From contig NZ_JACDUL010000004.1 in assembly GCF_013760955.1 (NCBI RefSeq), positions 234,700 to 285,801 on the forward strand: 51,102 bases of DNA, read 5' to 3'. The position numbers and the translations under genes were made by a program. The DNA comes from Methanococcus maripaludis. GTDB taxonomy: Archaea; AGJL01; Methanococci; Methanococcales; Methanococcaceae. Positions 1 to 51,102 of the stretch are shown here, one piece after another. The notes below the pieces were generated by a model. That model saw nothing but the letters and a program-made list of their open reading frames with translations. It made no database searches and was not told the DNA's origin. Positions within the stretch are counted from its first letter, which is position 1, and each line of letters starts with the position of its first letter.

Positions 1-2
1 CA

Positions 3-3000
3 GAAGCCATACTAAGGATGCTTAATAGAACAACGATCTCTGGAGCAACCGTAAGTAAAACGGGAAGTGCAAAAGTTGGAACAACACTTGTTCTTACGAA
101 AAAGATGGTATCTTATGTTCCAGGTGAAGTTTCAAAATTAAATGTAGCAATTGTAACTGGATACAGCAATTATGAAAAACAGCTCTCAACATCAACGAAT
201 AGGATAAATTCCAATTCTGATCTAAATATCGTAGCTTCGTACTATACGACTTTAACGTTATCTGAGGACATTGATCTCAGTCAGATGGATATTATCTATA
301 TAGTAATGCTTACGCAGAGCGCAGAAACAGTTGAAAATACTGTACAATCTGCAATTGATAATGGAGCAGTAGTAATCGGTTCCAACACATATCTACCGGA
401 AAGTAATTATTCAATTCCAGAAGAACATACGGATGTCGAAGCGTTTAAAAAATATCTTTCAGAATACTGGTCTGGAGGAGCTTCAGATGACGAAAATTTC
501 GATAATTTAATTTTCTACCTGGCAAGCGAATATTACAACCGTACAGACCTTACGGTAAAAGAGCCTTCTGGTCTTCAACGGGCAATATACCATCCAAACA
601 TGACTACAACACCTACTGAATTTTTCACTGGCGATGCTGGGGAATATTTTGCATGGTATTCGAATAGAACTGAAGGTCATGCATTTGACGAAGATGCACC
701 TACTGTGGGAATCGTATTTTATACATCCTACTATCCAAACGAAATGGATCCGATCGACAAATTAATAGCAGGATTTGAATTGAGGGGCGTAAATGTTATT
801 GCATGTTATGGTGATGCAGATAACCAGTTAGATTATTACTTAAATTATAATAATGAAACGAAAGTAGATGCAGTAATTTCATTCCTCTATCGTGGAACGT
901 ACTTTGATTTAGAAGAACTCGGAGTACCTGTTATAGATGGAGTTTTAAATGGTTACATGAACACAAGCGAATGGATAGAAACGAGCAATCCACTACCTGT
1001 TACAAACATGCTTAGAATTTACAGACCCGAATCAGAGGGTCTTATTGACCCTATCATGATAGCTGCTACGGAGGAGGTCCTTGAAGATAATACCACCATA
1101 TCAAAATATATTGGCCATGATACCCAGATAGAGTGGCTTATTAACAGGACAATCGCACAGTGCAACCTTGGAATCGAGTCTGAAAGTGAAAAAAAGGTTG
1201 CGATAATTTACTATAACCACGAAGGTGGGAAAAATAACATCGGAGCATCATATCTTGAAGTTGCACCAAGTATTGTAAACCTCTTGAATTCAATGGAATT
1301 GGACGGTTATGATATTAATGAATCTATGATCCCAAATAAAACAGAATTAGTAGATTTAATGCTCCTTCAGGGTAGAAATATAGGTAGCTGGGCTCCAGGG
1401 GAACTTGAAAGCCTTGTCGAAACAGGCGAAGTTGAACTTATCCCGGAAGAAACGTATATTTCATGGTTTAACGAGTTACCTGAAAAAAGAAGAAATGAAG
1501 TAGTAGAAACTTGGGGCGAAGCTCCGGGAGATTTAATGGTTTATGAAGATAATAACGGGTCAAAATATATCGTTATCCCTAAAATAAGCATGAGCGACAA
1601 CGTAATTGTTTTACCACAACCTTCACGTGGTTGGATGGACAGTTACGATACGTTATACCACGATACAGAGTTACCACCAAATCACCAGTACATTGCATTT
1701 TATTTATGGCTCCAAAAAGAGTTTGATGCAGATGTTATGGTTAATATGGGAAGACATGGAACCGTAGAGTGGCTTCCTGGAAAAGAATTCTGCCTTTTAA
1801 GTGACGAATGGCCTGCTTTAATGGTTGGAGATATCCCTGTAGTTTATCCATATGTAATGGATGGAACAGGAGAAGGTATGCAAGCAAAAAGAAGAGGCAA
1901 TGCAATTATAATTGACCACTTAATTCCCCCAGTAATTTCTGCGGGTCTTTATGGCAATTACAGTTTATTAAACAGTGAAATAGCTTCTTACTCGACATCA
2001 GTTACTGAATCAGAATCACTCAAGCAGGCCCAATTTGAAGAGATTTTAAACCTTACAATTGAATTAGGTCTTGAAAGTAGAGTAAATATGAGTCTTGCAG
2101 AAAATGAAAGTACAGTCGATGAATTTTTAGATGAATTAGATGAAGTTTTGAGGGAGTTGAGGACTCTTTCTATGCCTTACGGATTACACGTTCTTGGTGA
2201 AGCACCTGCAGGTGATGAACTTGTAGGTATGGTAAATTCAATGCTTGGTAGCAGTTATTCTGAAAAAGTAGCAATATATAATAGTTCAGACTCTGCAGCC
2301 ACTGATTTGTTAACAAAAGTACTTTTAGAAAATATTTCAATAGATGATGCACAAATGCAAGTTTTAGGTAATACTTCAGAAGATATTGAATGTGATTTAC
2401 AACTTGCCATTAACTATTCAGCACTGCTTTTAGAAGCAGACAATGAAATCGAACAGGTCTTAAAAGCAATGAATGGGGAATATATCGAGCCAGGTCTTGG
2501 TGGAGATCCAATCTTAAGGCCAGAAACGCTTCCATCAGGTAGTAATTTCTACGCATTTGATGAACAGCTTATTCCAACAAAACAAGCATGGGAAGAAGGT
2601 AAAGCGCTCGTAGATGAATGGCTCAGTGAATATTACGAAGAAAATGGAGAATATCCAACTAAAGTAGCATATATATTATGGGCTGGAGAATCCACACGTC
2701 ACCAGGGTATAATGGAAGCGCAGATTCTTTACATGCTTGGTGTACAGCCAGTATGGAATGAAAATAACGGAAAAGTTACGGACGTTGAAATAATAAACAG
2801 TTCTGAACTTAATCGACCTCGTATCGATGTTGTCGTGCAAATATCTGGTCTTTACAGAGATTCATTCCCGATGAAAGTTCAATTGATAGATAAAGCAGTT
2901 AGACTCGCATACGAAGAAGACGAGCCTAACAATTACGTCAGAATAAATACCAATGAATTACAGAAGGCATTAAATGAAACCATACAAAATGAAACTCTTT

Positions 3001-4352
3001 CATTGGATATTGCACAGTTTAGAATATTTGGGCCGGCTGACGGAAATTACGGAACCGGTATGGCAAATGCAGTATCTTCAAGTGAAACATGGAATGATAC
3101 AGATGCATTAGCAGAACTATACATAAGCAGAATGAGCTACATTTACGGCCAAAATATATGGGGTCAGACAATTTCTGAATATATCGAACTACAAACCGGT
3201 CAAAATGTAGAAATTGATAATGAAATCATATTTGAAAATAACATAAATGATGTAAGCGACATTTTCCACAGTAGAAGCTCAAATACTTACGGAGCGATAG
3301 ATACAAACGATTTCTACCAGTATGTTGGAGGATTAATCAATGCAATAACATACGAATCAGGAGAATCTCCAGATGCTTATGTGGTAAATCTCCAGAATGC
3401 TGATGACCAAAAAGTAGTGTCATTGCAAACATATATTGAAAATGAACTCTATTCAAGATACTATAATCCTACATGGATAACCGGAATGCAGGAAAGTGGT
3501 TTTGAAGGAGCTACAGAAATGGAGAAATTCGTTGAAAATCTTTGGGGATGGGAAGCCCTCACTTCCGATATCATAACCGATGAAATGTGGAATAAAGTAT
3601 ACGATACATATGTGGCAAATTCAGAACTTAGTGGTTGGTTAAATGAGAACAATCCTTATGCATACCAATCAATGACAGCACGAATGATGGAAACATCACG
3701 TAAAGGATACTGGGATGCATCCGGTGAAACCCTAGAATTCCTTGCAAACGAATTCATCCAGTCAGTAATTGAATATGGCGTTACATGCTGTCACCACACC
3801 TGTGGAAACATCGAACTTAACGAATGGTCACTGGATCATTCATCACTGGATAAGGAAACATTAGAAGAATATGTAAAAATATTCGAAGAAGCTACACAAA
3901 AAGACTTGGATATTTCGGAAGATAGTACGGAAGTTCCTGAACAAAATGACGAAAGTTCAAGTTCTGAGCCAGATACATATTCAAAAGTGTATTCTGGAAA
4001 TGAATCCGTAATCGAAGCAGTAAATGCAACAAATGATACAATAATCACAAACACTACTACGACTGAAGATGCAGCACTAAGTGCTGGTTCTGATGGAGGA
4101 AAAAGTAGTTCTGGAAGTTCAAGTTCAACTTCAAGTTCTGAATCCTCTTCGTCTTCAACGTCAAAAACTCAGAAAGCATACGAAGTTACAGTAGCAAATG
4201 AACCTGAACAGTCCGAAACTTCTGGAACAACAGTTATTGCAATTATTGGTGCAGTTGGAATGACGGGACTCGTTGGTGTTGGATACTTTAAACAGAACCC
4301 AGAAGTCTTTACAAATATTATAAATGCACTGAAACTTCTGAGAAGAAAATAA
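3..4352 (+). CDS. CobN-like (chelatase H-subunit family) exported, membrane-anchored protein, 5'-partial
   Basis: The reading frame is open to the first base of the window, with no ribosome-binding site before the first ATG at 18, so the gene starts upstream; about 1,450 residues are visible. The middle and C-terminal parts carry family hallmarks: GRHGTVEWLPGK, WAGESTRHQG, FRIFGPADGNYGTGM and a late CCHHTCGN. CobN/BchH/ChlH proteins insert Co or Mg into tetrapyrroles as the large subunit with AAA+ partners. Unlike cytoplasmic CobN, this one ends with a low-complexity Ser/Thr/Glu-rich linker (roughly residues 1300-1390), one membrane helix (TVIAIIGAVGMTGLVGVGYF) and a basic tail, and has many N-X-S/T sequons. 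I infer it sits on the cell surface, anchored at its C-terminus. No chelatase I/D partner lies in the window. Its role may be scavenging or remodelling of a tetrapyrrole rather than cobalamin synthesis. Family confident, function open. Confidence 0.85.
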   Translation, partial: EAILRMLNRTTISGATVSKTGSAKVGTTLVLTKKMVSYVPGEVSKLNVAIVTGYSNYEKQLSTSTNRINSNSDLNIVASYYTTLTLSEDIDLSQMDIIYIVMLTQSAETVENTVQSAIDNGAVVIGSNTYLPESNYSIPEEHTDVEAFKKYLSEYWSGGASDDENFDNLIFYLASEYYNRTDLTVKEPSGLQRAIYHPNMTTTPTEFFTGDAGEYFAWYSNRTEGHAFDEDAPTVGIVFYTSYYPNEMDPIDKLIAGFELRGVNVIACYGDADNQLDYYLNYNNETKVDAVISFLYRGTYFDLEELGVPVIDGVLNGYMNTSEWIETSNPLPVTNMLRIYRPESEGLIDPIMIAATEEVLEDNTTISKYIGHDTQIEWLINRTIAQCNLGIESESEKKVAIIYYNHEGGKNNIGASYLEVAPSIVNLLNSMELDGYDINESMIPNKTELVDLMLLQGRNIGSWAPGELESLVETGEVELIPEETYISWFNELPEKRRNEVVETWGEAPGDLMVYEDNNGSKYIVIPKISMSDNVIVLPQPSRGWMDSYDTLYHDTELPPNHQYIAFYLWLQKEFDADVMVNMGRHGTVEWLPGKEFCLLSDEWPALMVGDIPVVYPYVMDGTGEGMQAKRRGNAIIIDHLIPPVISAGLYGNYSLLNSEIASYSTSVTESESLKQAQFEEILNLTIELGLESRVNMSLAENESTVDEFLDELDEVLRELRTLSMPYGLHVLGEAPAGDELVGMVNSMLGSSYSEKVAIYNSSDSAATDLLTKVLLENISIDDAQMQVLGNTSEDIECDLQLAINYSALLLEADNEIEQVLKAMNGEYIEPGLGGDPILRPETLPSGSNFYAFDEQLIPTKQAWEEGKALVDEWLSEYYEENGEYPTKVAYILWAGESTRHQGIMEAQILYMLGVQPVWNENNGKVTDVEIINSSELNRPRIDVVVQISGLYRDSFPMKVQLIDKAVRLAYEEDEPNNYVRINTNELQKALNETIQNETLSLDIAQFRIFGPADGNYGTGMANAVSSSETWNDTDALAELYISRMSYIYGQNIWGQTISEYIELQTGQNVEIDNEIIFENNINDVSDIFHSRSSNTYGAIDTNDFYQYVGGLINAITYESGESPDAYVVNLQNADDQKVVSLQTYIENELYSRYYNPTWITGMQESGFEGATEMEKFVENLWGWEALTSDIITDEMWNKVYDTYVANSELSGWLNENNPYAYQSMTARMMETSRKGYWDASGETLEFLANEFIQSVIEYGVTCCHHTCGNIELNEWSLDHSSLDKETLEEYVKIFEEATQKDLDISEDSTEVPEQNDESSSSEPDTYSKVYSGNESVIEAVNATNDTIITNTTTTEDAALSAGSDGGKSSSGSSSSTSSSESSSSSTSKTQKAYEVTVANEPEQSETSGTTVIAIIGAVGMTGLVGVGYFKQNPEVFTNIINALKLLRRK

Positions 4353-4375
4353 ATATTTTCTTTTTTACATTTTTA
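4353..4375 (+). terminator. oligo-T tract after the CobN-like gene
   Basis: Just after the TAA stop the sequence runs AAATATTTTCTTTTTTACATT. Archaeal RNA polymerase commonly terminates at such T-rich stretches without needing a hairpin. This is a position and composition call only. Confidence 0.35.
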
Positions 4376-4731
4376 ACTGATTAAATAGAATTGAACTATT
4401 TTTAAATTTCAAAATTTCAATTTTTTTCGAAAATTCAATGCTTTAACCCTGATTAATCGTATAAAAAAGGTTTTGGGCCAGTTATCGCCCATATGACGTT
4501 ATGAACAAGTTTTAGTTACATAATATACTAAAATCTATTAGAATAAATAAAAAAGGAATAGATAGGTTAAATCGCCTGAAAAAAGTTTCAAGAAAAATTT
4601 CAACATTAATTAAAAAATAACCCTATTTCAAAAGTTGGGGACGTAAATCTCTCCAAATATTAAATTGTATCGAAAATATTTAATTTCCCCAAATTAAATA
4701 TATCCCCCTATAATATCCAACATTAAATCCT

Positions 4732-4906
4732 TCAAACAATGCCTATCTTAATAATTTGTTCAGGATCATGGAGAGAAACGTCCCCATAATATGTAGTATT
4801 GGTTGATACAATTGTCTTTCCCATTAGGATTTTAAATATAGGATGATCTGAAATCATAATACGTAATGAATGTGTAAAATAATTAATAACCCAGATATCG
4901 GACTAA
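4732..4906 (-). pseudogene. possible C-terminal remnant of an unknown protein
   Basis: This 600-base stretch between two genes is mostly featureless AT-rich DNA. On the minus strand one frame stays open from about 4906 to a TGA at 4732 and reads as plausible protein, for example MISDHPIFKILMGKTIV followed by STNTTYYGDVSLHDPEQII. The only ATG is at 4857, which would give 41 residues, and it has no ribosome-binding site. The open frame continues upstream of that ATG without another start. It may be the tail of a lost gene or a small gene with a poor start. The rest of 4376-4953 shows nothing I recognise. Confidence 0.3.
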
Positions 4907-4953
4907 CCATTAATTTTTCAAGTTATATTTAAAAAGAGAAAATTATTTCAAAA

Positions 4954-5862
4954 TTATTCATCAATCATGCATTTTGCATCAGTATACCATTTTGGAATTG
5001 TAGTATTGAAATAATCGTAATCAATAAGCGCTTTTGCAGCCTGTTCTGTCATGATATTAACTTGTTCTTCGCCAAATGGAATTGCCCAAGGTAGTGAAGA
5101 GATTGTATTAACGGATATGTAGAGGGCGAGTAACTGGAAAAACTTTTCAGGAATATTTCCATTAAAGTAACCATCTATTTTACCAACTGCAAATGCCTTA
5201 CTTACTTCTACATCCCATATAATTCGGTTAAATTCTTCATATGGATCTCCAAAATCATAACGATTAAAGTCAATAATTGCAACATCGTCGTTATTTGTTA
5301 AAATCATATTTCCAATATGGTAATCCCCATGTTGCAGTGTTGATCTAATATCCTTTAATAAATGCCTATTGCGATTTATATATTCAATAAATACCTCCCC
5401 ATTTTCATATTTTAATGGGCATTCTAAATATGCTTTAATTTTCATGCCTATCTTTTTATTAAATCTTTTTTCCCATGAATCCAGGTTTGAAGAGATATTT
5501 AACGAATGGATTTTTTTAAGTATTTTTCCAGATTTTATTCCAAGGTTGTACTGTTCCATTGCATTCTTTTTTAGAATGGCTGTTTCTAAGTCTTCGCCTT
5601 CAACCCAAGTAAGCAGCATGTATATCCCAGATTCACAAATTCCAAAATCAACTGGTTTTGACATTTCAAAGTCCATTTTGCTAAGTTCAAGTAGTATATC
5701 GTATTCTTTCTGTTTTCTTTCGTAGAATTTAATATCTGATATTCTAAGCAGGAGATGTTCTTTATTCTTCGTGATAATGTGGTATTTTTTATCTTCCGAC
5801 CACCCCTTATTTACTTCTTCAATGATATCCCATGATTCGCTTCCATTAATCCCTTTAAACAT
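4954..5862 (-). CDS. aminoglycoside/choline-type phosphotransferase (APH) family kinase
   Basis: The 302-aa protein has the protein-kinase-like APH fold signature: the catalytic loop HGDYHIGN at residues 178-185 (catalytic Asp180, metal-binding Asn185) and the metal-binding Asp198 in IIDF, followed by FGDPYEE. Length fits a single APH domain. Such enzymes phosphorylate small molecules with ATP, including aminoglycosides, choline, homoserine and sugars; the substrate here cannot be read from sequence. The ATG start is preceded by a GGGG-type ribosome-binding site. It is transcribed alone, with AT-rich DNA on both sides. A resistance role is possible but not favoured, since APH-fold proteins are common in chromosomes. 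Confidence 0.8.
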   Translation of the reverse strand: MFKGINGSESWDIIEEVNKGWSEDKKYHIITKNKEHLLLRISDIKFYERKQKEYDILLELSKMDFEMSKPVDFGICESGIYMLLTWVEGEDLETAILKKNAMEQYNLGIKSGKILKKIHSLNISSNLDSWEKRFNKKIGMKIKAYLECPLKYENGEVFIEYINRNRHLLKDIRSTLQHGDYHIGNMILTNNDDVAIIDFNRYDFGDPYEEFNRIIWDVEVSKAFAVGKIDGYFNGNIPEKFFQLLALYISVNTISSLPWAIPFGEEQVNIMTEQAAKALIDYDYFNTTIPKWYTDAKCMIDE

Positions 5863-6155
5863 ATATTAACCCCATTTTAAGCTAGACGATTAAATCACAT
5901 TTAAAATTAAGATAGTATTGTTGGCTATCGGATAAAAAATTTAAAAACTTTACCCCAAATTTACTCACAAAAACACTTTTTCTTTTTTAATTTTTAAAAC
6001 AGAAAATCTTTTTCAGAAATTTAAACTAAATCATTTTAAAATTCCAAAAAATATTATTTTTTATTTAAATTAATTTTTTCAATCAATATTATTCCGAAAT
6101 TGAAATATAGTTTTTTTAACATATTTTTATTAGAATCGGTTAGGGGGCGGTATTT

Positions 6156-7802
6156 TTGAGCGTTTACGATTTTGATATAAACCTTCAAAAAGTATTTTAC
6201 AATTATTTTAAGGAATTTAAAAGCACCAATTGGAAAAACTGGTTAGATATATCCTCAATTGAAGAATACGAAGAAGCAATTTTTAAAAATTCGGGGCTTT
6301 CAAGAGATATCTTGGATGAAATTTATTTAAAAAAAACTGATCCAAAGGAGTTTTCACTAAATCCACAAGTTTTTTTAAAGGATAGTCTTGAAAAAGATGA
6401 TATAATTGATTTATTTTCAAAGGACACTGCAATAATAACTCACACTTCTGGAACTTCTGGCGGAGATATTACAAAATTGAAGTGGTTTTTGATTTCTGAT
6501 GATTTTTTAAAAAGAGTCTGGATTCCCGGAATGCAAGCAATATTTGAGTCGAGCGGTTTATCAAAAAATAAATCAGCGGTAATTTTTGTTCCAAGCAGGA
6601 TCAAAGTTGACGGGCTTTCAAAAATCGATGATTTAAATCTTGTTCGCCTTTACACATCAGAATTTTCCCAAAGGGTAGTTTTATCACACATTAAACCTTC
6701 TTCATACTTAATTGATGAATACAAAAATGCGCTTAATATACTTACAATTTCAAAAATACTAACTCTTGATGATATTTCAGTAATTTCTGCGCCCGCTGCA
6801 ACGATTATCAAATGGGCAGACATTGATAAATTAAAAGCAGGACTTGAAAAATCAATAAATTCTATTGACTGGGATTTGGTAAAAGATGAATATTTGGAAG
6901 CTTTCGAATTAAAAAAATTGTATGAAAAAATTGGGCTTGATAATTTTGCAACAGAAATTCAAAACAGGCTTTCAGAGGCACTTAAAGATTCTACGCTTAT
7001 ATTTAGCATAACGTCCCTCTCAAAAGACGAATGGATGAAAATTAGGAAATTTATGGGCTGGAATATTGGTGAAGAAAAGTTTACAAATCTTTATGTTGGG
7101 AGCGAAATCGGCCCATTTGCAGGCGGGATAAATAAAGAAGATAATTATCGAATGTATGTATTTCCTCTAACTTATCCTGTGATTGAAAGAAAAGGAAAAA
7201 AAGAATTTATTTCTAAAACTAAAGATAAATATGGAGTTTTACTTGTTTCGAGACCGGGATCAGATCCTTTAATAAATATTGATACTGGCGATGTAGTTAC
7301 GATATTAAATCAGGATGGAATTCCAAAAATCTCAGGTGAAATTTTAAGATCTGGATTTAAATTAAAATTAGAAATGAAACTCGAAGGTTTTCCTGAAAAC
7401 ACCGAATTTTTTGCTGGAGATTACTTTGATATTGGTGGAATTGAAGTATTCAATCCTCGAAAGATGGTTTCTTGTATGGGACAAAGATTTGGATTGGAAA
7501 AAGATAATCCTGTGCTTTTGGTGTCCGGAGAATCTTACAAAATGGTTTTACCGCTTGAAAATAATAAAAATGTTCTCATTGATAAAATAAAAGATGAAAT
7601 GCCAAACTGTTCTATTGGGCAGGATATTGAAGAAGCTTTGAAAAATGATAAAATTTCGCTTGAAATGGGAAATACAAATGTTAAAACTTCAATTGATCAC
7701 GCAGAACTATTAGAAAAGGTTAAAAAGGGCGACCTTCCAAAAGGGGTTCTCAAAAAATGGCCGTTTTACATTTTAAACGTGCCTGAAAATTCAGAAATTT
7801 AA
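6156..7802 (+). CDS. AMP-binding-domain protein (adenylate-forming, LuxE/PaaK-like)
   Basis: 548 residues, starting at TTG with a purine-rich AGGGGGCGG ribosome-binding site just upstream. The ATP-binding P-loop of adenylate-forming enzymes is visible at residues 95-103 (THTSGTSGG). Later segments (SRPGSDPLINIDTGDVVTI) match the A8/hinge style of phenylacetate-CoA ligase and acyl-protein synthetase relatives. Such enzymes activate a carboxylate as acyl-AMP and pass it to CoA, a thiol or a protein. The C-terminal part is longer and less typical, so the acceptor is unknown. It ends 74 bases before the tRNA-Ser gene, with a short T-rich run after the stop. Confidence 0.7.
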   Translation: MSVYDFDINLQKVFYNYFKEFKSTNWKNWLDISSIEEYEEAIFKNSGLSRDILDEIYLKKTDPKEFSLNPQVFLKDSLEKDDIIDLFSKDTAIITHTSGTSGGDITKLKWFLISDDFLKRVWIPGMQAIFESSGLSKNKSAVIFVPSRIKVDGLSKIDDLNLVRLYTSEFSQRVVLSHIKPSSYLIDEYKNALNILTISKILTLDDISVISAPAATIIKWADIDKLKAGLEKSINSIDWDLVKDEYLEAFELKKLYEKIGLDNFATEIQNRLSEALKDSTLIFSITSLSKDEWMKIRKFMGWNIGEEKFTNLYVGSEIGPFAGGINKEDNYRMYVFPLTYPVIERKGKKEFISKTKDKYGVLLVSRPGSDPLINIDTGDVVTILNQDGIPKISGEILRSGFKLKLEMKLEGFPENTEFFAGDYFDIGGIEVFNPRKMVSCMGQRFGLEKDNPVLLVSGESYKMVLPLENNKNVLIDKIKDEMPNCSIGQDIEEALKNDKISLEMGNTNVKTSIDHAELLEKVKKGDLPKGVLKKWPFYILNVPENSEI

Positions 7803-7876
7803 ATAAATCATTTTTGTTTTAAATTTTAAACATGGAAAAGTATTTATAGAATAATCGCCCTTATTAAGTTGTTCGT

Positions 7877-7961
7877 GCGGAGATGGCCCAGCCTGGTACG
7901 GCGCGGGACTGCTAATCCCGTTACGCTCTGCGTAACCCGAGTTCAAATCTCGGTCTCCGCG
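7877..7961 (+). tRNA. tRNA-Ser (anticodon GCT)
   Basis: The acceptor stem GCGGAGA pairs with TCTCCGC, with discriminator G at 7961. The anticodon arm is GGGACTGCTAATCCC with anticodon GCT, which reads AGC/AGU serine codons. A long variable arm (GTTACGCTCTGCGTAAC) marks a class II tRNA, and the T arm is CCGAGTTCAAATCTCGG. The 3' CCA is not encoded. The gene is intact and doubles as the left attachment site of the integrated element: bases from 7909 onward are repeated exactly at 40688. Confidence 0.97.
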
Positions 7962-7964
7962 TTT
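7909..7964 (+). repeat. attL: 56-bp attachment repeat inside tRNA-Ser
   Basis: It runs from the anticodon loop (CTGCTAATCCCG) through the tRNA 3' end and three bases beyond, identical to 40688-40743. Crossover within this block rebuilds a complete tRNA gene at the left end. Confidence 0.93.
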
Positions 7965-8033
7965 AACTTTTTTCTGAAAATATTAACTGATTTTGATTAC
8001 ATTTTACGCGTATTTTTTCGGTTTAACGACGGG

Positions 8034-8086
8034 ACTAAAACCCGTATTTTTAACAGGACTCTGTCTTTACAAAATACGGGTTTAGT
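8034..8086. repeat. inverted repeat just inside the left end
   Basis: ACTAAAACCCGTATTTT at 8034-8050 is followed by AAAATACGGGTTTAGT at 8071-8086, its reverse complement except for one missing T. A 20-base loop lies between them and holds a small ACAG/CTGT pair. It could be a transcription stop after the tRNA, an integrase arm site or a structured RNA. Confidence 0.7.
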
Positions 8087-8159
8087 TTTTGGAAAAATCA
8101 AAGACATTTTTCTAAAGATTGACATTTCTAAATACAAGTTTTTAAAACTCGTGAGGTTT

Positions 8160-8570
8160 TCAAACACCTTCGACAATGATCCTGTAAAAAACATTATACT
8201 TTTTTGAGTAGTGAACATCGTTTCCAGACTTCAATTCATTTATGACATCTGACTCATTGATGATCCTGCCTGTTAATGATTGATTTAAATAAATTTTTTC
8301 AGAATTTAATACTTCATTTGTAGAACCTGTTAAATCTCCAATTGAGATTTTTTGAAACCTGTTAATTAAAATTTCATCATCTTCAGTACTTTCAATTTCG
8401 TCTGGTTTCTTTTCGATATTATCAGAACAAAATATTGTTCTAATCTGTCTTAATTCAGTCATTGCTTCAATTCCGCTTGCAATTCTTGCAGTTAAAACCA
8501 TTTCGTATTTTTCTATTAAGTTTTTCTGTTTTTCGAGCGAATTGACGATTTTTTCTTCTAAGTCCTGCAT
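8160..8570 (-). CDS. hypothetical protein, N-terminal coiled coil
   Basis: 136 residues, with an ATG start six bases after an AGGTGA ribosome-binding site. Residues 1-45 are predicted helical with heptad character (LEEKIVNSLEKQKNLIEKYE), followed by an acidic stretch (DEIESTEDDE) and a C-terminal part that looks like a small beta/alpha domain. It is the first gene inside the left end and diverges from the winged-helix regulator at 8741, so the two share a promoter region. I recognise no family. Position suggests an accessory or regulatory role. Confidence 0.6.
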   Translation of the reverse strand: MQDLEEKIVNSLEKQKNLIEKYEMVLTARIASGIEAMTELRQIRTIFCSDNIEKKPDEIESTEDDEILINRFQKISIGDLTGSTNEVLNSEKIYLNQSLTGRIINESDVINELKSGNDVHYSKKYNVFYRIIVEGV

Positions 8571-8611
8571 GGTGGTTCACCTTGATAATAATTTAACTCG
8601 TGTTACTTTTT

Positions 8612-8690
8612 ACAAACTAAAATATAATTATATTATTATTTAAAGTTATGTAAAAAATACAATCGTATTATATTTTACAATCGTATGTTA
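8612..8690 (+). promoter_or_regulatory. divergent promoter with two tandem operator-like repeats
   Basis: A TATA-like stretch (ATATAATTATATTATTA) is followed by ACAATCGTAT twice, at 8659-8668 and 8677-8686, exactly 18 bp apart. Tandem sites next to a winged-helix gene are typical of autoregulation. A closely similar TATA stretch recurs at 21544-21562. Confidence 0.55.
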
Positions 8691-8740
8691 ATATAATTCA
8701 AACCCAAAAATAGTAATTAAAAAAGAATGTGGGTTTAATC

Positions 8741-9010
8741 ATGGTTTTAAAATTACTTTCAAAGAAACATGTGGAGAATATTTTAAAACTCTTAAACGAG
8801 AGTGGGGAATTGTACGTTCAGCAGATAAACGACGAAGTTAAAATTAATAAAAGTAATTTAAGCCAGCTTTTACAAGAATTGCAGGATAATGATTTTGTTT
8901 CAAAAAGAATTGATGAGGATACGGCTAAGAATTTGCCGAAAAGTTATTTTAAATTGACGGAAAAAGGTAAAAGAGCTTTAAAAATTTATGAAATGGCTGA
9001 AGAATTATAA
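8741..9010 (+). CDS. winged-helix transcriptional regulator
   Basis: 89 residues from the ATG at 8741, which follows a GTGGG ribosome-binding-like stretch; a GTG at 8729 would add four residues but has no ribosome-binding site. The sequence is a single winged helix-turn-helix: helix pair ILKLLNESGELYVQQINDEV, recognition helix KSNLSQLLQELQD, and a wing ending in YFKLTEKGKRALK. It is clearly paralogous to the regulator at 19541 (shared LLSKK/LITKK start, GELY/GEMY, KAMPKAYYSLTE/KNLPKSYFKLTE). It probably binds the tandem repeats just upstream and controls itself and the 273-aa gene 15 bases downstream. Confidence 0.8.
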   Translation: MVLKLLSKKHVENILKLLNESGELYVQQINDEVKINKSNLSQLLQELQDNDFVSKRIDEDTAKNLPKSYFKLTEKGKRALKIYEMAEEL

Positions 9011-9025
9011 TTTGAGGGTGGGGAA

Positions 9026-9847
9026 ATGGAAGATGTACCTGAAGAAGATAGAATTTATGCTTTTTTAAAATTTAGTGAGAAACCGTATATTGAAGAACTT
9101 TATAATGATGGAAAAATGCATTTCAGCCTTTTAAGTTCTTTTAATACAAAAGAAATGGGAACTCTTCAAGGAGATCCAAATGAATCTCTTTCCGAAATAT
9201 ATCCTGCGAAGGGTGATTTTAAAGTAATTATTGGAGGAGTGGACATATCTTCAAGTATAGTGGGAAGTCCGATCATTAGTGGCTACGACGATTCTGAAAA
9301 TAATTTTATATGGTGTTCTTATGGAATTTTTGAAAAACAGTATGGATCATTAAAAAATAACGAAAAATTAGATTTTTCAAAAATGAAAGAACTCGGAAAT
9401 TATTGTATTATTGTTTTAAACTTTAAAGAATTTAATAAACGATTAGAGGATGCATTCTATTTGGAATTTTCTAAAAATATATTGAAAAACTGGATAAATA
9501 AAACTTTTATTACGGGGGGTGCTGTAGAATACGTTCCTAACGACTATACCGGATATTTTGGCCCATTTAAAAAATATTTGGACTACGAAATTCAAAATGA
9601 ATATCGTTATGTGTTAAATAGGATTATAGGCGTTCCAAATTGCGTGGAATGTACTAATGATAAAAAACTAGTGCAGATAGATGATGAAATATATTTAGCA
9701 ATTAATCGAGATTTTTATGATATGTATTTAGGAAATCTTTCAGATATTTCGGTTATAGTGCCAGTGGATGAAGTGAATGATGCATTAATAATGTATTTTT
9801 CTGAAGGAAAAAGTATTTCAGAAATTCAAAAGAAATATCCAATTTAA
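9026..9847 (+). CDS. hypothetical protein in an operon with a winged-helix regulator
   Basis: 273 residues with an ATG start after a strong GAGGGTGGGG ribosome-binding site. The N-terminal part (YAFLKFSEKPYIEELYNDGKM, then FSLLSSFN and a GDPNE motif) resembles proteins of the DUF2971 type, several of which sit in bacterial defence loci. That resemblance is by eye only. There is no signal peptide or membrane helix. The gene lies 15 bases after the regulator, so the pair reads as one transcription unit in which a regulator controls a cytoplasmic effector. Catalytic residues cannot be assigned. Confidence 0.6.
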   Translation: MEDVPEEDRIYAFLKFSEKPYIEELYNDGKMHFSLLSSFNTKEMGTLQGDPNESLSEIYPAKGDFKVIIGGVDISSSIVGSPIISGYDDSENNFIWCSYGIFEKQYGSLKNNEKLDFSKMKELGNYCIIVLNFKEFNKRLEDAFYLEFSKNILKNWINKTFITGGAVEYVPNDYTGYFGPFKKYLDYEIQNEYRYVLNRIIGVPNCVECTNDKKLVQIDDEIYLAINRDFYDMYLGNLSDISVIVPVDEVNDALIMYFSEGKSISEIQKKYPI

Positions 9848-9926
9848 AATAAAAAATAATCTTTTTTTAAAATTTTAAAGAAAAAAGGGCCATTTATGAA
9901 ATGGTTGGGGAATTGATTTAATTTAA

Positions 9927-11261
9927 TTAAACCCCAATTTCAAATTCTAATCTAATTTTATCATGAAATATTTTGAGAATTTCTTCTTTTTCAAAACCGA
10001 TTTCTTCCATTATACAAAGTTCTAACAGTATTTCTAATTTTTTAGTTGCATGGTATATTTCAGAATGGTTTTCAGCCCGCAATGCTGCTTCATGTGATAA
10101 TCCATTTCTATTATGTGCTACAAATTCAGAAAAATCATGTATTGTATTGTTTCCCCATTGCGGCAAATATTCTTTTAACAATTCTCTTAAACGGTCTGCC
10201 AAACTGGGTTCATTACCTCTAAGCTTACCATCTAACCAGCGTTTATATCTGCTATCTTTCATGCTAAATACATCTTTGATTTCTTCTACTCTTGTATTAT
10301 ATTCATCAATTGGTAATCTTTCGTTAATTCTAGTCTGACGATGATATGATTCAAGAGCATAACATAAACTAATGAAATTGTATGCTAAAGGCATGTTAAA
10401 CTTTTTAGTTGAGAAATATAAGTTAAAAATAGGTTTTAATCGTTTTTCTATTTCAAACCATTTCGTAAATATTGATTCCATATTTTCATGGGAATTATTG
10501 AATAACATGTTATCGGAGTTTATTATCTTTTTAGGTGGTTTTTCGTGTAATTCTTCAAGATATATGTCAATATGGGCATCTTTTTCACCTTTTGGAATAC
10601 TACCTATGATTTCATGAGGATAAACACGACTACCTATCGAAAAAGATAAAAATTTTTCAAAAGACTTAATAATGTCTAAATATTTTGAAAAATTTACAAG
10701 ATCCCCATTTTCATGTTCAATAATTAATTTAAAATCTATATCTATTGAAAAAGAACAATTTTGAACAAATGATCCATCAAAATGCATGCCAATATAAAAT
10801 TTAAAATCTTCAAACGTTCCTAAATATAATGGATCAGGTACCTCGCAACTTGCACCATACGTATTTTCAGCACGTATATACTCCAAGTACCCCACAATAC
10901 AGGACCATTCCCGTAAATTGTAAAATTTTACCATGACTTTTTTAAAATTAAGTTCTTCGCGGTTAGGAAAATACTTCCCATAGTAAACTTTTGTTACATT
11001 AAATTTAGCTGTGTTATATCCTAAACCTCTATATTTTAGATTAAGGGGATAGCCTTCCACGGTTAAATATTTACCATCTTCAGTATGCCCTTTTATTAAA
11101 ATAGGATCTATGATCTGTCCTGGTTGCATTATATTGCTAAAATTCCCCTCAACTTCTATTAAATCCAGAATTTTTTCTGATGAAGTATAGTTTAAAGTCC
11201 CATAAACTTCTTTTTTATCACCAGGAATAATCCATTTGCCCCTACATGTTAGTTCTTTCAT
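9927..11261 (-). CDS. ApeA-like HEPN-domain protein (putative anti-phage nuclease)
   Basis: 444 residues. The N-terminus (CRGKWIIPGDKKEVYGTLNY) matches the start of the ApeA N-terminal domain, where a G-x-W-x-P motif leads into a beta-rich sensing region. The C-terminal third is helical and ends with a HEPN RNase signature, RNGLSH, giving Arg385 and His390 in an R-x4-H arrangement. ApeA proteins are single-gene anti-phage systems known in bacteria, and HEPN domains typically cut RNA. The start follows a GAGGGGAG ribosome-binding site. It is a monocistron, tail-to-tail with the regulator-effector pair. The family call rests on the terminal motifs and overall length; other HEPN-like proteins remain possible. 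Confidence 0.72.
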   Translation of the reverse strand: MKELTCRGKWIIPGDKKEVYGTLNYTSSEKILDLIEVEGNFSNIMQPGQIIDPILIKGHTEDGKYLTVEGYPLNLKYRGLGYNTAKFNVTKVYYGKYFPNREELNFKKVMVKFYNLREWSCIVGYLEYIRAENTYGASCEVPDPLYLGTFEDFKFYIGMHFDGSFVQNCSFSIDIDFKLIIEHENGDLVNFSKYLDIIKSFEKFLSFSIGSRVYPHEIIGSIPKGEKDAHIDIYLEELHEKPPKKIINSDNMLFNNSHENMESIFTKWFEIEKRLKPIFNLYFSTKKFNMPLAYNFISLCYALESYHRQTRINERLPIDEYNTRVEEIKDVFSMKDSRYKRWLDGKLRGNEPSLADRLRELLKEYLPQWGNNTIHDFSEFVAHNRNGLSHEAALRAENHSEIYHATKKLEILLELCIMEEIGFEKEEILKIFHDKIRLEFEIGV

Positions 11262-11971
11262 AAACTCCCCTCGATAAATATAATTAAATTTAATTTAAGG
11301 CGGCTAAAATATAAAATTTCCGAAAGGGTTTTTTGTTGAAAATGTGAAAATAATTTTAAAATCTGAACTTTAATTATAAAATATCTTAGTTTTTAAGTCT
11401 GGTTGTGAATTTAAACGTCAATAACCGAACAATTCCAAAAAATATAAATACGAACTCTGCAAAGTCTATTAAGTCCTGTTTTTACATATATTGGATTTGT
11501 GTGGAAATTAAAGCTGAAAACATTTTAAAATCTATATTCAACCCCCCCTTTAAGCAGGACATGCTTTTTCAGCTTTTTATATTGCTATGTTTAAAAATTG
11601 TATTGGCGAGAAATTCGTCAATACCCCCTCATAATGCCTGAACGTAATGTGCCACGTTTGAAGACAAATATTTAGTTTTCTAAAAATTTCTTTTTTTCCA
11701 TTTTTAACCCGATATATTGGTTTTGGTTACTCTAAATGTTTAAATAAAGTTAATTTCAAAAATTATATTTACCCAAGGTGGGAAAATCTTGGGAAATGGG
11801 GAGTTTCTTAGGTCGTAAAAACGGTTTCATACACCACTGAACAGTTCAATTTTTCGGGGGATTGTTGAATTGTTCTATATCCTTAACTTTTTTTAGATTT
11901 TTTTTCCAATTTATACGATTAAACGCATTATTGCGGTAAAATAGATTTTAAAAATAAAATTTGTTTATATT
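11262..11971. other. 710-base gene-free stretch with one stem-loop
   Basis: No convincing gene is present; a 78-codon frame on the plus strand (11405-11641) has no ribosome-binding site and odd composition. At 11839-11875 GAACAGTTCAA and TTGAATTGTTC form an 11-bp stem with one mismatch around a G-rich loop. C-rich (CCCCCCTTT) and AGTCCTG/CAGGAC blocks are also present. A non-coding RNA is possible. Confidence 0.4.
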
Positions 11972-12151
11972 TTAATTTAAAAATGATAAAAAAATATCGT
12001 ATAGTTTTGAAAAAACCCATGCAAATGGTTCCATAGGGGTTCCCACTAATAACGGAAGCATAGCTGATGAAATAGCACCAAGTATGACGATACAAAATAT
12101 CAATACAATAACAAATTGAATTAGAGTTGTAAATGAAGTTTGGGATTCCAT
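11972..12151 (-). CDS. small membrane protein (59 aa)
   Basis: ATG at 12151 follows GGTGGT with a three-base gap. The product starts MESQTSFTTLIQFVIVLIFC, with one strong membrane helix over residues 9-32 and a second hydrophobic C-terminal stretch (FAWVFSKLYDIFLSF). A longer overlapping frame has an unnatural Cys/Tyr/Trp-rich composition and is the wrong reading. It lies 32 bases after the 187-aa membrane protein and the 35-aa peptide in the same direction, so it is probably co-transcribed with them. No family recognised. Confidence 0.6.
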   Translation of the reverse strand: MESQTSFTTLIQFVIVLIFCIVILGAISSAMLPLLVGTPMEPFAWVFSKLYDIFLSFLN

Positions 12152-12183
12152 GCGACCACCTTCCCATGTATGTGTAATCTTTA

Positions 12184-12747
12184 TTATTTTTTAATTTTAA
12201 GTAGTTTTTCCAATTTTATAACATACCATTTTCTAAATTTGTATGGCGTTTTTTGAAATTTGATGTCGTAACTATTAATCATTAAAACTGCTGTTGCGAA
12301 CAAAAATATGCAGTAAATCCCTAAAATAGAATTAATTAATTCAGCAGGAATTTTGTCAAAATATTTCACTAAAACACCGAATAGTACCATAAGTACGCCA
12401 ATACAGCCACTAAAGGCATAGTTTAGATATTCTACAAAAAGATTGTACTGTCCAACATAATTGAAATCAAAATTACTATAATTTTTTGTTTTAATTTTAT
12501 CAATACATCTATTAAAATTACGCAATGTACACATTATCAGCCTTAAAAGCAAGATATTTAGGACCCAAAGGATAGTTAAAATAATGATTGCTACGTAAAA
12601 ATATGACCATGTATCTGGATTAGTGCCCAAATAATAAAAATAAATTGTAATGGTACCCGTGTATATGAAAATCATGTATTTAAACTGATTTTCTATCTTT
12701 TTTTCAAAATATGTATATAAACCAAATAAACTTTCTCCTTTATTCAA
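12184..12747 (-). CDS. four-helix membrane protein, unknown function
   Basis: 187 residues starting at TTG after an AGGGG ribosome-binding site. Hydrophobic segments at about 25-42, 48-72, 110-128 and 138-158 suggest four membrane helices, with a basic loop between helices 2 and 3 and a very basic C-terminus (KFRKWYVIKLEKLLKIKK) likely in the cytoplasm. It sits in a short leftward run of three membrane proteins between the accessory zone and the putative origin. It could be a holin-like, superinfection-exclusion or effector protein, but nothing in the sequence decides. Confidence 0.65.
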   Translation of the reverse strand: MNKGESLFGLYTYFEKKIENQFKYMIFIYTGTITIYFYYLGTNPDTWSYFYVAIIILTILWVLNILLLRLIMCTLRNFNRCIDKIKTKNYSNFDFNYVGQYNLFVEYLNYAFSGCIGVLMVLFGVLVKYFDKIPAELINSILGIYCIFLFATAVLMINSYDIKFQKTPYKFRKWYVIKLEKLLKIKK

Positions 12748-12761
12748 AATTTCCCCTAAAC

Positions 12762-12869
12762 CTACTTTCTTAAGATATTAAGCAGTGTTGAAATCATTCC
12801 CAAAATGATCGCCAGATATATGAGCGATGTAATTAATTGAACGAAACTATCGGTACTCATTACGTACAT
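12762..12869 (-). CDS. tiny membrane peptide (35 aa)
   Basis: ATG at 12869 lies four bases after GGTGA; a second in-frame ATG is at 12860. The product is essentially one membrane helix (LITSLIYLAIILGMISTLL) with a basic LRK tail. It lies 14 bases upstream of the 187-aa membrane protein. Its ribosome-binding site supports a real gene; the role is unknown. Confidence 0.5.
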   Translation of the reverse strand: MYVMSTDSFVQLITSLIYLAIILGMISTLLNILRK

Positions 12870-13197
12870 TCCTTCACCATGAGATTAAATGTTATATTAA
12901 CTTAGACATAACAAAAATATAAAATTTCCTAAATTGATTTTTAAATAAAATCATACTTTAATCAAAACCCAGTAATAAATCATGTAACCAGACTTTCAAA
13001 AAACTGTAAAATTTACGTTAAATAACGAATAAATACAAATGTCATTACGACAGTGAAATTTCAAAAAATCTGAAAAAAAGTGGGGCTTATATGTACGGCA
13101 TTAAGCTATATATCTAGCCTACATTCTTGTTTTTTGTAATTTTTTTAAAAAAATCACTAAAATATATTTAGTTCACTCTCTCTTACTTCAAAATTTG

Positions 13198-13591
13198 GTT
13201 ACAAATTACACATTTAAAAAGGGGGAATTTAAGAGCGATAAAAGTAAAAATAGTTCCTTAAATTCCTTTAAATTTGTAACTTCTAAAAAGTTACAAGGTT
13301 ACAAATTTTTGACCCTATAATAATACTAAGTATTACAAAATGTAAAAACATATACAAAAACTTTGAAAAAATAGAATTGATTTCTAAAAAAGAAATGTAA
13401 CTTTGTAACTTTTAGTAATAGTTACAAAGTTACAGGGTTTATAGGGTTTATTTTGTAATTCAGGGATAATTAGCAATGTAACTTTGTAACCATGAAAAAC
13501 ACAATATTTTGCCTAATCAAATATTTTTTAAAAAATAAAAAAAAGATCCAGAAAAAAATCCCCTGGGAAAGTATTGAAAAATTGGTTACAA
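13198..13591. other. GTTACAA repeat cluster, candidate replication origin
   Basis: GTTACAA or its complement TTGTAAC occurs at 13198, 13274, 13290, 13298, 13403, 13421, 13484 and 13585. A 14-mer TGTAACTTTGTAAC at 13396-13409 faces its exact reverse complement GTTACAAAGTTACA at 13421-13434 across 11 bases, and is repeated at 13477-13490. The surrounding 740 bases are very AT-rich and gene-free. It lies directly beyond the 3' end of the putative replication ATPase gene. Iteron-like arrays of this kind bind Rep proteins in plasmids and viruses. Confidence 0.65.
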
Positions 13592-13614
13592 AATTAAAAA
13601 ATATTTCAAAAAAG

Positions 13615-15795
13615 TTATTCCAGTTTTTCCTGGATTGGATATTCTATGAATTTATACATGTATTCTTTTGGTTTCACAACAATGTTTCCAACCATGTTTT
13701 CAAGTAACTCAATAGATTTTTCTGCAGGAATTCCATGAGTTAATTCTAATCTTAATGTAATATCTGATTCATGAGCTGCATCTTTTTCTTCAAGACATTC
13801 TTTCAATGTATCAACAATTAATTCCCCGATTCTTTGATCATCAGGATGTTCACTAAATTCTTCAGTTATTGGAATCCAAACAGCTTTTTGAGGTTTGTTG
13901 ATTCCTGAAAATCTGGTTGTTTTTAATTCAAATCCATGTGCACCAAATTCTGCAAGGGTTTTTACTTTTATTTCATTCATTTCAATAAAATTCAATCCTT
14001 TTGCAGTTATTGCAACATAATGATTTTCAAGCCTGTCTTTTTTAATATATATCCCGTATTTTTCAAGCTGTTTTACTCCAAGAATATAATCTGCCCCTTC
14101 AGGTTCTGCAATGTAATCTAAAATGTTATGTTTTACACCAGATTCAACCCATTCTGATAATTTTAAAACTTCTTTGATTATTGTTTTCTTGATCATATCT
14201 TTTGACGTGTAAATATTGTTATTTCCGTAAACTACCTTTTTAGATGGTTCATATTCAAGTTCAAACTCTTTAAAAATAAATTTTGCAATCTCTCTTCCAA
14301 TCATTATTACATTATCGTTTGCATTTTCCCTTGATGGATCAAAGTTTAAGGTGTTGACGTGTTCTTTTATTTTTTCAATATTTCTGTAAATATAAGCTCC
14401 TAATTTTGGCATTTCATCTAATAATTCATTTCCAATCTCTTCATTATTGATTAATTCATAATCATATGCACTTAACACAATAAATCTGTCAACCAATGCA
14501 GGATCAAATTCTTTAAAATGATTTGTAGACATTATAAACGGCCTTCTTAAAAGAAACGTGTAATCGTCTTTTTCCATGTCTTTATTTCCCCTTGTAATCA
14601 CGGCTTCTTTCCCAGTTCCCATCTGTTTTAACATATCAACGAGTCTTTCTGGAAATTCTTTTAATTCATCAAACCACATTGGAAGATTAACATACTGTTC
14701 TTTTGCTATTTTTGAAATGCTACCTTTTAAATCATCATTTGAATACGTGTTTGTAGTATTTAGAAGTAATCTGTTGAATACGATGTTCATTCTCGCAGTT
14801 TTTCCAATTCCTTGCTTTCCAATGATTAAAAGATATGAAAATTTGTCAAGTCTTTTGGTATTCAAGAGATCATATCTAAAGAGTGATGCAAGTGAATATT
14901 CAAAAATTATTTTTGTAAAATCTTCTTTTCCAAGATAGTTCTTTAACTGCTCCAATATTGATCTAATTTCTTCTTTTTTGTATTTCATTGAAAGCATTTT
15001 TTTAAAATCTTTTGCCCTTAAACTTTCTCTTTGTGATTCCCAACCGTTTAATATTATTTTATCAGTTCCATAGTATCCAAAGGCAATTGTACGTTTAATA
15101 ACCTTGTTTTTATCGTCATATCTCTTTAAAATGTAGTCAAATATTTCGCTGTATTCTTCCAGGTATTTTATGTAATTGAAATTTCCTGAAGGTTTGACTG
15201 CACCAATAAAATCATCAAAATAATTTATTTCATCTGTAAGATCCACTTCTTTATCTTTTATCAATAGTTTTTTCTGTGTTTCAAATTCTCTTCCATTAAA
15301 ATATGTTACATTCTCAATTTTTGGCCTAGTGTATGCTGCAATAGGTTTTAAATCTTTTACAAATCCTGCTTCATCTTCTATTTTATAATTTATCGCATGG
15401 AGGTTTTTTATATCGCTAAATACTAAATTCCCGTCTTTACATAATTCTCTAAATATGGATTTTTCACTTATTTCAACACGTCCTGAAAGGCCCTTGAATT
15501 CAACTTTCACGCCCGGTATTTTTAGGGCCCTGTAAATTTTATCATATATTGTTGTAAGATCACTTCCTTCAGGGTAAAGTTCCAGGATCTCATCATTATC
15601 AAGTTCATATTTTTGTGAAAATTCATCTAAATCAAAGACAAATATATTGTTTTCAACCTGTTTTTCAGCAGCATACTTTTCGGAAAACTCCCATACTTTT
15701 TCTAAAAGTTCAATTCGTTTTGCCCTTCTTTCTTCCAGTTCCTGTTTTGCCTGAATTACTATCTCTTTTTTCTGAATTTCGCTTAAATCTCCCAT
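13615..15795 (-). CDS. P-loop replication ATPase/helicase-like protein
   Basis: 726 residues. A charged coiled coil forms residues 1-40, followed by about 270 residues of unknown fold and then a helicase-type ATPase core: Walker A GKQGIGKT (326-333), Walker B MWFDE (373-377), a sensor-1-like STN (423-425) and an arginine-finger-like DPALVDRF (Arg437). The last 200 residues probably contain winged-helix domains. The motif order fits AAA+/SF3-type helicases used as viral or plasmid Rep proteins; the Walker A loop is not the MCM form. It probably unwinds the element's origin, and the GTTACAA cluster begins right after its stop. Its start is just left of the integrase, so both may share one transcript. 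The exact superfamily is uncertain. Confidence 0.75.
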   Translation of the reverse strand: MGDLSEIQKKEIVIQAKQELEERRAKRIELLEKVWEFSEKYAAEKQVENNIFVFDLDEFSQKYELDNDEILELYPEGSDLTTIYDKIYRALKIPGVKVEFKGLSGRVEISEKSIFRELCKDGNLVFSDIKNLHAINYKIEDEAGFVKDLKPIAAYTRPKIENVTYFNGREFETQKKLLIKDKEVDLTDEINYFDDFIGAVKPSGNFNYIKYLEEYSEIFDYILKRYDDKNKVIKRTIAFGYYGTDKIILNGWESQRESLRAKDFKKMLSMKYKKEEIRSILEQLKNYLGKEDFTKIIFEYSLASLFRYDLLNTKRLDKFSYLLIIGKQGIGKTARMNIVFNRLLLNTTNTYSNDDLKGSISKIAKEQYVNLPMWFDELKEFPERLVDMLKQMGTGKEAVITRGNKDMEKDDYTFLLRRPFIMSTNHFKEFDPALVDRFIVLSAYDYELINNEEIGNELLDEMPKLGAYIYRNIEKIKEHVNTLNFDPSRENANDNVIMIGREIAKFIFKEFELEYEPSKKVVYGNNNIYTSKDMIKKTIIKEVLKLSEWVESGVKHNILDYIAEPEGADYILGVKQLEKYGIYIKKDRLENHYVAITAKGLNFIEMNEIKVKTLAEFGAHGFELKTTRFSGINKPQKAVWIPITEEFSEHPDDQRIGELIVDTLKECLEEKDAAHESDITLRLELTHGIPAEKSIELLENMVGNIVVKPKEYMYKFIEYPIQEKLE

Positions 15796-15804
15796 TCCCC
15801 CACC

Positions 15805-16773
15805 CTATAAAATCTTTTTAATTTGTTTTAACATGTTTTCCTGTCTTTCCTTGGAGTGGGAATAGTATAGCGTAGTTTCTAAGGATTTATGTCCTAAATA
15901 TTCTTTTACAATGTCAATTGGCATACCTTTATCCAGGAGATCAACTGCTCGACCATGTCTTAAAGAATGGATTACTACTCTTTTATTTTCTGGAATTCTC
16001 CCCTGGCTTTTTAGTTCTTTTACCGCATTTCTGAAAACATCGCTTACCCTGTTTCTCTGTAACGGCTCACCTTTATATGTTTGAAAAATCTTATCTTTAG
16101 GTTCTTTCCTTAGATTTGCTTTTAAACAGTAATTAACAAGTGTTAGTGTGTCATTTGAGCATGTAACAATCCTTTCTTCTTTTCCTTTGGTATTTCTTAA
16201 CCTAAATTCTCCTTTTTCTAAATCAGAATCACCATATTCCAGTTTCAAAGCTTCTGAGATTCTCGCTCCGGTATCCCATAAAAACCGGATAATCATTGCA
16301 TCTCTGATTTTTGTGGTGCTTCTTGTTTCCAGGATTTCAGTTAAAATCATGTTTAAAATTTCAGTGGATAATGAATCGTAGTGTTTTATTTCAAAGCTTG
16401 TGAATCTTTTTCTCTCTTCACTTTCATCTTTGAAGTCTTTGAAGTTTTCAAGTCTCATAAGCTTGTAAAACACTTTTAAATTATTGTAATACTTGTTTTG
16501 GGTATTTCTCGAAAGTTTCCTTTCTTTTTCAAGATAATTAAAGAATTTAATGAACTCTGCGTTTGTCATTTCTTCAGGATTTTTTTCAAGTCTGTTGAAA
16601 ATGAAATTCAAAAACACTTTTAACCGGTTTACATCGCCCTGAATCGTAGTTTTTTTAATTCCATCAAATTCCCTTTCTGCAATGAACTTGTCAACCCATT
16701 TTTTAGATTTTGAAGTTTCTTTTATCTCTTCTTTTTTTGGTGTGAATAGTATCATATTTTTTAGATTTTGCAT
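15805..16773 (-). CDS. tyrosine recombinase (integrase)
   Basis: 322 residues in the XerC/D-like layout. The N-terminal SAM-like core-binding domain spans about residues 20-110. The catalytic domain shows Arg171 (GARISE), a likely beta-hairpin Lys196, His269 and Arg272 (HSLRHG), His295 (LGHKS) and the nucleophile Tyr304 (TLYYSH). All six catalytic positions are present, so it should be active. It most likely recombines the 56-bp repeats at 7909 and 40688 to integrate and excise the element. Unlike many integrases it lies about 8 kb inside the element. The start has GGGGATTT upstream. Confidence 0.93.
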   Translation of the reverse strand: MQNLKNMILFTPKKEEIKETSKSKKWVDKFIAEREFDGIKKTTIQGDVNRLKVFLNFIFNRLEKNPEEMTNAEFIKFFNYLEKERKLSRNTQNKYYNNLKVFYKLMRLENFKDFKDESEERKRFTSFEIKHYDSLSTEILNMILTEILETRSTTKIRDAMIIRFLWDTGARISEALKLEYGDSDLEKGEFRLRNTKGKEERIVTCSNDTLTLVNYCLKANLRKEPKDKIFQTYKGEPLQRNRVSDVFRNAVKELKSQGRIPENKRVVIHSLRHGRAVDLLDKGMPIDIVKEYLGHKSLETTLYYSHSKERQENMLKQIKKIL

Positions 16774-16816
16774 AATAAATCCCCGTTAGCTAATTTAAGA
16801 GTGTAGTGTTAATAAT

Positions 16817-16975
16817 TTAGTAAGATAGCGACTGTCCCCCGTCACTATCTTCTAATACGATTAGTTTTAAATTACAAAAATTACAGATGATTTCATATTT
16901 TGCCCCGTAAGGCCACTTTTCAATTTCAGATCCTTCATGTTCTATTGGATTTCCACATTCTGGACACTTGATCAT
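16817..16975 (-). CDS. small zinc-ribbon protein (52 aa)
   Basis: ATG at 16975 after AGTGGTAAC. The product starts MIKCPECGNPIEHEG and has a second pair, CNFC, making a four-cysteine zinc ribbon across residues 4-34. Its 3' end contains the inverted repeat AGATAG-GAC...GTC-CTATCT (16823-16850), which may also serve as an operator or terminator. It is the last of a run of tiny genes that ends just before the integrase. Confidence 0.65.
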   Translation of the reverse strand: MIKCPECGNPIEHEGSEIEKWPYGAKYEIICNFCNLKLIVLEDSDGGQSLSY

Positions 16976-16986
16976 GTTACCACTTT

Positions 16987-17232
16987 TTATCCAATTAAAC
17001 CTGCTTTTTCAAGCATTTTCCAAGCTGTATCCAATGCTTCAAGCATTTTGTGTAGTTTTATAGTATCTTCATCAAGTGAAGCATAAGCAACAATTACGGC
17101 ATCTCTTATCCCTACTTCATAAATTTCTTCTGTAATGCCGTTATCTATCGTTATAAGGCCGTTATCATCTTTAACATAAAATCCGGCACCTTCTAAATGC
17201 TTGATAATGGATTTTTTCAATTCTTCAGGCAT
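16987..17232 (-). CDS. small acidic hypothetical protein (81 aa)
   Basis: ATG preceded by a strong GGTGGAGAA ribosome-binding site. The protein is a compact alpha/beta sequence with a C-terminal helix (EALDTAWKMLEKAGLIG). No cysteines or membrane helices. It is part of the leftward cluster of tiny genes from 18899 to 16817. No family recognised. Confidence 0.65.
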   Translation of the reverse strand: MPEELKKSIIKHLEGAGFYVKDDNGLITIDNGITEEIYEVGIRDAVIVAYASLDEDTIKLHKMLEALDTAWKMLEKAGLIG

Positions 17233-17242
17233 TTCTCCACCA

Positions 17243-17539
17243 TTACAAAATTTTAAAACATCTTTCTTCTGGTTCGTAAATTTCCCCTTCTTCCAGTAAT
17301 GATCTTAAAATCAAATCAAGGGTTACTTTATTTGTAATTTTTAATTCTGTGGCTATTTCTTCATAATTTGTTTCTTTGTCATATCCTTTGGATAGTATCA
17401 GATCTAATGTTTCTTTTTTCAGATCTCCAAAGTTCGAGCCATCTGCAAATCTTATGATACCCTTTTCTAATCCAGTTAAAATTATTGGATAATTTTCTTT
17501 TATTGTCTTGATTTCAAATGTGCATGTGATAGTTTCCAT
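17243..17539 (-). CDS. hypothetical protein with winged-helix-like C-terminus (98 aa)
   Basis: ATG five bases after GGTGGA. The N-terminal 30 residues look like beta strands (TITCTFEIKTIKE); residues 45-98 read as a helix-turn-helix with wing (EEIATELKITNKVTLDLILRSLLEEGEIY). It may bind DNA as a small regulator of the element. Directly followed by the 81-aa gene. Confidence 0.6.
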   Translation of the reverse strand: METITCTFEIKTIKENYPIILTGLEKGIIRFADGSNFGDLKKETLDLILSKGYDKETNYEEIATELKITNKVTLDLILRSLLEEGEIYEPEERCFKIL

Positions 17540-17540
17540 T

Positions 17541-17699
17541 TCATTCCACCACGTCTATTCCGTATTTTTCAAAAATTCCTTTTAATTCGCTTTTAAATCC
17601 ATCAAAATCTTTTCCTTCAACTTTGAACTCTTGAATAACAATGCCCGATATTTCTGGAGTTCCTTCTTCAAAATTTTCAATTTTAGTCACATCAATCAT
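17541..17699 (-). CDS. small acidic hypothetical protein (52 aa)
   Basis: ATG at 17699 overlaps the stop of the preceding gene as ATGA, and a GGAG..AGTGA ribosome-binding site lies inside that gene's end. The product starts MIDVTKIENFEEGTPEISG and is acidic and soluble. The overlap and ribosome-binding site support translation; no function seen. Confidence 0.6.
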   Translation of the reverse strand: MIDVTKIENFEEGTPEISGIVIQEFKVEGKDFDGFKSELKGIFEKYGIDVVE

Positions 17700-17923
17700 G
17701 CTTTCACTTTCTCCAGGTCATCAGCAACAAACCAACACTGTCCTGCATCCCCAAATTCCACACAATACTGATATTCGCAGATTTGGCCTTTTGTATCGAT
17801 TAGTTCACGTCTAGTTATCTTTCCTTTTCCCACTGTTTCACACAGTTTCCAGATACATCCTTCACAACATTCGCCTGATGTCACAACTACATTATCACCT
17901 ATTTCTAATGATTTGGAGCTCAT
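17696..17923 (-). CDS. cysteine-rich small protein (75 aa)
   Basis: It has seven cysteines, including SGECCEGCIWKLCE at residues 16-29 and later ICEYQYC and QCW. This suggests a metal-binding or redox-active small protein. ATG after GGAGTGAAAGC. It overlaps genes on both sides (ATGA junctions), so it is translationally coupled within the tiny-gene cluster. Confidence 0.65.
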   Translation of the reverse strand: MSSKSLEIGDNVVVTSGECCEGCIWKLCETVGKGKITRRELIDTKGQICEYQYCVEFGDAGQCWFVADDLEKVKA

Positions 17924-18129
17924 GCTTTCACTCCAATTACCTGTTTAAGAAGTTTTAACTCGTTGTTTCCCATATTCGTGATAACTTCATAGTTTCTAAC
18001 ATCAACAGACGAAAATCTTTCAGGTTTTAAATCAACGTCATTGAGTGCAATAAAATCCCCGTTTCTGAATTTTTTAAGGATTAAAAACAGCACTCCCAGA
18101 TCACTTTTTAAAAAATCTCCTTCTTTCAT
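17920..18129 (-). CDS. small hypothetical protein (69 aa)
   Basis: I chose the ATG at 18129 (MKEGDFLKSDLGVLF) because GGGGTGAAAGC lies just upstream; an ATG 15 bases earlier has no such site. Its opening KEGDFLK echoes the end of the 172-aa protein (LKEGDFLKF), which hints that these genes arose by local duplication and shuffling. No family recognised. Confidence 0.6.
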   Translation of the reverse strand: MKEGDFLKSDLGVLFLILKKFRNGDFIALNDVDLKPERFSSVDVRNYEVITNMGNNELKLLKQVIGVKA

Positions 18130-18143
18130 GCTTTCACCCCACA

Positions 18144-18371
18144 TTAAGCCGCCAAATCACATCGAACAGTTTTGAAAGTTCTTTCCCTTCTCCTGTTCGT
18201 TTTCATATCAATTTTTCTTTTAAATTTCAGAAAGTCAGGACGATTCAAAACTTTTAAACTGCATTCTTCATCCTTTACAAGTTCAGAAATTCTGATTAAC
18301 TCTTTTTTACCGTTTGCAACTCCGTAACTTTCAGGAATTGTCCCCCTTTCGATAATGTAGTGAAATCTCAT
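18144..18371 (-). CDS. small basic hypothetical protein (75 aa)
   Basis: ATG after GAGGTGGGAAC. The C-terminal half is strongly basic (KFKRKIDMKTNRRRERTFK), consistent with nucleic-acid binding. It ends next to the following gene in the cluster. No family recognised. Confidence 0.6.
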   Translation of the reverse strand: MRFHYIIERGTIPESYGVANGKKELIRISELVKDEECSLKVLNRPDFLKFKRKIDMKTNRRRERTFKTVRCDLAA

Positions 18372-18380
18372 GTTCCCACC

Positions 18381-18899
18381 TCAAAATTTTAAAAAATCTC
18401 CCTCTTTCAATCCATCGATTAATTTTTTTCCAGTACTGCCCTTGTAAACGTTATTCCACCAGTTTGCAGGTTTTTTCATCAAAGAATATTCTTTTCCGCA
18501 TTTTTCACAGACATAGCTTTTTCGATATTCTGAAATGATTAAATCGGATCCGCAGTCTTCACAAGTTAATCTGGCATCATTCACGAGATCTGTTGAAAGT
18601 TCAATGATTTCATATCTTTCAGGTCTTATTCTTGTGTGGAAGTTTGGATCATTTGCATATCTATGCTTATTAGCCCAGTCTGAAAGCCTTGCAGCTTCTC
18701 CGCTATTTTCACATATTGCAAGTGTGTTCCTGTCGATGTACTGTTTAGAGTTTAAAAACTCCTCTGTGCCGTCACAGTAGGTCAGCAATTCTTCTATTCC
18801 TTCCGCCCCCACGTGGCTTCTTAAAAAATCACGCATAGTGATTTCTTCGACAACTACCACTGAATAAGGCTGTAAATTCTTTAAAATCATTTTTTCCAC
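18381..18899 (-). CDS. zinc-ribbon-containing hypothetical protein (172 aa)
   Basis: ATG after GAGGTGGAAAAA. A four-cysteine zinc ribbon occupies about residues 114-138 (CEDCGSDL ... CEKCGKEY). The N-terminal half is helical and includes a cluster of charged residues. The product ends LKEGDFLKF. The short sequence CACCTCAAAATTTTAAA occurs both at its stop (18377) and just before its own start (18898), suggesting a local duplication. The role is unknown; zinc ribbons in viral elements often belong to transcription or DNA-binding factors. Confidence 0.65.
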   Translation of the reverse strand: MEKMILKNLQPYSVVVVEEITMRDFLRSHVGAEGIEELLTYCDGTEEFLNSKQYIDRNTLAICENSGEAARLSDWANKHRYANDPNFHTRIRPERYEIIELSTDLVNDARLTCEDCGSDLIISEYRKSYVCEKCGKEYSLMKKPANWWNNVYKGSTGKKLIDGLKEGDFLKF

Positions 18900-18918
18900 C
18901 TCAAAATTTTAAATTTTT

Positions 18919-19134
18919 TTAATCAACTGGCTTAGTTTTCAACTGATTTTGAATTTGAATTGCGATTCTTTCAGGCTCTTCCTGGCAGTCTTCATCATAG
19001 ATAATGACTTTAGCACGCTTTCCAATATGTTCTGGAAATGGATTTGGCCAGACCCTTCCACCGCCACCCTGCTTTTTTATCACTGCGTCGTAACATACGA
19101 GGATGTTTTTTTCTGATTTTTCGATAAGGATCAC
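18919..19134 (-). CDS. small protein resembling DUF2080/AbrB-like hairpin proteins (71 aa)
   Basis: The core VIKKQGGGGRVWPNPFPEHIGKRAKVIIYDED has the strand-loop-strand pattern of DUF2080 (often annotated 'transposon-encoded'), where a K-x-G-x-x-GR...GK-x-AKVI motif forms a swapped-hairpin DNA-binding fold. This is a match by eye. The GTG start overlaps its own GGTGATCC ribosome-binding sequence, so the true start may be a few codons inside. It heads the leftward tiny-gene cluster. Confidence 0.55.
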   Translation of the reverse strand: MILIEKSEKNILVCYDAVIKKQGGGGRVWPNPFPEHIGKRAKVIIYDEDCQEEPERIAIQIQNQLKTKPVD

Positions 19135-19166
19135 CTTTTTGAATTTTAAAGATTTTTGACGGTTTT

Positions 19167-19355
19167 TTAAATTACCCAGTTTACATATACTAATGAAAAT
19201 AACGAAGTGGCTTGTATCATTCGAAATTCTTTGGTTGTCATATTGAGCTTTTCATGGCCTTTAATCGATAGGTAAATAAAAACAAAGGCTAAAAAACCCG
19301 TAAAAACTATTTTATGAATCTCTTTCAGCGTTAAACTTGATATTGTTTCAAGCAA
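19167..19355 (-). CDS. small two-helix membrane protein (62 aa)
   Basis: I chose the TTG at 19355, five bases after GAGGTGA; the GTG at 19364 lies inside that ribosome-binding site. Two hydrophobic segments (KIVFTGFLAFVFIYLSI and ATSLFSLVYVNWVI) suggest two membrane helices. It diverges from the winged-helix gene at 19541 and may share its regulated promoter region. Confidence 0.6.
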   Translation of the reverse strand: MLETISSLTLKEIHKIVFTGFLAFVFIYLSIKGHEKLNMTTKEFRMIQATSLFSLVYVNWVI

Positions 19356-19380
19356 TGATTTCACCTCTTGAATTTTTTAT

Positions 19381-19401
19381 AACTTGCATTTTTTGCAAGT
19401 T
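19381..19401. promoter_or_regulatory. perfect 8-bp inverted repeat in a divergent promoter
   Basis: AACTTGCA and TGCAAGTT flank five T's, between the divergent genes at 19355 (leftward) and 19541 (rightward). A related ACAAGTTAT occurs around 19443. It is a natural operator candidate for the winged-helix regulator encoded next door. Confidence 0.55.
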
Positions 19402-19540
19402 AATATAACTTTGTTATGATATTTATATTTTATGTAATTATTACAAGTTATAATTTTTGTAAATTGCAATAAATCCAAGATTGACTTAAAATAATAATGA
19501 AAACATATTTTGTTGCAACAAGCTCGATAATGTGAAAACA

Positions 19541-19915
19541 ATGCTAATGAAATTGATTACTAAAAAAAATACGAAAGCAGTTCTTGATTTGATAATTGAA
19601 AACGGAGAAATGTATTTTAGCGAACTCCAGCGAGCATTGGATAATGTAAATCCTGGAACTCTTAATAGAATTTTAAAGGAATTATTAGAAGAGCATATCC
19701 TCAAAAAAAGAGTCGAAGATGAAGATAAAGCCATGCCTAAAGCGTATTACAGTTTGACGGAATATGGTTTAGAGGTAATAAAACTCTACGAAAAAGAGAA
19801 AAAAATTGAAAAAATGAAACCTAAGTTCTATAATGAAATTAAAGGGGATGTTGGACAGATTATCAACATAGAAAAAGCTGACGGGTTAGAAATTAACTTT
19901 AAAAAAGAGAAATAA
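19541..19915 (+). CDS. winged-helix transcriptional regulator, paralogue of the one at 8741
   Basis: 124 residues from the ATG at 19541, which follows GTGA with a five-base gap. The winged helix (VLDLIIENGEMYFSELQRAL, then GTLNRILKELLEEHIL and YYSLTEYGLEVIK) aligns along its whole length with the regulator at 8741. A 35-residue C-terminal tail ending LEINFKKEK is extra. Copies of the DNA encoding that tail recur at 21591-21615 and 23530-23546. The gene is tail-to-tail with the 521-aa gene, only three bases apart. Confidence 0.8.
   Translation: MLMKLITKKNTKAVLDLIIENGEMYFSELQRALDNVNPGTLNRILKELLEEHILKKRVEDEDKAMPKAYYSLTEYGLEVIKLYEKEKKIEKMKPKFYNEIKGDVGQIINIEKADGLEINFKKEK
19889..19915 (+). repeat. 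cassette-border repeat, copy 1 (regulator gene 3' end)
   Basis: GAAATTAACTTTAAAAAAGAGAAATAAT encodes EINFKKEK-stop of the winged-helix gene. It matches 21591-21615 with one change over 25 bases and shares 17 identical bases with 23530-23546. Confidence 0.75.
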
Positions 19916-19918
19916 TTA

Positions 19919-21484
19919 CTATTCTATAAAGTTCATATCTTTAAGTTTTAACTCATGAAGTTCATAAAGATCTATTTTTTTAGGGATTAAATATTCATTC
20001 GAATATGAAGCTAACTTTAACATTACTCTATCGTTTTTTTTGATCTGTTCTTCGACACTATCTAAATTTATTATTTTAACCCTATCATGAATATAATATA
20101 AATCTCCAAGACGAATTTCTTTTTCAAATATGCTCACAGGAGATAGTTGTATCTTATACTCAATAGCTCCCGCTGTTTTTTGAGTATTTAATATATTCCT
20201 GGCTTCATGATTATCAACTTCCATCGTTACAAAAGGAATTTCTATATTTTCTTTAATTATACCATAGATATCAAAAATAGTTCGTAAGTCTGCTTCAGAA
20301 CGATATTCTGGAAGTATAAATGGTACATTAAACTCATGTTCAATCGTATAGAGTGCGTTTATTAATGGTTCATCGTTAATCTCAATCTTTTTATCAAAAT
20401 TAATTCTACCTTTAACGATTTCGTTGTTTATTCTCAAAATTAATTCATCATGGTTCATTAATTCTTTTAAAAATAACATACAGGTCATTAATTCAGATAC
20501 TTGTGCATTTTTTACATTTAATCTTAAGTTTAGTTTTTCATCATCGGGATGAATTATTTTTCCAGGTTTTGGTACATTAAGTAACATTTCTAATGCCCGA
20601 TTATTACTTTCAATTGTTATGTAATCTTCATGAATATCTTTAATTTGAAACAACATGTTTTCCAGTGCATAATCTGTAGCATATATTTCCAATCTAACAT
20701 TTAGTTTCGGATAACCCGGCCTTAAGATAACAGGATATTTTATTTTAGTATTTTCCTCTTCCAACATTTCCTTAAAAGTTTCAAAACTTTTAAATTCTTC
20801 TTCAGATATTTCGAGTGATTCATTTTTTAAGTACATATCGTCAATATATTTTTCAGGATCTATCGTGATATTCCGCATTTTTAAGACTTTAGATATTATT
20901 TTTACCGGATCTATCGTAAAAGCATGGTTTAATATGATGCCTTCATCACTTTCTTCGGCAATTTTATTTGCATGTTCAAATGCAAGTGTAATTTGTTTTT
21001 TTTTGGAACCAATAAGATATGGAATATATGTTTTAAACGCATCACTTATCGATTGGGGCATAAATTCCTTTATAGCATCTATCTTCTCAATCATGACTTT
21101 GTGCTGTTTCGAATTATCCTCAATTTTAGCTTCAATTCGTTCGATTCCTGCTAAAATTCTGGCATGGTCAGATTTTGCTTCATTCAAAAATTCTTTGAGT
21201 TCAGGATCTGTTTCGTTCTGATTTTCAATATAATCTAATATCTGTTTCAATTGGTCTCCTTTTTGGCTGTCAGAAGTTAGATCATCATAAATGTCCCATG
21301 ATGTAACAATAATCTTTCCTAAAGGTGGAATATCTGCAAGTTCGAGTAATCCATCAACAATTCCTGCTACAGGATGTTTTATTGTTTTCAAAATGAAACC
21401 AATTTTTTCCAACTTACTTTTTAATTCATCGTCTTTTAAAGTACTATTCTTAGATTTTCGAAAAAGTTTTCTAAATTTTCCCAT
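19919..21484 (-). CDS. 521-aa hypothetical cytoplasmic protein
   Basis: No family recognised. Residues 30-65 contain a moderately hydrophobic region (VAGIVDGLLELADIPPLGKI) that could insert into or touch membranes. Residues 80-150 are strongly helical and coiled-coil-like (GIERIEAKIEDNSKQHKVMIEKID). The remaining 350 residues look like repeated beta/alpha units, with two similar segments around LEMLLNVPKPGKIIHPDDEK and ARNILNTQKTAGAIEYKIQL. The ATG start lies next to a GGTGCC-type site. Its place between regulator-gene remnants suggests cargo, perhaps a defence effector, but nothing catalytic is visible. Confidence 0.6.
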   Translation of the reverse strand: MGKFRKLFRKSKNSTLKDDELKSKLEKIGFILKTIKHPVAGIVDGLLELADIPPLGKIIVTSWDIYDDLTSDSQKGDQLKQILDYIENQNETDPELKEFLNEAKSDHARILAGIERIEAKIEDNSKQHKVMIEKIDAIKEFMPQSISDAFKTYIPYLIGSKKKQITLAFEHANKIAEESDEGIILNHAFTIDPVKIISKVLKMRNITIDPEKYIDDMYLKNESLEISEEEFKSFETFKEMLEEENTKIKYPVILRPGYPKLNVRLEIYATDYALENMLFQIKDIHEDYITIESNNRALEMLLNVPKPGKIIHPDDEKLNLRLNVKNAQVSELMTCMLFLKELMNHDELILRINNEIVKGRINFDKKIEINDEPLINALYTIEHEFNVPFILPEYRSEADLRTIFDIYGIIKENIEIPFVTMEVDNHEARNILNTQKTAGAIEYKIQLSPVSIFEKEIRLGDLYYIHDRVKIINLDSVEEQIKKNDRVMLKLASYSNEYLIPKKIDLYELHELKLKDMNFIE

Positions 21485-21590
21485 AGTGGCACCATGAATG
21501 ATTTGAATAATATGCCCTGATTTTAAAGTTTAACCTTTAAATCGTAATATAATTATATTATTAAAATTAAAATAAAAGGTTACTGATACG

Positions 21591-21615
21591 AATTAATTTT
21601 AAAAAAGAGAAATAA
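21591..21615 (+). repeat. cassette-border repeat, copy 2
   Basis: AATTAATTTTAAAAAAGAGAAATAAT repeats the 3' end of the winged-helix gene (still reading INFKKEK-stop) although no regulator gene is present. The preceding 21544-21562 resembles the TATA region of the regulator at 8741. This looks like a regulator gene collapsed to its two ends. Confidence 0.7.
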
Positions 21616-21617
21616 TC

Positions 21618-22154
21618 TTAAAGCTTTTTTAGAAGTTTCTTTTTGTGATTTTCAAATTCTTCTTCTGAAATTATGCCTTTATCTTTTAAATCTGCCATTT
21701 TTTCAAGTTTATTTAGTTCCGAAGTAGTATCCTTAGTCTTTCTATGTTTCTTTTTGAGTTTTCTCTCATCCATAGTTTCTTTTAAGAAATCTATTGCTTT
21801 TTCTACTTCATCAAAATTCCCGGATACTGAATAAGTTCGAGTTTTTTCTTTTGGTAATTTTATTGATAACTCCATTGAATTAGAAAAGAAACCGCGGTTT
21901 ATATTGTAATAAAGTCGTTCAATTTGACTGTGATTTATAATCTCAATGTCTGAAAAAGTACCTTTTATAAAGCCAGGATCCATAATAAAGATTCTTTTAC
22001 TGAGCAATATCCAATAAAGCCCTTTTGTTTTGAACATTGCTTTTATGGATTCATTATCATGCGTAATTTCGCTAAGTTTAGAAATCATGCCTTTTAAAAT
22101 TCGATTATCAATATCATATTTACTTAATTCAATTTTTATTTTATCTTCTTCCAA
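21618..22154 (-). CDS. PH-like domain plus SHOCT domain protein (178 aa)
   Basis: TTG start after GGGG. Residues 30-130 read as a bacterial PH-like beta domain (GLYWILLSKRIFIMD ... TFSDIEIINHSQIERL ... TYSVSGNFDEVEKAIDFL). The C-terminal 32 residues (LEKMADLKDKGIISEEEFE) are a classic SHOCT motif, a short oligomerisation helix pair. Such proteins are often bacterial or phage accessory factors of unknown role. It begins three bases after border repeat copy 2 and diverges from the membrane protein at 22300. Confidence 0.7.
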   Translation of the reverse strand: MEEDKIKIELSKYDIDNRILKGMISKLSEITHDNESIKAMFKTKGLYWILLSKRIFIMDPGFIKGTFSDIEIINHSQIERLYYNINRGFFSNSMELSIKLPKEKTRTYSVSGNFDEVEKAIDFLKETMDERKLKKKHRKTKDTTSELNKLEKMADLKDKGIISEEEFENHKKKLLKKL

Positions 22155-22299
22155 ATTATCCCCTAATTACCCATATTTTAAATAATAAAATTATTATAGG
22201 TTATTAAATAAAAAAGTTGTAGGTAACAACAAAAATTAAATCCTGTTCAACGCAGAAGTTTTTGGAATAATTCATTATTGACAATTATGGGGTGTAAGG

Positions 22300-23439
22300 G
22301 TGGGATATAATTTAACTAACTGTATTTTATCAGCTATCTTGGCCATACTAATTGTTATTTTCATATTAATTTCTCCAGGAATTGTTTTTGAAAAATTTGT
22401 TTTTTCAATATTCGTGGGTTTTGTGATTGCATTTTCATGCATAATATTATTTGTGAAAAAAACAAGCCCTTTTAATCCATTAAATAAAACCGATCTTAGA
22501 ACTTCATTTGCATCTATAATATGGCTTTCATTAGTTTTCTGTCTGATTACGCCTCTTTTTTTGGCAGAAGGGGCAGGTCTTGATTGGACGCACTCTTTCA
22601 TTTCTAAATTTTTAGAAACCATGAGTAGTATTGGAACATATATGGCTGCAATGTTTGCTGCAAGCGTTATACTTGGAATGGAAAAGCAGCAAAAAACCAT
22701 GGATAATACATTAAGCGAAATGGAAACACAACGAAAAATATCCATAAAACCCGAACTTTTTCCGGTAAAAACGACTCTTTATTTGGCAAATTTAAATGAT
22801 GAATTTCAAATATGGGTCGATACCCCTAAAAAAATTGATGAATATATATCCAAATATGGAGATTTAGTTAATAATAACCCCGATTTTAAGATTAATCGAT
22901 CTTTTTTAATAGATTATATATGCCCGCATATAGACGTGTATAATTTTGGATTGGGTACTGCAAAAGGTATTTCTTCAGGAATATCGTCCGATTTTAAATT
23001 ATTTCTTTCAAAAACATTTGATGATAGGGCTAATTATAATATAATTAATGAGGATAATGGATACAAAATTAAATTTAATAATGGAAAAGAAATTGACATT
23101 CCAAATATCAAGTTAATGTTGTTGGATAATGTACTTACTCCCCATTCAAAATTTTTTTCTGAACCCTTAAAAGTTGACTTTTGCCATTGGAGATCTTCCT
23201 TATACGGTGCTGTTATGGAATATTTCAACGAATCGGATAGTTTTTATGATGATGTTGAGTTGTTTCTATCGTATTTTTACCCCGACGGTACATCTGATGA
23301 AATAAAGTTTGAAATCACCATTAAATTCAACTTAAAAGTTAGCGATGCAGGAAACAAATACGCAGAAGTTAATATTGTGCCATATGTAATTAACCATGCC
23401 CATTGTAATAATTTCTTAAAATCAGAAAAAAATTGTTAG
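22300..23439 (+). CDS. membrane protein with large soluble C-terminal domain (379 aa)
   Basis: GTG start behind GGGGTGTAAGG. The first 125 residues contain about four hydrophobic helices (ILSAILAILIVIFILISPGI, FSIFVGFVIAFSCIILFV, IIWLSLVFCLITPLFLAEGA, MAAMFAASVILGM). A short coiled coil (EKQQKTMDNTLSEMETQRKI) follows, then a 240-residue beta-rich soluble domain. This helix-coil-soluble layout is common in phage exclusion and abortive-infection membrane proteins, but no specific family is recognised. It is expressed divergently from the PH-SHOCT gene. Confidence 0.65.
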   Translation: MGYNLTNCILSAILAILIVIFILISPGIVFEKFVFSIFVGFVIAFSCIILFVKKTSPFNPLNKTDLRTSFASIIWLSLVFCLITPLFLAEGAGLDWTHSFISKFLETMSSIGTYMAAMFAASVILGMEKQQKTMDNTLSEMETQRKISIKPELFPVKTTLYLANLNDEFQIWVDTPKKIDEYISKYGDLVNNNPDFKINRSFLIDYICPHIDVYNFGLGTAKGISSGISSDFKLFLSKTFDDRANYNIINEDNGYKIKFNNGKEIDIPNIKLMLLDNVLTPHSKFFSEPLKVDFCHWRSSLYGAVMEYFNESDSFYDDVELFLSYFYPDGTSDEIKFEITIKFNLKVSDAGNKYAEVNIVPYVINHAHCNNFLKSEKNC

Positions 23440-23529
23440 TATGGCCTGAATTTAAAAATAACCCCCTATAAGAATTTTTAAATATTTTTAAGTAAATAGA
23501 TTCCGTTACTACTACAAGCTGAATAACTT

Positions 23530-23546
23530 GAAATTAACTTTAAAAA
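23530..23546 (+). repeat. cassette-border repeat, copy 3
   Basis: GAAATTAACTTTAAAAA is identical to 19889-19905 and is preceded by AAGCTGA in both places. It lies 16 bases before the end of the leftward ClpB-like gene, the same relative position as the other two copies. Confidence 0.6.
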
Positions 23547-23561
23547 GGAAACACAGGTTAA

Positions 23562-25130
23562 TTAATTGGATTTTATATTCATTTCAGAGAGAACTATATC
23601 TTCTATTTTCCGCCTTATTTCTCGCATATTATCCTCATGAATCAGATCTTTTAATTTAGTAATAATATTATCTTTATTAAAAGTTATTCCAAGCACATTT
23701 TCTAATTCTTCGATCAGTTCCACACTATATTTTTCGACATATCGGGATTTATCTTCTGCTTTCAAGGGATTAAAGAAATATTTCATATCAAATCTTGAAC
23801 GCAGTGCTTCAGGTATAACTGTACTATAATTATTTTTATCAAGATTGGAAGTAAAAATAATAATATATCCATTTAAGTCATGTTCAATGCCTGCTCGATC
23901 AGTGAATTTCCCATCTTCCAACAATTCATAGAAAAAATTAAATACTGTTTCATCTGCTTTTTCAAATTCATCAATAAGAATTACTTTGGACTCGGATACT
24001 TTAATTTTATTAATTAATTCACCCCCTCTTTCACTTCCCCTATATCCCAAAGGTGATCCAATTAAACTATTCAAAACACCTTCTGTTGAATAATTTCCAA
24101 AATTTAATTTAATCTGTTCGCAATTTGGATACATTTTTTGTGATATGATTCTTGCAAATTCTGTTTTTCCGACCCCGGATTTTCCACAAAGAAATATGGA
24201 TAAAATTTTTCTACGAGCAATTTTGTTTAAATATCTGAATTTTAATAAATTAAATCCAAAATCAGTTTTAAAATCTTCATGACCTTGTAAATTCTCATTT
24301 ACATGATTAATTATTGAATATGCCTCTTTTTCAATGGTTTCACAACTAATATCTAAAGACGATGTTAATACGCTATCCTCATCAAATCCATTAAATTTTT
24401 GAGATTTATCAAAATTAAATGGGAAAAATTCAGTTAAAACGTCAAATAAATCTTCCCTAATTAAATATTTCACGTTATTCTTTTTTGATAGTTTATAAAA
24501 TACCGATTCACATGAAAAAATTAGTTCTTTTCGGATTTTTAAAAGATCAATAAGTGATGTAAGATCAATATAATACTCCTCGTAATTACTCAGTTTATCA
24601 AAATCTATGTTGAATATTGATCCATTGGGGTCCTTAATTAGTTGTGTGAAATTGAATATATTATCAAAATTCTTAAATTTGGAAATGCCCTCCCGGTTGG
24701 GATAAGTGTAGACTGTATTAATATTGAAAAGTGTAGTTTTTAATTCTTCAACATCTGTTGTTTTTGTTTCATTGGTGGTTAAACATTCAAATATTTCGTC
24801 ATGTTCAAACAAAAAGGGATAAACCTTCAAAAAATTATTTTTCTCATTTGAATCAATAGTATATACAATTTCTGGAAAATTATCGTTCAATTCGAGAATG
24901 TATCTTTCTAAAAGTGATTTCCCATACTTATTACTATAAAATGTATCATAAAAAACATTTGTAATATCCACTGCATTATTTTGGAGTTCAAGATCTTCTA
25001 TATCCTCAATCATGGGGGCTTCCACAATTATTGAAGATAATGTAATGATTTTGTATTCATTAAGTTCTTTTTTCAGGGTTTCTAAACTATCGATGTCATA
25101 AACGTATAATTTATTCAATTGACTCACCAT
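23562..25130 (-). CDS. ClpB/HslU-type AAA+ ATPase
   Basis: 522 residues. The first 290 show no known domain. The AAA_2 core follows: Walker A GKSGVGKT (316-323), GSPLGYRG (358-365) corresponding to the GAPPGYVG segment of Clp/Hsp100 proteins, Walker B VILIDE (383-388), sensor-1 TSN (427-429) and an arginine finger in ALRSRFD (442-448). Only one AAA module is present and there is no ClpP-binding loop I can see. The ATG at 25130 lacks a ribosome-binding site; a TTG at 25118 sits five bases after GGTGA and may be the real start. The gene overlaps the membrane-protein gene upstream, so the two are probably made together and act as a pair. Confidence 0.78.
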   Translation of the reverse strand: MVSQLNKLYVYDIDSLETLKKELNEYKIITLSSIIVEAPMIEDIEDLELQNNAVDITNVFYDTFYSNKYGKSLLERYILELNDNFPEIVYTIDSNEKNNFLKVYPFLFEHDEIFECLTTNETKTTDVEELKTTLFNINTVYTYPNREGISKFKNFDNIFNFTQLIKDPNGSIFNIDFDKLSNYEEYYIDLTSLIDLLKIRKELIFSCESVFYKLSKKNNVKYLIREDLFDVLTEFFPFNFDKSQKFNGFDEDSVLTSSLDISCETIEKEAYSIINHVNENLQGHEDFKTDFGFNLLKFRYLNKIARRKILSIFLCGKSGVGKTEFARIISQKMYPNCEQIKLNFGNYSTEGVLNSLIGSPLGYRGSERGGELINKIKVSESKVILIDEFEKADETVFNFFYELLEDGKFTDRAGIEHDLNGYIIIFTSNLDKNNYSTVIPEALRSRFDMKYFFNPLKAEDKSRYVEKYSVELIEELENVLGITFNKDNIITKLKDLIHEDNMREIRRKIEDIVLSEMNIKSN

Positions 25131-26334
25131 CCTGAATTTTAAGTTCTTGAATTATAGCAATCAAATCGATTAAGTGATATTCGCCCTCAAGTTTAGTATA
25201 TTCAGGAAATTTCGTCTTTTGCACAGGTTCTGTTTTTGAACTATCTTTTAAGCCACAGTTATTTGACGTCCCAATTCGATCATCGTTGTTAGTGGACTTT
25301 GACAATAATTCAAAGAATTTTGATGAAATACTGTCCATTTCGGAGAAATTAACTTTTCCACGGTATATTCCTATTACACTAAGTTCGCCCATTTGTAAAT
25401 CATTATGCGAATAACTGTTTTCAAAATATTCTCTCGAATTATACGGGATCCTAATTAAATACTCTGTATCCTCATTATCGATATTAAATGTGTAATCAAT
25501 GGTAAAATCATCTAACATTCCAGTAATTACTTCTGAAATGTTGAATTCAAAGCCACTATCATTTTTAACCTGTTTTAGATTTCCATTTGCTAAAAAATTT
25601 AAAAACATAATCAAATTATCGGTATTTCGTTGAGATAATTCCACATTTTTAAATAATAATATCTCCCCTAAATTTTTACTTAAGGGCTGGTTTTTAAGTT
25701 TAGAATAGATTTCTCTGAGCATTATTGATTTAGTTGTTTTTACGTCAAAACTTTCATAAACACTCTTTTTACTACGGTTTTCATTTATTTGGTTTATAGT
25801 TGGTACACCTAGCTTATCTAGGTTTAAGGAAACATCCGATTTTGAAGTTTCCTCTTGACTGTGCTGTTTTTCTACGGTTTTCATTATTTTATTATCTAAC
25901 AGCATTGCAATTTCATGAACTTTTGATATGTTTATATAAAAAAGATTAAATAGCTCGTTATTTTCTACATAATCGTGCGATTCATCGCTTTTAACATTAT
26001 TTGTGGCAATTCTTAAAGTAATAAATGAAATAAGCGAAATTAATACTAAAATATGGCCTTGAAATGTGATCAAGTAGTCATTTATAACTTTTATCTGTGT
26101 CAATAGTGCCAACACTATTATTGAATAGATTACAACTATTGATAAATCATGTACTGACATATATTCCTTTTTAAATGTTTTTTGAAGTAGATAAACTATT
26201 AAAAATAAAATTGGGGGAAGCAATGCCCACCATATATTTAAAACTGCAAAATATCCTGAATGGTAAACCCCCAACGATATAAAACTTAGGACTAATGTTC
26301 CAAAGATGATGTCTGCTTTAAAATGTTCTTTCAC
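25111..26334 (-). CDS. membrane protein coupled to the ClpB-like ATPase (407 aa)
   Basis: GTG start after AGGGGATTAC. The first 110 residues hold four hydrophobic helices (IIFGTLVLSFISLGVYHSGY, LLPPILFLIVYLL, LSIVVIYSIIVLALL, HILVLISLISFITLRI). About 290 residues of soluble, acidic sequence follow. The 3' end overlaps the ATPase gene by up to 20 bases, indicating translational coupling. A membrane sensor paired with a Clp-type unfoldase is a plausible two-gene defence or stress system; this is inference from context. No family recognised. Confidence 0.7.
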   Translation of the reverse strand: MKEHFKADIIFGTLVLSFISLGVYHSGYFAVLNIWWALLPPILFLIVYLLQKTFKKEYMSVHDLSIVVIYSIIVLALLTQIKVINDYLITFQGHILVLISLISFITLRIATNNVKSDESHDYVENNELFNLFYINISKVHEIAMLLDNKIMKTVEKQHSQEETSKSDVSLNLDKLGVPTINQINENRSKKSVYESFDVKTTKSIMLREIYSKLKNQPLSKNLGEILLFKNVELSQRNTDNLIMFLNFLANGNLKQVKNDSGFEFNISEVITGMLDDFTIDYTFNIDNEDTEYLIRIPYNSREYFENSYSHNDLQMGELSVIGIYRGKVNFSEMDSISSKFFELLSKSTNNDDRIGTSNNCGLKDSSKTEPVQKTKFPEYTKLEGEYHLIDLIAIIQELKIQDGESIE

Positions 26335-26487
26335 GTAATCCCCTCATTATTAAATTGAATTATAATAACTCCGATTAAAATATTAAATTTTCGTTTTGGG
26401 TCGAAATGGGACGGTGTGTTTAAATAGTCGTCTTTTTTAATAATTTAATTATTACTTTTCAGAGGGGATAATATAATTGATATAAAC

Positions 26488-26874
26488 TTGCTGGCACCAT
26501 TGGCTATGACCGCTGTGGGGGTATTAAGTGAAAAGCACTATGTACCAAGACCTGTATTCTTTTTAAATGTTATTGCGTTGAATATTTTTACATATCAAAC
26601 AGGCATACACAATTCCTTAGTGCAATTTTATTCATATATTGCAATTCCCATAGCAGTATTTTCAATAGTTTCGTACCGTAACAACGATAGTTTGTCTTCG
26701 CCGTTTTACAAAATATTCTCAGTTTATAGTTCTAAAATAGTCGGTACTTTAATTATCGGGCTTTATTTATATTATGGATTAAATTTACCGTTGCTTGTTG
26801 TAGTAATTCTCGATGCAATCATATTCGGAGTACTTTACAAAATACTGTCAAAAAAGAATAAGCGGAATAGATAA
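26488..26874 (+). CDS. small polytopic membrane protein (about 128 aa)
   Basis: Three or four hydrophobic segments (LLAPLAMTAVGVLS, PVFFLNVIALNIFTY, FYSYIAIPIAVFSIVSY, VGTLIIGLYLYY and LPLLVVVILDAIIFGVLY) end in a basic tail KILSKKNKRNR. The start is uncertain: TTG at 26488 is 20 bases from the GAGGGG ribosome-binding site, while an in-frame ATT at 26476 has ideal spacing. It is divergent from the Clp-associated membrane protein and shares its promoter region. Confidence 0.6.
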   Translation: MLAPLAMTAVGVLSEKHYVPRPVFFLNVIALNIFTYQTGIHNSLVQFYSYIAIPIAVFSIVSYRNNDSLSSPFYKIFSVYSSKIVGTLIIGLYLYYGLNLPLLVVVILDAIIFGVLYKILSKKNKRNR

Positions 26875-26921
26875 TTTGGATTTGTAATAAAAAAGTAATT
26901 TATCGGTTTTAGTGTGAGACA

Positions 26922-27461
26922 ATGTTTAAAAATACTCTAAACGGCGAGAATCAAATAATTCAAATTGAAAAAGTAGAAACTCTTGTTATAAACTACAATA
27001 ACAAACAAGAAAACAGCTACCAAAAGCAGGAAAGCTATTGGGATAAGAAAAGACGATCTTTAAAAAAATCATCACTTTTTAAAACTTATGTTTGTGAAGA
27101 ACTGTTTAAAAAGCCTTATTTTAAAATATTCGAGCGAGAATGTAAATTTAAAAATGAACCTGATTATAAAGTAATTTTAAAGGAAAATGGCGATTATTTT
27201 TATTTAAAATGTAAATTCAGGGGATATTTATATAATAATTTCTATGATTGGGCAAGGCCTGACCAGATAGATTCTTTTAAAGAATTTTCTGAAAAAGTAG
27301 AAAATCCTGTTTACTTTGCATTTGGTCTTGGAGGATGTCCAAATGATCCAGATAATTTATTTCTTTATCCTCTCGAAAAAATAAAGTGTAAATTAGAGTT
27401 AAAAGAACTTGAACCGTGGAGAATTCAGTGTTTAGATGATATTTCACGGATTATTCTTTAA
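26922..27461 (+). CDS. restriction-endonuclease-like fold protein, possibly inactive (179 aa)
   Basis: The second half (YLKCKFRGYLYNN ... WARPDQIDSFKEF ... VYFAFGLGG, then PDNLFLYPLEKI) matches, by eye, a group of PD-(D/E)xK nuclease-like proteins that read 'ECK(Y/F)R ... GLGG.P..P..(L/V)(F/Y).(I/Y)PL'. In those the Glu and Lys of ECK are catalytic; here the Glu position is Lys (KCK), so activity may be lost or shifted. The first 50 residues are basic. A GTGAGA ribosome-binding site precedes the ATG. The 105-aa gene follows about 20 bases later, probably in the same transcript. Confidence 0.6.
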   Translation: MFKNTLNGENQIIQIEKVETLVINYNNKQENSYQKQESYWDKKRRSLKKSSLFKTYVCEELFKKPYFKIFERECKFKNEPDYKVILKENGDYFYLKCKFRGYLYNNFYDWARPDQIDSFKEFSEKVENPVYFAFGLGGCPNDPDNLFLYPLEKIKCKLELKELEPWRIQCLDDISRIIL

Positions 27462-27482
27462 ATATGAAATGAGGGTGTTTTG

Positions 27483-27797
27483 GTGCAGTTGAGTTGTTTT
27501 GATTGGAAAATGGGATATAATATGGTAAAGGGGGTAAAAAAGCCAAGATTACAATTACCTCAATCGTATAATCACTGGATTGGTGAGTATGTATATATAA
27601 GTTCTACAGGCAATAAGATTATTTTAAGTAAATATAAATCAACCGAAAAAGAAATTAAAAGAAAAATAAGTTATTTTTCGAATGCAGAAGTTAAAAGACC
27701 AGTAATAGTCATCCCTGACGAGTATATTGACTGGGTAGACTGTTCAATAGACCTTAAAATACATCCTTTAGGGATAATTGAACTTACAAAAAAATAA
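27483..27797 (+). CDS. hypothetical protein (104 aa)
   Basis: I prefer the GTG at 27483, five bases after GAGGGTG, over the TTG at 27480; another possible start is the ATG of MVKGVKKPRLQLPQ. The sequence is short-stranded (LQLPQSYNHWIGEYVYISST, then VIVIPDEYIDWV), like an AbrB-type swapped hairpin duplicated around a basic linker. It is tail-to-tail with the serine recombinase, three bases apart. Function unknown. Confidence 0.55.
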   Translation: MQLSCFDWKMGYNMVKGVKKPRLQLPQSYNHWIGEYVYISSTGNKIILSKYKSTEKEIKRKISYFSNAEVKRPVIVIPDEYIDWVDCSIDLKIHPLGIIELTKK

Positions 27798-27800
27798 TCA

Positions 27801-28352
27801 TTATCTTTTTTTCAAATAATTATAAAGTGTATATTTACTTATTCCAGTAGCTTTTAAAATCTGTTTTACTTCGTATTCTTTTGAATCATACATTTTTAAA
27901 GCTAATTCGACCTGGTTTATATCTGCTTTAGGTCTTCCACCCTGACGGCCTCTTGATCGAGCTGCTTTTAATCCTGATTTTACTCTTTCAGAAATTAAAT
28001 CTCTTTCAAATTCTGCCAATCCTGCAAAAATAGTAAAAAGTAGTTTTCCATGTGCTGATGAAGTGTCAAGCCATGATTCTTTTAAACATTTAACAGAAAC
28101 TCCCATTTCTTCTAATCTAGTCATTATTTCGATTAAATCTTTGGTACTTCTTGAAAGTCTTGTTAATTCACTAACAATCACCATGTCTCCAGGACGTAAA
28201 ACTTCAAACATTCTATCAAATTCAGGTCTGTTCTTTTTAGTTCCTGAGATTTTCTCTAAAAATATCTTTTCACAACCTGCTTTCTTCAACTCATCAATCT
28301 GTCTTTCTAATTTCTGATCTTTCGTTGACACTCTTGCATAGCCTATTATCAT
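27801..28352 (-). CDS. serine recombinase (resolvase/invertase family)
   Basis: 183 residues with all family landmarks: catalytic Ser9 in YARVSTKDQ, LSRSTKDLIEI, the E-helix FAGLAEFERDLISER, and a C-terminal helix-turn-helix (VKQILKATGISKYTLYNYLKKR) after the GRPK hinge. Length matches small resolvases and invertases rather than large serine integrases or IS607-type TnpA. It could resolve multimers, invert a segment or maintain the element. ATG after CGTGATAAC. It lies at the border between the accessory zone and the structural operon. Confidence 0.92.
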   Translation of the reverse strand: MIIGYARVSTKDQKLERQIDELKKAGCEKIFLEKISGTKKNRPEFDRMFEVLRPGDMVIVSELTRLSRSTKDLIEIMTRLEEMGVSVKCLKESWLDTSSAHGKLLFTIFAGLAEFERDLISERVKSGLKAARSRGRQGGRPKADINQVELALKMYDSKEYEVKQILKATGISKYTLYNYLKKR

Positions 28353-28509
28353 GTTATCACGTTTGAGGTTTGAAAACTTAAAAAAAGTAGAAGTATTCTT
28401 ACTTTGATTTTCTTACGGGTTTTATAACTCGAATATCTAAAAAAATTTACAAATTTTAACAGTTCAAAAAAAGTTAGAAAAACACCTGTTTTTCTTACTC
28501 GTAAATTTA
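28353..28509. promoter_or_regulatory. candidate recombination (res-like) site beside the serine recombinase
   Basis: The 157-base gap upstream of the recombinase start carries three copies of TTCTTAC (around 28396, 28411 and 28492) and a near-palindrome ACTTAAAAAAAGT at 28377. Resolvases normally act on sites next to their own gene. No full res structure was confirmed. Confidence 0.35.
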
Positions 28510-28638
28510 CTAACCATTCCCTTTTTTTCGAGCTTCTTCTTTTAATTCTTTACTTGATTTTGGAAAACAAATGAATAAAAATGCTACAATCGCCCCTAAA
28601 ACTAACATATAACCTGCAATTTTAAAATAAATATTCAT
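28510..28638 (-). CDS. single-helix membrane peptide (42 aa)
   Basis: ATG after GGAAAGGGGAT. The product opens MNIYFKIAGYMLVLGAIVAF, a single membrane helix, followed by a charged tail KELKEEARKKGNG. It lies 13 bases beyond the 125-aa membrane protein and is the last gene of the long leftward operon. Role unknown; small phage-like membrane proteins are typical here. Confidence 0.55.
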   Translation of the reverse strand: MNIYFKIAGYMLVLGAIVAFLFICFPKSSKELKEEARKKGNG

Positions 28639-28651
28639 CTTATCCCCTTTC

Positions 28652-29029
28652 CTATTTTATCACTTCAACACTAACTGAAAGACCTTTATTGCCCGCATGA
28701 ACTAATTTATCAACCAGTAAACTATCATCAATCCTTTCCAGAAGGTCCATTTCTTCAGAGTTTCCATCTGAATAATTCACCCTTACTTTTGAATACCATA
28801 ATCCATGTTTTTTCCGGTATTTTCGCTCTTGATAATCCCCGTATATCCTAGATCCGATAACACCTACTCCAAAAATACCAATAGCGATATTTTCATTAAA
28901 ATAAATTACTTTTAAAAGAGATAATACGCCATAGATCCCGATAATCATCAAAACATATTTTATACATTTAAAGAATACTCTTTTACTCATATTAAACTCA
29001 ATATCTGTATTTTTAGATTCAAAATTCAT
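28652..29029 (-). CDS. two-helix membrane protein (125 aa)
   Basis: Two adjacent hydrophobic helices (CIKYVLMIIGIYGVLSLLKV and IAIGIFGVGVIGSRIYG) occupy residues 20-65, then a basic segment (YQERKYRKKHG) and a short soluble domain. The start overlaps the end of the 134-aa gene (ATGA-type junction), so it is co-translated with it. No family recognised. Confidence 0.65.
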   Translation of the reverse strand: MNFESKNTDIEFNMSKRVFFKCIKYVLMIIGIYGVLSLLKVIYFNENIAIGIFGVGVIGSRIYGDYQERKYRKKHGLWYSKVRVNYSDGNSEEMDLLERIDDSLLVDKLVHAGNKGLSVSVEVIK

Positions 29030-29400
29030 TTTAAATCATCTCTTTCAAATTTTTGAGAATATATTTTTTCTAAAATTTCAATTTCACTTAAAGCTTCCAG
29101 GAGCTCACACTCCAATTCATGATTTTCAGGCCATCCTAAATCATGAAGTTTAACCTCAGCATCATCATAATCAGACTCAAAACTTTCCCTAAATGAATAG
29201 ATATTCTTTTTTAAAGCTACAACTTTAGATTTGGCAACGGTGAGCCCCCATGCTTTATCTTTTTGTAGTTTACAAACCACAAAACCAAATTCTTCAGAAG
29301 TTTTAAAATCAAGTTTTTCTGCTGCTTCTTCAACAGTAAAGAATTCAACAGAATAACCTGCTTTTTCCAATCCGTTAATTAATCTATCACCATATTTCAA
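29026..29400 (-). CDS. hypothetical protein (124 aa)
   Basis: I chose the TTG at 29400, five bases after GGGTGTT; an ATG at 29430 would add ten residues but overlaps the upstream gene and has no good ribosome-binding site. The protein is soluble and acidic at its end (EALSEIEILEKIYSQKFERDDLK). It lies between the acidic 174-aa protein and a membrane protein in the operon. No family recognised. Confidence 0.6.
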   Translation of the reverse strand: MKYGDRLINGLEKAGYSVEFFTVEEAAEKLDFKTSEEFGFVVCKLQKDKAWGLTVAKSKVVALKKNIYSFRESFESDYDDAEVKLHDLGWPENHELECELLEALSEIEILEKIYSQKFERDDLK

Positions 29401-29416
29401 GATAAACACCCGAAAA

Positions 29417-29941
29417 CTAAAGGTTATCATCTAAAATTTCCCTTAAATAAATAATATTTTCCCCTATCTTTTTTGAAGTTCTTTTAACGTCTTTTTGATA
29501 AGAAGAATTATGGATTTCTTTTAAATCTTCCAAAATATCAATAATTGTTTTATTCATTACCTTTTCGAGGTGGACCGACTTTTTTCTTCCTGCAGTTCTT
29601 CCAGGGTTTTCCCCATTTTCTTCATCAAAATTTTCAGGTGAAGCCCTGGATCTTCCAGTTGGTATGTCAAAACTGATGGGGCTTTCTGAAGGGGTTTTTT
29701 CTTCATGTTCTTCCTGTTTTATGGGGGCAAGGTCCGCTTCAATTTCTTCTTCAGGGGTTCCTTTTTCATGTTTTTCTTCTTTTTCAACAATTTTTTCTTC
29801 AGTATTTTCAGGTTCATCTGGTCCTTCAGTATTCTCTTCATCAAAATTTTCAGGCCCTACTTTTCCAGGATCTTCAACAATTTTTTCTTCAGGAGTTTTT
29901 TGCCCTGGAACTACAAAATCCCCTTCAATTTCTTCAGCCAA
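29417..29941 (-). CDS. highly acidic, Pro/Glu-rich low-complexity protein (174 aa)
   Basis: TTG start three bases after GGTGAT. Residues 1-120 are almost free of hydrophobic core and contain repeated blocks such as GPENFDEENTEGP and SPENFDEENGENPG, with stretches of Glu. Only the last 50 residues look folded (KTIIDILEDLKEIHNSSYQKD). It is probably disordered with a C-terminal helical anchor. Its close operon with the HerA-like ATPase suggests a virion scaffold, linker or regulator. No homologue recognised. Confidence 0.65.
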   Translation of the reverse strand: MAEEIEGDFVVPGQKTPEEKIVEDPGKVGPENFDEENTEGPDEPENTEEKIVEKEEKHEKGTPEEEIEADLAPIKQEEHEEKTPSESPISFDIPTGRSRASPENFDEENGENPGRTAGRKKSVHLEKVMNKTIIDILEDLKEIHNSSYQKDVKRTSKKIGENIIYLREILDDNL

Positions 29942-29951
29942 AAAATCACCC

Positions 29952-30701
29952 TCACATCATTTCATTTTTCATCTTGTTAATGGCATTATCAAATGAAAAT
30001 TCCCCACCTTCAAAGCTTTTTTCTTTGGTGCTCTTTCTGCTGCTTTCCTTTTCACTTCCTTTGTACATTTTCATTGTAGGATTAATGTATAACGCAGCAT
30101 CAACAAGGTTTGGAATATCTTCAGATAATAGATTTTCACACATCATTTCATAAGCCTCAGCACGTTTCCTTTCAACAATCCAAGCTACTCTCTGTCTTGG
30201 ATCATCAGCTTCTAGGGGAACAGCATGTCTCACAAAATTTGCATATTTATCATCCCTGAAGTGATCAACAAAAAACATAATTATATCTTCAGAAATGTCA
30301 ACACAGGATTTAGGAGCATAAACTATTGCATAATGGCGTTTATAACTAAAAAAAGTTGATTTGATAGTTATTATTAAATCTTCAAGCCAGTCTGTGGCCT
30401 TATTTTTATATAAAATTTTATAAGTTCCTTCATCAGGAATAACTGCATGAGGGTAACCAAAAACCTTCGCACCGGATCCATTATGCCAAATTAAGAGTTT
30501 TTGTTTGCATAAATATGGAGCAAGAGAATCATAGGCTTCTTTTTCAGCATTATTTTTTTCTTTTTTATTCTTCACTTTTTGTCCTGGAGTATATTCATCA
30601 TCCAGTTCTTCAGTATTTTCTTCAACTTTTTCTTCAGGTCCTGCATGTCTGGGACCTGGATCACTTTTCTTTTTAAATCCAAGAATATTCCAAAAACCCA
30701 A
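29952..30701 (-). CDS. hypothetical protein following the HerA-like ATPase (249 aa)
   Basis: I chose the TTG at 30701, five bases after the AGGTGA that overlaps the ATPase stop. A short acidic linker (VEENTEELDDEYTPG) is followed by a folded alpha/beta domain (residues 60-210) containing HNGSGAKVFGYPHAV and AIVYAPKSCVDISEDI, then a charged Lys/Glu/Ser-rich tail. Its immediate position after the ATPase suggests a partner in packaging or secretion. No family recognised. Confidence 0.65.
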   Translation of the reverse strand: MGFWNILGFKKKSDPGPRHAGPEEKVEENTEELDDEYTPGQKVKNKKEKNNAEKEAYDSLAPYLCKQKLLIWHNGSGAKVFGYPHAVIPDEGTYKILYKNKATDWLEDLIITIKSTFFSYKRHYAIVYAPKSCVDISEDIIMFFVDHFRDDKYANFVRHAVPLEADDPRQRVAWIVERKRAEAYEMMCENLLSEDIPNLVDAALYINPTMKMYKGSEKESSRKSTKEKSFEGGEFSFDNAINKMKNEMM

Positions 30702-30710
30702 AAAAATCAC

Positions 30711-32063
30711 CTACAAGCTCTGTGGCTGCCTGTATTCAATATGTTCTGTGTAATCTTTATTATACGAAAAATAGCCCCTAAATCGAAGTTTTCTTTTTAA
30801 ACTCTCATATTCTGAAAGACTTCCTGGTTCATCAAAGTCAACCACGTCTTTGAAGTCTGGAATTAATTTTTCAAGAGTTTTGGTATCTGTGTTTGATGCT
30901 AATTTTCCCATAATTCCAATATGGCTTGAGCCAATCAGAACGTCTTTAGGTAAATTATCTGTGTATTGTGTTGCACAGATTAAATTAATACACAAAGACC
31001 TTCCTTCTCTTAAAATCTTATCAATGGCCCATTTTCCTGCAGGATCCCTCATGAAATTTTGGACCTCATCTGCAACAAAAAACACAGGGATTCTGTATTT
31101 TATTGCAACGTTTATCGCATGTTGAACTACCAATTTAAAAATTAAACATTCTTCAAAGGAATCGAGCTCTGAATTCTGTGAAAAATCAAGGATATTTATT
31201 TTTTTGTTTGTGATCTGTTTTAAAAAAGAATGTTTTGAATCCCCTGAAAATAACGAATCAGACCTTAAACGGTTCATTGTTTCCTCAATCCTTAAATAAG
31301 TCTGAGAAGGTCCAGAATTAAACGTTTCATAACTTGCAGCTATATTCAAAACTTCTCCAGGTTCTCTAATTTTTTGAATATCCCAAATATTTTTTAAGAT
31401 TGCAGAATATCTTGCAGTTTCTGAAAAATTATTCATATCTGCAATTATTTCAAAAGGAATGTCTGGATAAGCCAGTTTTGAATCAACTGTTTCTGTTAGT
31501 GGCCCATTATCAAAAGCAATATCTTTAATATTTCTTCGAGGTCTGAACACGAAACGCCTTGCAGGATATGCTGCAGGGCTTAAACCATGCCTTCCCAGAA
31601 GTGATTTGTATTCATCTGATTCCATTTTTGTGTATTTTCCGAGAATATTTGGAAAACCAATGGAAAAATCACCCATTAAGCCATATTTTAACTCTTTGTC
31701 ATTTTCAAGTTCATTAACGTAATGTTCGATATAATTCCAGATTCCTTCACCGTATTTACGTGAAAGTTGTGCTGAACTTAGTTTTTCAGATTCCTCATGG
31801 TAAATTTCAATTACTTTTTTAGGTTTTGAAGTATCAACTTTCCTTTCAATCACAATAATTATGGGTGGAATTCCTGCATCTGAATAACTTGAATAAATTT
31901 CTTCTATCATTCCACGCATTATCGTGGTTTTTCCGTAACCGGATTTTCCTAAAAGAGTTATATGGTTTGCTTCATCGTTTTTAAGGTCTAAAGTTCTTTT
32001 TGTTCGTTCTCCATGTTTTTTCGTTGAATCTGCCCTTCCAATACCTAAATTTATTAATACCAT
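30711..32063 (-). CDS. HerA/FtsK-superfamily ATPase (packaging or conjugation motor)
   Basis: 450 residues. Walker A GKSGYGKTT (39-47), a long insertion, ILDFS (291-295), Walker B VFFVADE (327-333) and the ATQ motif (364-366) are in the order typical of HerA, VirB4 and TraG-type hexameric motors. The strong AGGAGGTCTAAAA leader supports the ATG start. In archaeal viruses and conjugative plasmids such ATPases pump DNA or drive secretion. It separates the membrane/surface genes upstream from the acidic and unknown proteins downstream. The closest relatives may be the ATPases of pT26-2-like elements, an inference from context. Confidence 0.85.
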   Translation of the reverse strand: MVLINLGIGRADSTKKHGERTKRTLDLKNDEANHITLLGKSGYGKTTIMRGMIEEIYSSYSDAGIPPIIIVIERKVDTSKPKKVIEIYHEESEKLSSAQLSRKYGEGIWNYIEHYVNELENDKELKYGLMGDFSIGFPNILGKYTKMESDEYKSLLGRHGLSPAAYPARRFVFRPRRNIKDIAFDNGPLTETVDSKLAYPDIPFEIIADMNNFSETARYSAILKNIWDIQKIREPGEVLNIAASYETFNSGPSQTYLRIEETMNRLRSDSLFSGDSKHSFLKQITNKKINILDFSQNSELDSFEECLIFKLVVQHAINVAIKYRIPVFFVADEVQNFMRDPAGKWAIDKILREGRSLCINLICATQYTDNLPKDVLIGSSHIGIMGKLASNTDTKTLEKLIPDFKDVVDFDEPGSLSEYESLKRKLRFRGYFSYNKDYTEHIEYRQPQSL

Positions 32064-32103
32064 TTTTAGACCTCCTATACCTTAAAATGCCAAAATCCCA
32101 GGG

Positions 32104-32182
32104 TTTGGGTACTGGTGGTACCGGTGTTACCGGCGGTACTGGTGGTACCAGACAATAAAAAAAACTAAAAAAATGGGTACCA
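32104..32182. repeat. GGTACC-rich repeat before the HerA-like ATPase gene
   Basis: GGTACTGGTGGTACC occurs twice (32108-32122 and 32135-32149), with GGTGTTACCGGC between the copies and a further GGTACC at 32176. The block is far richer in G and C than its surroundings. It lies in the only sizeable gap inside the operon, so it may be a regulatory or DNA-recognition (packaging) site. Confidence 0.55.
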
Positions 32183-32190
32183 CACGTAAA

Positions 32191-32730
32191 TTAAATTTCA
32201 AAATCGAATTGTTTTTTTCTCTTTCTGAGTATCAAAAATAACACTAAACATACTATTACTCCGACTAAAACACCAAGTTTAAAGTTATTTACAGTTTTTA
32301 CAGCATTATTGTATGCCCCTGCATTGATGTCCTTAGTATCGTTGCTCTGGGTGTTAATCAGGTCTGTAATCATATCCTGATAGCCCTCATTTTGAGTTTT
32401 TAAAATTTCCTTTTCAGCTTCTATCAGTTTAATCTTTGAATTAAGCGTTGTAATGTTTTCTTTTAGTTCAACGTTCTCTTTTTTAGCCACGATATAACTT
32501 GAAAGCTGTTTATCTTTTTCACGAAGTTCTTCTTTTAATGTTGTAATGTTTTGTTTCAACTCATGGACCAGGGCATTCTGACCTGAAACCATATTGCCAT
32601 CATACACGATCAACGTCGAATAGTTCAGATCATCGTAATCTGTCAAAACATAAACTGTTTCATTGTCACTATGTGCGAAAACTCCTGGAAGAAAACAAAA
32701 CAACATAATTAAAAACAGTTTTTTCTGCAT
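32191..32730 (-). CDS. exported coiled-coil protein with C-terminal membrane anchor (179 aa)
   Basis: A signal peptide (MQKKLFLIMLFCFLPGVFAH) is followed by a short exposed region, then a long coiled coil over residues 55-120 (LKQNITTLKEELREKDKQL, later IKLIEAEKEILKTQNEG). A C-terminal helix (LGVLVGVIVCLVLFLIL) and basic tail (RKRKKQ) follow. The layout is that of a rod-like surface or fibre protein anchored in a membrane. It sits downstream of the Ig-like and small membrane proteins in the virion-like operon. No family recognised. Confidence 0.7.
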   Translation of the reverse strand: MQKKLFLIMLFCFLPGVFAHSDNETVYVLTDYDDLNYSTLIVYDGNMVSGQNALVHELKQNITTLKEELREKDKQLSSYIVAKKENVELKENITTLNSKIKLIEAEKEILKTQNEGYQDMITDLINTQSNDTKDINAGAYNNAVKTVNNFKLGVLVGVIVCLVLFLILRKRKKQFDFEI

Positions 32731-32733
32731 GGG

Positions 32734-32859
32734 TTATAACCCTATTAAATTAGTAAGGGCACCAAAATTCACAGATAAAAACCCAGTAATATATCCAAAA
32801 ACCGCTAAAGTAGCACACAATATTAAAACCGTATAGAATCCTTTTGTAAACTGTTTCAT
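32734..32859 (-). CDS. single-helix membrane peptide (41 aa)
   Basis: ATG after AAGGTGATTTTA, one of the clearest ribosome-binding sites in the operon. The product opens MKQFTKGFYTVLILCATLAV and is almost entirely one membrane helix. It lies 12 bases before the 146-aa exported protein ends and is clearly part of the same transcript. A minor virion membrane protein is plausible. Confidence 0.6.
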   Translation of the reverse strand: MKQFTKGFYTVLILCATLAVFGYITGFLSVNFGALTNLIGL

Positions 32860-32871
32860 TAAAATCACCTT

Positions 32872-33312
32872 TTAAAATAATCCTTCCATATCAACATAGC
32901 CCTTTTCACGATTCACAGTAATATAACCCATGAACCGACCTGTGGTGCCCGTGTCACCAAAATAAAATTTAAATTTCCAATATTTTTCAGACTCTTCAAT
33001 TGATTTGGGTTCAACCCTGATCATCAAGCCCTTTGATTCTAATGAATTACCATATTCTTTGTCAATGTAATTCTGTGCAAGATAATATGCTTCTACCCCA
33101 CCGATTTCATACATTTTTGGAGGTTTAGTTAATTCTGATTTTGAACCGTCTTTATAATACACGGTTTCATTTGAAATGATGTATCCTGATGAAGGATAAC
33201 CAAATTTCAATAATTTTAACTGAATAATCTCTTCATCCGTTTTGGATGAGTTTGCTATTTGGAAAACAAGCAAAAAAATAATTAAAAATGTGAAGAAAAT
33301 TATTTTCTTCAT
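32872..33312 (-). CDS. exported small protein, unknown function (146 aa)
   Basis: The start is the ATG at 33312, five bases after GGTGA; an upstream GTG lies inside that site. The N-terminus (MKKIIFFTFLIIFLLVFQIA) is a signal peptide or membrane anchor. The mature part has a PepSY-like feel (EEIIQLKLLKFGYPSSG ... KFKFYFGDTGTTGRFMGYIT). No cysteines remain after the signal. I cannot assign a family with confidence. Confidence 0.65.
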   Translation of the reverse strand: MKKIIFFTFLIIFLLVFQIANSSKTDEEIIQLKLLKFGYPSSGYIISNETVYYKDGSKSELTKPPKMYEIGGVEAYYLAQNYIDKEYGNSLESKGLMIRVEPKSIEESEKYWKFKFYFGDTGTTGRFMGYITVNREKGYVDMEGLF

Positions 33313-33317
33313 TTCAA

Positions 33318-33797
33318 TCACCCTGTGATTCCAGGGATTGGGGGTAGTAAAGAAATGTTATGCCCATAGGTTGCGACAGTCGCACCGATCCACAAAAATA
33401 AAAATAATTCATCATCTCCAGTTTCTGGAGCCAGGATATATGCTGCACATATTCCTGCAGCAACAAGTGCAGGTGCTGAAATTGAACCTATTGAAAGATT
33501 AATAGTTCCAAGCGTAGCATAAAGAACCGCAACAAATGCGACAATGCCTGCGATAACTGTTTTAAGTAATCTGTTTGATGTGGTTTCAGGAAGTAGCCTT
33601 TTATGTAAATCATTAATATCTGCAAGTTTATCAAGGCCCTCTATTAACAGCACTACTGCAAAAGGAATGGAAGAAAGGGAAGTTGCAATTTCTGAAATTG
33701 TAACCACTTGTGTTCCAGTCCACCATAAGAGAGCAGCTGCTACAGCTGAAGCACCGACAGCTTTTGGAAGCCAGGCATCAAATGAAAAATTATCCAT
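33318..33797 (-). CDS. four-helix membrane protein A, candidate major virion membrane protein (159 aa)
   Basis: I chose the ATG at 33797 (MDNFSFDAWLPKAVG), preceded by AGGGTGATTTT; a frame extending upstream runs into the previous gene. It has four hydrophobic helices and ends in APETGDDELFLFLWIGATVATYG. It is paralogous to the 172-aa protein at 35259: both share an S-I-G-S loop, LAP-x-TG and WIGAT-x-AT in the same places. Two paralogous small four-helix proteins in one operon with surface proteins and a DNA-pumping ATPase resemble the membrane-protein sets of vesicle-like or spindle-shaped archaeal viruses. Confidence 0.72.
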   Translation of the reverse strand: MDNFSFDAWLPKAVGASAVAAALLWWTGTQVVTISEIATSLSSIPFAVVLLIEGLDKLADINDLHKRLLPETTSNRLLKTVIAGIVAFVAVLYATLGTINLSIGSISAPALVAAGICAAYILAPETGDDELFLFLWIGATVATYGHNISLLPPIPGITG

Positions 33798-33807
33798 AAA
33801 ATCACCC

Positions 33808-34545
33808 TTATCCTGCAATGGTGACATTAATCCATTCAGCACCTTCAGCAGGGAGTCTTGATGTGTTTTCATCACAGACAATTTCTAAGTAATAGTAAAG
33901 ATCTGTTTCAGTACTGTTTGCAGTGAACTCGAAAGTTCCTGGAAGATCTAAAGCAGTTGAATTTACGGTATTTGTGAATGTTGTGTTGTCATATGAAGTG
34001 AATAATAAAACATCAGCAGTTTTATTGTCTTCTGATGCGGAAAGCGAGAATAAAACAATTCCGGTGGTGTTATCAAAGTCAGGTACTGCAGTAAACGATA
34101 ATGCAGTTTCTTCAGTTTCTTCAGTAGTATTTTCAACAGTAATTTCTACAGTTTCATATGATCCTGCGTCTGTTGGCAATCTGTAAGTTTTATCGCTGTA
34201 TGAAACAACAGCATAGTAATAAATGGTTTCTTCGCCTGCTTCAGGCGTTACTTCTATATCAATAGGGAATGATACATCTTCAAAAGTATTCGTTTTAGTA
34301 AACGTTAATTCATCGTATGAAATAAACAGTTCAAGTGAATCTGCAGTTATATTTTCTTTTGAAGCATTAAATGTAATTAAAACATCACCAGTTTCACTGT
34401 CAAATGCCGCATCTGAAGAAAATGTTGTTCCAGTTGGAATGATAATTCCTCCAGATTCCCCTTGATTTAGATAATAATAGGAAGCCCCTGCAACGAGGAT
34501 CACTGCAATTGCAAGGCCAACCCATAAATTATTATTTTTAGCCAT
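33808..34545 (-). CDS. membrane-anchored protein with two Ig-like repeats (245 aa)
   Basis: ATG at 34545, five bases after GGTGA (a GTG in that site is not the start). An N-terminal helix (LWVGLAIAVILVAGASYYYL) anchors two tandem beta domains of about 90 residues. Aligned pieces are DAAFDSETGDVLITFNAS / VPDFDNTTGIVLFSLSAS, SYDELTFTKT / SYDNTTFTNT, and TIYYYAVVSYSDKTYRLP / DLYYYLEIVCDENTSRLP. Many N-X-S/T sequons indicate surface exposure. It may be a receptor-binding or spike component of the virion-like module. Confidence 0.75.
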   Translation of the reverse strand: MAKNNNLWVGLAIAVILVAGASYYYLNQGESGGIIIPTGTTFSSDAAFDSETGDVLITFNASKENITADSLELFISYDELTFTKTNTFEDVSFPIDIEVTPEAGEETIYYYAVVSYSDKTYRLPTDAGSYETVEITVENTTEETEETALSFTAVPDFDNTTGIVLFSLSASEDNKTADVLLFTSYDNTTFTNTVNSTALDLPGTFEFTANSTETDLYYYLEIVCDENTSRLPAEGAEWINVTIAG

Positions 34546-34550
34546 TATTT

Positions 34551-34679
34551 TCACCGTTTAGATTTTTTACCTTTATTTTTCTTCATTTCACTTCTACTCT
34601 TTTGAACTACGTTTCCCTTGCCGTCAACGTAACAAAAGGAGCCTTTTTTTCTTTTTACCTTACCAATAATTTCTGCCAT
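34551..34679 (-). CDS. small very basic protein (42 aa)
   Basis: ATG at 34679 preceded by GGAGGTATCGA, a near-perfect ribosome-binding site. Product starts MAEIIGKVKRKKGSFCYVDG and ends KKNKGKKSKR; over a third of residues are Lys or Arg. It overlaps the end of the preceding membrane-protein gene by 25 bases. A DNA-binding or virion-core peptide is plausible but unproven. Confidence 0.55.
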   Translation of the reverse strand: MAEIIGKVKRKKGSFCYVDGKGNVVQKSRSEMKKNKGKKSKR

Positions 34680-34891
34680 TCGATACCTCCAATTATTGAA
34701 ATAATCCTTTCGATTATCCCTGAAAAATCAAAGTTTGAAATGTCCAGGAATCCAAAATAAGATAATATAAAAACAACTGCGGTGGCAAGGAGTATTGCCT
34801 TAATATTTTTAATTAAAAGAGCTACGAGTACAATTATAACAATCTGAATCCAGTAGGATTGAATTATCGGAATTATTGATTCAAAGTTCAC
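34655..34891 (-). CDS. two-helix membrane protein (78 aa)
   Basis: GTG start behind GGTGAGGTTAT. Two hydrophobic helices (IQIVIIVLVALLI and AILLATAVVFILSYFGFL) are joined by a short basic turn (KNIK), the hairpin layout seen in small coat proteins of some archaeal viruses. That likeness is structural only. It lies in the middle of the membrane-protein block. Confidence 0.65.
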   Translation of the reverse strand: MNFESIIPIIQSYWIQIVIIVLVALLIKNIKAILLATAVVFILSYFGFLDISNFDFSGIIERIISIIGGIEWQKLLVR

Positions 34892-34906
34892 ATAACCTCA
34901 CCACCA

Positions 34907-35233
34907 CTATTTTTTACCTGCATTGGCTGCAGTCACAACTATTGCACCAAGACAAACACCAAGCATGATCCTTGAACATTCAAGGAAAATCTGGGAAACA
35001 TCCTGGTAATAATACAGCAAAATAAGTACAATTAAAACAAAAGAAGCGAGTAAATCGCCAAAATTCCACTTTTCAGAACCTATTTTCCATACACATATTA
35101 ACACAATAAGTGTTGGAACGATCCAAGAAAAAAGGCCAGGCAATCCAAGGACTTGGCCAACAACTTCTACCTGTGGTTTAAGAACCATAGATAGCACAAA
35201 AGACATGATAACTAAAATAAATTGATTAATCAT
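34907..35233 (-). CDS. polytopic small membrane protein (108 aa)
   Basis: ATG after AGGTGTAAATT. Four hydrophobic stretches (FILVIMSFVLSMVL, LFSWIVPTLIVLICVW, DLLASFVLIVLILLYY, IMLGVCLGAIVVTAA) fill the protein. It lies between the paralogous four-helix protein B and the two-helix protein and is tightly spaced with both. No family recognised. Confidence 0.65.
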   Translation of the reverse strand: MINQFILVIMSFVLSMVLKPQVEVVGQVLGLPGLFSWIVPTLIVLICVWKIGSEKWNFGDLLASFVLIVLILLYYYQDVSQIFLECSRIMLGVCLGAIVVTAANAGKK

Positions 35234-35258
35234 AATTTACACCTACATTTTAAACCAC

Positions 35259-35777
35259 CTAAAGCCCAAAGCCTGTGAAACTTGGAATTATCGTTAAGTA
35301 TGAACCCCATGTTGCAATTGTTGCACCAATCCACATGTATAAAAGAAGTTTTTCTTTCCCAGTGCTTGGAGCAAGCAGATACAGTGCAAATATTGATGCA
35401 ACTACTACGCTTGAAGCACCTGCTGAACCAATTGAAAATGTAATTGAACCAGACAGAGCCCAGAGGGTCACAAAGAACATACATACTACAGTTAATATAG
35501 TTAAACCAACAGCCACGTATCCATCATACTTTTTAAAGATTTTGGTGTAAACATCTGTATTCATATCAACTATGGTGTCGATGAGTTCAGCCATCAAATA
35601 AAAGACCAACGGAACTGCTGCAAGCCCCCTGACAACATCAGAGCCAATAACAGAATGATTCATTATATACCACATGATCCCTGCAAAACCAACTCCACAG
35701 CCAAGCATTTTCAAAATAAAAATAGTCCTGGAAGAAAATTTTGTAGGGCCAGTATCTTCTTTTTTATCCTTCGCCAA
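35259..35777 (-). CDS. four-helix membrane protein B, paralogue of the protein at 33318 (172 aa)
   Basis: TTG start after AAGGTGATTTTAT. A charged N-terminus (MAKDKKEDTGPTKFSSR) precedes four membrane helices. The last third (SITFSIGSAGASSVVVAS, LLAPSTGKEKLLLY, MWIGATIATWG) aligns with the same part of protein A. The paralogous pair suggests duplication of a main envelope protein, as seen for structural proteins of some small archaeal viruses. A frame on the same strand overlapping its second half is a shadow. Confidence 0.72.
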   Translation of the reverse strand: MAKDKKEDTGPTKFSSRTIFILKMLGCGVGFAGIMWYIMNHSVIGSDVVRGLAAVPLVFYLMAELIDTIVDMNTDVYTKIFKKYDGYVAVGLTILTVVCMFFVTLWALSGSITFSIGSAGASSVVVASIFALYLLAPSTGKEKLLLYMWIGATIATWGSYLTIIPSFTGFGL

Positions 35778-35793
35778 ATAAAATCACCTTATT

Positions 35794-36027
35794 TTATCGT
35801 TTAGGGTAATCTACATTAAGAAATCCAGGTTTTCCTTCCATGACATTGATATTTTCATAGGGGCCTGTATGAATTGCAATTGCAGTATCATCATCGGGAC
35901 GTACCTTGAAAAGTACTGCAGTACCTTCAACAGTGCAGCCTGTTTCTTTTTCAATCCGTTCTTCAAATTCATCCATTATAGAATCTATTTTTTTACATAC
36001 TACTGCGTCATTGTCATCATTTGACAA
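35794..36027 (-). CDS. small acidic hypothetical protein (77 aa)
   Basis: I chose the TTG at 36027, which follows AAGGTGGTTATT at normal spacing; the GTG upstream lies inside the ribosome-binding site. The protein (MSNDDNDAVVCKKIDSIMDE) is soluble and has a short beta-rich C-terminus. It is the only non-membrane protein in this stretch of the operon. No family recognised. Confidence 0.55.
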   Translation of the reverse strand: MSNDDNDAVVCKKIDSIMDEFEERIEKETGCTVEGTAVLFKVRPDDDTAIAIHTGPYENINVMEGKPGFLNVDYPKR

Positions 36028-36065
36028 AATAACCACCTTAAAAAAAGTTTTAAAAAAGTTATAAT

Positions 36066-38141
36066 TTACTTAATGAATCTAGTAACCAGTATTGTACCAC
36101 AGACAAGGACAACGATAACAATTACAAGCAGTGCTGCATCTGGAACGTCACCGATACCAAAACCAGACTTAAACTGAGTCCACCATTCAGAAACAGTGGA
36201 TCCTGCAGTAAACCATAAACTGGGTTCATACTCAGCTGCCAAACTTTCAAGCTTTTCAGCATTACTTGCGAGTGCATCTCCTTGATCATCAAGTCCTAAA
36301 TTGTATTTTGCTGCCGCTTCTTTCCAGTAGTCGCCAGCTGGCTCATAAACGTCCCCTGCAAGATATGTATAAACTTTTACTTCTTCAGGATCATCAGTAT
36401 TTTTGGCCTTTTCGTAGTACGCTGCTGCTTTTTCATAGTCTTCTAAAGCGTTTGAAATTGCATTTTTAGCTTTATCGTTATCTTCATATTTTCCAGATTC
36501 TGATTCTGCAACATACTGTTTTTCTTTTAAGCTTTCTTCAGACATTTGGATTATTTCAGTGATTCTTTGAGAATCACTATCTGAAATTGAGCCATCACTC
36601 ATTAATTCAAGGATTTCTTCTTTGAATTCCTCATTTAACGAATATTTCACGTTATCAATTACAGAAATACGCGGTTTAATAAGACACCAGACTGGAAGTG
36701 CTGAGTCAATTCCATCGTCAACATCTGCAACAACTAAAAAGTAGGTTTCAAAAGCTTCAGTACTGCTGTCTTTTAGATAATTAAGCGAAGTTGTAAGTCC
36801 AGTGTATGTAGACATATCGTGGAAGTTTCCAGGGGTATCTGAAGCAATTGATGCAACACCATCATCACGGAGTTTTAAAACTAAAGCTCTATAATCATCT
36901 TCAATAGTTACTGGAACAGGCTCTAAATTACCGGGCTGTCCGATAAGAACAAATCTGTACTGTGATGATGAATTATAGCAGTGTACGGGACTTGCCCAAA
37001 CTCGACCAATCACGTTAGAAGTAGCCCCATTTGAATATGAAGAGTAAGCAATTGGTGTCACTTCATTTATGTATGATGTAGGAAGTGAAGCATCAGCCCC
37101 ATCGATGTAGTAAGCACCGCTGTGGATTCTATCCCATGCTTCAAGAGTTGTGAGCTTTGTATCTAATGTAACTGAATCGTCATGTTCTTCTTTTGTGATA
37201 TAATCTTGGAGTTCATCACTCCACTTAGTTATTTTCTTGTAATGTTCAACGTGTCCGTCAATTTCAACAACAAGTTCAAATCGTTTAACTTCAGCATTTA
37301 TGAGCTCTTCAAGAATTTCCCTATTGGGTGCATTTGTAATTTGGGATTTTGCTTTTCCAATGTAGGGATCCGGTGCTTTCATTGTGAAGTTTATAATATA
37401 TTCTTCGATTGCCTCAGGATGATCGTCATTATTTTTTTGAAGTTTAATATTATCCGTATACTCTTTTTCATTCCATTTTACGCCTTCGGAATCTACAAGG
37501 TAAATTTTAACGTTTTCTATCTCAACATAGGAACTCTCTGAACCTGTTAATATTTCATCAAACTTCAGCTGAACTGGAAACGCAGAAAACCCATATATTT
37601 TGTCAGGCCCTTTCATTGAAACATCAACATCAGATAACGTTCCTGTAACAGTAAACTTGTATATCCCAATTTCTGATTCTAATTTATCTTTAATTTCTGC
37701 AATATCTTCTGCTGCACTTTCTTCTGAATACTGGCGGTATCCTGCAAGAAGGTCGTATTTGTACGTTCCATTAATGTATTCTCCATCAGACACGTTAGTC
37801 TTTGCAGCTCCTGTGACTGCACCACCTTCATCTTCTGCATCTGCTCCAGTAATCCATCTGTAACCATAATTGACTGCTAATGCACCTCCCACGGCACATG
37901 CAGCAACTACTGCAATAGGGACCCATGCAGGAGCTGTAACGGCTGCACCTCCTGCTGCAATTGCTGAAGTAAGGCCACCTACAATATATACGCCGGCTCC
38001 GGCTCCTACAAGTGCACCTGCACCTGCTGTTACTCCATCGCCTAGGCCAATATCATGCCCTAAAACAGAAAAAGCACTCGCAGAGGGTAAAGAAGCAATT
38101 AAAAAAATGCAAAAAATAGAAAATAGTTTTGAATTTATCAT
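36066..38141 (-). CDS. large exported/membrane protein with N-terminal hydrophobic hairpin and C-terminal anchor (691 aa)
   Basis: A signal peptide (MINSKLFSIFCIFLIASLPS) is followed by a Gly/Ala-rich hydrophobic hairpin at residues 38-98 (AGAGALVGAGAGVYIVGG, then WVPIAVVAACAVGGALAV), resembling a fusion- or pore-type segment. About 550 residues of mixed soluble sequence come next, including a helical region with tetratricopeptide-like spacing (YEKAAAYYEKAKNTDDPEE). A final membrane helix (ALLVIVIVVLVCGTILVT) ends in RFIK. Its start overlaps the stop of the PEGA-domain gene (ATGA), so they are co-translated and may form one surface complex. Confidence 0.75.
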   Translation of the reverse strand: MINSKLFSIFCIFLIASLPSASAFSVLGHDIGLGDGVTAGAGALVGAGAGVYIVGGLTSAIAAGGAAVTAPAWVPIAVVAACAVGGALAVNYGYRWITGADAEDEGGAVTGAAKTNVSDGEYINGTYKYDLLAGYRQYSEESAAEDIAEIKDKLESEIGIYKFTVTGTLSDVDVSMKGPDKIYGFSAFPVQLKFDEILTGSESSYVEIENVKIYLVDSEGVKWNEKEYTDNIKLQKNNDDHPEAIEEYIINFTMKAPDPYIGKAKSQITNAPNREILEELINAEVKRFELVVEIDGHVEHYKKITKWSDELQDYITKEEHDDSVTLDTKLTTLEAWDRIHSGAYYIDGADASLPTSYINEVTPIAYSSYSNGATSNVIGRVWASPVHCYNSSSQYRFVLIGQPGNLEPVPVTIEDDYRALVLKLRDDGVASIASDTPGNFHDMSTYTGLTTSLNYLKDSSTEAFETYFLVVADVDDGIDSALPVWCLIKPRISVIDNVKYSLNEEFKEEILELMSDGSISDSDSQRITEIIQMSEESLKEKQYVAESESGKYEDNDKAKNAISNALEDYEKAAAYYEKAKNTDDPEEVKVYTYLAGDVYEPAGDYWKEAAAKYNLGLDDQGDALASNAEKLESLAAEYEPSLWFTAGSTVSEWWTQFKSGFGIGDVPDAALLVIVIVVLVCGTILVTRFIK

Positions 38142-40027
38142 TTTTTCAGCCTCAATGCTGCAAATGTTCCTGCAATTAAAAGAACTGCAGCAGCTAAAAG
38201 AATCAATGTTGTGTTACCTCCAGGAACTGAAGCCAGGAAAAGTGAACTTTCTGAAATAGTTAAAACAACATTTCCAGAATAAATCGCATCCGTTTTATCA
38301 GGATCAAATATTTCTAATGAAAGTTGGTAGTTTTCAAGTTCTAACTCTTCTGGAACTTCAAAAGAAATGTCAACTGTTTTGTCAACCGTTTCAGGGGCTA
38401 TTGAAAACGTTTTAGCAATTGATTCGTTATAAAACGGACAGGTTAACTCAGCAGTATAATATTTTACATTTGAAGTAGGGTTTGAGATCTTAAACTGAAC
38501 TGTTGCAACATTTCCTGAATTTGCAGTGATTTCTTCAGTAATCAAAGTTACTGGTTCAATTATTTCGATTGAATAATATGTTTTTACAGTTCCTGCTTTT
38601 GCAATTAATTCAATTGTATAGTCATCTGCATCATCAATTGGAACTTCAAACGTGTAATCACAGTATTCCAAAAGGCTGGTGCTTGAACTCCACTGTTCAA
38701 CATCTTCAGAATCGTAAAGAACCAGTAAAACTGAATAAGCAGTTCCAGACATGTCAGTTACTGTAATATCATTTGTTCCGATTCCAAAAGTTTCAGGCAT
38801 TTCGAGTAAAAATGGAAGTTCCAAAACTTCATAATTAATCGTTTCAAGGTTTGTGTAAGCTGTACCTTCGATATCTACGGCAGATAATTCAACAGTAAAT
38901 GTTTTTTGACCCCATGATGAAGGAGTTTTAAACTCAATCTCGAGATTTTGTGTATTTGTGATATCCCCTAAAATGTAAGATCCATCAGCTGCTTTTGGGA
39001 TCTCTTGAGTGTGGTAATAAACCTTGTTTACTTCAACCCCCGAAACCCTTAATTTTGTAGCATAAGCATCTTTAACAGGGGATACGTCCATCGAGAGAGT
39101 TCCAACAGAATTTGGGTATATTTCTTCAGAAAACTCTTTTGAAACTTGGAAAATAGCAGAATTTGGGGAAAGTGAAACAAATAACTCCGTTTCATTCTCA
39201 ATATTTACGTTGATATATTCGTACGCGTCCCAGTACCCTTCTTTCACTAGTTTTAAATTATATTCTCCTATCGGGATATCTATTTCTAAAAGTCCGCCGT
39301 TATCGGTTGTACCTAGTAATATATCCCCGTCATAGACTGCTGTTTCTGGTTCAGTATTGATCGACACAGTCCCCTGGTCGGGAGGTTCTATTAATGTAGT
39401 AACTAATGTATCATCATAATCTACATAATCAAAGATTGTTACAGAATAAAACCCGTAACCTTGGTATCCGGCACAACAAACCCTATGGTCATAGGTTCCC
39501 GAAACCGCCCTTGAAGTAAATTGACCAGAAACTGCATTTTTCCCCTCAGTATGGGCTAAGGACTCAGAATTAAAATACACGTATGATTCGGACCCATAAT
39601 AATCTCCACCAGTATAGGCCACTGCATAAATATACGCATATTGTGCGTTTTCAACATATCCGGTACGTGTCGTAGTTGATGTTGAATAATATGTTGTAAC
39701 AGTCGCAGGTTGATCCCCGATATATGCTACATATTCCCCCGAAAACGGCAATACTTTATTATTATATGCTAAAACCGTACAAAATCTTGCCAAATCTTTT
39801 TCCGAAGAAAAATACACTTTATTATCTCCATACCCAACAACTACCGGGATATAATGACTCCATGAAGTGGTGTTTAATGCTGAGAGCAATAATTCATCAG
39901 TATACGGATTATTTAGTATTACATAATAGTCGCTCGTTTGATCACTAGACGATATAGTTGTTGTACCTGCGTTTACTGTTGAAACACACAACAAAAGTAA
40001 TAAAAAAAGAATATAACGTTTAATCAA
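38138..40027 (-). CDS. large surface protein with PEGA-like domain and C-terminal anchor, candidate spike (629 aa)
   Basis: I chose the TTG at 40027, which follows GGTGGTTAAT and opens a clear signal peptide (MIKRYILFLLLLLCVSTVNA). The first 200 residues are Tyr/Ser/Thr-rich; a PEGA-like domain follows at about 215-290 (VSINTEPETAVYDGDILLGT ... EYNLKLVKEGYW). Several Ig-like beta domains come next, then a C-terminal helix (TTLILLAAAVLLIAGTFAAL) and RLKK. PEGA domains occur in surface-layer and receptor proteins. With the 691-aa partner it looks like the attachment or spike apparatus of the element. Confidence 0.78.
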   Translation of the reverse strand: MIKRYILFLLLLLCVSTVNAGTTTISSSDQTSDYYVILNNPYTDELLLSALNTTSWSHYIPVVVGYGDNKVYFSSEKDLARFCTVLAYNNKVLPFSGEYVAYIGDQPATVTTYYSTSTTTRTGYVENAQYAYIYAVAYTGGDYYGSESYVYFNSESLAHTEGKNAVSGQFTSRAVSGTYDHRVCCAGYQGYGFYSVTIFDYVDYDDTLVTTLIEPPDQGTVSINTEPETAVYDGDILLGTTDNGGLLEIDIPIGEYNLKLVKEGYWDAYEYINVNIENETELFVSLSPNSAIFQVSKEFSEEIYPNSVGTLSMDVSPVKDAYATKLRVSGVEVNKVYYHTQEIPKAADGSYILGDITNTQNLEIEFKTPSSWGQKTFTVELSAVDIEGTAYTNLETINYEVLELPFLLEMPETFGIGTNDITVTDMSGTAYSVLLVLYDSEDVEQWSSSTSLLEYCDYTFEVPIDDADDYTIELIAKAGTVKTYYSIEIIEPVTLITEEITANSGNVATVQFKISNPTSNVKYYTAELTCPFYNESIAKTFSIAPETVDKTVDISFEVPEELELENYQLSLEIFDPDKTDAIYSGNVVLTISESSLFLASVPGGNTTLILLAAAVLLIAGTFAALRLKK

Positions 40028-40028
40028 A

Positions 40029-40355
40029 TTAACCACCCACCAAAACGGTGTTTAATGCACTCTGCAAAATAATGTAATCTTTCAGGTGGTTTTTATCTCG
40101 TTTTAACTTGATAATCGAATTAAAAAAGTCTTTCTTTTGAATTTCAGATAAATTCAAATCTTTTGAAATTTTTCCAGCATTCATTTTCAAACTCTGAATG
40201 TTTGAACATTTTGCCTGATCTTTAACAAAATTGGTCTGTAATATTGAACAGTTTTTGTTACTTGTATGAACATTGACAGCTTTAACTTCGGATTTGTGAT
40301 AATCCTTTTCAAAATGTTCAACAGGATTTAAACAATACGGACAGATTTTAATCAA
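40029..40355 (-). CDS. small zinc-finger protein (108 aa)
   Basis: I chose the TTG at 40355, four bases after AAGGTGAT; longer frames upstream add an implausible hydrophobic leader without a ribosome-binding site. The N-terminus MIKICPYCLNPVEHFEKDYH holds a C-x2-C ... H-x5-H finger. The C-terminal half is helical (LNLSEIQKKDFFNSIIKLKRD). As the first gene of the long leftward operon it could be its transcription regulator. It overlaps the start region of the spike gene. Confidence 0.6.
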   Translation of the reverse strand: MIKICPYCLNPVEHFEKDYHKSEVKAVNVHTSNKNCSILQTNFVKDQAKCSNIQSLKMNAGKISKDLNLSEIQKKDFFNSIIKLKRDKNHLKDYIILQSALNTVLVGG

Positions 40356-40687
40356 AATAATCACCTTAAAAAATAAGATATAAGAATATATGGCATTAGC
40401 TAACAGGTAATGTTTCAATCACAGATATTAATCTCCTGAAACATGAAAAAAATACACTACATGATTTAATGTGTTAAAAAGAGATATATAGTGTTTATTA
40501 ATTTAATATAATGGAAATTATCCCGTATTATTTGATACAACAATTGTAAGTCCTCTGAATGCAGATGATCTAAAATTAATGATTACAAGACAACATATAA
40601 GGGTCTTTTAAAACAAAACTATTAAGCCGTTATTTTAAAAAAAGAAAGCATTTTAGAAATAAAAAATAAACCAAATTTTTTTAAGGT
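40356..40687. promoter_or_regulatory. right-end intergenic region with likely promoter of the structural operon
   Basis: On the minus strand a TATA-like ATATATTCTTATATC lies at 40378-40392, a short distance upstream of the first gene of the operon. A second AT-rich block (AGATATATAGTG, 40482-40493) may be an alternative. Imperfect GTTTCA...TGAAAC pairing occurs at 40413-40443. No gene is seen between here and the right attachment site. Confidence 0.4.
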
Positions 40688-40743
40688 CTGCTAATCCCGT
40701 TACGCTCTGCGTAACCCGAGTTCAAATCTCGGTCTCCGCGTTT
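40688..40743 (+). repeat. attR: 56-bp copy of the tRNA-Ser 3' end
   Basis: Identical to 7909-7964, from the anticodon loop through the discriminator base and three following bases. The acceptor and D-arm half is absent, so it is not a functional tRNA gene. It marks the element's right end. Confidence 0.93.
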
Positions 40744-40865
40744 CTCTTTTTACAGCGTTTAAAGCTCTTTTATTTCGTATTTTACAAGACCCGTTATAAC
40801 ATTATAGTCTATTTTGATAAATCTCAATTTTACGCTAAAAGCCCCCATTTTGAGCAGTCAAAAGT

Positions 40866-40949
40866 CACGGGACTCGGATCCCGTTACTAGGAACTGACGT
40901 CAAATTATCGTTTTTCGGAGTCCCGTGTGTAGTTTTCGGAGTCCCGTGT
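40866..40949. repeat. CGGGACTC repeat family downstream of attR
   Basis: TTTTCGGAGTCCCGTGT is repeated at 40912-40928 and 40933-40949 (21-bp period), and its core appears inverted as CACGGGACTC at 40866-40875. These could fold into alternative hairpins. Before integration this block lay about 125 bases beyond the tRNA-Ser gene. The rest of 40744-41100 shows no gene. Confidence 0.6.
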
Positions 40950-41100
40950 ACTTATATCAAAATTTTGGGACTAAAATATTATTCGCCACGAATAATTTTA
41001 ATAATTTAAGCGGATAAAACTGTTAAAATGCTGTTTTACAGATTTATCCAATTTTAAATTTTGAAATAGATCTTTTTTAAAGAATTTAAAAAAAGTATAT

Positions 41101-41577
41101 TTATTTTGCAACATCGATAATACTTCCTTCTGGAAAAATTTTTCTAAAAACAAAGCCCACAAGCGGCCCTGCAACGAATACGATTAAAGGATAAGCAAAT
41201 ATAAAGTTAATAACCAAGTTATGGCCCCAGGTTAGGGGTAACTCATTTGAAAATCCAACTGTTAAAATGGATCCATACAATGACATCAAAGAAGCCATTC
41301 CTGAAACAATAACTAACGCAGCTATCGCTCTTTTTTGAAACGCTGTGTGATGATCTTTATGTAATTTAAACACTAATTTCATGCCATGTCTTCCAACAAC
41401 ATAATATTCAAGCGTAAATGCAACTATGAACGTAAGTGGAAAACTTAACCAGCTCACTTTGAGAACTTCTGCAGAAAAGCCCCTGTGTAATGCCAAATTA
41501 TACGTGGTCATTACAAATGCCATAAAACAAACGTAAAAAAAGGTATGAATTAAATTTTCGGTTTTATTGTGAATCAT
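41101..41577 (-). CDS. DUF2798-like membrane protein (158 aa)
   Basis: Four membrane helices occur in two similar pairs (TFFYVCFMAFVMTTYNLALH, WLSFPLTFIVAFTLEYYVVG, then AALVIVSGMASLMSLYGSIL, WGHNLVINFIFAYPLIVFVA). The pattern of a helix ending in N-x-x-L/H followed by W...N.....PL.....GP is that of DUF2798. ATG after AGGGTGAGCAT. It stands alone next to the right end of the element; function of the family is unknown. Confidence 0.7.
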   Translation of the reverse strand: MIHNKTENLIHTFFYVCFMAFVMTTYNLALHRGFSAEVLKVSWLSFPLTFIVAFTLEYYVVGRHGMKLVFKLHKDHHTAFQKRAIAALVIVSGMASLMSLYGSILTVGFSNELPLTWGHNLVINFIFAYPLIVFVAGPLVGFVFRKIFPEGSIIDVAK

Positions 41578-42346
41578 ATGCTCACCCTGTGTTTTTTAAA
41601 ATTGAATTCAGTTGCAAGAAAGTTTAACACAAGGCGTGTCTATATGTATCAAACAAAATTTGACATCTTCTTACCTGTATACATTGAAAATAATTAATTT
41701 ATAAAGTTAACGTTGTTTTATCTTTAAACTATTAAAAACTGTTTTCAAAACACACGGTATCCAATCAAATTTGGGGGAAAATCAATATATCTTTACTCCA
41801 TTTTCGGATATTCGATTAATTAATAGATTTTAATTTCTAATTTTTAAATAAATTAATATCAAACAGTTGATCCAACAAAATACCTAATGTTGGGTATTCT
41901 TTGCCACTTGATTGGGAAGTTGAGGTAACTAACGATATTTAATCTTTTTTTAAAATTTTCCATTTGAAATGAGTTAATAAACATTATTTCCGAAAAATAA
42001 CTGTTTTTTAAAATAATATCGTGTTTTAATTCTTTATTTTAAAAACAGACGGTTTATTTTAGTAATAAAATCAAAGTAGAAAATAAGAACATATTGTTGT
42101 AATTATAATTACATGATTTACTCCATGATTTTTTTTAAAGGGTAATTTTACGTAATAACGGTTTTTAACGAAAAACTCTGCTATCAAAGTATCCAAAATA
42201 ATAATTTTGGTTTAAAAATATTAAAAACTAATAAAAAATTATATATAATTTTATAAAGTAATACAATTTGAGATAAAAGTGTTACATAAATAACCTTTTA
42301 AATTCACTTAAACACTGTCCAGCATTAGATAACAAAGTGATAACTT
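41578..42346. other. 770-base AT-rich intergenic region upstream of the transporter cluster
   Basis: No gene found. 41833-41860 matches 48872-48899 at 27 of 28 bases. An AATAAAAAATTATATATAATTTT block around 42230-42252, about 105 bases before the permease start, matches one at the same distance before the TrmO-like gene. It probably holds the cluster's promoter. Confidence 0.5.
41833..41860 (+). repeat. 28-bp leader repeat, copy 1
   Basis: ATTTCTAATTTTTAAATAAA plus TTAATATC; differs from 48872-48899 at one base. The two copies flank the acquired transporter cluster. Confidence 0.65.
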
Positions 42347-43426
42347 ATGACCGAAATTGCCAGTATAAAAAAGATTCTGAAAGCCCTTGGCTATGAAGAC
42401 GTTGCAGGGTTTTCAGAATACAAAAAAATTCTAATCCTGGTTGTAATTTCTGGGCTTCTTTTTGCATCTGCACTCACTGCAGTAGCTATGGGGGCCTATG
42501 AAATCCCACTCCACACTGTATACACTACAATCTTAACACATATTACACTTGGAGATGTATCAACCATTGGAAAACTTCATAATACTATTATCTGGGACAT
42601 TCGTGTTCCAAGAGTACTGCTTACGATATTTGTAGGTGGAGCACTTGCCATTGCGGGTGCTGTTTTTCAGGGAGTATTCAGAAATCCACTCGTTGAACCA
42701 TATATCCTTGGTGTATCTTCGGGAGCGGCCTTTGGTGCTGCCATGGGAATTGTCTTTCCAACAATATTTTTCTCGATTCAGCTTTCCGCATTTGCATTTG
42801 GATCACTTGCAGTTGCAATGACGTATACGCTGGCCCGTGTTCGTGGGGAGACCCCAATTGTTACATTAATCCTGGCGGGTGTAATCATAGGATCTATCTT
42901 CTCGGCACTTGTATCTTTGTTGAAATATGTTTCAGATGATACTGCCTTAAGGGAGATTGTATTCTGGCTTATGGGCGGATTCTATTATGCAACATGGAAT
43001 GATGTATGGATGATAGCCCCCCTCGTCACTGTAGGATTTTTTATCTTGTGGGCAATGGGCTGGAAACTTAACATCTTGTCAATGGGGGATGATGAAGCCA
43101 GAACTCTTGGAGTGAACCCCGAAAAATATAAATTCATAGTGGTATCTATTGCCACTGCAATTACTGCTTTTGCAGTGTCTCTTGTTGGAATTATTGCTTG
43201 GGTTGGCTTGATGATGCCTCATGCTTCAAGGATGATTCTCGGACCCGACAACAGGTATGTAATCCCTGCATCGATGATGATGGGTGGAATATACATGATC
43301 CTATGCGACACACTGGCAAGAACAATTACAAGCTCTGAAATTCCCGTTGGGATTATTGCATCGATTCTTGGAGCTCCCTATCTCTGTTACTTGCTGAGAC
43401 ACAAGGGGAAAGTAATATTCGGGTGA
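42347..43426 (+). CDS. FecCD/BtuC-type ABC transporter permease
   Basis: 359 residues with the typical ten-helix profile and family motifs: IWDIRVPRVLLTIFVGGALA, GAVFQGVFRNPLVEPYILGV (FRNPL-x-EP-x-LG) and GIIAWVGLMMPHASRMILGP. These permeases form the channel of importers for iron-siderophore complexes, haem and cobalamin. The ATPase gene starts seven bases after the stop, so they form one operon. Composition is visibly richer in G and C than the flanking Methanococcus genes, which suggests transfer from another archaeon. The substrate is not decided; the neighbouring methyltransferases are unusual. Confidence 0.93.
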   Translation: MTEIASIKKILKALGYEDVAGFSEYKKILILVVISGLLFASALTAVAMGAYEIPLHTVYTTILTHITLGDVSTIGKLHNTIIWDIRVPRVLLTIFVGGALAIAGAVFQGVFRNPLVEPYILGVSSGAAFGAAMGIVFPTIFFSIQLSAFAFGSLAVAMTYTLARVRGETPIVTLILAGVIIGSIFSALVSLLKYVSDDTALREIVFWLMGGFYYATWNDVWMIAPLVTVGFFILWAMGWKLNILSMGDDEARTLGVNPEKYKFIVVSIATAITAFAVSLVGIIAWVGLMMPHASRMILGPDNRYVIPASMMMGGIYMILCDTLARTITSSEIPVGIIASILGAPYLCYLLRHKGKVIFG

Positions 43427-43432
43427 TTGATC

Positions 43433-44275
43433 ATGCTTCATGTAAAAGATATTCATTTCAATTACGGTGATTTCCCCGTATTATCGGGAATTTCATTTTC
43501 TGTAAACGAAGGAGAACTGTGCGGACTATTCGGGCCTAACGGATGTGGAAAAACAACCCTGTTCAAGTGTTGCCTTAAATTCCTGAAATCTGACCGGGGA
43601 TCTGTCCACATGGCTGGAAAAGATACCTCAAAAAGATCTATCGAAGAGCTTGCAAAAGTTGTCTCCTATGTGCCACAAGAGCACAAACCTCCATTTCCAT
43701 ATCTCGTAAGAGAAGTAGTTTTGATGGGGAGAACCCCTCATCTTGGAGGTATTTTTGGAGTTAAGCGAAGAGATAAAGAGATTGCAATTGATGCGCTGGA
43801 ACAGCTTGAAATAGGGGATCTTGCGGACAGGCCATACAACCAGTTATCTGGGGGACAGCGGCAGATGGTGCTGATGGCAAGGGCAATTGCTCAAGATACG
43901 CCTATGATGTTTCTCGACGAGCCCACATCTGCTCTTGATTTCCAGAACCAGATGAAGATTTGGGAGACTATGAAAGACATTGCAGCAGAAGGAAAGACGA
44001 TCCTTGCCTGCAGTCACGATCCCAACCATGTGGCATGGTTCTGTGACAGGGTGATAGTGGTATCAAAAGACGGTATTGTCGCTGATGGTCCGCCCGATGT
44101 TACGATCAATGAAGAGGTATTGGATATGATTTATTCCGATACATGCTCGGTCAGAAGATCAGGAGATGTTCGGGTCGTAATGCCCAGAAGTATTGCAGGA
44201 GAGCCTGGGGCAAGGTCGTATCCTGCCACTGAAGATTCTTACAGCCAATATGAAAATATAGAAATAAAAGACTAA
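43433..44275 (+). CDS. ABC transporter ATPase (FecE/BtuD type)
   Basis: I chose the ATG at 43433, five bases after GGGTGAT; the TTG upstream has poorer spacing. 280 residues with Walker A GPNGCGKTT, Q-loop VPQE, signature LSGGQRQ, Walker B MMFLDEPTSALD and the H-switch CSHDPNH. The C-terminal 40 residues (RSGDVRVVMPRSIAGEPGAR) are an extension beyond the core. It powers the permease encoded upstream. The stop overlaps the start of the first methyltransferase frame. Confidence 0.94.
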   Translation: MLHVKDIHFNYGDFPVLSGISFSVNEGELCGLFGPNGCGKTTLFKCCLKFLKSDRGSVHMAGKDTSKRSIEELAKVVSYVPQEHKPPFPYLVREVVLMGRTPHLGGIFGVKRRDKEIAIDALEQLEIGDLADRPYNQLSGGQRQMVLMARAIAQDTPMMFLDEPTSALDFQNQMKIWETMKDIAAEGKTILACSHDPNHVAWFCDRVIVVSKDGIVADGPPDVTINEEVLDMIYSDTCSVRRSGDVRVVMPRSIAGEPGARSYPATEDSYSQYENIEIKD

Positions 44276-44290
44276 ATGGGGGACAAATTA

Positions 44291-45130
44291 ATGAACTACA
44301 ATTCTATCGACTGGAATGAAGTATGGAAACAGCAATATGAAAAAAGTATTGAATTAAAAGGAAAAGGGGATTGTGCAACAGTATGGGATTCCAAAAAGAA
44401 AGCTCAGGAATTCCTTGAAAGGTCAAATAAAAATCCTGGACGTATACAAGAAATCATTGAACTCTTTAAGCCAGGGAAACATTCCACCATTCTTGATGTG
44501 GGTGCAGGTCCCGGAACGCTTGCCGTGCCTCTGGCCGGACTGGCAGCACATGTGACGGCAGTAGAGCCCGCCAACGGAATGGCTGAAGTAATGGGGGAGT
44601 ATGCAGCTCAGGAAGGAATTTCCAATCTCGACATTGTCCCAAAAAAGTGGGAAGACCTTGATCCAAAAACAGACCTTAAGGATTCATATGATATCGTATT
44701 TGCCTCCCATTCACTTGGAATGCCCGATATTAAAGAATCCATTGAAAAGATGATCGCCGTTGCATCCGGGAAAATTTACCTATTCTGGTTCGGAGGAACC
44801 CCTGCATGGGAGCAGAGGATGATAGACCTATGGCCTGACCTTCACGGAAAGGAGTATTCATGCGGACCAAAGGCAGACGTCATCTTCAATCTTTTGTATT
44901 CTATGGGGATTTACCCAAATGTCGAATCGAGGAATTTCCCTAATCATTTTGAATATCCTGACTATAATGCCGCCTTCCAGGGATTAAAAGAGCAATATGG
45001 GATATCGACACCGAAACAGGAGTCAGTCCTTAAAGACTACCTGGATAACATGTTGGTTAATGAAAACGGACACATGGTACTCCCAGGAAAAAGTACAGGG
45101 ATTCGGCTATGGTGGGAGGTGGACAAATGA
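44291..45130 (+). CDS. class I SAM-dependent methyltransferase 1
   Basis: I chose the ATG at 44291 (MNYNSIDWNEVWKQQYEKS), which has GGGGGAC before it and aligns with the start of its paralogue; an earlier ATG at 44276 overlaps the ATPase stop. 279 residues. SAM-binding motif I is ILDVGAGPGTLAVPLAG, with the acidic end of strand 2 in TAVEPANGMAEVM. Related proteins are often annotated type-11 methyltransferases, substrate unknown. Located between transporter genes and translationally coupled to the binding protein (ATGA), it probably modifies the imported ligand or a matching internal metabolite. Confidence 0.88.
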   Translation: MNYNSIDWNEVWKQQYEKSIELKGKGDCATVWDSKKKAQEFLERSNKNPGRIQEIIELFKPGKHSTILDVGAGPGTLAVPLAGLAAHVTAVEPANGMAEVMGEYAAQEGISNLDIVPKKWEDLDPKTDLKDSYDIVFASHSLGMPDIKESIEKMIAVASGKIYLFWFGGTPAWEQRMIDLWPDLHGKEYSCGPKADVIFNLLYSMGIYPNVESRNFPNHFEYPDYNAAFQGLKEQYGISTPKQESVLKDYLDNMLVNENGHMVLPGKSTGIRLWWEVDK

Positions 45131-46368
45131 AAATAAAGGCTAAGTTATTCAGTCAGGCACTGATTCTTATTCTTATATCCCTGATCGTCATCTTTGCAGG
45201 GTGTGTCTCTGAAGATACATCTGGAAAAGAACAAAAATCAGGCGTTGCAGGGTCAGATTATCGGACTGTCATCGATTCCCGTGGAGTTGCAGTTGAAATT
45301 CCGTCGGACGTCAAAAGAGTTGCTACAGTCTCTGATGGCCTGATCGAAGGGACAATGTACGCTCTCGGAGTTGAAGGTACTATTGTTGGCATAGGTTCAT
45401 CGGCTTTACAGAGTGAATGGACATATTCCTACCCAACAGATGACGGAGGCGTCGTGAACGGCACTGGGGGGCACCATGTAATAAAGGAGCTAATTGAAAA
45501 TATTGAAGACATCCCGCTTTTTGCACAATATGGATCTCCACTTAATTATGAAACGCTGTCTTCTTTAGAGCCCGATGTTGTTATAGTCAGACTTGGAACC
45601 AGTGCCTTCTGGGAAGATGCCGAAGCTGCTCAAAAGACGATTGATAGGATTGAGTCTTTGGGTATGCCAGTTGTTGTTCTGTACAGCCCCAATTGCTATG
45701 ATGATGCATCTCTTACCAGGATCTCTGACGAAATCGAAATAATCGGGGACGTATTCGATAAGAAAGAAGATGCAGCAGAAATTGCAGCATATCTCGAATC
45801 TCAAATTGCACTTGTGGAGGAACGTACTTCAGACATTCCCGAAGATGAAAAACCCTCAGTGCTTATGTTTGGACTTTCTCCTACTCACCGGGCACAGGGG
45901 GGTGCTGGAGTCGCCCAGGGTCTCGGGACTGCAGAATCCTATATGATAGAGACTGTTGTTAATGCCAAAAACGCCTATCAGGTGGATATAGGTACATTCC
46001 AAATCGTCAATACAGAGCAGGTGCTTGCCCTTGATCCCGATGTAATTGTCCTTTGTACTGCATGGGGATACCATCCACCTGGGGAACTGACAGAGGCTAC
46101 TTATTATGAATCACTCAGGGAGCTCAAGGCCGTCAAGAACGGGCGTATAATGTCCCTTCCATGGACCCCATGCAACTGTGCAAAGAGAATTGAGTACCCG
46201 ATAGATGTGATGGTAATAGCAAAAGCTGCATACCCTGACAGATTTGAAGACATCGAACTTGACGAATGGCTTATAGAATTCTACATGAATACATATGGTG
46301 TCGACCAGACAACAGCGGAAAAGCTGCGGACAGCACAATGGATGGATTGGTGTGTTGGAGAGCAGTAA
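45127..46368 (+). CDS. lipoprotein substrate-binding protein 1 (PBP2/BtuF-FecB-like)
   Basis: ATG at 45127 after GGGAGGTGGACAA, overlapping the methyltransferase stop as ATGA. A lipobox (IFAGC, Cys26) follows the signal sequence, so the protein is tethered outside the membrane. The binding fold opens with YRTVIDSRGVAVEIPSDVKR and has LEPDVVIV and LDPDVIVLCT repeats; this matches the periplasmic-binding family of iron-complex and cobalamin importers. 413 residues, at the long end for the family. It feeds the permease upstream. Confidence 0.9.
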   Translation: MKIKAKLFSQALILILISLIVIFAGCVSEDTSGKEQKSGVAGSDYRTVIDSRGVAVEIPSDVKRVATVSDGLIEGTMYALGVEGTIVGIGSSALQSEWTYSYPTDDGGVVNGTGGHHVIKELIENIEDIPLFAQYGSPLNYETLSSLEPDVVIVRLGTSAFWEDAEAAQKTIDRIESLGMPVVVLYSPNCYDDASLTRISDEIEIIGDVFDKKEDAAEIAAYLESQIALVEERTSDIPEDEKPSVLMFGLSPTHRAQGGAGVAQGLGTAESYMIETVVNAKNAYQVDIGTFQIVNTEQVLALDPDVIVLCTAWGYHPPGELTEATYYESLRELKAVKNGRIMSLPWTPCNCAKRIEYPIDVMVIAKAAYPDRFEDIELDEWLIEFYMNTYGVDQTTAEKLRTAQWMDWCVGEQ

Positions 46369-46392
46369 TCCAGATTTCCAAAGGTGATTTTA

Positions 46393-47235
46393 ATGAAAAA
46401 CTATTACGGATTTGACTGGAACGAAATATGGAATGAGATAAACGAAGCAAATATCAAATGCGGAGCTTTTGGGGAGTGTGCCTCAATATGGGAGAGCAAA
46501 GAGGCGGCCAGAGCTTTTCTTAACAACTCTTTTGCCAATCCCGAACGTAAACAATTTATTATTGACAGTCTTCCCTTATCGCCGGATTCCAGGGTACTTG
46601 ACATTGGTTCAGGTCCGGGAACAATCGCGGTGCCCGTCGCCGGCCGTGTGAAACATGTAACTGCAGTAGAACCATCTCACGGCATGGCAGATGTCATGGA
46701 GGAATATGCTGCAGAAAACGGAGTTTCCAATCTTGATATTGTCAGAAAACGTTGGGAGGAACTTGATCCTTCCTCTGACCTCCAGGGACCTTACGATATT
46801 GTTTTTGCATCATATTCTCTTGGAATGCAGGATTTAAGGGATACCATCAGGATGATGGAGGAAGTTTCCTCAAAATGGGTTTACATTTTCTGGATCTCCG
46901 GAATGCCGTCATGGGAAAAGGGATTTTTGGAACTCTGGCCACAAATCCATGGAAAAGAGTTCTGCCTCACTCCTCAGGCAGACATTATCTATAATGTACT
47001 TTACTCAATGGGGATTTACCCAAACATAAGGGTAGCTGAAATTGAGAGCAACAATCATTTCCCTGATCTCAATTCAGCGGTTTCAAAGTTAAGCTCTGTA
47101 TACAACATTGAAACCAGCGAACAGGAGGAAATTCTCCGGAATTACCTCAGCACAGTTCTTGCCCGAGATGAAAAAGGGTTTGCAGTCAAAGAAAGCAACA
47201 TGGGCACGGCCCTCTGGTGGGAGATGGGAAAGTGA
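46393..47235 (+). CDS. class I SAM-dependent methyltransferase 2, paralogue of 1
   Basis: ATG at 46393, four bases after AAGGTGAT (a GTG in that site is not the start). 280 residues, MKNYYGFDWNEIWNEINEA, with motif I VLDIGSGPGTIAVPVAG and AVEPSHGMADVMEEYAAENG. It aligns with methyltransferase 1 over the full length, including VLYSMGIYPN and the C-terminal LWWE. It arose by tandem duplication of a methyltransferase-binding-protein unit. Confidence 0.88.
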   Translation: MKNYYGFDWNEIWNEINEANIKCGAFGECASIWESKEAARAFLNNSFANPERKQFIIDSLPLSPDSRVLDIGSGPGTIAVPVAGRVKHVTAVEPSHGMADVMEEYAAENGVSNLDIVRKRWEELDPSSDLQGPYDIVFASYSLGMQDLRDTIRMMEEVSSKWVYIFWISGMPSWEKGFLELWPQIHGKEFCLTPQADIIYNVLYSMGIYPNIRVAEIESNNHFPDLNSAVSKLSSVYNIETSEQEEILRNYLSTVLARDEKGFAVKESNMGTALWWEMGK

Positions 47236-47280
47236 AAATCAATTTATAGTACAGATCTGATGAAGATGAAGATTGTAATA

Positions 47281-47574
47281 TGTGGAAAAAGGGGCAACAG
47301 AAAGAGTACAAGCAGCTCAAAAGGGAGGTTATCTTTAATGTTCCCTATTCCCTGAGAATTTACTCAATGTTGAGACAAGTTACATGAACACGTACGGAGG
47401 TTTACGGGCTTTCAGGCAACATTGACGAGTTTAATGAACAATACAAAATTGAAACCCCTGAACAGGAAAAAATACTCTCGGATTATCTAAAGTTCAGTTT
47501 GAAGGAAGATAATGGGGAGTATATACTTAACGAAAAGTCAAACACTATAAAAATCTGGTGGAAGGTAGAATAAT
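47281..47574 (+). pseudogene. decayed third methyltransferase (C-terminal fragments)
   Basis: The segment carries pieces of the same family in two frames. First WKKGQQKEYKQLKREVIFNV and PYSLRIYSM, which align with the KEYSCGPKADVIFN ... LYSMGIYPN region. After a stop and frameshift come EFNEQYKIETPEQEKILSDY and IKIWWKVE, aligning with the C-terminus. The N-terminal SAM-binding half is gone. Its end overlaps the ATG of binding protein 2 just as methyltransferase 1 overlaps binding protein 1, showing the original order of the duplicated unit. Confidence 0.8.
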
Positions 47575-48793
47575 GAAAAGAAAAAATACCGGGATTACAC
47601 TGATCCTTAGTCTGTTCATGTCCATATTGCTCATACTATGCGCAGGATGTATATCAGACAACAGTGGAAGTTTACAGACAACAGACAATTCAGAACAGTC
47701 AACAGGCTATAAGACAGTCGTTGACATGAGGGGGGTGGAGGTTACCATCCCTGAAGATCCACAAAGGGTAGTTGCAATGAGTCGCTCCCTCATCGACACT
47801 ACAATGTACATATTCGGAAAGAGCGACAAGATTGTTGGAGCAAGTATCTCAACAAAACCAACAGCGGCCGGAACCTACGTTTACAACGGAAATGATTACA
47901 CAGTCAACAACTGGATAGGCCAGCTCCTCTATCCTGAAATCAAGAACCTGACGAATGTCGGAGGATTTGGAGGGCCATACGGATCACCGAATGCAGAAAC
48001 TGTTGCCCAACTTGAACCGGACCTGTTTATTCTCAGGGATATGGGTGCAAGTTCTGAAGACACAAATAAATTCATCGAACAATTAGAGTCAATGGGAATA
48101 CCGGTTGTAGTACTTCAGTATCCGTCATGCTACGACAATCCTAGTATAGATACCATTTATGAAGAAATAGCTCTTCTCGGAGAAGTCTTCGGAAACGAGG
48201 ATGAAGCCGATCAGATCATAGACACAATGAAATCAAGAGTTGATTTCATTTCTGAAAGAACTGCTGGAATACCTGAGGATGAGAAAGTAGATGTCCTCTA
48301 CTTCGGAGCTCCTACGTGGGCAAAAGAGAGATACGGCGGTGCAGGATATGCATTCGGAAGTGGAACAATAGAAATTGCCTTCATGGAAGATGTAATAAAT
48401 GCAAACAATGTCTACACAGATAGTGGCACTAATCTGGTTTCAGCCGAACAGATGCTTGCACTTGACCCGGATAAGATCATCCTGTGTACATATAGCGGAT
48501 ACCACCCTCCAAGACAGCTGTATGATGAGGAGATGTATGGGGGCATACAGGAGATGACCGCTATCCAATCCGGTGAAGTATACTCTCTTTCCTCAACACC
48601 ATGCAAATCAGAGAGGCTTGAACTTCCTATTAATCTAATGATTGCTGCAAAGGCTATCTATCCTGATAGATTCGAAGATATTGATCTTGAATCATGGACA
48701 CGTGAATATATTATAGAATTATATGATACCGACGAAGAGGCCACTGATGAAATAATGGATGCACTTATGTTCGAATATCTTGGAATCTCCTGA
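47573..48793 (+). CDS. lipoprotein substrate-binding protein 2 (PBP2/BtuF-FecB-like)
   Basis: ATG at 47573 after GGTGGAAGGTAGA. A signal sequence with lipobox (LCAGC, Cys26) is followed by YKTVVDMRGVEVTIPEDPQR, LEPDLFILRD and LDPDKIILCTYSGYHPP. It is a paralogue of binding protein 1, with the same PDRFEDI-x-LE ending block. Two binding proteins sharing one permease-ATPase pair suggest two related ligands or a ligand plus its modified form. Stop at 48793 ends the cluster. Confidence 0.9.
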   Translation: MKRKNTGITLILSLFMSILLILCAGCISDNSGSLQTTDNSEQSTGYKTVVDMRGVEVTIPEDPQRVVAMSRSLIDTTMYIFGKSDKIVGASISTKPTAAGTYVYNGNDYTVNNWIGQLLYPEIKNLTNVGGFGGPYGSPNAETVAQLEPDLFILRDMGASSEDTNKFIEQLESMGIPVVVLQYPSCYDNPSIDTIYEEIALLGEVFGNEDEADQIIDTMKSRVDFISERTAGIPEDEKVDVLYFGAPTWAKERYGGAGYAFGSGTIEIAFMEDVINANNVYTDSGTNLVSAEQMLALDPDKIILCTYSGYHPPRQLYDEEMYGGIQEMTAIQSGEVYSLSSTPCKSERLELPINLMIAAKAIYPDRFEDIDLESWTREYIIELYDTDEEATDEIMDALMFEYLGIS

Positions 48794-49155
48794 GACATTC
48801 AGGAACAACTTTCTTTTTTTTAGCAATGCCAATTTAGTCCATTTATAAACATTTTCGTTATTTTTTCATTTATTTCTAATTTTCAAATAAATTAATATCC
48901 AAAATTTGATCATCCAAAATGGGGAAATTACTAGTTTAATTACCAGTCCTGAATATGGCCGAACAGGACGTTTCTTCCAACTAAAAAAGCTACTGGAAAT
49001 GATTAAAATTGATATTTTTGTCTGAAAAACATTAAACAAATAAAAATTTATATATAATTTCTCCGCGTATAGTTTAATTTAAACAGGCGGCAAATAATTG
49101 CCCAAACTAAAGATAAATTTTTTATTACGCCATAGATACTAAACGGAGGCTAATT
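48794..49155. other. intergenic region with leader repeat and possible gene fragment
   Basis: It contains repeat copy 2 (48872-48899) and a TATA-like block at 49040-49060. Between them, 48930-49030 reads SPEYGRTGRFFQLKKLLEM in one frame with no start, perhaps a scrap of a lost gene. No complete gene is seen. Confidence 0.4.
48872..48899 (+). repeat. 28-bp leader repeat, copy 2
   Basis: Matches 41833-41860 at 27 of 28 bases, with looser similarity continuing about 20 bases. Both copies precede a GC-richer transcription unit. Confidence 0.65.
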
Positions 49156-49704
49156 ATGGATACAACATTCGAAAATATAACTTTGCAGCCAATTGGCATG
49201 GTCCGCAACAACATCAAGCAGCCATTCATCATCGCAAGTGAAAAGGGCCTTAAAATGCGAGAAGGCCATGCTCCGACCCACGAAATGATTCACAAAGCCA
49301 ATGACACGGTTTCTGAGGTAGTCCTTAATAGTGATCTTGCTGAACACCTTGATGGAATTGAAGAATTTTCCCATATCACGATTTTATACTGGGCTCACGG
49401 CGTCCCCCGCGAAGCCTGTGCCCTGAAAAAAATCCGCCCGAGGGGTAATCCAAACAACCCTCCAGTGGGGCTCTTTTGCACCCGCAGCCCTGCCCGTCCG
49501 AATCCTATTCTCACCACAGTTGCCCGCCTCGTTGGACGGGAAGGTACAACTCTCAAAGTCACCGGTCTCGATGCCATCGATGGCAGTCCAGTCCTCGATA
49601 TTAAACCGTGTATCAAGGAGTTTTATCCTACAGATAATGTGAAGATTCCGGTGTGGATGGAAAAGATTCGGGCAAGTTTTAGACATGAAAAAACGAATGA
49701 TTGA
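49156..49704 (+). CDS. TrmO/TsaA-family tRNA (adenine-N6) methyltransferase-like protein
   Basis: ATG after GGAGGCTAATT. 182 residues with the family core: CTRSPARPNPI (SAM-binding beta-barrel signature), GLDAIDGSPVLDIKP and the N-terminal PIGMVRNN. Bacterial TrmO adds a methyl group to N6 of t6A37 in tRNA; archaeal members (often called VirR or YaeB homologues) may act on tRNA or small molecules. Composition matches the GC-richer transporter cluster, and its leader resembles that of the permease gene, so it may have arrived with the cluster. Confidence 0.88.
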   Translation: MDTTFENITLQPIGMVRNNIKQPFIIASEKGLKMREGHAPTHEMIHKANDTVSEVVLNSDLAEHLDGIEEFSHITILYWAHGVPREACALKKIRPRGNPNNPPVGLFCTRSPARPNPILTTVARLVGREGTTLKVTGLDAIDGSPVLDIKPCIKEFYPTDNVKIPVWMEKIRASFRHEKTND

Positions 49705-49731
49705 TTTTCTTCTTATCGGGAATTTAAAATT

Positions 49732-49955
49732 CAATTTCAAACGAAAACCCTGAAGAAAACAGAGGGGTTATTCAAATATTAAAAGTTCAGGATAACTCTG
49801 GAAAAGTAATTAAAAGCCATAAAATAGTATACATTGCAGGCTCAGATAGATTAGGAACACAAGCTGCATTGGAATACTTTAAAACTTTCGATGAATTTCA
49901 TGAAGGACCAATAACTGTAAAATGGACTGAAAATGGACCAATCTTAGTTGAATAA
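49732..49955 (+). pseudogene. N-terminally truncated gene remnant
   Basis: A frame ending at 49955 reads like real protein (GVIQILKVQDNSGKVIKSHK, then FKTFDEFHEGPITVKW) but has no start codon or ribosome-binding site; a stop lies just upstream. Base composition is native. The front of the gene seems to have been lost where the GC-richer DNA joins. A T-rich run follows. 49956-50138 holds no gene. Confidence 0.55.
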
Positions 49956-50138
49956 TTTAAAAACAAATATTTCTCTTTTTTTATGTTTTATCAATTCATT
50001 AATTTTTGATAATTTCAATATTTTAAAAAATATCCAATCCATAATTTGGTCGGAGTTTTAAAAAAGATTTTAAAATTAAGACGAAATAAATTTTTTAATG
50101 AAAAAATGTAAATTTAATTATTTTCGATATTTTCTGAG

Positions 50139-50963
50139 TTATAATGGTAATCCAAGCCAGGAAAATATGCCAATCATTTTTAAGCCCATATATGCCATTA
50201 TGGCAATGAATAAAGTCATCAATGATTTTGCAGGGATTTTGTGTGCAAAGTGTGCACCAAACCTTGCCATGGGGATACTTGTGGCTGCCAACAATCCCCA
50301 CTGGAGTATGTTGAAATAACCTATTGAGTAAGGTGGTAGTCCTGCCTGACCCAATCCAAGTAACATGTATGCTAAGCCTGCCCCTAACGAGGTAAACATT
50401 ATCATTGCACTAGATGTACCAATTGCTTCGTGCATATTGAAATTTAAAAAAATCAGCATGATGGGGATTACTAAAACGCCCCCTCCAATGCCGATTAAAC
50501 CTGTAACAAAACCGATTATAATACCCAAAAATATGTAAGTTAAAGTATTTTTATTAGGTTCACCTTCAACCCTAATTGGTTTTGCTGTAATCATTCTTAA
50601 AGCGCCAATTAACATTGTTAAACCAAACATTGTCTTAAGAATAGTTCCTGAAAGATAGGATGCAACATAAGCTCCCCCAAATCCTCCAATTGCCCCAATA
50701 ACACCAAGGGTAATCGCTTGATTCCATAAAACAATCCCCTTTTTATGATGTTTGAGTACACCACTTAATATGGTTGGCAAAACGACCATGAGGTTTGTTC
50801 CAAATGCTACTCTTATTGCAATAGTCGGGTCTATGCCCATTGCTGTTAAAATCCAGTATTGGATCGGTATCATGATGAAACATCCTCCAATTCCTAAAAG
50901 GCCGGCAAAAAGTCCAACAAAAATACCTGTAACCAATAAAATTATCATAAATAGTGGTTCCAT
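50139..50963 (-). CDS. TSUP (TauE/SafE) family membrane permease
   Basis: I chose the ATG at 50963 (MEPLFMIILLVTGIFVGLFA) with GGAG ten bases upstream; an ATG at 51002 has no ribosome-binding site. 274 residues, about eight helices in two homologous halves, each opening with the family signature: GLFAGLLGIGGCFIMIP and GFVTGLIGIGGGVLVIPIM. Members export or import sulfite, sulfoacetate and other organosulfur anions; the substrate here is unknown. It is probably in an operon with the partial gene upstream, whose stop is about 50 bases away. Confidence 0.9.
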   Translation of the reverse strand: MEPLFMIILLVTGIFVGLFAGLLGIGGCFIMIPIQYWILTAMGIDPTIAIRVAFGTNLMVVLPTILSGVLKHHKKGIVLWNQAITLGVIGAIGGFGGAYVASYLSGTILKTMFGLTMLIGALRMITAKPIRVEGEPNKNTLTYIFLGIIIGFVTGLIGIGGGVLVIPIMLIFLNFNMHEAIGTSSAMIMFTSLGAGLAYMLLGLGQAGLPPYSIGYFNILQWGLLAATSIPMARFGAHFAHKIPAKSLMTLFIAIMAYMGLKMIGIFSWLGLPL

Positions 50964-51015
50964 AGGTATACGTCTCCAATACTGTTCAAATAACTTTATC
51001 ATTCAATTTTTTTAT

Positions 51016-51102
51016 TTATTGCTGGGATTCTACTTTTTTTAGCATTTCCCCAACATCTCCCTCAATCATGATGTTATCAAGCCTGTTTCCTTTAAGATTT
51101 TC
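51016..51102 (-). CDS. C-terminal end of an unidentified gene, 5'-partial at window edge
   Basis: The last 28 codons of a leftward gene are visible, ending DNIMIEGDVGEMLKKVESQQ. Too little is present to name a family. It lies directly upstream of the TSUP permease and is probably co-transcribed with it. Confidence 0.5.
   Translation of the reverse strand, partial: ENLKGNRLDNIMIEGDVGEMLKKVESQQ

Follow-up and report, generated by a model that had tools for sequence, protein, structure and literature searches.

A 51,102-nucleotide stretch of a Methanococcus maripaludis genome (contig NZ_JACDUL010000004.1; hereafter the window) contains two overlapping genes, one for an Hsp100-type AAA+ ATPase and one for a membrane protein. 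A preliminary description had proposed them as a new two-gene defence system, stating that no named system has such a pair. The locus thus raises three questions, namely whether the two genes form a unit, whether such a unit serves defence, and whether it is new.

The overlapping genes and their products

Both genes lie on the reverse strand. Gene A (25111-26334 (-)) starts with GTG and encodes a DolA-like membrane protein of 407 residues, recognised by its PADLOC match to PDC-M37A. Gene B (23562-25130 (-)) encodes a DolB-like, Hsp100-type AAA+ ATPase of 522 residues, recognised in both PADLOC (PDC-M37B) and Pfam. The stop of A and the start of B overlap by 20 bp (25111-25130 (-)) and GGTGAG lies immediately ahead of the B start codon, inside gene A; together, these features suggest that the two genes are translationally coupled. 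At the local GC content of 28%, the chance of such long open frames is about 6e-16 for A and 3e-20 for B. Both frames were recovered at exactly the positions first described, and relatives of both were found elsewhere. Two further predicted membrane proteins, without clear family match, flank the pair on the opposite strand (22300-23439 (+) and 26488-26874 (+)).

Protein A had been described as a four-helix membrane protein with a large soluble domain, and this is also what we find. Residues 1-127 (25954-26334 (-)) hold four predicted membrane helices, with hydrophobic segments at residues 5-23, 29-47, 66-84 and 88-106 in a hydropathy scan and helices at 2-22, 31-54, 61-79 and 88-112 in an AlphaFold2 model of low confidence. 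The following approximately 280 residues (128-407; 25114-25953 (-)) form a soluble domain which, by alignment and hhalign, is a homologue of DolA/DUF6414. The positive charges between helices 2 and 3 (QKTFKK) would suit a cytoplasmic location of this domain. The same scan revealed no membrane segments in six bacterial PDC-M37A and eight DolA proteins, such that the four segments are found in the window protein alone. Protein A has no match in Pfam or in phage records, and no meaningful one in the PDB. It should be noted that the AlphaFold models, built on three-sequence alignments, are poor (mean pLDDT of 47 and 38), so that fold comparison of A and of the N-domains of B was not feasible.

In B, residues 267-522 (23565-24332 (-)) comprise the AAA+ module and the C-terminal part, as assigned by Pfam AAA_2 and a PDB profile match. 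The Pfam domain itself covers residues 307-437 (3.6e-24), in agreement with the earlier description of an ATPase carrying some 290 residues ahead of its AAA module. The Walker A motif is GKSGVGKT (24162-24185 (-)), the Walker B motif is ILIDE (23967-23981 (-)), and the pore-loop-1 motif GYRG (24036-24047 (-)) aligns with GYVG of ClpC, which is also the best PDB match of the M37B family profile (1.8e-41). The Foldseek matches listed for the B model are all Clp-type proteins, which, in so poor a model, says little beyond the AAA module. Ahead of this module, residues 136-258 (24357-24725 (-)) match the N-terminal domain that is single in the short bacterial forms (hhalign probability of 72-81% over 61-67 columns, the cuts differing slightly). 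B exceeds those forms by about 130 N-terminal residues, and residues 1-133 (24732-25130 (-)) are probably an extra copy of the same domain, as their match to the short-form N-domains reaches an hhalign probability of 25.5% and a score of 26.3, whereas no score above 20.3 was obtained from 200 shuffles and the reversed control had a probability of 0.13%. As the two copies present no direct similarity to one another (z -0.2; 0.2%), duplication rests on each of them matching the short-form domain, and a tandem duplication is likely, although not certain.

Identity of the pair

The statement that no named system has this pair did not survive comparison with PADLOC-DB 2.0.0, which lists both proteins as PDC-M37. 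B matches the PDC-M37B model at E 4e-138 (459.7 bits) and A the PDC-M37A model at E 1.9e-89 (298.6 bits). These long models are matched nearly end to end, with B residues 6-518 on positions 3-512 of 518 and A residues 39-401 on positions 3-372 of 374, and the A-then-B adjacency required for PDC-M37 is found in the window. The identity of the pair as PDC-M37, and hence as an already catalogued candidate defence system, is thus well supported. Gene order is the same as in the bacterial members, whereas the four predicted membrane helices of A and the added N-domain copy of B are absent from the six bacterial members examined. The length of the PADLOC models (374 and 518 positions) suggests that other long forms are known to their authors; among the relatives that we found, there was no other long form of A or B.

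A text search of the literature for PDC-M37 returned PMC11811056 alone. In its available portions, PDC systems are given as unpublished candidates, and within the Bacillus cereus group the PDC-M37 and Dodola calls coincide on the same proteins. The literature searched, which was available in part, contained no report of a PDC-M37 member being tested against a virus.

Distribution

Co-occurrence of the two families was considered next to their identity. In 7/7 bacterial loci, a relative of A lies directly upstream of a full-length relative of B, in the same order as in the window; A was thus present wherever full-length B relatives were found. The seven loci are from two MAGs (one Clostridium, one Bacilli), genome G133, and four plasmids (one each of Halobacillus and Listeria seeligeri, and two near-identical ones of Priestia megaterium). 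Among 72,556 plasmid records, A was detected in four (H1-H4), and these same four gave the best B matches. In a sample of 398 genomes, A was detected in two, G061 and G133, and B matches above 370 bits were found solely in these two, the next match (138 bits) being a longer Clp-like frame; G061 is the centre of this sample and hence does not count independently. A second sample comprised 392 genomes; here, the centre (G062) alone contained a full A match, and G795 gave a weak one (2.7e-5) limited to positions 13-74 and with three internal stops. A search among 346 related genomes, the window genome included, found A in the window genome only. A was chosen for these prevalence counts because the PDLC04605 model also detects ClpA, ClpB and ClpC, with matches in 387 of the 398 genomes.

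Several loci should be considered separately. L005 and L006 lack A, their sole matches being long ClpB-like ATPases similar to the AAA part; L007-L009 cover the same places as L003 and L004; and L043, which is nearly a copy of L042 but has a shortened A and a shortened B, was left out of the alignments. Scans of Viral_contigs with B, alignments A1 and A2, the packaging-type ATPase and a DolA yielded no relative. The pair is rare, patchy and always paired; this distribution suggests horizontal spread, the source being probably Bacillota.

Relation to Dodola

Dodola is an experimentally active two-gene system that consists of DolA, with DUF6414, and DolB, a ClpB-like ATPase. The alternative that survives best is that the pair is a true Dodola, working exactly as the bacterial Dodola does. 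Both proteins are homologous to those of Dodola, the adjacent dolA and dolB genes have the same order and may overlap, the short forms are of similar length, and in the B. cereus group the PADLOC and DefenseFinder calls coincide, as given in the accessible part of PMC11811056. By hhalign, the M37A family (with 30 N-terminal residues of the L003 protein left out) aligns to DolA over 236 columns with a probability of 87.7%, compared with 0.5% for the reversed control, and the M37B family aligns to DolB over 248 columns with a probability of 99.85% (E 1.2e-30). For A, the link needs the family profile, as the window protein alone yields only 1.6% against DolA. The DolA model matches two of the five bacterial M37A proteins scanned (6e-6 and 2e-4), and neither this model (at E up to 1) nor Pfam DUF6414 matches the window A. 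The DolB model matches the window B at 9.7e-32, in residues 264-516 only, i.e., the AAA part.

For comparison, one Dodola was taken from G156, which alone among 299 genomes had a DolA match and in which a DolA of 283 residues (DUF6414, 4e-45) and a DolB of 377 residues are encoded by genes overlapping by 17 bp. Seven more were taken from the 17 plasmid records with a DolA match; the Lme DolB, a split gene in its record, was left out of the DolB sets. In a tree of AAA modules, M37B (7 sequences), DolB (7) and Clp (18 of the 28 loci L011-L038) each fall on one side of a branch with 100/99 support, which separates the clade of B from that of DolB. Both M37B and DolB possess the Walker A and Walker B motifs, sensor 1 and, near the C-terminus, an N-x-R (N-Y-R in one DolB). 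In contrast, GSPxGY[RIV], which aligns with the ClpC pore loop GSPPGYVG, is kept in 7/7 M37B, while six residues at exactly this site are missing in 7/7 DolB. The N-domains of M37B and DolB present no detectable similarity (0.22%), and their targets or triggers may thus differ. Moreover, the membrane anchor, which is lacking in 8/8 DolA, is found only in the window A. Given these differences, we consider it unlikely that the pair is a Dodola in the strict sense; the PDC-M37 proteins appear to be relatives of Dodola rather than members of it.

This kinship bears on function. In the available text of PMC12322248, Dodola is active against phages, its activity is broad, its mechanism is listed as unknown, and a chromosomal Dodola leads to growth delay; by analogy, such a delay would suit a costly or harmful activity. 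The part of PMC11514479 available to us reports minimal impact of Dodola-type systems on the phages tested. Our literature search for DUF6414 found no paper, and neither Dodola nor Methanococc- occurs in the main text, as accessible, of PMC12988326 on archaeal defence. Likewise, neither the pore-loop difference nor the archaeal membrane form was found in the literature searched, parts of which were available.

An integrated plasmid and its cargo slot

The repeat that had been described as bordering the pair instead bounds a whole element. A 56-bp copy of the 3' part of a tRNA-Ser, the only exact direct repeat of at least 22 bp in the window, forms the two att sites, one inside the tRNA-Ser itself (7909-7964 (+)) and the other at the opposite end of the element (40688-40743 (+)). 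The resulting element of 32,835 bp encodes a tyrosine-type integrase (15805-16773 (-); PHROG integrase, 4.7e-39) and a serine recombinase that adjoins the cargo slot (27801-28352 (-); Pfam Resolvase, 9e-47). The accessible part of PMC6972569 lists MMC7V2 of M. maripaludis C7 (1,436,513-1,469,347, 32,835 bp, att of 56, tRNA-Ser) in the pT26-2 family. Length, att size and target are identical to those of our element, these being the only features by which the two were compared. Integration into tRNA-Ser or tRNA-Leu of Methanococcales with att of similar length, as in the table of the same source (as far as available), is likewise what is seen here. A reading of the element as a provirus was dropped, as its size and att match to MMC7V2 point to the pT26-2 plasmids.

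Related elements were traced through the packaging/transfer-type ATPase, the integrase, the recombinase and a few neighbours, the ATPase being found in 8/36 genomes of the phylum. A second related element is present in the window genome itself (L056; G000:C2:91201-92550), where the ATPase is 88% identical and the cargo comprises a type II methyltransferase and an HNH protein. Six of the seven related elements encode relatives (35-45% identity) of a 93-residue protein (8729-9010 (+)). Outside the element, positions 42000-49000 have a GC content of 44-45%, compared with about 27-39% elsewhere, and contain, by eye, genes for a transporter, substrate-binding proteins and two related methyltransferases; this region was possibly acquired.

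In four of the seven related elements (L056-L059), the serine recombinase is kept at 61-81% identity. When 20 cargo proteins of these four were scanned with PADLOC, eight matched below 1e-9, four matched only weakly and eight had no match (raw counts). The eight are LmuB (3e-20), PDC-S02 (8e-23), PDC-S19 (2e-127), PDC-M68A (7e-66), PDC-M68B (2e-187), HEC-06/Orf5 (9e-148), a type II methyltransferase (3e-48) and an HNH protein matching Cas9 models (2.5e-10). The slot beside the serine recombinase thus appears to be variable, often holding defence-type genes that differ from one element to another. The pair had also been described as surrounded by other cargo, and it does lie among further cargo genes of the element. 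An ApeA-like HEPN protein (9927-11261 (-); PDC-S58, 6.9e-62; Cas13-ApeA, 2.9e-22) is a second defence-type gene in the element. A 521-residue protein (19919-21484 (-)) has no Pfam match and a weak HEC-01A match (1e-4); a 40% identical relative adjoins the LmuB-type gene of a sister element (L057:15440-17038 (+)), and this protein is possibly recurrent cargo.

Such a location also invites the explanation that the pair serves the plasmid itself, be it in its maintenance, its copy control, its conjugation or its attachment to the membrane; B would then be a motor that remodels plasmid or transfer proteins. In favour of this, the pair resides on an integrated plasmid, four of its bacterial relatives are on plasmids and A is membrane-anchored. 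Against this, neither A nor B was found on the cargo side of any of the seven related elements, so that such elements do without the pair; the relatives occur on unrelated replicons and MAG contigs, and the slot holds defence-type genes in four sister elements. We therefore judge a service to the plasmid quite improbable.

Relation to Hsp100 proteins

B could also belong to a protein-quality or stress system, as an archaeal disaggregase that resembles ClpB and has an adaptor in the membrane. Its AAA module is nearest to those of ClpC and ClpB in the PDB, and the Hsp100 hallmarks, i.e., an AAA_2 module, intact ATPase motifs (Walker A and B, sensor 1 and arginine finger) and an aromatic GYxG pore loop, are all present in B as in ClpC and ClpB. 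However, those proteins possess two AAA modules, while B has one, their N-domains differ from those of B, and B, which has a fixed partner gene, lacks residues opposite ClpC 667-692. B also falls below the NCBIfam equivalog cut-offs for ClpA, ClpB and ClpV (87 bits vs. 1232 for ClpB). The partner, moreover, is of DolA type, and the pair is cargo of a mobile element. Whether the pair belongs to a known stress system was also considered across the order: at E 1e-15, 35 other Methanococcales genomes gave no Hsp100-type match, which makes a general stress role unlikely. Taken with the other differences, this leaves the disaggregase explanation very improbable. That the two genes are functionless, decayed passengers, as their extra domains and long branch (1.96) might imply, is hardly credible, as both frames are intact and the ATPase motifs and gene overlap are preserved.

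Proposed mode of action

Returning to the defence reading, the pair is indeed a two-gene unit, as originally proposed, although not a new one, being already catalogued. Defence is the best reading given the PADLOC candidate match, the kinship to Dodola and the defence-type genes held by the cargo slot in sister elements, and the pair, which is real and conserved, probably has a role in defence. In our explanation, the pair is a PDC-M37 defence candidate of a lineage sister to Dodola, and it travels as cargo on a pT26-2-type plasmid in a Methanococcus tRNA-Ser. We hold this explanation as a whole, together with the mode of action outlined below, with slightly better than even confidence.

How such a system would act can be proposed from its domains. 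M37B has no counterpart to ClpC residues 667-692, a stretch skipped between the two parts of the PDB alignment and which we take to be the region of the ClpP-binding loop. Given this gap and the kept pore loop, it is plausible that M37B can thread a polypeptide and work without ClpP. It should be considered, however, that the putative loss of the ClpP loop is deduced from one alignment gap, and that a kept pore loop makes threading possible, not that it happens. Most likely, the pair would thus act in defence as an unfoldase that is independent of ClpP, has a DUF6414-like partner and is anchored in the membrane. In such a scheme, A and B would be co-produced and would assemble into a complex at the cytoplasmic side of the membrane, where A would hold a hexameric ring of B, either keeping it in place and idle or presenting it with substrate. 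Infection would free or activate B, which would then pull on, thread and unfold its target, be it a viral protein or A itself, and such unfolding would block the infection or harm the infected cell.

A further-reaching proposal is that PDC-M37 is a branch mechanistically separate from Dodola. It would be an Hsp100 motor that works by threading and, in methanogens, is tethered to the membrane by its partner, so that infection would trigger protein extraction or opening there. We offer this tentatively and consider it rather doubtful.

Implications

This analysis adds the kinship of both proteins to Dodola, the difference in the pore loop, the archaeal form with its membrane anchor, and a variable defence slot next to a serine recombinase in methanogen plasmids. 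PDC-M37 serves as a natural comparison for Dodola, as it consists of the same two parts but keeps the pore loop and, here, adds a membrane anchor. The contrast between the two therefore bears on whether the threading of proteins and the membrane are needed for defence of this kind. If the proposed separation of the branches is true, the defence machine of PDC-M37 would be of Hsp100 type and bound to the membrane, and threading would have been lost in Dodola, as a derived relative.

Follow-up and report, generated by a model that had tools for sequence, protein, structure and literature searches.

The pT26-2 plasmid family bears on the question of how archaeal plasmids without a capsid pass from cell to cell: its elements occur commonly in two orders, and the transfer role of their core is a hypothesis. 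The family is reportedly also treated by Soler in 2010, and a later survey delimits it. Its members include pT26-2, pGE2, pMEFER01, TKV2/3, and MMC7V1/V2, and they are recognized by seven core genes, namely t26-5p, 6p, 7p, 11p, 13p, 14p, and 15p (Badel et al., 2019; PMC6972569). The core has been proposed to be a novel mechanism of DNA or protein transfer, possibly through extracellular vesicles as in pR1SE, and its 14p has been likened to VirB4 and to the packaging ATPase of STIV2 (Badel et al., 2019; PMC6972569). pR1SE is a haloarchaeal plasmid which encodes a VirB4-like or packaging-like ATPase and multiple membrane proteins, and which spreads in self-encoded vesicles (PMC10818511). The pR1SE-like elements resemble the element described here in carrying plasmid-encoded membrane proteins and a packaging or VirB4-like ATPase and in having no recognizable capsid; however, there is no direct sequence conservation between pR1SE-like elements and the pT26-2 family (Badel et al., 2019; PMC6972569). 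In the literature, no experimental demonstration of a particle, of vesicle cargo, or of transfer was found for any pT26-2 member.

An integrated element of the pT26-2 family

The window, i.e., the whole stretch of 51,102 nucleotides of Methanococcus maripaludis DNA that was analyzed, contains an element of 32,836 bp between the outer ends of its repeats (7909-40744). These are two copies of a 57-nt perfect direct repeat which runs from the anticodon of tRNA-Ser(GCT) (gene at 7876-7962). The attL copy (7909..7965, plus strand) covers the 3′ half of the tRNA gene, and attR (40688..40744, plus strand) is the second copy. In the sister genome G001 the site is empty, and the flanks are adjacent on one strand: window positions 6156-7965 correspond to 1130347-1132154, and 40760-41061 to 1130029-1130330. 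The att repeat in tRNA-Ser together with the empty site shows that this is an integrated mobile element. The initial annotation had delimited a span of 28510-40355; the operon which it recognized there holds, and the whole unit is the larger, 32.8-kb element. The element is flanked by a CobN-like metal-chelatase gene (18-4352) and, beyond its other end, by genes (42347-48793) for a FecCD-type ABC transporter with a pair of binding proteins and for a pair of methyltransferases.

Outside the core, the element carries on its minus strand an intact type II tyrosine integrase of 322 aa in its middle (15805..16773), a serine recombinase of the resolvase kind (27801..28352), and an AAA/DUF5906-like putative replication helicase of 726 aa (13615..15795). 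When the MCM of pMEFER01 was used as a tblastn query, nothing was found in the window, and the product of 13615..15795 showed no detected similarity to it. Two sets of defense cargo are also encoded on this strand: a candidate anti-phage pair, PDC-M37B/PDC-M37A, in the variable region (23562..26334) and an ApeA/HEPN defense protein, PDC-S58, near the attL end (9927..11261).

The module at 28510-40418 has all its genes on the minus strand with intergenic gaps of -74 to +127 bp, and thus forms a single leftward operon. Judged by its gene content, it is the core gene set of the known, chromosome-integrated archaeal plasmid family pT26-2. Iterated HMM searches against pT26-2, pGE2, pMEFER01, and other Methanococcales elements identified all seven core genes, and the gene order is that of the 12-gene region of the family, save that an additional copy of t26-7p lies between 10p and 11p. 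Plasmid relatives of t26-6p found by tblastn are pMEFER01, pGE2, and pT26-2.

The first gene of the module (40029..40418) occupies the t26-4p position and is conserved in nine Methanococcales loci. The spike candidate t26-5p (38138..40036), supported by Pfam, the iterated HMM, and a structure model, has a signal peptide, a swappable N-terminal head (residues ~24-216), a PEGA domain (223-291; Pfam E=7e-5), a beta-sandwich stalk (~300-595), and a C-terminal TM segment. Its neighbor t26-6p (36066..38141) combines a signal peptide with a hydrophobic hairpin (~43-94), two T26-6p Ig-like domains, a helical domain, and a C-terminal TM segment. It matches PF22265 (8e-61), PF22092 (3e-24), and PF20984 (3e-13), the three Pfam domains derived from t26-6p of the Thermococcus plasmid pT26-2, and the solved structure PDB 2wb7 (7e-41), the last aligning with residues 139-640 (~500 residues). 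An 80-aa soluble peptide (35794..36036) has relatives in two other Methanococcus elements only.

Next to it lie copy A of t26-7p (35259..35777) and a member of the t26-8p family (34907..35233), both multi-helix membrane proteins assigned by the iterated HMM. A small membrane protein (34655..34891) and an Ig-repeat protein with an N-terminal TM segment or signal (33808..34554) occupy the 9p and 10p positions; the latter product would be secreted or anchored, and its two halves resemble each other. Copy B of t26-7p (33318..33881) is a paralog of copy A with 28% identity. The duplication is seen in several Methanococcus elements (that of the window, L035, L039, and L040), and the gene is single in pT26-2, pGE2, and pMEFER01.

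The operon continues with t26-11p, a core protein with a signal peptide or single TM segment (32872..33321), a peptide of 44 aa that has a single hydrophobic stretch (32734), and t26-13p, a core protein with a coiled coil and a C-terminal TM segment (32191..32730). The t26-14p product (30711..32063) is a HerA/FtsK-type ATPase (DUF87 E=1e-7 in Pfam; HerA chains in PDB) and a putative DNA pump. It is followed by the core protein t26-15p (29952..30710), by an acidic low-complexity protein (29417..29941) conserved after t26-15p in Methanococcales members, and by three distal accessory genes (29026-29430, 28652-29029, and 28510-28638).

The gene content that had been read from the letters of this operon is borne out, i.e., the leftward arrangement with two paralogous four-helix proteins (the t26-7p copies), the small membrane peptides (34655, 34907, and 32734) with an Ig-repeat protein, the PEGA spike candidate, its partner with an internal hydrophobic hairpin, and the ATPase, whose pumping is putative. 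Likewise, the lack of a recognizable capsid protein agrees with the absence of capsid families from the Pfam and PHROGs matches of the operon proteins scanned. The initial annotation had also suspected an undescribed family, a claim which gives way to the pT26-2 family in view of the t26-6p Pfam and PDB 2wb7 matches and the full core set.

The element follows the family in its core order, in its att site in tRNA-Ser from the anticodon to the 3′ end (family members sit at the 3′ end of tRNA genes, those for Ser or Leu in the case of Methanococcales, and have an att repeat), in its mid-element type II integrase, which is uninterrupted in Methanococcales members, and in a size within the range of 17-38 kb. 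It differs in the duplicated t26-7p, the two defense cargoes, the resolvase, and the lack of an MCM. One catalogued member comes very close, namely MMC7V2 of Methanococcus maripaludis C7 (1,436,513-1,469,347; 32,835 bp; att 56; tRNA-Ser; ‘MCM like’) (PMC6972569). The two compare as 32,835 versus 32,836 bp, as att repeats of 56 versus 57 nt, and as ‘MCM like’ versus no MCM found, with tRNA-Ser in both. Since the two correspond in length, in att size, in tRNA, and in lacking an MCM, the window element is probably the already catalogued MMC7V2; the agreement is a strong hint rather than proof. Another element of the pT26-2 type (type 1) in the same genome (G000:C2) resembles MMC7V1, with an MCM and a tRNA-Ser nearby; no att repeat was found for it. 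A scan of genome contigs for the family beyond its two orders gave Thermococcus MAGs and one stretch of 66 bases. This t26-6p-like stretch (L050:10001-10066) lies beside bacterial genes at the end of a contig of a Thiotrichales MAG and was discarded as a probable assembly chimera.

The t26-5p head and a second element type in Methanococcus

The N-terminal head of t26-5p, ~190 residues long (~24-216), varies independently of the remaining protein. The 5p of the window and its counterpart in a divergent second element of the host genome (G000:C1) share 96% identity in the head versus 19% in the body, and the DNA of the two heads is 93.8% identical over 634 nt, the match ending where the PEGA domain starts. 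The type-1 element of genome G004 shows the reverse pattern, with 28% in the head and 75% in the body. In G002 and G006, whose elements are nearly identical, 5p has 67% identity in the head versus 96% in the body. The tree of the bodies sets the two element types apart with support of 100/100. In the tree of the heads the types are intermingled, the supported branches require a minimum of four changes, and the AU test rejects a constraint of type-1 monophyly (p=3e-118). Of four genomes with both types, two (G000 and G004) have a common head in their co-resident elements, and two (G002 and G006) do not. Across 61 genomes searched, the head was confined to t26-5p proteins. On these comparisons, it is an exchangeable cassette which is traded with the second element type in the genus.

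This second type is a syntenic unit found intact in five Methanococcus genomes (L036, L038, L045, L046, L047 with L051, L054-L058). It consists of an integrase, mostly with a small CopG-like gene before it, a replication-like protein of 450 aa, a membrane protein of ~490 aa, a P-loop ATPase of ~200 aa, small multi-helix proteins, and a PEGA protein, followed by 5p and 6p. Only 5p, 6p, and a PEGA domain are common to this type and to pT26-2; profile searches for 7p, 11p, 13p, 14p, and 15p found none of them in the second-type elements, and no att sites were found for these. The P-loop ATPase was considered as a 14p homolog and rejected, as the match is limited to the Walker-A motif over 34 columns.

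One of the loci, L045, we take to be the counterpart of MmaC5_IP1. The latter, from M. maripaludis C5, was listed as a remnant that has two core genes and for which no limits are given (Badel et al., 2019; PMC6972569). It has the 5p/6p pair as in pT26-2, but is here one of five intact copies of the second type, which has an integrase, a replication-like protein, and a P-loop ATPase of its own. Such recurrence in conserved synteny speaks for a separate family of elements and not a remnant, with the 5p-6p pair as a separable unit used by two element families. As far as could be found, neither the head exchange nor the second element type has been reported in the literature.

Being the sole part shared by two otherwise different element types, the 5p-6p pair gains support as a unit of attachment and entry. 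The head may be the distal recognition domain of the putative spike, and its swapping points to residues ~24-216 of 5p as the candidate domain for recognition of the recipient. In the structure model of 5p, the signal helix, the stalk (~300-595, with useful confidence), and the C-terminal anchor are seen; the head has a pLDDT of ~24 with no confident fold, and no binding domain was recognized in it. A fold search with 5p returned generic Ig/FN3 proteins only (TM <0.3), indicating no particular spike or fusogen. Glycan clusters differ strongly between Methanococcus strains (PMC12667266), and such strain-variable glycans are one plausible target of the putative recognition head.

Possible action of the core and its alternatives

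On balance, we favor reading the module as the transfer apparatus of a pT26-2-family plasmid residing in tRNA-Ser, and infer the following roles of its proteins. The membrane-anchored spike t26-5p would bind with its distal head a variable surface feature of the recipient, such as the S-layer or a glycan. Its constant partner t26-6p would breach or fuse membranes by means of the glycine-rich hydrophobic hairpin. The small multi-helix proteins 7p, 8p, 9p, and 11p may line a membrane patch or vesicle for DNA transfer, into which the HerA-like ATPase 14p would drive the plasmid DNA. That the DNA is delivered by vesicles or particles released from the cell seems somewhat likely, and delivery by direct cell contact rather doubtful. 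The former is preferred since neither a relaxase nor secretion components occur in the ORFs scanned and since pR1SE offers a precedent; the head exchange fits both routes alike. An envelope or transfer module, as the initial annotation had it, thus agrees with the published hypothesis, which the head swapping strengthens. This functional direction is plausible and was already published. It may further be proposed, tentatively, that pT26-2 and the second Methanococcus family both spread in self-encoded membrane particles with interchangeable 5p-6p, whose heads are traded within the cell to match the host surface. If so, such trading between unrelated elements would be a capsidless counterpart of the swapping of phage tail fibers.

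A conjugation-like apparatus, with 14p as the coupling ATPase, 5p as an adhesin joining the cells, and 6p with the small membrane proteins as the channel, is possible but unlikely. An exchangeable adhesin head would suit cell contact equally, and 14p belongs to the HerA/FtsK superfamily, which includes VirB4-like enzymes (Phyre2 result in PMC6972569). Matches to conjugation or pilus machinery had been named beforehand as speaking against a virion-like module. Apart from this kinship of 14p, Pfam matched no relaxase and no component of type IV secretion or of a pilus among the element ORFs scanned, which comprised part of the small ORFs; moreover, three free plasmids with t26-6p in PLSDB are typed as non-mobilizable. 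An undescribed enveloped virus of the pleolipovirus-like or spindle-like kind is very improbable. Its attraction lies in the layout, for a C-terminally anchored spike, small multi-helix proteins, and a packaging-type ATPase without any matched capsid family are what such a virus might encode. Members of the Pleolipoviridae have an anchored spike, a multi-helix envelope protein, and an NTPase. The likeness to the module is one of layout only, as no homologs of the pleolipovirus spike or membrane protein, in sequence or in fold, were identified in phage records, PHROGs, or BFVD. The scanned proteins also had no Pfam or PHROG match to a Fusellovirus-type major coat protein, although such profiles serve very short membrane proteins poorly. 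The module belongs by sequence to a plasmid family which includes free plasmids, and no viral relatives were found in 50,697 phage records (tblastn with 6p and 14p) or in IMG/VR scans (6p, the ATPase, and 7p). In addition, 6p has no PHROGs match, and the four-helix protein, whose predicted structure is of modest confidence, matched no viral fold in BFVD. Given its place in the pT26-2 family and the lack of viral relatives in these searches, a conventional virus appears unlikely; an undescribed one was rejected once t26-6p had matched in Pfam and PDB and the core set had proved complete.

There is slight probability, too, that the core has been domesticated as a surface or secretion system of benefit to the host, serving secretion, competition, or as a gene transfer agent. 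The core genes persist in elements which have lost their replication genes, and the deletion of TKV2/TKV3 slows the growth of T. kodakarensis (Badel et al., 2019; PMC6972569). Likewise, the homologous locus of M. thermolithotrophicus is highly transcribed (PMC9765008), an observation that also speaks for the favored transfer reading. However, with its integrase, att sites, and recombinase intact and its site empty in the sister genome, the window element looks mobile and not domesticated.
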